Source: Asterionellopsis glacialis (lineage: Eukaryota; Bacillariophyta; Plagiogrammaphyceae; Rhaphoneidales; Asterionellopsidaceae). From it: 49,533 bases of DNA. The translations under genes were made by a program, and so were the position numbers. Below the pieces are notes generated by a model, which made no database searches, was not told the origin of the DNA, and worked only from the letters and a program-made list of their open reading frames with translations. Position 1 is the first letter of the stretch. Each line of letters begins with the position of its first letter. Location of the stretch: contig WKLE02005005.1 of NCBI GenBank assembly GCA_014885115.2, positions 1-49,533 of the forward strand, written 5' to 3'. Shown piece after piece: positions 1 to 49,533 of the stretch.

Positions 1-720
1 CCATCGAGTTCTATAAGTAAAGGTATGGTTCTGAGCTCCCTGATTGGCTGAATTTAGCGCCTGAGAGAACTTTTCCCCCACTAGCTTGAGATTAAGCTTC
101 GAATAAATGAGTACCTGGTAAATGGGGGTGTACAGTGCACCGTACCGGGTAAAATTAAGAATGATTTTTGTGTATATTTGCATAGGGAAGTATTGGTACT
201 GTAAATATAATGGGTGACTTTTTTACTTAGGATAAGATCAACTAATGTTTCCTATTTCAAGGTATAGTACCGTTTAAGTCATTATTTCCATGATGTACCT
301 GGTACTGTACCTTGTACTACTAGATACTGTAATGTACAGCTAGTAATATTTCAACATACACAGTCCCGATTCCAGATCGTTATCATATATAATATATAAT
401 ACAAATTCGACAAATTGTCCACAGTCGTACCAGGTACCTACTATGAACTATTTGATATTGTACCAGGTAGGGAATCGTAGAATTGATTATCTGCTGCTTT
501 GCCAACGTAAAGGTCCTCTTTGTATAATCATGGTATTTAAGAAAAATGGTTTTGAATTTCCGACCCACCTCGGCGACAATCAAAACTTGTTGATTAGGAA
601 TAAGGAAGATAGAATATCAACTCCGAACTCGCGCACCGCAGAGAGATCCAAAATCCAACATCAAAGACATCCCCGTCAAAAAAGATTTGTCCTGCGTCCA
701 TCACGACAGATCACGACACG
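1..720. other. Intergenic, upstream of the P450 gene
   Basis: I see no convincing gene here; the one 93-codon open frame (443-724) has no recognisable features and runs into the P450 start. The stretch is AT-rich and carries two exact copies of the palindrome GTACC(A/T)GGTAC at 295-305 and 427-437, with near copies at 111-120, 142-151 and 460-469. It presumably holds the P450 promoter. The left window edge may cut another gene that cannot be seen. Confidence 0.5.
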
Positions 721-2773
721 ATGATGTTCTCCATGGTCGGAGAACAAGAAGAAGTAGTACCGGGAGTCGTCCATGATGTTGTTCATACCGATGAATCATT
801 ATCCTCTTCCATTGTTTTCTGGAAAACAACAATTATGCTTGTCATTATTTGTTGGGTTATCCTTTATACTTACGAAGCAATCAAACCGTTCCATGTTCCC
901 ACTTCTGCACCAGGACCTCCAAGATATCCTTTAATTGGATTTTTACCTTGGATGAGTAAGAATTGGGACAATTTGTAAGTAAGAATCTGTAATCTTTTTC
1001 TAGTTTTGTGTTCGCTGCACCTCACTTGTCGACTCTTATGCTCCACACGTACAAACACGCACCTGTACATTTTAATTATAGACCCATCGAAGCATACAAA
1101 CTTTCTGAAACGTGTGGTGGTACATGGGGTGGTCCATTACCTAATTTTGGTGGTGTTGTAGGTGCATATTTCTTCATCTCCGATGAAGAGAATGTACGAC
1201 ATGTTTTACAAACCAAATTTGAAAATTATGGTAAAGGTAAATGGTCATTGGTGTTGGGTGAATTAGTGGGTCATGGAATCTTTAGTGCAGATGGGGCAAC
1301 ATGGGTATTACATCGTAAGGTAATGTCGCATATGTTTAGTCGTAATATGCTACGACATTCCGCACAAATTATGAATGAAAAAATAAATGACTTGATGCAT
1401 TATTTCAATGAACAAATAAGAAGAATTGATGATGATGATGATGATGATTATCATGATACTGCACGTACTATGCTTGACACTGCAAAGGATGATAAACCAC
1501 CATCCAAACCGACAGCCACAGCAGCAGTGGTGGATATACAAGACTGTTTCTTTCGTCTTACTATGGATGCCACATGCAAAATTATCTTTGACGTTGATTT
1601 GGACAGTGTAAAAAAGGGGGAACAACATCCATTCGCTAAAGCATTTGATGAACTTCAATTCAATCTCTGTGTAAGTGTACAGCATACATGATATGTGTGT
1701 TTTTAAGCAGTATTTACTTCATTTTTGGCTCTCTTTCTTGCTCTCTCCCTCTCTCTCTCTCTTTCTGCGCACACTATACTGCACAGTGCACGTTTTGATT
1801 GTTTCTTTGTCGCTGTTTTATTTTTGAAAGGAGTCCTCACTGATTTTTGTTCTGAATTTTTCTTATATCCTTTGTACAGCGCCGATTTCAAGATCCATTC
1901 TTTGTCTTTACAAAACCTTTAGCTTTAACTTCAAGAGAAAGAACAATCCGACGATGTAAGGGTATCGTTGACAATTTTGCCATGAATGCTATTGTGAACA
2001 AACGACGACGAGTTTTTAATTCTTCAGACAATACAACAAAGTCATCATCTACGAATACTGATAAAAAAGAACCCGTGAAAGAATCTCTTGATTTGATAAG
2101 CCGTTTTCTGAATCATGCCAAGAACCATAAAGAGGATGACGTTGATGATGAAGTTTTAAGAGATGTTGTGATGAATACTATACTAGCAGGAAGAGATACT
2201 ACGGCATGTGCTCTATCCTGGCTTATTTATGAACTTACAAAGCATCCAGATGTCGTTGATAAAATTATTCATGAAGTTGAACGAGTTTGTGGGAGGGAGG
2301 GTGATGATACCAGCATGGACGTATCGTATGACACACTTGTCAAACTGAAATATTCAAATGCTGTGGTATTGGAAGTTTTAAGATTGCATCCATCAGTACC
2401 ATCGGATTGCAAATATGCTCACTATGACGATGTACTACCAGATGGTACACCCATTCCAGCTGGATCGGGAATCATTTATATGCAATACGCCATGGGGAGG
2501 AGTAAACGAATATGGGGCAATGATGTACTCCAATTTAAACCGGAGCGATTTTTAGATACAATGGAACCATCACCCTACAAGTATACAGTCTTTAATGCTG
2601 GTCCACGCTTATGCCTTGGGAAACAAATGGCACTTGTCTCCATGAAGTTGGCAATGGCACGTCTCCTTCCAAAGTACAAGTTTCGAGATATCATTGGTCA
2701 TTCTGGAGAATGCACTTGGACATTAGTACATCAAATGAAGGGATCTTTTTTGGTGGAAGTAACAAAACGGTGA
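721..2773 (+). CDS. Cytochrome P450, clan-86-like (CYP86/CYP4 type fatty-acid hydroxylase candidate)
   Basis: Heme monooxygenase, probably ER-anchored. Model: exons 721-974, 1082-1670 and 1880-2773, all GT-AG, giving about 578 residues. A hydrophobic anchor lies near residues 30-50, followed by a Pro-rich hinge (PTSAPGPPRYPLIG). The I-helix motif AGRDTT is near residues 384-389, ExxR (EVLR) near 446-449, and the heme loop FNAGPRLCLG places the Cys ligand near residue 526. The FNAGPRLCLGK form and AGRDTT are typical of clan-86 omega-hydroxylases in plants and algae; that subfamily assignment is inference. The first two codons are both ATG (721 or 724). Odd point: a GAT microsatellite at about 1428-1449 encodes a run of Asp between the B-C and heme domains, and intron 2 has a CT tract. 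Confidence 0.9.
1729..1765. repeat. CT-rich microsatellite in P450 intron 2
   Basis: A CTCTCT-rich pyrimidine tract lies in the second intron, about 110 bp before the acceptor AG at 1878-1879. It is probably simple-sequence slippage and may add to the polypyrimidine character of the intron. Confidence 0.8.
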
Positions 2774-3484
2774 AGATTGAGTTTTTGGTGTACTTTTTAA
2801 AAGCGTGTATGTATGGATTTTGTTAGAATCAGATGTATGACTTTCATTTTCTTGAAACATAATGCAATGCCATGGTACTTCACTAATAAAAAGGTTTGAG
2901 AGTGAAATACTTTGCTTCGGGTTTAAAAGATTAAGTAAACACTTGAGCCATACGAAATCTCGCAAGAGCAAAGCTCAATGTCTTTGATTTTTTTGTATAA
3001 TGACGATTTACTTACAGGCAGTGGATGTGCCTGCCAAGAATACATTCTTCTTCAGCGAGGTGTAATCAGATTACATCCGTAATTGCTGCTGGTAATCTCA
3101 AATGAAGATTGAAGATTCTCTGACAAACAAATAATAAGTGGTGGTAAGCTCCGCAGTCACTTTCCAACTTTAGTACCAAAATGACAATTTTACAGTATCA
3201 AGATAGCACAAGATCAAAACAAAATGAAATGAAGTGATTCAAACACTCCAGGGAAATTATGAAGAACTTCTCGAAAAGGATAGTAAGAAACCCACACAAA
3301 AGTAACACAAAATCAATCCTATACCATATAATTACGAGAGATACATTTACAACCTTATTTCCTTGTACATAAACTTCAATCTGCACCGGATGCAATACTC
3401 ACTCAGCTTGAATCTTTAAAAAGTACAAGGAAATAGGAACACTAAACAAATAATCAACCCCTTCAATGCAAAAATGATTTTTGT
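2774..3484. other. Convergent intergenic region between P450 and alkaline phosphatase
   Basis: Shared 3' region of two converging genes. An AATAAA-like string near 2884 could serve P450 polyadenylation. A small palindrome (GTAATC/GATTAC) sits near 3063-3075. No open frame looks like a gene. Confidence 0.5.
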
Positions 3485-5937
3485 TTACAATCCAAACAAA
3501 TTCTTCATCATACATGCATGGAGATGCATCTGATCAACCTTGTTTGGACTGCCTTCCACTTGTCTTCCAAGCACCTGGAATCCTGCTCCGAGCAAGGCTT
3601 CAATGCAACCTTCGTCACCGGCATGGAATAGAGGCACAGGACGGGTGGAGTGAGAACCCCATCCGTTTCCTCCCGAACCACGGGGACCCCAGAAGTGACT
3701 GACGCTAACAAGGTCCTCCATGGTCCAAGTTGAAAAGTCCTTGATATGCTCGGTTTGACTCTTGCTATCATCTTCATGGCGACCAGCTTTCACGCCTGCT
3801 GACCATGGATTATAATTTGAATTATTTTTAGGGGTAATGTTGTGAGAGGTACCGTCAATCAACAAATTAGCTAAGGTCTCGGGGAATTCGTCCATCAAAG
3901 TCACATAGTGATCATGATCGGCTGTCACGTAGAGAGAATTCTTCTCCCAGCCTCCATTATCTGCGATCCATTCCTTGATTACTGCGACAGAGTCGTCAAT
4001 GTCAAGCATAGTCCCAAGCATATCATCCATGTGATTTGCATGAGCTGCCCAATCAATCTGTTGTACAGCAATGAAAAGAGTACGCAGAAAAATTAAGAAA
4101 GTACAAAAAATATGAGTAAGATGAGCGATTGATGACACAATATATAGCGAGCACGTCAATCCAAATTACTCACGTCTCCTTGTTCATACATGAGGAAGAA
4201 TCCATCATCATCTTTGCCTAAGAAGTCGAGTGCTGCCTTGACGTTCTCTTTGATGTGGGGAATTTGATCGATTTCTTCTGCAGAGTAATGATTACAGAGG
4301 TCATCTGATGTAGTAGGATTTACTCCAATAGTATTACCGTCGGCATCCATGACTGCCTCTCCTTTTGAGCACCAACGATTGGAATATGTGGAATCCACAC
4401 CACGGTAAGGTAAGTTGGATTGTCCACTTGCTGTGTATTCACCACCCAAACAAACTAAGAGATGATCACCATTGTCAGGATCCAAGTGTCCAATACCATT
4501 ATAGAAATCCTGAGTACAGAAAAAAGTCCAATCAGAGAAGGAAAGCGATGAGCAACAAATGCAGACAGACGTGAAGCAATCAGAAGCAACATATTTCACA
4601 AAATACCTTACCGCGGCACTAATATTTTCATTTTGTTCCAGGATAGTCCACTGGCTAGAAAGCGCTCCACTCCTCATACTTTCTTTAGTCTCTGCAGATG
4701 GTTGGTACCTCGAAGCACATGTTCCACTTGCAAATGTTGGATTTACCTTTGTAAACGAATGTTGCATCTCGGGTCCGTTCTTGCGGTAGTTAGAGTGCAC
4801 AATGAAAGATCCTGGAGTTGCATGAAACATGGGAACTGAAGAAACAACACCTCCAGCCTTTCCACAAAACATGGCATCCTCAACGATTGTGCTGACTTCT
4901 TCTTCGTACAACGTCTGAGACATCATATTGACCGCACCCTTGTGTCCAGTTGCCATTGTTCCAGCAGTGGAAGCTGAGTCAGTTGCATGGCGCATGATGT
5001 ATTCAGGGTCAAAACCGTCACTAGTGTCGGGGTTCTCTTGGTAGTAGCGAGGATCCCAGGGGTATGCGCCACCCTTGACGTCATCCCAAAGCACCATATT
5101 ACCTCCATCAGCTTCAAAGTCTAGAGGACTGAAGTCAATAGGATAACCGCATTCATTGAGTGCGAGAGGAGCCATGCCTGAACCATGCTTAGAAACTGAC
5201 CCTTCAAGCAAAGACTGTGCTGGTGCGTAGTGGTTTCCGGGATTTGGTGCTTGCGTAACGGTTGTAGTAGTTGTCATTAAATTCATATGCATGTCTGATT
5301 CTTGGAAAGACAAACCCTCTCCCTTTCCTGAACAGAAAAAGAAATTGGAGATGAAAAATCAGAAAAGATTCTCTGGTTCAATTACATATTGTTTCGAAGA
5401 CAACTTACCTTCTGTGTAGTAATCTTGGATGGTACGTCCTGCAAACTGAGCTTTCAGACTTGCATCACAACCATTGGCGATATCACATCCAGCATCTTCT
5501 AATTCTTCAATAACCTTTTTGGCAATTGCACCTGCACGTACCATCTCCCATCCCTATGTTCAAGCAGAAATTATATTGAAAAATGTTAGCTCTGTGCTGC
5601 GGAAAAATATGTCATAAAGAGATTAGCAATTTACACTCACCATTCCATCTCCAATCACCAAAATGACATTCTTTCCACCATCATGACCACAAAGTTGGTC
5701 TGGAACATCGGGGATCACACCCTCACGTGCAAGAAGGCGCTGGGAGGCATCCATTCCCTGGTAAGGATAGTCAGACTTTCCGTCCTTGTTGCACTTGCGG
5801 AAAAGAGAATCCTTCTTCCCGCCTTTTTTCTTGCCCATCGTGACTTCTTCTTTACCTTTTAAAGACCGGAGCCTGTCACCGTGGACATCTTTGGCTAAAG
5901 CGATGGTTAAAGCAAGCACAGCTGGGGTCCACTTCAT
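3485..5937 (-). CDS. Alkaline phosphatase, PhoA-type, secreted
   Basis: Phosphomonoesterase releasing phosphate from organic phosphates, probably extracellular or periplasmic. Model on the minus strand: exons 5937-5641, 5553-5409, 5327-4612, 4509-4174 and 4057-3485, joining in frame with GT-AG introns to about 688 residues. A hydrophobic N-terminus (MKWTPAVLALTIALA) looks like a signal peptide. Family motifs in order: VIGDGMGW (metal-binding Asp, about residues 94-101), TDSASTAGTMATGHK with the phospho-Ser near 265, IDWAAHANH near 499-507, TADHDH near 543-548, and HSTRPVPLFHAGDEG near 634. All expected zinc and magnesium ligands appear present, so it should be active. It is longer than bacterial PhoA (about 470 residues) because of insertions, including a variable stretch around residues 165-260. 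Phosphate-starvation control is usual for the family, but I saw no clear PSR1-type site upstream. Confidence 0.93.
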
Positions 5938-6366
5938 CTTTCCTTTGGAGTTTCAAGTAATCGAAAATTATGATAACCAATTATCATGCAGAAAAAGATA
6001 CTTCTGGAAAAAGGGTATCTTCAGTTCCAGCACAGAAATTCTTCGAGATCGTGATTCATCCCAGATTTTTCATAATATGCGGGTCCGACACGTTTCCAAA
6101 GCAATAAGGTTTTCATGGTAATGCATATTGTCAAACCTTCCTGAGTAAATATTCAAATAAGAAGTTCAATATGTATTCTTGCATTTGAAATGTCCGTTGA
6201 TTGTACAACAACTCCATAATATATTCAAATCCAAAATTTTCGTTTGAATCTGTTGTGTACACGAACGGAGATAGATTTCGAGATTCTATCTCTGTTCTCA
6301 GAATTTCCGTGCGTACATAATATTGTGAGAATAAATGCATGTATATAACAATAAAAATGGAATTGA

Positions 6367-6724
6367 GAAAACATGGGAATCAAAATGAATCTTCCGTGAA
6401 GATACCTGGTATTAGTGTACAGGTACCAGTTACCAGGTATACAAAGTACTGTATTCAAAGTATACCGGATAATTAATTCAGATAAAAAAGGTTTAGTGAC
6501 GGTTTCATTTTATTTAATTATCAAGCGGTATATTTACAACCACAATTTAGAAAACATGGGAATCAAAATGAATCTTCCGTCAAGATACCTGGTATTAGTA
6601 TACAGGTACCAGGTATACAAAGTAGTGTATTCAAAGCACACCGGATTAAAAATTCAGATAAATACGTTAAGTGACGGTTTCATTTTGTTTCATTATGAAG
6701 CGGTATATTGACAGCCACAATTTA
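6367..6724. repeat. Two-copy tandem duplication, about 180 bp unit
   Basis: Copy 1 (6367-6549) and copy 2 (6550-6724) start with the same GAAAACATGGGAATC string and end in CCACAATTTA. Both contain ATACCTGGTAT palindromes, ACCGGAT, GACGGTTTCATTTT and GCGGTATATT. CpG sites are mostly kept in both copies. Divergence is small, with short indels. Confidence 0.9.
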
Positions 6725-7148
6725 CTTTTACAAAAATAATGATCTCACGATATTCGAGCCCCTAAGTAAATTATACGCTGAATCTTCTGGATTTTGAACG
6801 GCAATAAAAGAGCTAGCAAGAAAAGAATCCAGCGCCTAATCCTAAAGTACCTGTACGGCTCGATCTACTTCCGGCCAAAAAAGTTTTTATAAGACTCACA
6901 CACTACTGATGTTAAGATTCTGACAACACAGACCATGATTTCGTGCAGAAGGTAAGTATCAAGCCATACGGGTACATGCCGGTACATGAGTAAACTAGTC
7001 TAATTAATTGTATTATAATTTCAAAATTATGATTTGAAATCGACCACCATGGCCAAAAATTAGTGAGAACATGATGTATTTTAAAATACCAGGGAGTCCG
7101 AGCAACCCTTCTTTTCCAGATTTTGGAAATCAGACGGCTGGTTCGTGA

Positions 7149-7156
7149 TGACGTCA
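7149..7156. promoter_or_regulatory. CRE-like octamer TGACGTCA
   Basis: A perfect TGACGTCA palindrome. bZIP proteins, including those of diatom CO2/cAMP-responsive elements, bind TGACGT cores. It lies about 1.2 kb upstream of the phosphatase start with no nearer gene, so function is uncertain. Confidence 0.3.
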
Positions 7157-7223
7157 TATATCAAATTTCAGTACCCTCCCTCTCAAACTTCGCGCCTTTT
7201 TAAAATCACAATCCCGTTTTTTA

Positions 7224-7294
7224 TTTTCAGGGGAGATTCGATTCTCGGTCCATCCTACCCCTACGCTAACCCAAAACCAAATCTCCCCTGAAAA
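7224..7294. repeat. 15-bp perfect inverted repeat, 41-bp loop
   Basis: TTTTCAGGGGAGATT at 7224-7238 is the exact reverse complement of AATCTCCCCTGAAAA at 7280-7294, with further partial pairing outside. It could form a hairpin, be a small mobile-element remnant, or mark the edge of the insertion beginning about 150 bp downstream. Confidence 0.7.
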
Positions 7295-7458
7295 CAAACG
7301 TCTGCATTGCTGATTTACGATGTGGGCCCAGATCTGCCCTAAACAGACATTCGGTCACCAAACACCCAAAAAAGTTGAGAAACTGACAAAAGATTTTTAC
7401 TATCAAATTAGTGTACTATTTACACGTCAGAGGTGTCAGAACACACACCTTTTCTTTT

Positions 7459-8169
7459 TCACTTTTTCTCAAACTTACTACTCTTGAGAATCTTTTTGAA
7501 GTCTGCTGTTGCCAGCATCACTGATGCTGCTTGTTGCAACTGATCACTGTCTAGTAGTGGCTGTGAGTCATCGTCCAGTTTAGTGTCCTCTTCTCCTACC
7601 GTGGTTGAGTTGTGATCTTTTTTCTCAGTCTGTTTTTGTTCCTGCCTCTTCTTGTCCATCTGGCCTTCCAACAAGGTCCTCAAGTCCTGTCTTCCAAGTA
7701 ATGATGATGCAAATACTTTTTGTTCTGCATCTTTCTTGGGGGAGCCATCACCATCATCATCAAGAAGAGGTTGTGAATCATTGTCTGATGTCTCTTCTTC
7801 ACCTCCCTTGTGCTCATTTCCATTTTTTTATTTATACTTGATCTTTTTTTTCTTGAAGTTGTCAATTGTTTCTGTTACTTCAATGAAGTCAGTTAAGTTG
7901 TAAATGTGACCATGTTCTCCAACAATGATACCATCACAAATGATTGGGATGGATTATTCTTCAAAACTGGCTACTGCTTCTTGAAGATCTCTCTTGAAGA
8001 GGACCATGGAAACACTATAACAGGACCAAAGTGCCATCATGCTACTGTAATCTATTCCTACATTTTTTAATTCTATTTCTGCATTGAGAAATTTTTCAGC
8101 CAGAATCTCTGACTTACCATGTGCATGCACAAACTCCAGAATAAGACAGGATTCCCAGGATAACTTACC
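7459..8169 (-). pseudogene. Broken ORF with acidic C-terminal tail (copy A)
   Basis: One minus-strand frame is readable from about 8169 to 7459 but contains two TAA stops (near 7950 and 7830). It encodes a folded-looking part (VHAHGKSEILAEKF..., then EHGHIYNLTDFIEV) followed by a charged tail in which the pattern GEE(E/D)T...DSQPLL occurs twice. The folded part resembles the plus-strand ORF at 15665-16387 (EGNLYNLPEDLITL), which also has a charged tail, so the two appear to be diverged copies of one element gene. No known domain recognised. Confidence 0.5.
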
Positions 8170-8348
8170 TTATATGTGTAAATATAAAAAACATTGTCAT
8201 ATCCATGTGATCAACATTACCATTGACATGGATTGTACCACTGACAGTAACAACCTTGTTGACAACAGCAATGCAATGTCAGAGTGTTCTGAAGCAAATT
8301 ATTAAAATAATAAAAAAGAATCTGTGTAGAAACTGAGTACTAGTTCAA

Positions 8349-8445
8349 GCCAAAATGAATCCCATCCAGTACAAAATCCCGTAGAATCTACACTTTTTTT
8401 TGCCAAAATGAATCCCATCCAGTACAAAATCCCATAGAATCTACA
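8349..8445. repeat. 44-bp direct repeat, copies differing at one CpG
   Basis: Copy 1 is 8349-8392 and copy 2 is 8402-8445. They match base for base except that copy 1 reads CCCGTAG where copy 2 reads CCCATAG, i.e. the only change is CpG to CpA. Confidence 0.9.
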
Positions 8446-8602
8446 GAAAAAGTCTCCCAAAAAACTGGAAAAATCAGTGTCACACATGAGTCACACTTTT
8501 TAAAAGACTCTCACAAATTGATGAAGATGACAATGAGACTCTATTTTATGCTTCATTATCCTCTGTAACAGACACCCCTTTGTCCCTACATACTTCCTTG
8601 AA

Positions 8603-9241
8603 TTACTGCATGAAGTGCTTGAGTTGCTGGCCACTCACATTGTCTGCTGTAGCTAGGAATGCATTGAACTTATTTGTCAAAACTTTATTGATTTTGGTTT
8701 CCTCCAGATTTGGTATGGAAGGTTCTGTTGGTTGATCCCCCAGCAGTACAATCTCATCCACCATCTTGTCCTTGTACTTATCCCATAAATCTTGTAAATC
8801 CTTTTTATTCATAGAGCCTTCTTTTTTTACCATACTTATTTTCACCCATTTTCCACTTCAGAAGATATCTCAAATTTGGAACTGTAGTCTTCCCTGACTC
8901 AAGAACCTGTTTTGCATTATCATGCTAGTCTTCATCTCCTGTAACTTTTTGTAGTCCTTTATCTCTTTCTTATATTTTTTCATTTGTCCTTTGTATTCCC
9001 AAGCCAAAAATATCTCATCCATACTTAAACAGTTTGGACCAATAGTGTAGAATAGGCTAGATAAGTTCAAACCATTTTTAACTATTTCCTTAACTTGTTC
9101 TTCTTGTCTGGTGGACTCTGGTAGTCTCTCCATAAGTGCCTTATATTTTCTTTTGACTTTCTCTAATAAGGGATCACCACTCAGTCCTTTTATTTTGCTC
9201 ACCATGTTGCATAGTACTCTGTTACTTTCCTCCAAGTCCAC
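8603..9241 (-). pseudogene. Charged, coiled-coil-like remnants downstream of the transposase
   Basis: Two minus-strand open segments, 9241-8870 and 8845-8603, lie in one frame separated by two TGA stops. They are rich in Lys and Glu (KGQMKKYKKEIKDYKKLQE) and end NVSGQQLKHFMQ. Another frame across the junction reads LKWKMGENKYGKKRR, which suggests frameshifts. They may be the C-terminal part of the DDE transposase ORF immediately upstream on the same strand, or a separate element gene. No catalytic motif seen. Confidence 0.4.
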
Positions 9242-9607
9242 TAAGGTTGTATTGGACCAGTCCTACTTTGTATCTTTGTTTTCAATAGTAACAGTGATAT
9301 CATTATTAGTTGTTTCAGCAATTATAGCTGTATCGTCCAGCTCATGTCTCACAGAAGGATCTTCCAACACTTTCCTTGTTCATGGGACTGCCCCACATGT
9401 TTTCCAGGCAGATGCATTTTGTTCTTCTGAGAAAGCCATTTCAAATGGCAACCTCAGGGGTGTAATGTTATCATCACCCTTTCTTCCATTAATTATCACA
9501 GGGGTAGTCTGCCCTGTTCAGTGAAACATTTTTGAAGGGTGCTGCCTTTGATTTGTTGCTTTTGTGTCTCATCCTTGCCTTATCTTGTGATTGTTTGAGT
9601 CTTTCAT

Positions 9608-11402
9608 TTAAAACAGAGTATTAAGAATGTGGCAGAGCATGGACTTGAAGAGTCCATAATTTCTACCTGTTTCTTGAGAAACTTGTGTGGTGTGCTGTAC
9701 TCCAGGGAATAAATATACCCCCATTGATTGAATTTCTGCCAGTGAACTCATGTCTAACCTACCAGGTCCTCCATCAAATTTGAATAATACTCTCTTTCCT
9801 GGCTTATCAGCAGCATCAGGGTATAATAAATCAATGTGCCTTAACAAAATTTGTTGAAGTACTCTAGTATCAGTTCCTCCTTTTTCATCCACCAATATCA
9901 ATGTAGTGACATTCTTTTTCTGTGAATGTCCAAATTGTACATTTAAAATGGGTAAACCATTGATCCAATCTGCTTTTACTTTATAATTCTCTTCTGTAGT
10001 AGCTTTGGAAGAGAATGTAAGGGCTGGAAGCATGGGTTCTCTAGCTGCATTAGAGCCACACATCATTGTGCTGGAAACAGACAACTTATTTGCAGAGGAT
10101 CCACATCTTGCAACAACACTCACTGTTATGGTATCTGCAGGACAACCACCTCTACCACCATCAGAACCATCCAGAGAGAGGTTGGTCTCATCAATGTTAA
10201 CTATTCTTCTCTTCTGCTCTTAAGAAAAATATCTCTCCTTCTCTTTCTTCCTCGGGTATAGACACATCATCATATTCTTTTGCAAATCCAAATTCAAGGC
10301 AAAATGTTTTGAAACTTGTGAACCAATCATTTAAGTTATCATATGTAGTCCACTGAATGCATCTCATTTCCTGAACCTGTTCTTTACTAATGGTGAGTTG
10401 TTGTGGTATTCTTTCTTTTATCCTCCTCCAAAGTTTTGCAACATCAATTCTATCTTTTCTTGTTCTAATGGACTTGTTTCTTTGCTTGATGATGTCTTCT
10501 AAAATACCCTGGATCTTCAGGTTGTCTTTTTCCATAATACCATTGACTTGATTTATTGAAATGTAGGAAACAACAGCCTGAGCAATAATAGGAAGTTCTT
10601 TGTCATTAAAGTGACCAGTCCTTCTGGTCCTGGTGGGTTTTTTATCCCCTCTTCTGTCAATTCAACCCAAGGCATGTGAGATTATGCTCCTGCTCCTGTG
10701 TTTTTGATTAACTTGCTGGCATATTTCTGCTGCACTCAATGATGTTTGTGATATCATATTTATTGCTTCTTCTGATGCTTCATCATCTTCTCTTTCTAAC
10801 TCCCTCATTTCTTTGTTTGCTTTCTGTAATTGCTCAGGTGTATACCGTAAGTTCCTAGTAATACTTTTTTTCTGTAGTTCCTTTTTCCTAGACTTGATGC
10901 TACCAGCAGCTTTCCTTTTAGAAATGGTATTACTAATACTACTAATACTAGATCTGGTTTTATTGTGAGAGTGGGATGTTTGACTTCTTGTATTCCCAGA
11001 AGGGGAAGACATGTACAGACCTGATGACAAGCTGGATAAACTACAGGTACCATTTTGTGGGGGCATGACAAATGTACCAACCTGACAATCTCCACTACTA
11101 CAACAACCACCTACATGACTATCAACAACATTACAATTCATTTGCTTCTTTTTTAATCTGTGTTGTCTCATCCTAGCAGCATGCTTTTCTCTTTTAGCAG
11201 CTTTCTCCTGTTCAAGAACACTTTTACTGAGTCGGAAACTTGTTTTTGTACAGTATATTCTGCTGTTTTTTATCTGCAGCATATCTGTTGGAATAACCAG
11301 CTTCCAACAGACAATCATGGTAGCTCTTTTTGGGGTCTGCAAATCTTTTTGCTGCAGCAGTTTTGATTCTAGGTGACCCTTGGGTGTCTTCCTGGGTACC
11401 AT
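9608..11402 (-). pseudogene. Decayed DDE-superfamily transposase
   Basis: Minus-strand coding in three pieces. 11402-10662 has a basic N-terminal region (AARMRQHRLKKKQ) and a TPEQLQKANKEMRELE helix. It is closed by an in-frame TGA (10664-10662), after which the same frame continues through FNDKELPIIAQAVVSYI to about 10197. A one-base shift then restores frame into VNIDETNLSLDGSDGGRGG and on to 9608. The candidate triad is Asp of NIDET (codon 10190-10192), Asp of KFDGGPGR (9773-9775) and Glu of SQETGRNYGLFK (9671-9673); the last two are 34 residues apart, matching DD34E-like spacing of Tc1/mariner-type enzymes. Stop plus frameshift make it non-functional. The exact superfamily is uncertain. 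Confidence 0.6.
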
Positions 11403-12843
11403 TGTCACTTGTTGGAAGCAGTCAGAGGTAGTTGCAGCTAGCCTGCACCAAAAAAAACATTTTTTTGTCCAACTGCATGCAAAAAACTGCCAGCTCCAAG
11501 ATTCAAAACTGGTGCACAATAAGAATCTCAACCATAACTCATTGGCATTGGGAGGTAAAACAATACTCATGATACAAAACACAAACTTCACAATATTTAG
11601 AATAATGTTGTATAAACTGATCCCATATTTATCCATTTATGATTACTTTTATAAGCATCTGAATATTGAGTGACACGAGTGTGACACAGTTTGAACACCT
11701 TTTTTCTTCATACAAATTTTGAACCTCTTGATTGAAACCTAAATATTTAATGAAATTCAAATAGTTACTATTGTTTTAATGTTGTATATGTCTTCTTTTG
11801 TAGTTTATCTAATGTATCATAACTTCTCAGAACCCAAAAGACTTGAGTAATGATAGGTTTTGGAGGGCCATAAGTGGGACCATTGTGGAAGAGAAAAAGA
11901 TGGAAAATGTTTTGTGACATGCACTTGAAATGCCAAAAAATGCATGGGATTTAGTTTGGCTTCAACTGGTACTTGGCTGGTGATTCTGGTGATTCTGGTG
12001 ACACCTTGGTGCAAGTTTCATGCACCAGCCAGCTAATTTCCAAATTACTTAGGGGGTCTGTCAAAGAAAGGTTGCTTGGACTCCAGGTACCTGGTATGGA
12101 AGATTTGGATAATTTTGTTCAGAATATGGAGGATCAGTGAAACCCAGTACTGAAACCCTTGTGGGACATCTGGCCCTGACATTGCCCTTTTTATTTCTTC
12201 CCTCCCCCCCAAACCATTTTTTAAAACCAATGCTGCCTTTTCCTAAATACTTTTCACTAACAAATTTTAGGGATAGGGATATTTGCTCCTGGTTATCAAA
12301 CGTTTCTTCCTTCATTTTTCTGGGAATATTCTCTTTGTGTTTTTTTTTTAGTTATACTACATTTCCTAATTAATTTCTTCTTCAAATTTCTACAATTTTA
12401 AATATCAACACTACCCACAACATAAGCAATGGAGCTCAAAGTGATCATCTTGTATACTTTCCTCATATTACCACCATCTTCAACCCATACATTTCCTTTA
12501 TCTCCATTATTTACCGACTTACCTGCTTTGTTGTTCCTTTTATAAGGCATGTAACTAATGTGTGTCTTACATTTACTCTCCACTACCTGGTGTACTCCCA
12601 AGTGGTAGTTATCCATCTGGTCTTCATTTGCTGACCAATCTGGTTCAACTGAGTCCTTTGACAGGAACCATTTCCCAGATGCATCCTTTTTCCAGACAGC
12701 AAATACTAGGTGTATTACTGGATTATCCTTTTAATATTGTTGATGTCATTGTTAGTAATAGAAGGTGTTTTGTTTCTTGTATGTTTATTATCTATACTCT
12801 TCTTTTTGATCAATTTTTCTGAAAACCATCTTCCTTGCAATAT
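11403..12843. other. Non-coding part of the CpG-poor block
   Basis: Only short open frames are visible, none with recognisable content. There is a triple CTGGTGATT repeat near 11985-12000, a C-run near 12204 and a GGTACCTGGTAT near-palindrome at about 12087. Probably decayed element sequence. Confidence 0.5.
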
Positions 12844-13389
12844 CTAGAGGAGCTTATACACTCCATCTTCACTCATCTTTTTGTGGTTTTTCATTGTCAT
12901 ACTTGACATTGTATACAAAATAAGATTTGGGCCTTCTAAAAGCTCTGACATCCTATGTGTTGACACTACAGTTGTAAACCGTACAAATACACTATTAGTT
13001 TTGTCAGTGGACATAGCAGTTCCCAAAAAATACAATGATATGATATCTTTTTTAACATTGTTTGATATATTTTGGATTGTTTTTGTGTCTTCCTTTTCTT
13101 CATTTTCTCCTTCCCTAGTACTGTCATCTGCAGGTAGTTTTGCTGCATCTACTACTACCTCCGGTGGCATTCTTTTTGTTAATTGTTTTATCCTCTCCTT
13201 CTTGGTGTCATACCTTGATACACTGATACTTTCCATCAGAGCATCTTCAGTTTTTTCTTCCTCATCATATACTTCATCTTTTTCTTTTGGTTCTTTCTTG
13301 TATCTTCTTTCATTTTTGTACCTAATTACATCCTTTACTCGTTTTTTTATATCGTCTGTGGTTTCCTCCTCAGCATATTCTGTCATCAA
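12844..13389 (-). pseudogene. Lys/Glu-rich ORF inside the block, 181 codons
   Basis: The longest uninterrupted minus-strand frame in this part of the block. The N-terminal half is highly charged (KKRVKDVIRYKNERRYKK); the C-terminal half is more hydrophobic and includes SLYFLGTAMSTDKTN. It lies just downstream of the RNase-H-like ORF on the same strand and may be its C-terminal extension or a companion gene. An opposite-strand frame of similar length is a shadow. No known domain recognised. Confidence 0.35.
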
Positions 13390-13429
13390 GGTATGCTTTT
13401 AACTGACATGACAGACACTCACTAGAAAG

Positions 13430-15008
13430 GATGCCATTCCTTTATTCATCTGGTTTAATAAAGGACACAGCACTTTCCACATTTGCAATGTGACATTTAA
13501 CCCACCAGCTTCAAAAAAACATTCTGTCTGGAGTTTGGGGTTATATATACTGGTCCAAACTTTTTCTCTCTGTTTTTTGTGGGGACTTATTATGTTTTTG
13601 ATTTCCTAAATTGACATCATTTAAAGAAGCCTGATATCCATCTCTTGATTTATCTATTTTGAGATGGTATTCCTCCATACTCATCCAGAATCTATCAAAC
13701 TTGATTACCAAGTTAAGAAAGTCCATCACAGTAAATTCATGAACAATGCCTAGGAAAATTGCAAAAAATGTTCCAATAGCTCTTCTGTGAGTCAATGTGG
13801 TTGCCTGTGTTCTCATCATACAGAAGCACATCAAGACACACTCAACAACCCAATTTCCTTTGGTTATTACACTAACACCATTAACATGTAATAGCTATAA
13901 AAGGGATGACCACAATATTGTTACATGTTGGGAAGCAGATAGAATTCCCTTAATATTGACTGCATACAAATGCATCTGCATAAAAAAATTAAACACATAA
14001 CTACCTGTGACTCTGTATCTTGGTTTGTAAGGGACAATAATTTAAAATACATCACTTGCAAAGTCTTTAACTTGGTAAAATTTTGAATTTATATTGATCT
14101 TCTTCAATTAAACCCATGTCAATCAAATGGTTCCCTACTGTCTTGATCATGTTCCCACCTACTATCACTTGATAGCAGGCATTCTTCACATTGTGATTTG
14201 CATCAGTATGTGTGGAAAATTTATTGCTACCTTTTAAAATAGATAACAATCCACTTTTTATAAAATAGCCATCACATAATGATATGCCATCGTTGGCAGA
14301 ACAAAAGAAAATAAAAAAATAACCATCTTCTCTCAATTCTTTTTCTGTGTCTTCCATTAAATTACAAACTATACAATTAAAATCAGAAGTTTCATTTTTA
14401 GTTTGAGACCTTGCAAGAAGTTGAAATAATGGTGACACACAGGGTTGTTCCACATCTTGAAAGCAAACAATTGCTAATCTATTGATAAAGAAGCAGAAAA
14501 CGGGTTTTTCTTGGAGAAATGAGCCTTACAATATCTAATAAAAAATTTCTTGGCTCCATCATCACTTCTATCAACTAGGCTTGAAAGAAAAGCATTGTGC
14601 TTGGCATCAAAAGGTTGAGCATAATATTTCATGTTCCTCTCTATTGGTCCATTTAGATTGGCAGAGAGGATTCTTGTGGACTTTGGACAACTTGCCTGCA
14701 ATATAAGATAAAGATGACAAACGGCCTTCAACATAGGACTCCTATTTTGTCCATTCATTCTTCTGATGGAGGTTTTTTAATGGTTACCAAATCAATGTAG
14801 ATTCAAATTGAGGGTTTTGTTGATAGAATTCCAAGAATTCTTTAAACCAAGATGTCCTAATATAATCTAGTGTTATATTTGATGGTGAAAAAAAGTACTC
14901 AATATATATTTCCAAACCAACCTGAATTGAATATTTCTTGATAATTGACTTTGGAAGAAGAACCCAACAAGTATTTTTTTCAATTTTCTCAATGCTTCCA
15001 TCAGTCAT
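13430..15008 (-). pseudogene. Second element ORF, possible RNase-H-fold transposase remnant
   Basis: Successive minus-strand segments (15008-14784, 14758-14474, 14453-14067, 13834-13541 continuing to about 13430) read as one protein after frameshifts, for example around 14480 where SLSI passes into NRLAIVCFQDVEQP. Notable content: a string DANHNVKNACYQ, where a D-x-x-H-x-x-K-N pattern resembles the second catalytic region of several RNase-H-fold transposases, and a C-terminal part with HEFTVMDFLNLV and SRDGYQASLNDV. It is unlike the DDE transposase at 9608-11402, so two element families may be present. The fold assignment is inference. Confidence 0.35.
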
Positions 15009-15260
15009 TGTGATGGTGTTGTACCTTCCAGAGTTTTTTGTTGATAATTACTTTGTTATTTTCCTGAGCAATAGTTGTGTTTGCAAGAGAAGGAAACAAT
15101 GCTATGTTCTTTGACACTGTCATTTGTTCTTTTGTGATATTAGTAGCTTCTTCTTTCTTTTTGAAAAGAACAATAAAGCATTATTTTTTGGTAGTTTGTT
15201 GAACACCCAAAGGAGCTTCTAAACCAAGTCCCTTTTGTTTCTCTTAGTTGATCTTGTTCT

Positions 15261-15503
15261 TCAGTTATTGCTTGTGCCCAACAGACTAAATATGATCACT
15301 AAAACATCTGTACATGAAGGGATAACCTCTTCTTGTTTTCTGAACATGAGTTTTTGAATCAACATTGTACTTGCAACAAATACTGCAGGTGATATAGAGA
15401 CCATCCAATGAAGTTTCAACAATGATCCCCTGATACTTCTTTGGAATGGGATCCCAAGAAGTTCATTTGGAAGAGTCTCTTCCAAAGCATCAGAAGAGTC
15501 CAT
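15261..15503 (-). pseudogene. Short ORF fragment, possible N-terminus of the second element ORF
   Basis: An 80-codon minus-strand frame beginning MDSSDALEETLPNELLGI with a hydrophobic middle (WMVSISPAVFVASTML). It lies upstream of and on the same strand as the RNase-H-like remnant and is probably its decayed beginning. Nothing recognisable by itself. Confidence 0.25.
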
Positions 15504-15664
15504 TGCATTTTGGTTTGAGGCAGTTGTTTATTGTATAGCAATACAGTATGTTATTTGGAGGATTGTGGAGGCTTACAAATTTAGTTTCCCATCATTGCTT
15601 TTTCTTTTGTCAATGCTGTGTGACCTCCTAATAATACCATTCATTTCGTAATGTTGGTGTAAAA

Positions 15665-16646
15665 ATGACCATTGGGAAAAGGAGGGAAAAGGTAGGCACA
15701 AGGTATTCCTCAGGGAAAAGGCACAACATCAAAGAAGCACCTAGCTATTTAAGAGGTGTATTTTCTGGTGTACACAGCAATGCACAAAATGTTTGCTTTC
15801 CAAACTACACAAACTCATACACCTTCTTCTCCTCATTTGTTATTCCAAAAGGACTACATGTTAATTGTTGAGTACTAGCAATATCAGCATCCAACAAGCA
15901 AAACACCACATCCTGCTTGGCTCATCTTGTACCATATTATAACTTTGATGGTGATGATGATAAAGTAATCCTGACACTCAGCAGAGACAAACCACTGTTT
16001 GATCAATTTAAGAGGAACAATTGTGCAGTTTGTAAAATCACTGAGTACACTGAAAAGTGTTATGCAAGAGAGATTGTTCTGCCAAATGAGCTGTTGAACA
16101 AAAATGTACAAAGCACTGGAAAGTGAGTACAAAGTGACAGAGATTATCCAAGCATGGTAACAGTGATGATATCCCTTACAAAGGCAATGAAAAATTTGAA
16201 GTTCTGTATGACAGAGGTGATGTCAACATTTGATGAAGAGTCTTCACCTTTAATTGGAACAAATATTTTTGGGGATAAAGAAGGAAACCTTTACAACTTA
16301 CCAGAAGACCTGATCACACTTCCAAACAATGTCAATCAGAAAAAATTCAAGCCAAAACAAAAAGAAAGAAAAGGAGGAAGACCATGAAAAAGAGGATGAA
16401 AAGAAGGAGCAAGAATATAGTAAAGAGAAAGAGAATGAGCAAGAAGAGGATGATGATGATAGCCACACAACTTTAGAAGCATATAACAGAATGGAGAAGA
16501 AAGATCATGTGGAAGAGGAACAAGAGGAAAAATCTTATGATAGTAACTTTGACTTGCCGGCAGAAACTCCTAAAGAACCTACAGAACAAGAAAACAAGGA
16601 AGCTATTCCTGGTACAGCCCAATTTGGGCCACTCTTAAAGTATTAG
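15665..16646 (+). pseudogene. Broken ORF with acidic C-terminal tail (copy B)
   Basis: Plus-strand frame from 15665 to 16387 interrupted only by two TGA codons (15869-15871 and 16124-16126). A frame change near 16350 then leads into a strongly charged tail (EEDHEKEDEKKEQEY...) ending at 16646. The part around EGNLYNLPEDLITLPNNV resembles the minus-strand ORF at 7459-8169. Both TGAs could be former CGA Arg codons changed by CpG deamination. A short intron starting at GTGAGT (16123) is an alternative for the second stop. Function unknown. Confidence 0.45.
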
Positions 16647-17028
16647 TACCTGGTAGTCAGGAAGTGTAATATGCTGATACAGATTGCAAGGAAAAAGAAG
16701 GAGACCGCAGGACATTTTTTTGGAAATAGCCATTAATATAGCTATTAGAAATAGGATTATTAAGTGAATTTGTACCATTTACTTAGGAAAACCAAAAACC
16801 AATGCAGAATTTTTTGGGTTAGGGTTTAAATTTTTTCATGTAGAGGTTTCACTGGTTCTCAAATATGTAGTGGCAAATTGGTCCCCAGGGTGAGGAAAAA
16901 TGCATTACCTTGGGGGGTGATTTGAATGTCACGAGACCATCCTAACTCTGTAACTGCAAGGTTTTCAAAATGGAAGAGATAAGAGGATATATCTCATCTT
17001 GTTAATAAATCTTATGATTGATTGAAGA

Positions 17029-17276
17029 CATCTATTGACAACTACTGGTGATTGTCACTTTTCCTTTATGTCAATTAGCTTGGACCAAAAGGGAAAAAAT
17101 GTGAGATACATTTGGTCAATGCAGGGTGTGCTCTTTTATCTTTAAACTGGTTTTGAGCTCTTCTAACATCTATTGATGACTACTAGTGATTGTTACTTTT
17201 CCTTTATGTTGGTTGGCTTGAACCAAAAGTAAAAAAGGTGAGATACATTCGGTAACTGGTTTTGAGCTCTTCTAAC
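17029..17276. repeat. Diverged two-copy tandem repeat, 137-bp period
   Basis: Unit 1 begins ACATCTATTGA at 17029 and unit 2 begins with the same string at 17166. Both end in GGTTTTGAGCTCTTCTAAC. Unit 2 lacks about 27 bp. Most substitutions are transitions; one place pairs CA with TG and another pairs TG with CG. Confidence 0.8.
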
Positions 17277-18938
17277 CAGTGCCATCCTTGATTTATTTAC
17301 TACTTGGGGGGGGGGGATTGACAAGACTAGTGAGGGCTGGTACTCAGCTGTCAGTAGGACTTTCAAACCTTACAACAGCAGCAAAAATCCCATTTCACTA
17401 TACTGTAAAGGGTCCCCCCCTGACAACCTTTTTACTTTTTATATCAAACAGTACTTTTTTTGCAGCAATTAAATGGTGGTGGTAGGGGGGGGCTTAGAAC
17501 AATTGGAAAATACACCATATTTAGAAATGACAATAATATGATTGAGAGACAGAAACTTTTCATGATAGAAATGATATCATTTTAAAATTTACTCATGCAG
17601 CCAATGTAAATTGCTTGTCTTGGTACAGTATAAAGTCTACAAATAGAGGCCTCATTGGTCCTTTTTTGACTCATCTATGTGTCATACCAAAGAATCTAGT
17701 ACTAACCCACTCCTGTGGGACTCAAGTAAGATGTCAGAGAACTCTTTCTGCAGATGAGCATTCCCATAATTGCAGTAATAGTTGAATTGGAAAGACACTT
17801 TTTGTAGAAGTATTATAAAAGTGTAACCAATATATATATGGACAATATTGATATTGTCAACCCTTTTGAGGAGCCAGCTGCATTTTCAGAAAAATGAGAT
17901 ATATCTTATTTTTGGGAACCATGCATTTAAAGGGTTAATTCTTAAGTTAATTCTTAATTAGTTATTGAATAGAAATAGAAAGTTTGAATGAGGACCAGCC
18001 ACAAGATGCTATTCTTGTTCTTGAATTATATAGTAGGGTCAAAGGAGACCTACTGGTTGTACTTCAAAGCGGTATTATTGAAGAAAAAGGGAATGATTAG
18101 TGGTGAAGGAAATATGCAGGAGGGACTGGATGAGGATAAAATAAGAAAGGATGAAAAGCAAACCTGTATGTGCTAAGAAACTAGATGAAATCCTTAATGC
18201 AAGAAGGTTCATGAGAGTTTTTTGATACCATAGGTCCCTAAGTGAGTTGGTGTCTTCTATTTTTCTTGCTTGAGGATAACACCACAGTACTGAATTGCTG
18301 GTGGGAAGGTCATCAATATCTACAAGGTGCATCTTGCATTTTTGATAGCTCTCTGGAGATACATTCTAAAGAAGTATATTAACTAGAGGTTTTCACTATA
18401 ATGAGGAGATAAGAAGGGCAACTTGCATTTACAGGGGCAAGTGTTTGCAATTGGAGAAGAAATGTTTTCACATTGGAAGATTCTACCATTGATGTCTCCA
18501 TTATCTCAAATAGACTTGTGAATTAGGGTCTTCTCCTCTCATATATAAACATCAACACACTCCTCTAACAACTCCCAAACAGCACTATTCCTACTTATTA
18601 CTTATACTAGATGCTGACTGGTGTTGTCCATGCATCATTCATGATCTAGTTTATGTACTAGCATTGCCAATCATCATCATTAATTACTATGTTGTGTATT
18701 GTGATGCTGAGTTTTATTGCTTTCTCTTTGTGAAGTTGCTACTACCTACTGCTACTGCTCTTTTGAATTCACTCCTATGATCACAAAAAAATAAAAAAAA
18801 CACCTGGCATCTGCATGAAACACTGAAGCAAACACTAAACTAGTTGTGCTTTGCTAGAGGCTGCAGGATTAGTGGATATAAAGAAAATGAAGACAAAGAG
18901 AGGCAAGGTGAGATGAAGTTTCCAAAAAGAGTTAAGAA

Positions 18939-18986
18939 AAGCAACATGCAATATAAATTGTTAAGCAACATGCAATATAAATTGTT
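18939..18986. repeat. Perfect 24-bp tandem repeat
   Basis: Two identical head-to-tail copies (18939-18962, 18963-18986) beginning AAGCAACATGCAATATAAAT. Perfect identity implies a recent slippage or duplication in otherwise decayed sequence. Confidence 0.9.
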
Positions 18987-21945
18987 GGGGATTGAAAAAA
19001 ATATGAGTCTCCATTAATTTTAGGCTGGATCAACTGCTGGCCCATACACTGACCCAAATTAACACATATGACTGTGTACAAACTCTGTCAAGTACAGATC
19101 TTTGCCCCCTCTTCAGACCTATTTCCCCCCCCATTTCTTATGCATATCATTCAGATTTATATGTGTGCAGAATGAGTTTTCCAATAATTTTGTCAAGAGG
19201 AAACAGTGGGTTACTTTCTACTGTTGACACATCTTATACTAAATTGGATAAATAGACAATTAGGCTTCTTATTGTTGGACATTCTTGGTATAGAGAGTTT
19301 GATTTGCCTTCTGAAACAGCTGTTTTGGATTTGGCATCACAACCGTGATTAAGTGGACATGAGGACCTGGTAACAGCAGCAGGGATGTCAACAACCTATC
19401 CATTGATTGTACAGACAATGTCATTCTTGACTAAAAAGCAAAATGGTTCCCTTGATTCCATCATGTTGATGATAATGTGGTAGTTTTGGAAACAACAACA
19501 AGAAGTAAGTGGCTCCTGACAGTAGTAACACAACAAAATATTTTAGTGCTAAAGATTGGGGATACACTAATTTAGGAGTGTGTAGATTGCATCTTTTGGA
19601 TTGATCTGTCTGATGTGACTTCACTAGTACTAGATCATAACTGTATAGTATGAAGCAGAATTTGAAACATTATTGCCACTATGATATTGCTTTCTAAGTT
19701 CTAAGAAGGTTTTGGGATATCTGATTTTGAAGCAACTTCTTTGAATGAGTATGCCTCATGCAGCAAATCTACATCATGGTCTTCTAAATAGGCTCCTCAT
19801 TGGCAGTATCATCATGAAGAACAACAAGAGCAAGTCTTACTTATTGTCTTCTATTACTTTATGATAGTGAGGAATCTTGTTGACAACATTATAATGTATT
19901 GAAAGACTGAACAACTAAAAACAAATTCATTGTAGTACATGCCATGGCACAACCATTTTTTTATGGTGGCCGTTCAATTAATTGTACAAATTAGGTGGCA
20001 ACAAGTTATATGCTATCAAGGTTTTTGGAGGAGATATTGCTTTGTTTCAACTCAAAATCCTGCACTTGTCTGCCTACTACATCACATATTTCATTTACTC
20101 CTGTGATTCTTCTGGTCTTGTTTATCTTGCACATGAGATCTTTTCAGTACATATTCATGTGGTGGACAAATAAGAAGTGTGATTGTCCATCTTTTGGTGA
20201 TGAGTTACTCACCACAAGATATGTCTCAAGTCTTGATCCTATCACTTTTTCTTGTTGATTGTCCACTATATGATCTGTTGGCATATTCATTTGATAGCAC
20301 TCATAATGGATATAGCACCAGAGAAAACCTTTTGATCACATAATGAATGGGATAGGGAATCATGATTATGATTTTTATTTTTCAAGTATGAAAAACACCC
20401 AACTTCAAGATTAGCTGTCAAATCTCTATTTAACCATATTTTCAGATTTAGATAAACAAATTTAAAACTAAGGGCAATTGTATACATGATGAAATGATGC
20501 ATTACAATTTTTTTTACACATAGTACACATGACAATCTTCCTATTCAAATGCTGATGCATAAAATATATATGATAATACTAAAAAGGATATATCATAAAA
20601 TAACATATCTGCCTTACAAGGATCACAATTTTTAGATGTAACACTACAATATTATTAGTTACATTTCAACTACTACAGATTTTGTTTAAATATAGACATG
20701 TTGACTTGTATTCTTTTATAATATGCCTTATACTTTAAAGGAAAGAATAGTATTTATCCTTTTTCTTTTTTTTGGGTAAAATGGAAAAAATAGTAAGAAT
20801 GATCATCCTCAGAGAACTCAGCATTGCAATGTAAATGAAAATACCACATTTGTTTTCTGTAGCATTTTTATTATGATCAACAGTGCCATCTTGTGGTGGA
20901 CTATTTACGGACTTGGTTCTACAAAAAAATGATTCCTCCTGGGCTGTTGAACAAGAACAACCAAAGAAAAAAATGCAAAAAACATATTTGCTCCACTTCT
21001 ATATATAATGCTATGCCATTTTCAAACATGCCTGGTAGAGTGTTCCATAAGAAACAATTTGTAATCAATTATCAAAGCCATCACCAAGAAAAGTGGTTCT
21101 TTGATATCATGAACTGCTGTTATGGGAGAAATAACAAGATAACTAGTATTCCAAGAAATAAAATGAAATAAAATAAATCTAATATTTAAGGTGTGTCCTA
21201 CCTACAGCTATGGTTCTTGATACATATGTCTAGAATATTGTTTAGATAGGATCACCACAGTCTGCTGGGATACACTAGTCACTCCTGGGGGACAATGTCT
21301 TGGGGGAAGAGCATGTAAGTAAAAACCTTCAATGAGGTGCCTAAAAAAGCTTACACAACCCACTGAAGTTCTGTACATTATGTCTGTCTTGATTTTCTGT
21401 CATTTTTGTGTGGTGCTAGTGTGTGTTGTCTGTCTTGTTGGTTTGGTGCCAGACAGGCAGCTCTAGTGACTTGCATATGCGAGGCTGCTGGCTGAAGGGA
21501 AGCAATAACTAGTATTCCAGGAGTTACTATTTTTTCTTACCACCATGAAATACTGGAGATCCTAGTTTCTCCCCCCCTAGAATAAGCTCCTTTTCTCTTG
21601 TTGTGGAGCTAAAAGGATTAAAAAATATGTCGGAAGATGAAATAGGATTTCCTTTGAGTCATTCTTTCATGACTTTGCTATGTAACATGTATAGGGTGTT
21701 ACTAGGATAGGAGTCATCAGTTTTGGTCACACAAGTTTTGTTCCTTAAACAACATAACTTACTGGGAAGGATACATTTTAATAATTGCCAAAAATTGTCA
21801 GCCCCACCACCAACACGCACACCATGGTTCCTTTAATTTTAGCAATACAAAAAAATAATGTACTGATTCATGTGCAGGAACAATTCCTGACTCCAACCAT
21901 TTGGATTAACTCTTTGTACTGTACTGTAAATACATAAAAACTAGT

Positions 21946-22414
21946 ATTCGATGTCTCTTGTATGTATGATACAGTCCTACTAAGTCTTTCCACTCGTTTC
22001 AGACGTCCTACGTGTAGACTGTTGAACGTTCTGTGATGTACACTAATTTATGTATTGATATATTAAATTGGACTTCCAACATGGCTAGCCTGGCCATGAG
22101 TAGACAATTGCCGCAAAAGCATTTCTGATTCGACTCAGAGAAAAATAGATTCTTGGGTTCCCTTGCAGTCGAATGTGCACACAACCTCCTACCATCATTG
22201 GCAAATTTTTTATAAGAATTATAAGCTGTCGCGATGGTACCCTGGATGTACGAGGCAATACTTGCCAGTAAGCTTAGAGTCTCTCGCTATCGACCGATTT
22301 CGAAGAAGCACAATTGGTGTAGTGAGAGGAACGAACGATGTAGGACAAAAGTGGATCACGACCTGCCAATTCTTGTAGACCTTTTTGCTTCACTCTCGAC
22401 AAATTGAAGAGAAT
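21946..22414. other. Right edge of the CpG-poor block and 3' flank of the next gene
   Basis: CpG frequency recovers from about 21,949 onward (for example TTCAGACGTCCTACGTG near 22000). The stretch is the likely 3' flank of the minus-strand gene that ends at 22415. No gene seen. Confidence 0.5.
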
Positions 22415-22963
22415 CTACCAGTCAATCTCAGTGTCAATATCATCGTCATAATATTCTTCCATACAATCCAGATAGCACACAACAATCAAAGACGCTACTA
22501 TTGCTCCTTCATAGTAGGCTACCTGATGTCGACCCCATTGATGTTCAATCAGAAGAGAAATGGCCGCAGCACATGGAATTGTCCACAAAGACCAATAATA
22601 GACCAACAATTCAGAGAAAGAACAATCCAATTGTTGTGTAGGAAATGACGGTATCAGCAGTAACAGTGTCTGCCCGAGATGATGCAACCCCAGTAAAAAA
22701 ATTGAGGTTCGATAAAGTGTTAAATCCGACATACGAAGTTCTAGCATAAGCTCCCAACAACGACCCAAAAAAGTAGCCACCCTAGAAAAGTGTTCGTGTA
22801 ACACCTTGATCCAACGTACTCCCAATGATTCAAGAGGAAGATTACTCGCCTTGGTCATAGCATGATTCGAAATTATGTCCAAATCCTGTTTTACCAGTTG
22901 GCGTTGAAAATCCTGCTCTACTGAAAGATCACTGGTTGTCAAAATTTCACCGAACGAAGCCAT
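22415..22963 (-). CDS. Hypothetical small membrane protein
   Basis: A 182-residue single-exon frame starting at the ATG 22963-22961 (the codon before it is GTG). The first half is soluble and helical (VEQDFQRQLVKQDLDIISNHA). The second half has three or four hydrophobic stretches: SIFLLGLHHLGQTLLLLI, LLVYYWSLWTIPCAAAISLL and EGAIVASLIVVCYL. It ends in an acidic tail (EEYYDDDIDTEIDW). Base composition and CpG look like host genes, not like the adjacent block. I recognise no family. It could be a tail-region membrane protein of the ER or peroxisome, but that is a guess. Confidence 0.55.
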   Translation of the reverse strand: MASFGEILTTSDLSVEQDFQRQLVKQDLDIISNHAMTKASNLPLESLGVRWIKVLHEHFSRVATFLGRCWELMLELRMSDLTLYRTSIFLLGLHHLGQTLLLLIPSFPTQQLDCSFSELLVYYWSLWTIPCAAAISLLIEHQWGRHQVAYYEGAIVASLIVVCYLDCMEEYYDDDIDTEIDW

Positions 22964-24215
22964 CACGGCAAAATATCTGAAATATATTTTGAAATTGAAC
23001 CTTTTGTTGGTGGTGCGAATGCAGAGTGTGTAATCCAGGGGCGATCTTTGTCTTCGCGGTGGTTAATATCAGTGTAGTTTAGCTTGTACGAACTGCAAAT
23101 GTGAATACTACGATCGGGACCGAAATCAAAGATGCTTACAAACGAGAATTGCTAGGCTAGACTAGGACTAAACTCTAGATGATACAATAAAATAATACAG
23201 GGCGTCGCATCGATTCATCTTTTTTTTGATTTGTTTGTGTACCTGTACGAGGTTCCAAAGAAATTTGTTTGGCAGTCGTGCAAATGAGTCTTGTACCTAT
23301 CTTTCAGTCCGTACCAGGTACCAGTTATGGACCTACTAGGTAACGGTGCACCGTCTGTCTACCATGTATACCTCTACAGGTACCGGTACCTGGTAGTCTC
23401 CCAGGTACCCCCTGGTACCTGTACCAGGTACAACCGAATACACCGAAAAATACAAAAATCACACTTAAAAACACCACAAACACACGCGCGCGTCAGAACG
23501 AAGACGCGCAAACAGAAACGAGAAACTAGAAAATAGCATAGGCTTATAACCCAATAAGGTTTAGAACAGAGTTAGTTAGTTAGTACCGGTACAGGCGGTA
23601 CCAGGTACCTGTACCAGGTACGTTACCTGGTATGTCGGCACACTAGTCCTAATAAAAAGTACCGGTACAAATAGTGTGTCTTTCGTACTTATTCAAGTAT
23701 GAACTTACCGTTTTCGTTTATCAAAAATTAAATGGTAACAGGAACTCATATTATATTCATTTTTTTCATAAAAGTTAATCAATTAGCATGTACCTGGTAG
23801 AGAAGATACTTTGTTCTAAATTAAAATTTTCAAAAAATATGCCTGTACGGCGTACGACGAGTACGTCACACCCACAGAATGGGAAAGACGTATGTTGGGG
23901 GATAAAAATAGCTGTGAAATACAGTAAAATATATTAATAGCGAAAGGAGAAATAATGAGATCGGAATCGCGCCAACACAGAGGGATTTACAGAGATGGAC
24001 AAAAAGAAGATATGAGCTCAATACGCGTGGGAAAACTACAGACAGACAACTGGTAAACGTCAACCGACTCGAGAGATCCTCCTCCTCATAGGCATTCGCG
24101 AACTATCTATCAAGCGCTAAGAACAATCTTTGGGGCTTGGAGATCACATCGTATCCCTCGCAAAAGCATCACCACCCGACAATTTTTGTGTGTATCGCTA
24201 CTTCCATTTTCAACT
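22964..24215. other. Divergent intergenic region with palindrome cluster
   Basis: Lies between the membrane protein (-) and the DUF1499 gene (+) and must hold both promoters. It contains the densest group of GTACC(A/T)GGTAC palindromes in the window and a CG-rich string ACACGCGCGCGTC near 23485. No convincing gene. Confidence 0.5.
23311..23635. repeat. Cluster of GTACC(A/T)GGTAC odd palindromes
   Basis: Four exact copies at 23311-23321, 23421-23431, 23598-23608 and 23611-23621, with many partial copies between them (for example GGTACCGGTACCTGGTAG near 23379). The string is self-complementary apart from the central base. Some copies abut, so long hairpins could form. Confidence 0.85.
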
Positions 24216-25022
24216 ATGGTACGGCTGGTTGTATTGACTTTAGCCAGTCTTTTGAATGTCTTTTCTGTCCAAGGATTTGTCCAAAAATATGGTGCCGGTG
24301 CTAGATTTGGCACTCGTTCCTTGAGTGCACACCAGAGATTCGCTACCAAGTACGACGGGGAAGAAAGCCGTGCTCATACACCAACAACTACTCGCGCTGA
24401 TTTCCTTTCCAGCCTGATCTCCTCCGTTGGAAGTATTGGAGTGATTTCCGTAGGTATGCCGGCATTTGCTGATGAAGAAACTGATGTATCTCCACCATCA
24501 ACGCCTCCTTCAGCACCCACGAGAACTATCTCCGAGTGCAAGGCTGGATCCGGAGGAAAGCCCTCTAACTGTATATCAACGCGAAGTATCAAAAAAGTAG
24601 ATCAATATTCACCGCCATGGACGTTTGAAGTTAGCGCAGACGAGGCCATGGCTCGTGTCAAGGGTGTTGTCGAAACAGATCCTACTCTGGAAATGCTTGA
24701 AGAAGACAAGGAGGGCAAATACTTAAAGGTTAAAGCTTCCCGTAACTTGGTGTCAGATGAGCTTGAATTTATTTTTGATGATAGAGACCAAGTTGTCAAG
24801 TTCCGATCTTCAGAAACAGGCGAACCTTCCATTTCAGACTTTGGAGCAAATCGCAGTCGATTAGAAGGAATCAGGAAGAAAGCAGGCGTATTCGGTGTAA
24901 TGGGAGAGGGATTGACTGCCGATAGCTATGAAGGCTCACGTGGGAGCGGCCCGATTGGTCAACTTAAAGCCTTCTACGGCTTACAGAGTGGAAAAGGCTT
25001 TGAAGAGGTCTTTGATAGGTAG
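24216..25022 (+). CDS. DUF1499 protein, predicted plastid/thylakoid-lumen targeted
   Basis: 268 residues, single exon, ATG at 24216. The N-terminus is a signal peptide (MVRLVVLTLASLLNVFSVQG) followed by Phe, the diatom plastid-import pattern. A second hydrophobic stretch (SLISSVGSIGVISVG) before MPAFA/DEE resembles a lumen-targeting signal. The mature part has the DUF1499 features: a Cys-containing start (SECKAG...KPSNCIST), PPWTFEVSADEAMARVKGVV, KASRNLVSDELEFIFD and a C-terminal RIEGIRKK-like helix (SRLEGIRKKAG). Molecular function of DUF1499 is not established; plant members are plastid proteins. The next gene downstream on the same strand is also plastid-targeted. Confidence 0.85.
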   Translation: MVRLVVLTLASLLNVFSVQGFVQKYGAGARFGTRSLSAHQRFATKYDGEESRAHTPTTTRADFLSSLISSVGSIGVISVGMPAFADEETDVSPPSTPPSAPTRTISECKAGSGGKPSNCISTRSIKKVDQYSPPWTFEVSADEAMARVKGVVETDPTLEMLEEDKEGKYLKVKASRNLVSDELEFIFDDRDQVVKFRSSETGEPSISDFGANRSRLEGIRKKAGVFGVMGEGLTADSYEGSRGSGPIGQLKAFYGLQSGKGFEEVFDR

Positions 25023-25705
25023 CTAATCAAAATTGGCCAAACAATAGAAGACTGTCTGTCGACACCTGCTGAAAGCAGTCTAGTTGTTCATGATGTACAC
25101 TTGGCATTTTTTGTATTTGTGAAGCGTTACGCGAACTTAAATAGCACATGCCTTTGTTTCAACTTGCCAGCATTCAGAACTCTGTTCTACCTGCTGATGC
25201 CCTCCAGAAGCTGGGTTCATAGTCCGAATGCTGATATGATTAGTTTATCAAAGATTCTTCACGGGGACCATCGTGTTTATTCTGTCAGATTGTTTTGTCT
25301 GAAAAGTGAAAATAGTCCATTGATAGTCCTATCGTACCTACCGTAGCAAATTATTAGCAAAACCACCCTCGCCAAGACAAAAAAAGATAAAAATTTACAG
25401 TAGGGTTATTGTAACAACGAAATGGAGAGTCGAGTGAATCGATGAGTTTTAACCCTTGTTGTTTAATAAACGATTCTTGAATTCTGACGTATGTATGCAT
25501 GAGAGACAACTTGGACTTTTCGTCAATATTGCTATCAGTGGATCCGCAAACTCCCATCCATCGATCATCGATCAGACCGTACGGTAGTCATCAAAACGGA
25601 GACCAACAGAGACTCGGCTTGGTGAACAAGAAGATAAGAAGCTGATTTGGTCAAATCCACATCAGTATTTCAATCCAACTTTTATCCTCTTCCAAAAACT
25701 AAAAC
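25023..25705. other. Intergenic between DUF1499 and YGGT genes
   Basis: 3' flank of the DUF1499 gene and promoter of the YGGT gene. Short open frames only, none convincing. No repeat of note. Confidence 0.5.
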
Positions 25706-26327
25706 ATGCTTCGGAGTTTTCTTTTCGTCGGGCTTTGTGTCATGACTCTCACATCGGTGACTGCTTTTGCACCTCCGAGTGCTCGAGGAACAACATTTGC
25801 TACCACAACTATGGGTTCCTCTTTCTCCTCCGAGACTTCTCTTAAAATGATGGATGTTGGGACAATTCAACAAAGCGTTTCTGCAGCACAATCTACTGGC
25901 ATGCTTCTTGCTGAAACTGAGGCTTGGGTACAACCGCTCGCATCAGTTCTAGATCCATTTCTTAACTTGTTTTCATTTGCAATGGTATGTTGCGCGTAAA
26001 GACCGTCTTTCAAAACACTCGTCGTTACCAAAAGCCATTCAGTCTCTCTAATTATGATTTGGCACCTTCTTTTCTGCTTTTTAACTTTTGCAATAGTTGT
26101 GCAGAATTGTCATTTCTTGGTACCCCAAAACAAACTTGAATGAATTGCCTTTTAATATTGTAGTATGGCCCACGGAACCTCTCTTGAAAGCTATTCGTGG
26201 ATCAGTCCCTCCGGCCTTTGGTGTTGATATTACTCCTATTGTATGGCTCGCAATCTTTACCTTTTTCCATGAAATTTTGCTTGGGCAACAAGGATTGCTC
26301 ACCATGAAAATTAAGTACGGCATTTAG
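25706..26327 (+). CDS. YGGT-family (YlmG-like) plastid membrane protein
   Basis: Model: exons 25706-25984 and 26097-26327 with a GT-AG intron, giving 169 residues. The N-terminus MLRSFLFVGLCVMTLTSVTA is followed by FAPPS, a classic diatom ASAFAP-type plastid signal. The membrane part carries the YGGT pattern: FLNLFSFAM, then CRIVISWYPKTNLNELPFN, WPTEPLLKAIRGSVPP, and FGVDITPIVWLAIFTFF. YlmG proteins in cyanobacteria and plastids are implicated in nucleoid distribution and in thylakoid and cytochrome assembly; which applies here is unknown. The intron falls inside the first transmembrane region. Plus-strand neighbour of the DUF1499 gene. Confidence 0.9.
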
Positions 26328-26698
26328 AGAAAGAAAGAAAGAAGAAAGAGATTTTTCTTTTGCCTATTAACGGCTTGATCGGCTGTTGGGGATTACAGTT
26401 TTTTTGGGCAATACCAAAAATCGCTGAACATTACACCGGCAGTCACATGCTATAATTCAATATACAAATATCTCCGAATATGGTTGCTAAAAAGACTAAA
26501 CTGCCTCATTAAACGACAGCATGACATCTAGTGCGGCTTTCTCGCCCCTTTCTACATATTTTTTATATCTTTAGTGGTTGGTTTCTACAATGACCTCAAG
26601 AGATTTTCTAGCGATTTCCATTTCTATTGTGCTAGTGATTAATGACATACACAAGATGTTTATGCATGATGTACATTATTTGGAATTGAACAAGCTCT
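26328..26698. other. Convergent 3' intergenic region
   Basis: 371 bp between the ends of the YGGT gene (+) and the first TPR gene (-). It starts with a short purine-rich GAAAGAAAGAAAG tract. Nothing else seen. Confidence 0.5.
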
Positions 26699-28627
26699 TC
26701 ATGCTGCAGCGGCTGCGGGAGGTATAGTATTGATGAGCAAATTCCTATCTTCTTCCTTACCTGATAGCTTTGCAGCTTCTGCAAAGAAGCTCATAGCTCT
26801 CTCCATATCACTCATATCAAGTGCTAGGTCTCCCATGATCTTGAGAGTGTTGATAATACGGCTATCAAACGCTGTCTTTTGTAGTCCAGCACGGCGCGGT
26901 GGTTTGATTCTTCGAAGCAGACGTTCGACTTCCTTATATGACTTGAAAGCCTCATCTAACAAACCTAACGATTGTTGTGTTTGTCCAATTCCCATCAAAA
27001 TCTCAATCAAATCGTTATTCGGACCTCCTGTACTCGGCGAATGAAAAGGTGGTGTTTTTAAGATTTTTAAAGCATCTTGGTAGTACTTGAGAGCTTGTGT
27101 GTAATCACCACATTCCTGATGGGCACGACCAATATGACGTAATGATGTCACTACCTTGGGGTGCCTTCGTCCATGTATGAGTTTGCGGATTTGAAGTGAT
27201 TCTGTAAAGCACTCGAGAGACCTGGCAATTTTCTTCTCATCTAGAAGAATCACTCCCATGTTTTGTAAGACAGCTGCAACTGCAGGGTGGATATTGCCAT
27301 ACGATGATCGACGAAGTTTCAAACACATGCTGAATGATTGCAATGCCGTTTCTTGTTCAGCTTGTTTCAATTGAATGATCCCCATTTGGTATAAAGCTGT
27401 GGCACGAATTTCCTTTGTTTGTCTTAGTGCTTCATTTTCCTCTATTTTTCCTATCTTTCTCTTTTTTCTCTGGTTCTTCGACTGAAGAATAGAGCGGAAG
27501 CAAACCATGGCTTCTTCATTTCGCTCTAGAACTTGCAAGCACATCCCAAGGTGTAGCATGGGAGTGAATAGCATACTTGTTGGTGATGCAAGATATTTGT
27601 AAACACGAATAGCCTCACCATGAAAATATGAAGCATTTAAATGTTGACCTTTGTTCATGAGAAGACTTCCAATAGCACAAAGCGTTTGTGCAACTGTGTA
27701 ATTTTCATAGCCATACTCTTCTCTCTGGTAAACTAGACCTCGCAGTAATGGTAGAATATCATCATGATGAACAAAAGTCATTATGCCATTTTCTGTTTTA
27801 CTTGTTGTTGTTGTTGTTGTTGCTGCTTGAAGTAGTAATATTTCTACTTGGATAGTAACAATGTCTCTATTACGACCACTACCTGGTATATAATCATTCT
27901 CAAGAATTCTAAGAGCACGTTGAAAGGCATTTAGTACATCCGCGCTACATCGTACTCCTGTTTTTTTCGAGAGTAAGTTTTGTTGAAGAATTCCAAAATT
28001 GAACCATAGAGATGCAGAAATTGTGCTATTTTGGGATATATCCTCTTCTAGGGCAGACTTAACGCATTGTAGAGCCCTTTCAAACTCTCCTAAAACACAA
28101 TGGATGTACCCCAAGTTGCTCATCACAGGAATAGAAATTTCCTCAGATATTATGACACATCTTCTCTCTGACAATTCAGAAAAAGACTCGGAGGATCGAC
28201 AGTCTCCGTACAATTCCTTGGCGAGGCGAAGATTTGCATTTGCTTGTACCAACGCTGAAAGGGCAAGGTGATATTTGTGATCAACATGCAAAATTTGAGC
28301 AATATTATTGTCTGCAATTATCTTGATGTATAGACTTGATGCATTTACGGAAGCACGCTGATAAAGGGCAATGGTATGTTGCTTGGTAACAGTATTTAAG
28401 GAAAAAGAATGGCGTGCTTTCGATTTGATGAGGTATTCATGGTTTCTTATTGCTTCGAGGAGTAGTGCCGCCGAGGGATCATATAAATTAGCACAGGAAG
28501 AATAAGGTCCTTTCCCTCCTTTGCCACAAAGATGATGATTAGTCATTGCGGGCGACTCAATACTAAATGGTAATGTTCTAATAATCTGAATACCTTCATT
28601 GTACCGACCTCTTAAGTACATCACCAT
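26699..28627 (-). CDS. TPR-repeat protein, kinesin-light-chain/NPHP3-like, paralogue 1
   Basis: 642 residues, single exon, ATG at 28627-28625. From about residue 100 it is made of roughly nine tetratricopeptide repeats with the usual W/LG-Y-A/F-P spacing, for example LQNMGVILLDEKKIARSLECF, SLRHIGRAHQECGDYTQALKYY and LKIMGDLALDMSDMERAMSFF. The central repeats carry LRRSSYGNIHPAVA and IRKLIHGRRHPKVV, the form seen in kinesin-light-chain-type TPR proteins. No kinase, NB-ARC or motor domain is attached. It ends INTIPPAAAAA. The gene at 30648-32516 is a same-strand relative with matching C-terminus, so this is a local tandem duplication. Likely a protein-binding scaffold; partner unknown. Confidence 0.88.
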   Translation of the reverse strand: MVMYLRGRYNEGIQIIRTLPFSIESPAMTNHHLCGKGGKGPYSSCANLYDPSAALLLEAIRNHEYLIKSKARHSFSLNTVTKQHTIALYQRASVNASSLYIKIIADNNIAQILHVDHKYHLALSALVQANANLRLAKELYGDCRSSESFSELSERRCVIISEEISIPVMSNLGYIHCVLGEFERALQCVKSALEEDISQNSTISASLWFNFGILQQNLLSKKTGVRCSADVLNAFQRALRILENDYIPGSGRNRDIVTIQVEILLLQAATTTTTTSKTENGIMTFVHHDDILPLLRGLVYQREEYGYENYTVAQTLCAIGSLLMNKGQHLNASYFHGEAIRVYKYLASPTSMLFTPMLHLGMCLQVLERNEEAMVCFRSILQSKNQRKKRKIGKIEENEALRQTKEIRATALYQMGIIQLKQAEQETALQSFSMCLKLRRSSYGNIHPAVAAVLQNMGVILLDEKKIARSLECFTESLQIRKLIHGRRHPKVVTSLRHIGRAHQECGDYTQALKYYQDALKILKTPPFHSPSTGGPNNDLIEILMGIGQTQQSLGLLDEAFKSYKEVERLLRRIKPPRRAGLQKTAFDSRIINTLKIMGDLALDMSDMERAMSFFAEAAKLSGKEEDRNLLINTIPPAAAAA

Positions 28628-30647
28628 GGTTGGGAGTTCTTGTATAATTTAAAAAGAACACAGTAAATGAAGGTATGCTGCAATAAATGCCGATTCACAG
28701 TTTTTACAGAAGACCCCTCTTATTTTGAACCAAACCTCCCAGAAAAGTCAAGTAGGACTAGACTAGCGGTTCGAAAGAAAATGGCAAACGGCGAATATTT
28801 TTCTTGAAAGACCTGCTTTGTTGCGCTCTGTTCCTAGATTACTCTCTACGAGTATATAAGGCCCATGCGTTCGAAGCAACGGATGGAGAATTACTGTAGT
28901 CTACTCCCAGAACCAGATTATCTGTCGTTGTTGGGCCTTGTCTCCCACCACTACCAAGAACGACCGAACAAAAAACTTATACAAAAGTGAATGGCAGGAA
29001 ACACCAGGCAATTTCCAAGCCAAAATATGGATTTGAAATTACTTCGTCAGAATAATCTTGTACGGGCGATGATAATGTGTTTTCTTCTAGAATGTTCCCT
29101 TACTTAGTTCTCAGCATCACCACTATTTCTACAGTATTTAATAGGTAAGTTTCTCTTTCGGGTCTTGTTTTTTCTAGTCTACCCATCAGATAACAACCAA
29201 CGAAGAATTCTTGTAAGGTAAGTCACAGTTAGTTCATTTGATCTTGGAGGAACCTTTTGCGAACTTGTGTCTTTTTATTCGGGAATGGTACCTAGTTCAT
29301 CAACTGTAAAGGCCCAATGTTTGAAACCTCAAAGCGTCTTTGAATTCAAATTCACATAGTCCGGCGGGGCGATCACAGAAATCATTGGTCCTGAAATGAG
29401 ATTTTTACCTTTTTGTTGAGAAAAATCCTGGAAAATGCGTTTAAGAGTCTGAGGAAGTGAGAAAAATCGTGAGAATTTCACAAGAAACAAAAGAAATCTC
29501 CAGGAAGCGATCATTTCAGAATACTTATATCACTTTTTTTAATAGTAAAATTATTTCGAGCCCGTTCGGCTTTTGAACCTCTTGGTAGTCACGCACGCGT
29601 TCCCGGGTGACTGCTCCTAACGGCAACAAAATTTGAGTATTGCGCAAACTTACTATTTTTCTCAACGTAATATCAATACTACCAGGTACGGCGTAAAGGG
29701 GAATTTTGTACCATTGCAATAATTTCTTCGAATGGTCCTTATTTCAGAATGGCCTGTCTACGTGATAAACTGAATTCATTGAAATTTCGACGGGCAAATC
29801 AGATCCAAAACTATAAGTTTGATTAGGTAAATAACGTTTTTTTAACGGTGTTTAACTGTAATTGTTTGACTTTCCTGGTATCGCAGCTAAGTCAGGTTCC
29901 ATTGAGAATCTGAAAAACCACATGTGTATCGTTTTTGAAGGTAGCCAATACCAATTATTTTTAAATCTTTAAACATTCATTCATTATCTTCGCATAATCT
30001 CTTACAGAGAGATTACTGTATAAGGGACATTTCCACTGATTGTTCATTAATATGTATATCATTTACAGTATTGTCTAAAGATGGTACTGTAGTAAGTAGT
30101 AGGTCCAACGTTTATGTTACCGTTACCAGTAGTTGGTCCTCCCTTCTTGATATCGTACCTGGTACTGGTAGTTTGTATGTAACCTTAGTCTCTATCCAGT
30201 AGGAGCTTCTAACGCAGTACCTACATGAGAGAACGGAGAACACCCCGCGCCTCACAACACATTTCCCCAATTCCTCGACGTCCTCCTGATTTTTTGTGAA
30301 GACCTTGCTCCCCCTTTACGGGTAGGACTAGCACTCTAGGTCCTATAGGACTAGGATATACCGGTAGGTCCTAGGACCTAAGGTCCTACCTTTAAAGTCC
30401 AAGGACTCTCTAGTACGTCCTCCAGAGTGCTTACCAGGTAATTTTTTGTCCTTTTTTTCATAGGTGAGTTATGAAAACATACAGCAGGATTGTGGATGAT
30501 GGTTTAGAACATTTATAATTTATAAAAGTTAGTGACAGAGGTAGAAGCTTTCCGTACGAACGAACTGCATCATTAGTGATTTATGAAAAGAAAGACGACA
30601 TCTGCAAAAGTTAGTTATACGTTAAATCACTTGCACCTCTGAAAATT
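28628..30647. other. 2-kb spacer between the two TPR genes
   Basis: Contains the upstream region of TPR gene 1, a GTACCTGGTAC at 30155-30165, a near copy at about 29679-29689, and a patch of AGGTCCTA palindromes at 30338-30390. Only short, unconvincing open frames. Confidence 0.5.
30338..30390. repeat. Patch of AGGTCCTA-type palindromes
   Basis: TAGGTCCTAGGACCTA at 30365-30380 is a perfect 16-bp palindrome. TAGGTCCTATAGGACTA lies at 30338-30354, and arms GGTAGG (30363-30368) and CCTACC (30385-30390) flank the perfect one. The core differs from the GTACC family. Confidence 0.8.
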
Positions 30648-32516
30648 TTAAGCCGCAGCAGCACTTGGCGGGATAGTATTGAGGATTATATTGCAATCCT
30701 CTTCTCTACCGGAAAGACGAGCAGCTTCCGCAAAGAAGACACGAGCACTTTCCATGTCACTCATGTCAATTGCAAGATTCCCCATAATCTTGAGAATGTT
30801 AACGATATGACTGTTATCGTTGTTTTCTCCTTCTTTTCCACCGCCACGCCGTAAGAGAATCGTTGCTTCTTCATACGATTTGAGAGCTTGATCCATCAAA
30901 CTTAAGGAATGTTGTGCTTGGCCAAGTCCAACTAAAACCTCAATCATATGCTTGGTAGTATGTTCATAGGGACAACGTCTTAAAATTGCTAAGGCTTCTG
31001 AGCTGTATTCAAGGGCCTTTTGGTAGTCTCCACGATCTTGATGGATACGTCCAATATGACGGAGAGATGAAGCAACCTCGTAATGATCTTTACCATATGT
31101 AGCTTTACGGATACTAAGAGATTCTTCAAAATGAAGAAGTGCTTTGTTTATTTGTCTTTGTTCCGACAATAGAATACCCATATTGTGCAATACAGATGCA
31201 ATAGCTGGATGATTATCTCCAAAGCAAGATCGACGCAGCCTTAAACATAATCTGAAAGATTGCATCGCCTTAGCCTTGCTATTTGCATTTACGACAGGAT
31301 TACCAGGTGAAAACTGGATCATACCTACATTGTAAAATATCATAGCAAGAATGGCTTGGATGTCCGAACTTTCAAAGTCAAATGGTTTCCCATCTCTTGA
31401 ACGGAGAGCTTGGCAAAAACAATCCATAGCTTTTTGGTAACAATTGAGTTCTTGATAACACTTTCCCAAGTAAGCCATGGGGGATAACATAATATCCTTG
31501 GACGCCTTTAACTTATGACAGATACGGACAGCTTCTCCATAAAAGTTAGATGCATACAAATAATCGTTTTTGTCCATATGATATCTTCCAAGGGTACACA
31601 GAGTCTGAGCTACAGTGGAATGTTCATATCCCAAAGCTTGTCGCTGACAAACAAGATCTAGTAGAAGGTTGTAGATCTTTGTGTCATTGTCAGCCAGTTC
31701 TGGTTGTAATTGAGACATGCACAATTCAACTTGAACTGTAACAAGGTCTCGAAATTTGCTACCATCATGATTCTTACTTGTCATGAGATGGTGAGCCCGA
31801 TTGAGTGCATAAAGCGTTTCACCTTGACCTTTGTGATGAAGTTTGAGAAGCAGTGCAAGATTGTACCAAAGAGACGCAGCAGTAAGGTTTGTTTTATGAT
31901 CTTCGTACGATGACTCATCTTGAGGCGAAGGACAATGATCTAAGGCTTCAATCACACATTGAAGAGCTTCTCGATATTCACCTAAAATATAATGAACTCG
32001 ACCCAAGTTGCTGATAACAGGCAAGTATACGTCGAAGTATAATCTTGGATGATTCCCATGCAGTTGTCTTGCAAATCTTGCATGGGCTGCTGCTCGTTCT
32101 AGAGCTAAGTGCGCTTGATGATATTTCTTGTTTTGGTACAAAATTTGACCAATGTTATTTTCAGCGATACACTTGTAGAATGGACAACGACTATCAGATG
32201 ATTCTCTTACTGATTGGTACAAACCAATGATCCCTTCTTCAATTTCCCATAAGGATGGAATTTGTTTCGTGAGGAGGAATTTATGCTTTTGAATGGCTGC
32301 ATGTAGAATAGATTTAGTTGAGGAGCAAGTAATACCCGAATGCGAAGCGGGAGGATCAGTAGCAGGAGCTGTAGAGGTGCTGAGAAGGGAGGAAGAAGAA
32401 GACCTCCTACTCATAGCCATGAAATCTTCAGGATATGTAATGCAAACAATCCCTTCATCACATTTGTCTGTCCCATACATGATAGATATGTTATTGCTGG
32501 TAGATGCTGAAAACAT
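30648..32516 (-). CDS. TPR-repeat protein, kinesin-light-chain/NPHP3-like, paralogue 2
   Basis: 622 residues, single exon. I chose the ATG at 32516-32514 (MFSASTS); the frame stays open to 32639 but has no earlier ATG. After a Ser/Ala-rich N-terminus it has the same TPR series as paralogue 1, for example LHNMGILLSEQRQINKALLHF, SLRHIGRIHQDRGDYQKALEY and LKIMGNLAIDMSDMESARVFF, and ends LNTIPPSAAAA. Conserved central strings include LRLRRSCFGDNHPAIAS. Divergence is spread through the N-terminal third, while the last three repeats are closest. Likely a protein-interaction scaffold of unknown partner. Confidence 0.87.
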   Translation of the reverse strand: MFSASTSNNISIMYGTDKCDEGIVCITYPEDFMAMSRRSSSSSLLSTSTAPATDPPASHSGITCSSTKSILHAAIQKHKFLLTKQIPSLWEIEEGIIGLYQSVRESSDSRCPFYKCIAENNIGQILYQNKKYHQAHLALERAAAHARFARQLHGNHPRLYFDVYLPVISNLGRVHYILGEYREALQCVIEALDHCPSPQDESSYEDHKTNLTAASLWYNLALLLKLHHKGQGETLYALNRAHHLMTSKNHDGSKFRDLVTVQVELCMSQLQPELADNDTKIYNLLLDLVCQRQALGYEHSTVAQTLCTLGRYHMDKNDYLYASNFYGEAVRICHKLKASKDIMLSPMAYLGKCYQELNCYQKAMDCFCQALRSRDGKPFDFESSDIQAILAMIFYNVGMIQFSPGNPVVNANSKAKAMQSFRLCLRLRRSCFGDNHPAIASVLHNMGILLSEQRQINKALLHFEESLSIRKATYGKDHYEVASSLRHIGRIHQDRGDYQKALEYSSEALAILRRCPYEHTTKHMIEVLVGLGQAQHSLSLMDQALKSYEEATILLRRGGGKEGENNDNSHIVNILKIMGNLAIDMSDMESARVFFAEAARLSGREEDCNIILNTIPPSAAAA

Positions 32517-35500
32517 TTTTTGTTGGTTTTGAGTTGTTGTATCAATACAGCAAATGAGAGATATTTTGGTCGTAACCAATAATGATGAATTGACTATGAG
32601 CCATCCGCTTTTTAGTAAGCAGGCTGGGCCTGCAGACACCAGATAGAAATGGAAAATACAAACGGCTTGGTTTTTTTTCTTTTCTTATTCTTCGACTTTT
32701 CACTCTCTCTAGCTAGCCAGCCTAGTCAGAGAGAGAGGAGCTTTCTTTACAGGCATATGAAGAGATCTGTCTAGCTTCCTGGAGAAAGTCGCTGTGATAG
32801 TATAGTTTGGAATGACCTGTAACGGAAATCCTTCAATGGCTTTATGGCTTTACGGAATGTTCTTTTGTTTCCGGTGTGTTTCTTTTGAGCAATTTGCACC
32901 GACGAAGTTGTTGAGTTCGTCGAGTCACCTTATTAGATACTACAATGTAATTTGTGGATACTAGGGGATATGCGTTATTTGGTCATTTCATTTTTCCGTT
33001 GAAACACGGCATAAGACCATGCTAGCGTCATAAACGGTGGGGTCGATAATTCATCGCGTTCTTGCGACCAAAACTACTTAAGGTCATGTCGCCAGCCAAA
33101 TCGAGTAAGCTTCCATGATTTTTCTATACAAAAGTTTCTTGGGTGCAATGGTATTATAACAAATCTTGGTGGATAGTTCCTTGGGAAAAGAGTTTTCTTT
33201 CACAAGATGCTATTCGATATGTAACTTATCCGACATTTTTGATTTTTCCTTGGGAAACATTATATTGGTCCTTTACTGCATAATTGTGTATGTGAAATCA
33301 TAGGATTGGGCGTTATTTCATCGCTCCCTTCCAAGTTCCTCATTCACGTGACTCTAGTCGTGAGCATATAATTATGCCAAAACTACGTCATTTTGCTATC
33401 TCAGAGTAGAGATCTACCTAGAACAGGTACAGTATGCATTGACAGAAAACAAAAATGTATTTGGGCACATGTTCGGAACCTCAGAATGAATGCTGTAAAT
33501 AATAAATAAGTAGGTGTTTCAAGCGCGGGCTACAGAATAGGGTTGGCCAGAAAAAGAATGTTCATACGAGGTGTTTCACGGTCGGGACTGCGATACTTTA
33601 AATGATGCATTAATTGCATTCCCGAACGTATACGCCCGTTTTGGTTATTAGGTGTCTAAAAAAGAAACCTAATAATGTTCTGCGATATATTATTCCTCTA
33701 TTAGGTCTAGAGATGCTCCTTCTCATTTGCGGTTTTAAGAATTACAGTAGTCCATGAAAGACTACGTGAATTATTCGTCTTTCGTTGCAAGAACTTTGAT
33801 GCAGACAATATTTCCCACACCCAACTTAAATTAAAAGAACTAAAAACGAGTCGTCCACATCTCAACCTTTGACACCTTATGTAAAAAACAGTTGTAAGTG
33901 CATCAAGTGATGATGCTACTCCTAACCTATGTAGCGTAGTTTGTGGATTTGGCATTTCAAATACACTGTTAGGTTGATATATTTCTATATATATTTGCTG
34001 GATCTGAAGACTCTACCTACAAATGAATATCTTCGCGTTAGGTATCCAAAAGAATATTATCACACCCAGAGACGCTTTTAAACAATACAGCAATATTATG
34101 TGCCTTTTGGTGATATCACAATGTTATAAATATCATATACAAGGATTCAGTGCGGGTATTGTGAAATCAGAAGATACTCATACGATTTCCAGAATTTTCA
34201 GTTCTATGGTAGAGAGCTTGATATGACGATGGATTAACTTTTAAGCGAGAGTTTGCATGATGTCTCAACATTTTGCAGACAACAATAAGACCCACCCGAA
34301 AAAAATGGTTCCTATCGAGATAGCGACATATCGCAGGTGATACCTATAAAAAAATAGTTTGATTATTATTTGTTTTATTTTGCATGGTCCCTATAGAGAG
34401 GAACAACAACATCAGATGTAGGACCTAGTCGCCACCAAGCCATGAATGAAGATTGTGATGAGGGAGGCACGATCTTGACTAAGGAGGACCCCACCTGCTG
34501 TTTATTTTGCAGCACTCGGATTAGTCCAAGAGTACTGGTACCAATAATCTGAGCTACTGTGACTCAGTTTGATGGGGGCATACCTAGTAAATCCACCAAA
34601 AAAGTACCAGGTACATTACTGAATAGAGGGTAAACCACAATGAAGTGACGTAAGTAGTATAGGACCCACAGAATTTGTGTTCTGTATCATCCAGGTAGTA
34701 GCGGTAGTCGTTCAGTTGACAGAACATCTTTTCTGTATGCAGTACTGGCGCGTTTCCCTTTTTATCTGTAGGTACAGTATGATGCATACTTTGCATATAT
34801 CAGTACAAAAAATGTTCAAGCTACATCTAACAAGCCAGTAGTAGGCTAGCCTGCTTTAACTCCAATGTACTCAGTATACAATACTGCTGTACTCACTATA
34901 ACTTATTGTGTAGTCTCATTCACGCCCAACCATCTTCAGGTGACCTCTGAAAAATGGATACTATTCTTACATAATGCTCGATAAACATATGACCAAAGTG
35001 ATAAATATTGGTTTGGTCCATTCGTACTGAAAATTGTAGATTATACGAACCAGAAGGGAGATGGCGCGCCAAAATTCGAAAATGTAATCATTTTGGAGGG
35101 AGATCCTCTCTTTCCCCATCGTTGGAAGTTCAGATGTTCGATTCTGAAATCTCTTGTGAGTGGCAAAGCTGGCATGGGATTCCTCTAAAAATTAGGTTTA
35201 TGTTAAAACTTTTATTTTAAAAATATACTTTTAATAGAGAATTTACGGGTGACAAATCAATCTCAATAATTATAAAAATCCATATAATTTTATACTTTGT
35301 AAAAAAGTAACTAATTAAAAAATAAAATATTACAGCAAACCTAAAATCCAGAAACACGAGGGCTGAGCCGCCCACACCCTACAAGCAGTAAGATCTCTCT
35401 AGGTTCTCTCTCGACCCTGCCCTTCGTGCCTGGATCACATGCTAAACAGAAAGACGGAGGCAGAGAAGACCAATAAGGAAAGACACATTAGCATTTCCAA

Positions 35501-35663
35501 TTGCTCCAGCATATATATTTAAAGGACTGGATTCAAATTACTAAGGATCCTTACCGTACTTGACTATTGACGAGACAGCCCTATTGCGTGGACTCTTTTT
35601 TGGCGGGGAGGTGACCTTGTTTCGAACAAGCAAGACATCATTGAATCAAGTCAAGTTTCAATC
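32517..35663. other. 3.1-kb divergent intergenic region
   Basis: Between TPR paralogue 2 (-) and DDB1 (+). Only short open frames, none recognisable. Contains GTACCAGGTAC at 34604-34614, an AT-rich stretch near 35220-35340, and a CTTGTTtCGAACAAG inverted repeat at about 35618-35632 just upstream of the DDB1 start, possibly in its 5' leader. Confidence 0.5.
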
Positions 35664-38600
35664 ATGACAGCCAATGATGTAAGTCACTATGTGGTGACAT
35701 CTCATCCACCTGGTGCAGTATTGTATACATGCAAATGTAATTTTGTATCAAAAAATGCAACCAATGTCATTGTTGCAAAATCACGCCGTCTTGAAGTACG
35801 ACAATTGGATTCGTCCATCACAACATCGTTGTCATCGTCTGCTGTAGCAGCAGTAGCTTCAGTAGGGACGACCAGCACCACGGCAGCCGCCGTAGCTGGT
35901 GGCGACATGGATCAACACCAGCAACAACAAGAAGAACAACAATTGCTACCGGAGAAACCATTCCCCATCATATTGAGTATCCCCATCAATGGAAGGATCA
36001 CATCCCTCACACCGATACGCCATCCGTATGCACAAACATCTTACATATTTTTATTCACCGAACGGCTTCAATATGCAGTCATCTCCTATTGCGCTGATGC
36101 TGCACCGTACCAAATTGTCACACATGCAAGCGGGTCATTGAAAGGTGAAGATCAAGCTATACTAGGGAGAGAAGCTGAATGTGCACCATTGGTCACTATA
36201 GATCCCTACGGGCGTTGTATTGCCTTGCATTTGTATGATGGGTTACTTACCTTTATACCCATCAATTTAGGCTATGATGGTACATCTAAAATCAATGCCA
36301 TGATGGGCGGTACTAGTACCACAGATCCTAGTAGTAAAGGTGGTAGTCAACCACTTCCTCGTACATCCTTCTCCTCGTCCCAATCCTTATTGGGTGAACC
36401 CTACCATGCACGTATTGAAGAACGCACTGTTCTGGATATACAATTCTTAAAAATGACCTTTGACAAATCACCTCAAATTGCATTGTTGCACCAAGATTCA
36501 CGTCGTTTTCAACATGTGGTAAGTCATACGTTAGACTTGAAGAAAAGACAATTATTACTGTATGGATCTACTACTTCGTCGTCTACGATGTCTGGTAGTA
36601 GTGCCGCAGCCAAAAAGAAAGATACTTCTAATGTTAGTAATAGCGGTTTCAAGAAATCAAAAGTGGATGGCGGGTCTGCCATGTTGATTGCTGTACCACC
36701 ACCTGCATCTACCGTAGCTGCGGCGACTGGAGATAGCAAGTCACCACAAGTGGGTGGTGTATTGGTTATAGGACAACGTCAAATTACATATCTAAGTCGT
36801 GGACTGATCAAGGTCATACCTACATCGCCAGCTTTAATTGTATCATGGGATGAATTACCACCCGAAACAGGTGGAACTCCACGATATTTATTGAGTGATG
36901 AATATGGTAATTTGCATTTATTGGTCTTACAACTAAGTGCAAGTGGTACCATGATTTCGAAATTACAAGTAGATACATTAGGTAAATGTGTCATTTCCAG
37001 TAGTATCCAATTTTTATTAGACGGATTAGTCTTTGTGGGGAGTCAATTTGGTGATTCACAATTGATACAAATACATGAAGAACCTATACCCTTGGACAAC
37101 GAGGAAGATGCGGATGTTATGAGTGATGAACAACAGCAACAACAGTATGGCCATCATCAAGAACACCAACATCACATGGCAAATACCACTTACTTGACAG
37201 TTGTAGAAGAATATACTCAACTTGGGCCTATCGTTGATTTTGATCTTGTACCAACACATGCATCTTCCACAACTGGTAATGGTGGAAACAACAATAACGA
37301 TTCAAACAATGCTTCATCTAGCACTAGCAATACCTCTTCTGCTCTCGCAAGAGGTCAAAATCAAGGTGGATATGCACAATCACAAGTTGTGACTGCATCT
37401 GGTACATGTACGTCTGGTTCTATTCGATTGATTCGTAATGGCATTGGTATGAACGAATATGCATCAGTAGAAATTCCAGGTATACAAAATATGTGGTCTG
37501 TACGTAAAAGTTTTACCCAAAAAGAAGATACGTATCTTGTACAAAGTTTTGTAGGTGAAACACGTGTCTTAGGTGTATCTGGTGGTGCCACTGAGGAAGA
37601 CAATAACGATAATAATGATATGATGGATGATAACGAGGAGGAGGAAGAAGATGTTGGTGGTACATTAGAAGAAGTTGTTCTCTCTGGACTAAATTCATCT
37701 GCATCCACGTTATATGTAGGTAATGTTATGGTTGGTGATACTGTTGTGCAAATTACTGAATCTGAAATACGATTGTTAGATGCTTCATCGTTGCAATGTA
37801 TTGATACATGGTCACCCTCTACTACTGATCTAATGATGGATAGTAGCAGCAGTATGGCAACACGACTTGTTACTGTAGCAGCTGCTACAGAATCAGGACA
37901 AATCGTAATTGCTCTTCGTGGTGGACTTCTATTGTATTTTGTCATTACTCAAGAAGAAAGTCAAGGACCATGCAAAATTACATTGGTAGAAAAACAAAAG
38001 TTGCAACGTGAAATTAGTTGCATTGATTTAAATCCATTCTCATCGTTACAGAATAGTACGAACGATCCATCAGCTATGGATATCGACACAACAGGTACTA
38101 CTACTGCAATAACAAAAAAATCTTCCATGGTAGCTGTAGGGTTGTGGGATGACTTCACAGTACGTTTGCTTTCACTTGAAGAATCATCTACGCTTGAAGA
38201 ATTGTTACAAATTAATCTAAGTACAGACGAAGAAGAAGATGCAGATGAAGGAGCTGGCAATGCAGGTGCTTTGAGTACAAGTACAAGGACAAATCGTAAT
38301 AACATGATGGCACGAAGTTTGTGCCTCATTACACTAGATTCTTCTTCAGCTTCATCTTCTACAACTAGTACAACAACAACTGCTACCACAGCAGCTACAT
38401 CTTCCTCCACAAATGGTGGTGGTGTCAATATGCTGTTTGTAGGATTAGGTGATGGTACTTTAGTATCCTTTGCTGTTGTGGGCGGTGGACTTGGGTCGAT
38501 TGCAGTCCGATCAAAAAAGGAAGTATCCTTGGGTACTCAACGCATCAATTTGATTCCACTCCGTACAGAACATGGTGGTACATGTGTCCTTGCAACAGGT

Positions 38601-40697
38601 GATCGTCCTACTGTGATCTATCTTGCTGGCGGCGGTGGTGGATCCGGTGTGAACTTTTCAAATCCCAAGTTATGTTATTCCAATGTCAACTTATCTACTA
38701 GTGATGTTGAAGAAGATGATATCAATCGTCCACCTGCACAACAAAGCATTGCTGTGAATGTCGCAACACCCTTTGCGTCACCCTTATTATTTGATACAGC
38801 TTCATTGGGGAGTAAGCACTATTCCTTGTGTGTATCAGATGATTCCAACTTGAGATTAGGAGTTATTGATGATATTCAAAAGCTACATGTTACCACCTGT
38901 AGACTTGGTATGGCACCACGAAGAGTCGTCCATTGTCCAGAAGGACGATTGTTTGCTGTTGGTTGTATTGAAAGTGGTGCAAACCAGAGTGGAATAGCAT
39001 CTAATGATGCCAACATGGGAAATTGTATTCGATTCTTAGATGATACAACCTTTGATGATATCGAAAGGTAAGTTTTTGGAGTGTATCTGCAGGTTTGAGT
39101 GGGACAGGTGCTTTTCATAGATCAACCACCTTACACGAAGTACGCCTCTCCCCAATTTCCTTCTTGCTATGCCTTTAGAATTGACCTCGAACCGTACGAA
39201 ATGATCCTTTCAATGGTGAATGTTAACCTTTCATTTGCAGACCCATCCATTGCCAGTTCTTCTGATAGTGTCGGCGGTGATGAGTCATCTTCTTTACATC
39301 TCAAACCATACCTTTTGGTTGGAACAGCATATGCTATTCCAGATGAAGACGAACCAACACGTGGAAGAATTCTTGTGTTGTCTTGTTTGAATGAAGGCGT
39401 TGATGGTGGAAGCGGTACTGCTGATGTTGGTGGAAATTCATCAAGGACTGTCCGCCAGGTGACCGAGTTACAAGTTCGAGGTGGTGTGTATTCGATGTGT
39501 CAATTCTTCCAAGGCAAGGTTTTGGTATCGATTAATTCAAAGACACAGATGTGCCAATTGACTCATGATGGTACTGGTGTACCAAGCCTCAACATCATTG
39601 GTATTGGTCATCATGGTCATATTTTAAGTCTTGCGGTGAAGAGTAGAGCAAGCAGGAATGGTTCAGTGCTTCCCATGCAAATCGAAGGTCCAAATGAAAT
39701 GTCCCCCACAAATGCCATTATGCATGAAACTCCCACGAAAAAGAAAGTTCAAATCGGCAAGGGAGGAGGAGGAGAACAGGAACAACTTGCTATTGTGGGT
39801 GATCTTATGAGATCGATATCTCTCGTTCAGTATTATCCACAACATCAAACGTTGGAGGAAATTGCCAGAGATTTCAATGCCAACTGGACAACAGCAATTG
39901 AAATGCTTACCGATGATGTTTATCTTGGCGCAGAAAATTGGAACAATCTCTTTGTTGTCCGTCGTAATGCCAAGGCACAAAGTGAAGAAGTCCGCTGCCG
40001 TTTAGACACGGTTGGAGAATACCATTTAGGAGAAATGGTAAATAAATTCATGGGTGGCAGCTTAGTCATGCCTCATAGTAGCAGTTCATCCAGTTCTTCA
40101 CGTCGTGGTGGTGCCAGTAGCAGTGGCATTGCACGACGGGGCGGACCGACTTCTCCTATGAAGGGTGTTACCGGAGATGGTAAAAGTAAAGCTTCTTCTG
40201 GTGGATCTCGGACAAGACGACCCACTGTTACTATTGGAAGTCAAACGTTGTTTGCTACCGTCGATGGAACTATCGGGTCAATTCTTGGGTTGGATATGCG
40301 GACAGCTGTTTTCTTTACGACATTGGAGAAGGCCATGGAGAAAACAATCCCCCCCGTGGGTGATTTGAGTCATCGTGAGTTCCGTGCGTTTGATGCTGAA
40401 AAGCGCGTCCATCCAAGTCACGGATTTGTGGATGGTGATTTAGTTGAAACATTCTTGGACTTGGATCGACCTACCATGGAGACTGTCGTACGTGCCATGA
40501 ACCATGATGGTGGGTGGGAAATTCAAGAACATCATGGAACATCTGGCGGCGTTAGTGGCGGAACAGACGAAACTGGCGTTGCAGACAGTAGACGAGGTGA
40601 TGATGACGATGAAGCAAATATGTCTGCAACTGGGGATAATATTTTGACCGTCGAAGACGTGTTAGCAATGGTTGAAGAGATGACTATGCTGCACTGA
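35664..40697 (+). CDS. DDB1: DNA damage-binding protein 1 (CUL4 E3 ligase adaptor)
   Basis: Beta-propeller adaptor that links CUL4 to substrate receptors and acts in UV-damage repair and chromatin regulation. Model: exons 35664-39067 and 39179-40697, intron GT-AG, about 1,640 residues. The start HYVVTSHPPGAVLYTCKCNF and AKSRRLEVRQL match the DDB1 N-terminus. The C-terminus shows VYSMCQFFQGKVLVSIN, YHLGEMVNKFMGGSLVM, LFATVDGTIGSILGL and HGFVDGDLVETFLDLDRPTM, then a final EDVLAMVEEMTMLH helix, as in DDB1 rather than CPSF160 or SF3B3. It is about 500 residues longer than animal or plant DDB1 because of Ser/Thr/Asn/Gln/Asp-rich insertions, probably loops between propeller blades. The acceptor at 39177-39178 was chosen because it joins DDIE to RIDLEPYEMIL in frame. 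Confidence 0.92.
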
Positions 40698-40880
40698 GCA
40701 ATCCTTGATCCGGTGTGCCCAGTAGTCCCTAAAGTATTAGTCAATAAGAACGAAAATTGCAATCTGTATTAGCATGATATCCTAAGTTAACGTGTATTGC
40801 ATGTTGCATGTTGCTATGTAATATATTCTTGTTTCATCTCGTTACAAATGAGTTCTTATTGCACATTATGTTGTACTTAT

Positions 40881-41784
40881 TTAGGCAAGTTTAGGCATGA
40901 AACTTCCAACAACATTGTAATACATATCCTTGCGTGAACCCCAACGTTTCTCGGTAGTATTGGCATCAAGGCTCCAAATACGTCCCTTGTTCACACTGAG
41001 TGATAAAATTTGATGAGTTCCGTCGTTGATGGCAAATTCGAATACATAGAATAGGACACTGTCTGTCAAACGTTCTTCAGCAGCAACCAATTTGGCGTTA
41101 CGCTTGGTAGCCAAACTTTCACCCAAGGCTTTGACATCACCCAAAATATCACTTTAGTCCCACGGTTATTTTCATTTTCCACAGAAAAATATTTAGGACC
41201 ACCAAAACAGGAAGTGATGATTGTGAGGATAAAATTATTACATTTCTTTTCAAAAAGTGGAAGGAAATGCAAAAAAGTACTACTTACATGCTTGTTGTGG
41301 TAGACTTGACAGGAGTACTAGAGACCTTGATATTTTCTTTAGGATCAACCAAGTCTTGCCACTTGACATCATAAGCACCAACTTCTCCTTCAAATTTATT
41401 CCATCCAGAGGGTGCCAAAATTCTCCATCCTCTGTTACCGTCTTGGTATTTTTCCTATTATATATAGAAAGAGAGAAAAAATATAAAAAAAAGATCAGTT
41501 TTCTCTCTCTCCTGAAAAAGCACTGGAGTAGAGAATCAAATTCTTTCGTTTGCACCTACCAGTGTTCCACCCATACGAGTTGTTACGATAGGAGTTTCAT
41601 CAGAAGGTAAGGCAACTGCAGGCATGGTGATGGCAAGGCCACCGAGAACTCCAGCCGCAGCCTTTGCGAAGGATTCACGACGAGAAAGTTCAGGAGTAGA
41701 AGGTTGAGGATTCATTCCAGCAAAGCCAAAAACAGCTGATGGTGCTGCCAAAAGGAAGAGAATAGCTGTTGCAAACTTTGTCAT
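40881..41784 (-). CDS. PsbP-family thylakoid-lumen protein
   Basis: Oxygen-evolving-complex PsbP/PPL-like protein. Model: exons 41784-41560, 41454-41288 and 41151-40881 (GT-AG), 220 residues. The N-terminus MTKFATAILFLLAAPSAVFG followed by FAG is a diatom plastid signal. Next comes a twin-Arg segment (SRRESF) with a hydrophobic core (AAAGVLGGLAITM) ending AVA, typical of Tat import into the lumen. The PsbP domain reads YQDGNRGWRILAPSGWNKF, YDVKWQDLVDPKENIKV, LGDVKALGESLATKRNAKLV, and HQILSLSVNKGRIWSLD with TTEKRW. It stabilises the Mn cluster or helps PSII assembly in known members. The 3' end faces DDB1 183 bp away. Confidence 0.9.
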
Positions 41785-42387
41785 TTTCTCGTTGTTATTG
41801 CTGAGTTTGATACTTGAAAAATTGTAGTCTATATTTAGAACGTCGAAGAGTTACCTTGTTATCTTTGATGTGTCTTTTGTTACAGCCAGTGCAATGGTAG
41901 CTCTACAGAGATAGGGCTTCCTTGAGGACTTGTCATGCAAAAACCAGGAAAAAAACGCATCGCGATGATGTGTTTTTCGGTGATCTGTTGCTTGCTTGCT
42001 GACTGACGAACACGTACGAAGAGATAGATTTCCGGGTCTTCTCCTTTTGACTTTGGGTACCAGGTACATGTTTGTTTCATACTAATTGTATGTAACGTAC
42101 AATCTATATTTAAACGTGGTACATTGCCGATCTTTTCTGAAAGATTTCACTCAGACATGTCTGTAGGGAAGAGCAGGATAGCTCACGATTGGGGGATACA
42201 AAAATTTTGCCTGACTTTTTATTTTTTGAGATTTTTTGAGATTTTTTTCTCACGATCCGGCTCTGGCGTCTGACGGAACACCTCGATTCTCGATGAAGAT
42301 GTGTTGTAGACAACGGGGAGCTCTTCTTGTGGACCTTGTTTTTTCGCAAGTACTCAAAGCACGGCACATCTACTCGAACATCTCGCG
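41785..42387. other. Divergent promoter region, PsbP-like and hydroxylase genes
   Basis: 603 bp between two 5' ends. GTACCAGGTAC lies at 42057-42067, and ATTTTTTGAG occurs twice in tandem near 42223-42250. No gene. Confidence 0.5.
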
Positions 42388-43689
42388 ATGATTCAAGTGG
42401 GGGACGTTTCTTCTTTTTCACTTCCATTGTTGGAGCAAGTAACGATTTTAGTGGTGGTAGCAATTGCATCTATCTTTCTTATTGTGCTGGTACCCACAGG
42501 TTGGTTATTCACAGGAAGAAAAAGAGATCGAAATGAAAATGGCGGTGGAGATCTTTATACTGTTCAAAAGTGTCCTAATCCAGACTGTATTCGTTGTCGG
42601 CGATACACGGAAGTGAATCGGAGTGCTCAAAAGAGATTACCATGGGTAATCCGAGACTTACTACAACAGCAGCAAACTCAAAGACAGCAGCATTGTGGCG
42701 ATACTGATAACCAACTACAGCGAGTACAAGAGGCAGTGCGTCTAGGGCCGTCGAACCAACAACACCAAAATAAAAGACATAATAATGGAACGAAGGAAGA
42801 TATGTCACCAACAGTTTCTCCTACTGATGGACAATATCCTACCGTACTATTAGTTCCTGGTTTATTGGCTGAACCAATTGTGACACAACTTCATAACAAT
42901 ATATGCGAAATTTTTGAAGGAATAAAAGGTAATAATATTCGGCAAATGATACTTGAGGAATATCTTCTTTCACATCAAGGTAGTCGTCATTCACAAAATG
43001 ATGTTACCGAAAATCAAAGTAATCGTAACAATGATGATGGCAATAATAATTCAACAGCTAACGCAAGTATCAACAAAAAGAAGGATCATAACACCGAAGA
43101 AAGAGAACCACGTCGCGGTCAATGGCTTGAAAACGATGTACAGGGAGACTTTGGGAAATGGGAGGTATTGCATTTATTAAATCAAGGTGAATGGATATAT
43201 GAAAATATGAATCAATGCCCCAAGACAACTGAATTTGTCCAAACACAGCTTTCAGGTTCTATCATTCCAGAGGGATGCATATTTGGTAATGTGTTTATTT
43301 CTGTGTTAGAACCTGGAACGACCATTGAACGGCACTGTGGTCCTACGAATGTACGGCATCGATTGCATTTTGCTTTACAAATTCCTTCAACAGGAACAAC
43401 AACAGTAGCTACTACTACAGGTCATTCAAGTATTCCAAGATTGACCGTATTGGACCAGACATTGACGTGGACAGAAGGGCAATGCTTTGTATTTGATGAT
43501 TCACTTGTTCATGCCGTGGACTACCCCGTTCGCGCAAATATATCGGGACGCCACAAAGATTATCTGTGCAAGACACAATGTGAAGATGTAAGAGCTGTAT
43601 TGATTATTGATTTATGGCATCCGGAACTGTCCATCTTGGAACGTCAAGCAATCGTAGATTTATACTCCACGTCCGGACGACAACGATGA
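42388..43689 (+). CDS. Aspartyl/asparaginyl beta-hydroxylase-like membrane protein (ASPHD type)
   Basis: Predicted Fe(II)/2-oxoglutarate dioxygenase, 433 residues, single exon, ATG 42388. A transmembrane anchor (VTILVVVAIASIFLIVLVP) lies at about 19-37. A Cys motif CPNPDCIRC at about 62-70 resembles the one before the domain in animal ASPHD1/2. The catalytic domain has IERHCGPTNVRHRLHFAL (His about 316 and the 2OG-binding Arg about 325), then QCFVFDDSLVHAV (His about 375) and VLIIDLWHPELS. These are the two His ligands of the family, which lacks the usual Asp. Low-complexity Gln/Asn-rich segments occupy about 93-240, and a Thr-rich loop (339-345) sits inside the domain. Substrate unknown; the membrane is probably ER or Golgi. 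Confidence 0.88.
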   Translation: MIQVGDVSSFSLPLLEQVTILVVVAIASIFLIVLVPTGWLFTGRKRDRNENGGGDLYTVQKCPNPDCIRCRRYTEVNRSAQKRLPWVIRDLLQQQQTQRQQHCGDTDNQLQRVQEAVRLGPSNQQHQNKRHNNGTKEDMSPTVSPTDGQYPTVLLVPGLLAEPIVTQLHNNICEIFEGIKGNNIRQMILEEYLLSHQGSRHSQNDVTENQSNRNNDDGNNNSTANASINKKKDHNTEEREPRRGQWLENDVQGDFGKWEVLHLLNQGEWIYENMNQCPKTTEFVQTQLSGSIIPEGCIFGNVFISVLEPGTTIERHCGPTNVRHRLHFALQIPSTGTTTVATTTGHSSIPRLTVLDQTLTWTEGQCFVFDDSLVHAVDYPVRANISGRHKDYLCKTQCEDVRAVLIIDLWHPELSILERQAIVDLYSTSGRQR

Positions 43690-44186
43690 TGATAACACAA
43701 AGTAATAACCTTACTTCTATTGTATAGAAACATGTTACGTGCGTAGTAGGACTCGCACAAGGTGCCATCTTTGCCTTAGAGACCGGAGACCATAGCGGCG
43801 ATTGCTATTGCAAAGGGAAAAGACCTGGCAGTCTAATTGGTACAAAGACTCAGAGATGGAGCCGTACCGGTACCATAGTTACATAAAGTGTATCTCTTGG
43901 TTAGGTAGCTATATCTACAATGACTCTCTCCCAGTAAACTCACTACCTAGGTACACCGAACATGATCGATGCAATCTCAATTACTGTAAGACAAGACCAT
44001 TTTTCAAAATCGATGGATTCTCAAAGGTGTAGTTAAGCTTTATAAAAATGAGAAAAGACTACGACATGATCCGTTGAATTCTTTTTGCCTCGGTCTCAAA
44101 TCATGGATACATGATGGATGCAGGTCGGGTTATCATAATTCAAAAGAAAGAAAAAAACAAAATACCATTAGTATAACATTATAACC
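43690..44186. other. Intergenic between hydroxylase and secreted-protein genes
   Basis: Holds CCGTACCGGTACCATAG near 43862. An in-frame ORF of 76 codons (43802-44032) has no recognisable feature and is probably chance. The promoter of the next gene should lie in its right half. Confidence 0.45.
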
Positions 44187-44639
44187 ATGGTTTTAGCATT
44201 TGGAAAGTTTGGTCTACCCATCTTCTTGAAGCATGTTATTGTGATACTTTTTCTATTACTCAATACGGGAAATGGAGACGGCTACTTGTATGACGAATGG
44301 TGCGAAGGAACGCCACTGCCGTGCTCATATCAAAAATCAAGCATTTCGTGCTCTAAAAGAGGATGCGAAACGTCTTCGGATAATTATACGGGGTATTTTT
44401 CGTTTTGCTATGGCGATCCCTGGCCCTGCACATGGTATTTGAATTGGATGGATTGTGGCGATGCAGGATCCCAGTGGTGGGCGAACGATGACGCAGGTAA
44501 TTTGGGCAGCGGTGATTCGGGTGAGAGTGATTACGATAGTGAAAACGGTGACAGCGACAGCGGAGTGAATGCAGTAGCTAAAGCAGTAATCGTAGCGCCT
44601 GTGTTATGTCTTGGACTTGTTCTTCTTCAGATTATTTGA
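44187..44639 (+). CDS. Small secreted Cys/Trp-rich protein, possible GPI anchor
   Basis: 150 residues, single exon. A signal peptide (about 1-31) ends near NTGNG. The mature domain holds eight Cys and several aromatic pairs (DEWCEGTPLPCSYQ, CSKRGCET, SFCYGDPWPCTWYLNWMDC), probably disulfide-bonded. A Ser/Gly/Asp-rich spacer follows (GDSGESDYDSENGDSDSG). The end is a plain hydrophobic stretch (VAKAVIVAPVLCLGLVLLQII) with no basic tail, the form of a GPI-attachment signal; a C-terminal transmembrane anchor is the alternative. No family recognised. Likely cell surface or frustule-associated, but that is inference. Confidence 0.7.
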   Translation: MVLAFGKFGLPIFLKHVIVILFLLLNTGNGDGYLYDEWCEGTPLPCSYQKSSISCSKRGCETSSDNYTGYFSFCYGDPWPCTWYLNWMDCGDAGSQWWANDDAGNLGSGDSGESDYDSENGDSDSGVNAVAKAVIVAPVLCLGLVLLQII

Positions 44640-44702
44640 GATAAAATGAGCATGTTTAATGTAGGATACAAAATTTAGTCTCTATGAAATACAATTCAAT
44701 CT

Positions 44703-45377
44703 TTAATCTTGCATAAATTGTGCTGTAAAAGTTCCAACACTTTGTCTTGGACCACTTCCTCTTGCACCAATTTCGGCTCGTCCTGTTTCTATTGTGCCTT
44801 TCATTATACGGTTTGGTCCACCGGCTGAATCCAACGTCCCTTGAAATATCAATACATCGTCTTGTCCATCTGTACCATCAATGGTAAATGATACTGTTAC
44901 AATTGTGTTATCTTTTTTAGCTGATACATATTTCCATGGGACAGCACCTACGCCTAAAAGTATAGACGAATCCTTCAAAGATCGTAATTCAACATCACCA
45001 TTTTTTAAGAATACAAGTTGTCCCTCAGATGGACCTACTGATCCTTCATATTTCCAATTTCCTATAAATGATTTAGCACCCACAAGTGGTTCAAACCGAC
45101 CTAATAATGGTACTTGTGGCGATGATGATGACGATGAAGAATCATCAGCAGCATATACTTTTTGAGGGCTTTGTATTACTGCAGAGGCAATGATTGGCGT
45201 TGTAATTAGTTTGCCTAGGTGATTGAATGCAGCACGACGACAAGGTCTTGCAGTAGGTATTATAGGTGGAATCATCTTATCGAACGATGAAGGGCGGAAA
45301 CTACGTACATCCAGTGACGTAACTTTTGATAAACAACATAGCAAAGGAACCAAGGCAAGTAGGAAATGTCTTATCAT
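44703..45377 (-). CDS. Predicted thylakoid-lumen protein with Tat-type signal
   Basis: 224 residues, single exon, ATG 45377-45375. The first 22 residues form a signal peptide (MIRHFLLALVPLLCCLSKVTS). Then comes a basic stretch with twin Arg (CRRAAFNHLGKLITTPIIA) and a cleavage-like VYAADD, suggesting plastid import followed by Tat transfer to the lumen. The mature part alternates short strands (GNWKYEGSVGPSEGQLVFLK, DVELRSLKDSSILLG, TIVTVSFTIDG), which suggests an all-beta fold, and ends GTFTAQFMQD. I do not recognise the family. Its 3' end converges on the secreted-protein gene with 63 bp between stops. Confidence 0.75.
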   Translation of the reverse strand: MIRHFLLALVPLLCCLSKVTSLDVRSFRPSSFDKMIPPIIPTARPCRRAAFNHLGKLITTPIIASAVIQSPQKVYAADDSSSSSSSPQVPLLGRFEPLVGAKSFIGNWKYEGSVGPSEGQLVFLKNGDVELRSLKDSSILLGVGAVPWKYVSAKKDNTIVTVSFTIDGTDGQDDVLIFQGTLDSAGGPNRIMKGTIETGRAEIGARGSGPRQSVGTFTAQFMQD

Positions 45378-46334
45378 GATTTCAAAAAATCTAAATTCGA
45401 AAGTTGCACCAGGTAACGGGATTAATTGGGAGAAAGACGGAAAGAGTAGGAGGTGGTGTATTATAGCATATATATCTTGTTGCTGTTACTTTGAGACGTT
45501 CCTTCTGGCTGCGTGATCTCGATCTGTTGACGTTTTTGTGAACCCGTCCAAAAATTCAAAGAAAAAAAATGAAGTCCGTTCGTCCATACGTCATTATTAT
45601 TCAGACATGCATCTTTTCAAGATGCAAATACGATCTCTATTTTTGTCAGGGTGTCCCATTCAAAAGAGGTTGGGGTGTTCAGTACACGTTCTCTTTTGAA
45701 AAAGGTTCGATAGCTGTATCTGCGTCTACGGAATCGCAGTTTCTGATCAATATGTGTATCCCCCTTTTTTGAACGTAGAATCTGCAACGCACTTAAGTAA
45801 TATACGTCTTCGCGACATAAGTAATAAGACTCAACTTCAATTATGCCGGCACTTCCGATGAAATTCTCGGAAGTTTGTGATGCGAACCCTGCACTTGCAT
45901 GAAAATGAGAACTGATTGGTAAAAATAAAATTTTGACGATCCAATCACAGATCGCAAGTACCGGAACGTATCTTTCAGAGCATGTGGTTGACATCAGTGT
46001 TCTTTGGAAAGTACATTGAATTGCGACATGAAAAGACGCTCCTCAAGTATTGGTAAGATACTAACTAATGTAAAACGATTTGCAACCGTTCATTCGGGAG
46101 TCTCTTCTTGGTATGCTCTCGTTTACTTCAACTGAAAGGGTCCTATGATAGGACCTACCACATCTGTACTGCGATATGCAAGTTCTTTGGCTTCTTGCGA
46201 CTGCGAGATCTTTCGTTGAACTCCAAAAAAGATTTTCGTCCTTGCTCCCTCCCCATAAAAACTTGTCGTTTACAGTTCTCATCCAACTGTTTTTATAGCA
46301 ACCGGCAAAACGAAACTAAAAGTCAAGATTCACC
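45378..46334. other. Divergent intergenic region
   Basis: Between the lumen protein (-) and the mitochondrial membrane protein (+). A 125-codon minus frame (45617-45994) and a 67-codon plus frame (45569-45772) overlap here; neither has a recognisable signal or family and I treat both as chance. CpG is normal. Confidence 0.45.
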
Positions 46335-47148
46335 ATGTTGTTTACTAAGGCTTCTTCATCTCTCTTTGCCAAGACTTTTGCCAGGAGAGCCATGTCCACT
46401 TCAGCCGAGGCTGCTTCTGAAGCTTCATCTTCATCTGGACTTGCCACAGCTGTTGGAACTACCTTCGTTACTTATATGACGGCTGATTATTTGTCGAACT
46501 TTATTCAACATCCTACTCAAATGGTACGTCATTCTTCTATACTTTCTGGTGTCGTAGAGATGTCAACTTTTGATCATCGGTCGCCCTCTCATACTCTCTT
46601 CCGATATTCAATTTTTGTACATAAAACAGATGGATTATGGTTTCTTCAATAAGTTTATCGGTCGCGAAGTTGATCAAGCCTTTTGGGGTACCCGTACTGA
46701 GCATATTGTCGGTGTTGCTGCTGCATTGGCAGTGACTGACCATGCATCACAAAATATCTTTTCCAAGTATTTGGGACGTCCATTATGCTTTGCCAAGTCA
46801 CCAGCCGCCTTCGTCGCCCATACGTTCTTCTTTATCTTTACAGGTGTATTGGGTTATTGTGCTGCTGATGCAGCCTTGAATCCTTTGCATGAAGGCAAAC
46901 GTATGGAAACCTTCAAGAGTGATGCCTATTCCACCTACATTGGTACATGTACAGCATGGTTTGAACCCTACGTTCCTGGTACTCTTGCTTTGGCTGCAGG
47001 ACCTGCCATTGCTGGAACTTGGGCTGGATCTGCATTGTTACCTGCCACACTTGCCTACTCTACTGTTAAGGGAGTTGGTTGGTATGATTGGGGTGATGCT
47101 GGTTTGAGTGACCATGAGAAGAGACTCAATGGCTTGTCCAATGAATAA
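46335..47148 (+). CDS. Predicted mitochondrial membrane protein of unknown function
   Basis: Model: exons 46335-46523 and 46630-47148, GT-AG intron, 235 residues. The start MLFTKASSSLFAKTFARRAM is basic, Ser/Ala-rich and lacks acidic residues, typical of a mitochondrial presequence. Hydrophobic or small-residue stretches follow: ATAVGTTFVTYMTADYL, EHIVGVAAALAVTDHA, AAFVAHTFFFIFTGVLGYCAA, YVPGTLALAAGPAIAGTWAG and LLPATLAYSTVKGVG. The conserved-looking loops DYGFFNKFIGREVDQAFWG and SDHEKRLNG give no family hit that I know. Probably an inner-membrane protein; function open. Confidence 0.75.
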
Positions 47149-47592
47149 ATGTTCCCCCAAATGATCCCAAACAAAATCACTTCATGTCGACATGACCTCA
47201 GATGTCATCTTTTGAAAAAGTGATGATTTCATTTTATTTTAGTGGTGGCAGGCAGGGATGACGACGAGAGTGTTTTGTGTGAAAAACGAGAAAAAGTATT
47301 TTGCTTCTTTGTGAGTAATTTCGGGAAATAGTTTAAAGAAAAAAAGATGAGTTAGAAGAAAAGAGAAAAAAAGAAAGAGAGAAGTTTGTTTCATTAGTAT
47401 AAAAAATCCAAAAAGATTTATTTTGTACAAGTAAGGAAAAGAAAATAAAAAGAATAGTGTATTGTGTAATTGTAAGATTTTGCAAGCCAAAAATTAAAAA
47501 AAAATGGAAACATACACCCTGTTGTTCTATTGTTTTCATTATTCGATGACTTTTTTTCATCCAGCCTTCGTGTACCAGCAAGAAACACTTTT
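47149..47592. other. Convergent 3' intergenic region, A-rich
   Basis: 444 bp between stops of the membrane protein (+) and the ketoacyl synthase (-). It has long A-rich runs on the plus strand, giving T-rich spurious frames on the other. Nothing else seen. Confidence 0.5.
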
Positions 47593-49062
47593 TTATTTGT
47601 CATCGTCGTTGTTGTATTGTGTAAAGACAAGACTTGCATTTGTCCCACCAAAACCAAAGCTATTGCTCATTGCGACCTGAAGTTGTCGATTTGTAATGTT
47701 TCGAGATTCTTCTCTGACATGTTGGAATTGAATCTCATCAGCATCCTCATATTCTTCCAAATTTCGTGTAGCAGGAATTCTCCCATGAATCAATGCCATA
47801 ACTGTAAAGGCAGCTTCAGCTGCACCTGCAGCTCCTAGCAAATGCCCTGTAGCCCCTTTCGTACTACTTACATACAAATCATATTCTCGACTAGTAGCAC
47901 TACGTCTTGATGATGGTGACGACGAATCACCACCAGTCATCATGAGTGTATCATTGATGGCAGCACTTTCAATTTCATCACCCATAGGTGTAGACGTTGC
48001 ATGAGCATTCACATAATCTACTTGATCGACATGAAGGCCCGCATTGGCAAGAGCTGTGAGCATAGCACGTTTGGCGCCACGCCCTTCCGGATCTGGCGAT
48101 GTTATGTGATACCCATCACCTGTTAAACCGTATCCACGTAATTCAGCAAGGATGGGCACACCACGCTGTTTGGCATGTTCCAACTCTTCTAAAACTAATA
48201 TAGCAGATCCTTCACCCATAACAAAACCATCACGATGTTTATCAAATGGTCGTGATGCATGAGATGGGTCAGCAAAGGTAGTTGATAAGGCGCGTAATCT
48301 GCAAAATCCAGCCATTGATAATGGATCAATACATGCTTCAGCACCACCAGCTAACATAATATCAGCATCACCGTATTGTATACATCTCATGGCATCACCT
48401 ATCGAATGAGCACTTGCTGCACAAGCAGTTGAAGCTGCATGATTTGGTCCGTATAGTTTGTATTGTAATCCCAATCGCCCAGCTGCTGAATTTGCCAATA
48501 CTTTGGGTACAAAATGTGGACTTAGCCGACGAATACTTTCATTTTCGTAGACTGTCCGTGATGCTTCCACAACTTCCCGTACACTTGACATACCACTACC
48601 CACACATACGCCCACACGTTCTCTTCGTCTTCTTGATTCTTCTGATTCCTCATCATCATTGACAACATTTAACCATTCTTTTAATTTGGATTGCCGTACA
48701 GCTTCTTCACCAGCTTGCAAGGCAAATTGGATAAACCTTGATGTTCGTGAATCATATGGTACATTGGGTATTGGTGCAGCAACCTGGCATGGCAATGTTT
48801 TTGCAATTTTGAATTCATTGTCAAATATTGGTGTAGGCAAACCTTGTAATTTTAATGCATTTTCTAAAGATACCATTGCACAATGATTGTTATAACCCTT
48901 TTGATTTTGTTGCTGGTCTACAGGAACACCAACTAACGTGTCCCATGATTCTAGCAATGTTTGTCCTAAAGGCGTGATAGCACCCATACCTGTCACAACT
49001 ACTCGTCGCAGCGAAGCACTTTTGGGTACTGCTGCTGCAGCAGTCATGGCATTAGGGTTCAT
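47593..49062 (-). CDS. 3-oxoacyl-ACP synthase II, mitochondrial type (KAS/FabF)
   Basis: Condensing enzyme of type-II fatty-acid synthesis, elongating acyl-ACP with malonyl-ACP. 489 residues from the ATG 49062-49060. Motifs: VVVTGMGAITPLG at the N-terminus, GPNHAASTACAASAHSIGDA with the nucleophile Cys near 214, VNAHATSTPMGDE with His near 354, STKGATGHLLGAAGA with Lys/His near 402/407, and MSNSFGFGGTNASLV at the end. The GPNHA...SAHSIGDA and DADIMLAGGAEACIDPLSMAGF forms are closer to mitochondrial KAS (OXSM) than to plastid KAS I. The same frame stays open to 49149 and encodes a basic, Ser-rich stretch that looks like a presequence but has no ATG and is preceded by TAG, so a 5' exon may be missed. 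A short acidic insert (DDEESEESRRRRERV) lies near 136-150. Confidence 0.92.
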   Translation of the reverse strand: MNPNAMTAAAAVPKSASLRRVVVTGMGAITPLGQTLLESWDTLVGVPVDQQQNQKGYNNHCAMVSLENALKLQGLPTPIFDNEFKIAKTLPCQVAAPIPNVPYDSRTSRFIQFALQAGEEAVRQSKLKEWLNVVNDDEESEESRRRRERVGVCVGSGMSSVREVVEASRTVYENESIRRLSPHFVPKVLANSAAGRLGLQYKLYGPNHAASTACAASAHSIGDAMRCIQYGDADIMLAGGAEACIDPLSMAGFCRLRALSTTFADPSHASRPFDKHRDGFVMGEGSAILVLEELEHAKQRGVPILAELRGYGLTGDGYHITSPDPEGRGAKRAMLTALANAGLHVDQVDYVNAHATSTPMGDEIESAAINDTLMMTGGDSSSPSSRRSATSREYDLYVSSTKGATGHLLGAAGAAEAAFTVMALIHGRIPATRNLEEYEDADEIQFQHVREESRNITNRQLQVAMSNSFGFGGTNASLVFTQYNNDDDK

Positions 49063-49533
49063 ATTTTTTTGTGATGAAGTTTTTTGCTTTGACAAGGAAA
49101 ATGCAGGAAACAAATTTCTTCTTCTTTTCCGCCCTCCACTAGAAAACAATCTCTAGAGATTTCTCTCTGGTACAGGAGATGATAGTTAGTGGTTTGATAC
49201 AGGCTGTGAAAATCAATCAAAGTGCTCAGCACTTTGATAAGAGCACTTCGATTGATTTCAATTGGGATTTAATGAAGTTGTTCGTATGAATATGGTGCCT
49301 TGTGACGACAAAAAATCATGGTGATTGTCAAATAATGGTGAATGATCATGATGACACTCGAGTGAAGCGACCGCAGACCGTAGACCTGAGACCCAACATG
49401 CAGAAAGATGAAAATAGTCTAACAGGGGTTATTTAGGGCTAGTAGTGATAGTCACAAGCTGGATGGCATTACCAGATACCTTGGTAATGGTAGTCTACTG
49501 TGTTAAATGGGGGGCGACTCTCTTAGGACTTAC
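49063..49533. other. 5' flank of the ketoacyl synthase gene to the window end
   Basis: Probable leader and promoter of the KAS gene, with an 18-bp inverted repeat at 49210-49258. An approximate inverted repeat ATTACCAGATACCTTGGTAAT occurs near 49469. No gene seen before the window ends. Confidence 0.5.
49210..49258. repeat. 18-bp inverted repeat with 13-nt loop
   Basis: Left arm 49210-49227 (AAATCAATCAAAGTGCTC) pairs with right arm 49241-49258 with one mismatch in 18. The loop contains another AGCACTTT, allowing an alternative smaller hairpin. It lies about 150 bp upstream of the KAS start codon. Confidence 0.8.

Follow-up and report, generated by a model that had tools for sequence, protein, structure and literature searches.

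Repeat anatomy of the CpG-poor block

The window analysed here, the whole 49,533-nucleotide stretch of an Asterionellopsis glacialis contig, contains a block of 14.5 kb that has lost nearly all of its CpG dinucleotides and lies between CpG-normal flanks. The block is mostly made of dead, nested transposons, with at least four old repeats rather than one insertion. Its features are given below with the CpG observed/expected ratio (O/E), and with the strand where one was assigned; C followed by a number denotes another contig of the same genome.

7440-21945: CpG desert, 29 CpG against 465.1 expected; likelihood-best edges 7601-21948
7444-8340: element A, left part; 78-82% matches to C1075, C26 and C1136
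8337-11975, minus strand: element B, DNA transposon nested in element A; copies at 85-89%; 6 CpG, O/E 0.05
9608-11636, minus strand: transposase gene of element B, now split into three open pieces (9608-10219, 10197-10661 and 10662-11636)
11983-12090: element A, right part, beyond the inserted element B; 78-80% to C26 and C1136
12130-12335: element C, left part; relatives on C275, C669, C544 and C1331
12336-16515: element D, about 4 kb between the parts of element C, probably nested; 9 CpG, O/E 0.07
16516-16860: element C, right part; 2 CpG in 345 bp, O/E 0.18
16861-21155: 4.3 kb of DNA without long relatives; 6 CpG, O/E 0.05
21156-21502: element E, fragment of a dispersed repeat; O/E 0.07

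The left part of element A (7444-8336) had a CpG O/E of 0.06. On C26 and C1136, an extra 3.6-3.8 kb separates the parts matching 7444-8094 and 8086-8340, and merely ~30 bp are found at the position of element B, the match to 11983-12090 coming ~30 bp after that to 8093-8340. Element B has copies on C763, C373, C855 and further contigs, terminal inverted repeats of ~30 bp when its inverted ends were aligned, and flanking TA dinucleotides (read by eye); TA is the target preferred by pogo-like transposons. The transposase pieces within the desert matched no Pfam family above the cut-off. However, 18 relatives of the piece 9608-10219 were found, and when five of these were scanned for DDE_1 (PF03184), one (P0003) passed with 22.3 bits (cut-off 22), another (P0001) fell just under it with 21.0 bits, and three gave no match. 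Element B is probably pogo-like, DDE_1 being reached only through these relatives, and the pieces 10197-10661 and 10662-11636 are presumably parts of the same transposase.

For element C, ~45-55 bp separate the left-part match from the match to 16770-16860 on C275, C669 and C544, and the two parts are 139 bp apart on C1331. Since they are this close together on all four contigs, the DNA between them here (element D) is probably nested. Element D showed one short match, on C460 (12398-12686), and its right boundary is approximate because C464 matches 16139-16768. The segment 16861-21155 had two short genome matches only (158 bp on C1439 and 43 bp on C207), in a DNA search that passes over very common words, so repeats there might escape it; because it has no long relatives, its transposon origin is putative, and this counts against the explanation preferred below. 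Element E has relatives on eight contigs (C195, C1452, C579, C139, C247, C279, C927 and C981). A Pfam scan of nine pieces of the block gave no match above the cut-off. The earlier note had regarded the block as a single inserted region, and this part of its proposal had to be abandoned: one foreign insertion is contradicted by the nested anatomy and by the dispersed copies.

Depletion is specific for CpG and has sharp edges

The earlier note had estimated by eye about 30 CpG in the block against about 450 expected, two of them in 7621-10200, and our recount was close to these figures, with 29 against 465.1 (O/E 0.06, ~94% missing) and exactly two in that interval. The flanks it had described as normal contained 210 CpG out of 291.3 expected (O/E 0.72; 1-7439) and 882 out of 1140.8 (0.77; 21946-49533), with five in the line 24061-24120. 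When 500-bp windows were analysed, the O/E was below 0.15 in 26 of the 29 inside the block, as predicted, with a maximum of 0.27 and none near 0.5, and the minimum among the 69 outside was 0.34; thus, the two ranges do not overlap. The best-supported edges were those of the maximum-likelihood-ratio CpG-poor segment, 7601-21948 (27 CpG, log-likelihood gain of 351 nats), and the longest gap between consecutive CpG was 1274 bp inside the desert and 276 bp outside. Every sub-block was depleted, coding remnants and non-coding DNA alike.

The GC content was 35.8% in the block and 39.6% and 40.7% in the left and right flanks, respectively. A matching loss of GpC was checked for and not found, the GpC O/E being 0.86, so low GC does not explain the loss of CpG. 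The expected excess of TpG and CpA was observed as ratios (O/E of 1.36 and 1.34 in the block, versus 1.25/1.22 and 1.21/1.19 in the flanks), but it was small as a count: 155.0 TpG plus CpA per kb in the desert versus 145.7 in the flanks, ~6% higher, which weighs against a deamination reading. Since the CpG deficit is ~29 per kb and exceeds this surplus, bulk counts give only modest support for the excess, and the copy-to-copy comparison is the stronger test of CpG decay.

Copies indicate the direction of the change

Next, we compared the desert with its dispersed relatives. Element A has 13 sites at which C26 and C1136 both carry CG; there, the desert has CA at six, TG at five, AG and CC at one each, and CG at none; as a control, 13 of 20 GC sites remain GC. 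Two other pairs of relatives have one common CG site each, where the desert has AG and GG, and were uninformative. For element B, the desert and C763 differed by 31 TG/CA disagreements versus two GT/AC disagreements in the control, and among the copies 88 columns contain both TG and CA versus 19 with GT and AC. These disagreements show that the ancestor still carried CpG when the family spread, and the three longest comparisons with the desert imply ~16-28 ancestral CpG per kb by count. Judged from these alignments, the loss is from CG to TG or CA on both strands, and, with GpC retained, the earlier proposal of CpG-specific mutation instead of codon bias is borne out.

Loss of CpG increases with divergence

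In 24 Copia loci of the genome, the CpG O/E ranged from 0.96 down to 0.11 and was lower where the copy was broken; it correlated with open-frame length (rho 0.71, p 1e-4) and inversely with TG/CA (rho -0.82), and GpC did not follow frame length in the same way (rho -0.33, p 0.12). Seven loci with frames of at least 900 aa had a CpG O/E of 0.53-0.96. Frame length is an imperfect proxy for age, as L048 (597 aa) has an O/E of 0.94 and L067 (1152 aa) one of 0.53. In five broken Copia pairs, hand-picked and some with a member in common, the loss per CpG was 0.56-1.46 at a non-CpG divergence of 0.047-0.157, with a slope of 8.8 ± 1.6 and an intercept of 0.22 ± 0.19; this loss is ~19-24 times the per-site rate.

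These five pairs were taken from 23 hand-chosen comparisons that include pairs among the fetched copies, and the regression left out L048/L051, L068/L070, L064/L071 and three long-frame pairs (ratios 2.6-7.3), together with twelve element A and B pairs (13.3-60.7). In the three longest comparisons of element B the loss per CpG was 45-61 times the per-site rate, and with the more distant C1411 the ratio was 17.7. Among compared pairs with a depleted copy the apparent ratio is not constant, running from 6 to 61, and this counts against the preferred explanation. A rough balance with a 22-60-fold loss predicts 0.5-2.8 CpG per kb under an assumed back-mutation rate, and 2.0 were observed.

Most dispersed copies of the desert's repeats were CpG-poor, in line with the suggestion that other copies would be equally depleted; copies with intermediate depletion also exist. 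Many old transposons elsewhere in the genome have lost CpG in this way, and similar depletion with short edges was found on other contigs, so the desert is a single example of a more general pattern.

Methyltransferase genes

A profile search of the genome gave eight matches to PF00145 on six contigs. Those on C368 and C1019 matched PDB 7r76, which we take to be DNMT5, at 2.4e-66 and 1.2e-35, and by homology they are predicted to encode DNMT5-like methyltransferases. C398 has a DNMT1-like core and a chromodomain match just under the cut-off, and further candidate C5-methyltransferases were found by homology on C44, C597 and C466, the last DNMT2-like by eye. The genome also encodes a silicon transporter, fitting a diatom, and 37 light-harvesting protein matches. 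Silicon transporters mark diatoms and are found in other silicifying groups too.

Discussion

We propose, with a probability of about 0.85, that the depletion was caused by long-term CpG methylation of silenced old elements together with steady deamination of 5-methylcytosine. The nested, dead repeats would have been methylated at CpG by a host silencing system over a very long time; the 5-methylcytosine would deaminate to thymine on either strand, giving TpG or CpA until CpG was nearly gone, and genes in the flanks, un- or weakly methylated, would retain theirs. Support comes from the CpG-specific loss, its direction to TG/CA, its dependence on divergence and the C5-methyltransferase genes. 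We infer the methylation of the elements, past or present, the enzyme responsible and the spontaneity of the deamination. CpG methylation of diatom repeats is reported in the excerpts of PMC9998398 and PMC5124317, and part of PMC6604790 states that methylation may account for some of the mutation bias of Phaeodactylum. The haptophyte Emiliania huxleyi has DNMT5 (PMC9998398, in part), yet PMC7486954 looked in it for a CpG deficit and an excess of CpG mutation and reports neither, so DNMT5 alone is no predictor of such decay.

An unlikely alternative is an active process resembling fungal RIP, in which duplicated DNA is recognised and its CpG mutated in bursts, perhaps by a DNMT4 relative of the RIP/MIP enzyme. 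Repeats are indeed the target, the methyltransferase on C398 combines a near-cut-off chromodomain with a DNMT1-like core, and the highest ratios (45-61) belong to a DNA transposon. Diatom DNMT4 is related to fungal RID with moderate support, some members having chromodomains (PMC9998398, in part), and such a use of methylation may have arisen outside fungi (PMC9246332, in part). Moreover, repeated rounds could mimic a clock, the closest pair compared being already 4.7% divergent outside CpG. However, the loss scales with divergence from an intercept not clearly above zero, copies of intermediate depletion exist, and one-sided runs tests for strand patches gave P values of 0.08-0.94 in six comparisons, none below 0.05, although three fall at 0.08-0.12 and three comparisons use the common reference L048. 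The context preference was slight, with lost fractions of 0.71 for ACG, 0.74 for CCG, 0.76 for GCG and 0.77 for TCG, and the segment 16861-21155 is as depleted as the rest without long relatives, though copies it once had may have disappeared or escaped the search. On the whole, bursts are disfavoured, and a RIP-like diatom defence outside fungi, in which a DNMT4/RID-related enzyme mutates transposon CpG in each sexual cycle and brings it close to zero far faster than spontaneous deamination could, is similarly improbable.

That the elements amplified when already CpG-poor, or evolved to avoid CpG against methylation or another sensor, fits the observation that nearly every copy of element B that was retrieved is CpG-poor today, but we consider it very improbable: the TG/CA disagreements between copies need CpG in the common ancestor and argue against CpG-poor founders, and the long-frame Copia loci keep much of their CpG. 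The lower GC of the block could suggest plain AT-drift with codon bias, a reading with hardly any credibility, as CpG is lost across all sub-blocks, coding or otherwise, and the GpC control rules it out. Equally implausible is foreign DNA from a low-CpG donor, or an assembly chimera; the sharp edges and different composition would fit, but the repeats are dispersed across many contigs of the same genome, where relatives of element A bear CpG at sites that are TG/CA in the desert.

Deamination of 5-methylcytosine in silenced DNA, the reading we prefer, is a process of a known kind. The human bulk CpG O/E is ~0.2. Compared with vertebrate and insect decay, the loss here is deeper (O/E 0.06 over 14.5 kb), adjoins CpG-normal genes and occurs in a genome with DNMT5-like enzymes. 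It resembles that decay (PMC9246332, in part) in affecting only CpG, to TpG/CpA on both strands with GpC kept, in growing with age and in being concentrated in silenced elements. As excerpted, PMC9998398 attributes transposable-element methylation in Phaeodactylum to DNMT5a, and PMC5124317 describes methylated repeat regions of up to 30 kb in Cyclotella cryptica. The CpG context, the prevalence in repeats and the DNMT5-like genes are common to these diatoms and ours; methylation was measured there, whereas here we have its putative mutational footprint alone. With fungal RIP/MIP, the block shares C-to-T change in repeats and relatives of cytosine methyltransferases, but RIP acts on duplicates at a very high rate, whereas decay here scales with divergence and includes DNA without long relatives. 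Among the matches listed for titles and abstract openings of the open-licence literature, we recognised no description of CpG-depleted transposons in diatoms, so the process is known but its occurrence in this group was without description in the literature searched.

If this reading holds, a single-celled alga would have methylated its transposons at CpG stably and over long periods, leaving a footprint that can be read from DNA sequence alone and that has sharp boundaries with the genes. In diatoms with sequenced genomes, CpG content would then serve as a clock of element age and would mark silenced DNA, and mutation loads could be compared across species with different sets of methyltransferases, for example with and without DNMT4.

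Results

The CpG desert and its edges

In a count over the window, the block at 7440-21945 held 29 CpG against 465.1 expected, an observed-over-expected ratio (O/E) of 0.06, versus 0.72 and 0.77 in the flanks. The deep desert that the earlier note had described by eye is thus real and far beyond chance, and recounting returned the two CpG it had given for 7621-10200 and five in 24061-24120, where five or six had been reported. GpC O/E within the desert was 0.86. When 500-bp windows were analyzed, O/E was below 0.15 in 26 of the 29 inside, with a maximum of 0.27, and the minimum outside was 0.34 (n = 69). The edges with the best support were 7601 and 21948. The flanking genes were of an ordinary kind, i.e., P450, alkaline phosphatase, TPR proteins, RSE1/DDB1/CPSF-like, beta-hydroxylase, and ketoacyl synthase. 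Directly right of the desert, at 23235-23621, there was a cluster of palindrome-like, GGTAC-rich 21-bp repeats, and similar motifs were also observed near the repeats on contigs C26 and C1136.

A nest of repeats

Comparison with the genome (40.3 Mb in 1503 contigs, the window being contig C1317) indicated that the desert is a nest of repeats, and CpG O/E was similar in all its parts (0.05-0.18). The components were:

7444-8340 and 11983-12090: element A, with relatives on C26 and C1136
8337-11975: element B, between the two parts of element A, with inverted ends and 85-89% copies on C763, C373, and C855
12130-12335 and 16516-16860: element C, with relatives on C275, C669, C544, and C1331
21156-21502: fragment of a dispersed repeat

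In the relatives of element A, the sides that flank element B in the window were only about 30 bp apart, and an extra 3.6-3.8 kb was found at the point equivalent to window 8094; therefore, the window copy is itself rearranged. One piece of the broken transposase of element B had 18 relatives in the genome, and because one of the five scanned narrowly passed Pfam DDE_1, we regard the element, with moderate confidence, as pogo-like. Near its left end, a 44-bp sequence was present twice (8349-8392 and 8402-8445, 53 bp apart, 98%). Element C, almost unbroken on its four related contigs, is split in the window by about 4 kb. The stretch 16861-21155 (4.3 kb, O/E 0.05) had two short genome matches and no long relatives, and is either methylated unique DNA or the relic of a lost family; within it, 17028-17276 contained a direct repeat spaced at about 138 bp (79-85%).

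Most fetched copies on other contigs were equally CpG-poor (0-3 CpG per 500 bp), and CpG was back to normal within about 500-1000 bp where an edge was included. The exceptions were the element A relatives on C26, C1136, and C1075, mostly intermediate (500-bp values of 0 to 0.61), the C1475 copy, partly intermediate, and locus L034, a short match on C1439 in CpG-normal DNA. L034 (C1439:13987-14140) matched window 19077-19234 at 70%, and its reading frames were short. Ten arbitrary 2-kb genome samples, a small set taken near contig starts, showed O/E of 0.25-1.00, with 5 of 40 500-bp windows at or below 0.25. From the copy survey and this small sample, CpG-poor stretches are common in the genome, not the rule.

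Direction and age of the loss

To tell mutation from founder composition, we used polarity, independence, and age. At the 13 element A sites where C26 and C1136 both have CG, the window had CA in 6, TG in 5, another change in 2, and CG in none; among GC control sites, 13 of 20 were unchanged. Between the window and the C763 copy, 31 positions showed TG versus CA and 2 showed GT versus AC, and columns across all mapped element B copies gave 88 TG/CA versus 19 GT/AC. Deamination of a common ancestral CpG, independently on either strand, would yield such TG versus CA disagreement.

Five pairs of broken Copia retrotransposon copies had lost 0.56, 1.11, 1.39, 1.42, and 1.46 per CpG at non-CpG divergences of 0.047, 0.101, 0.129, 0.118, and 0.157, respectively. 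Taken for each CpG dinucleotide and lineage, this loss was 19-24-fold the per-site rate, and about half of that per base. For element B of the window, the rate ratio was 45-61 in the comparisons with C763, C373, and C855 and 44 with C1475, but 18 with C1411, a more distant copy. Two further pairs of element B copies gave 38 and 49, and element A pairs 13-38. Ratios were only 2.6-3.6 in three long-frame Copia pairs, 6.0-7.3 in three pairs of which one copy was less depleted, and 1.9-8.8 in the GpC controls. Across 24 Copia loci, CpG O/E was higher the longer the open frame (rho 0.71, p 1e-4), L048 and L067 being outliers, and GpC did not rise (rho -0.33, p 0.12); loci with and without stops showed a weaker contrast (median CpG O/E 0.36 vs 0.75, p 0.035). 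In-frame stops in 50 Copia matches, as a raw tally, were TGA 27, TAA 16, and TAG 8, and this TGA richness would be in keeping with CGA to TGA changes.

Methyltransferases and host genes

A PF00145 search of the genome gave eight matches on six contigs. Those on C368 and C1019 matched PDB 7r76 (E 2.4e-66 and 1.2e-35), named DNA repair protein Rad8 in its entry, which we take to be Cryptococcus DNMT5. The C44 enzyme was nearest to bacterial and DNMT1 enzymes, that of C597 to bacterial ones, and that of C466 looked, by eye only, DNMT2-like. The C5-methyltransferase of C398 (loci L041 and L045) had a DNMT1-like core and a chromodomain match just under the cut-off (24.9 vs 25.1 bits), and is a candidate diatom DNMT4, an enzyme for which chromodomains are mentioned in a passage of PMC9998398. 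The genome also encodes a silicon transporter (PF03842, E 7e-82) and contained 37 chlorophyll-binding protein matches, which make a diatom very probable as its source.

Discussion

These results would be accounted for if silenced elements carried CpG methylation, the step that we infer, over long times and deamination proceeded steadily at their CpG. A simple balance with 22-60-fold loss gave a density of 0.5-2.8 CpG per kb, a range that reflects the back-mutation rate assumed, and 2.0 were seen; thus, the desert may be at equilibrium. Diatom repeats have been reported as CpG-methylated, in Cyclotella cryptica over regions of up to 30 kb (PMC5124317). Excerpts of two other papers state that Emiliania huxleyi has DNMT5 (PMC9998398) and that a CpG deficit is absent from it (PMC7486954), which speaks against a simple rule.

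The main rival, an active process resembling fungal repeat-induced point mutation, fits less well, since loss tracked divergence (intercept 0.22 ± 0.19), sequence context was nearly irrelevant to CpG loss (0.71-0.77), and strand clustering of the changes was not significant in six comparisons (P 0.08-0.94, three near 0.1). Repeated rounds could nonetheless generate clock-like loss, and the pairs compared include none very young.

The process is of an already known kind. Among the papers listed in our searches, which covered open-licence literature, we saw no report of the depth, sharp borders, and clock of CpG loss found here in a probable diatom, and it is these features, including a clock that can be measured, that make the finding useful.
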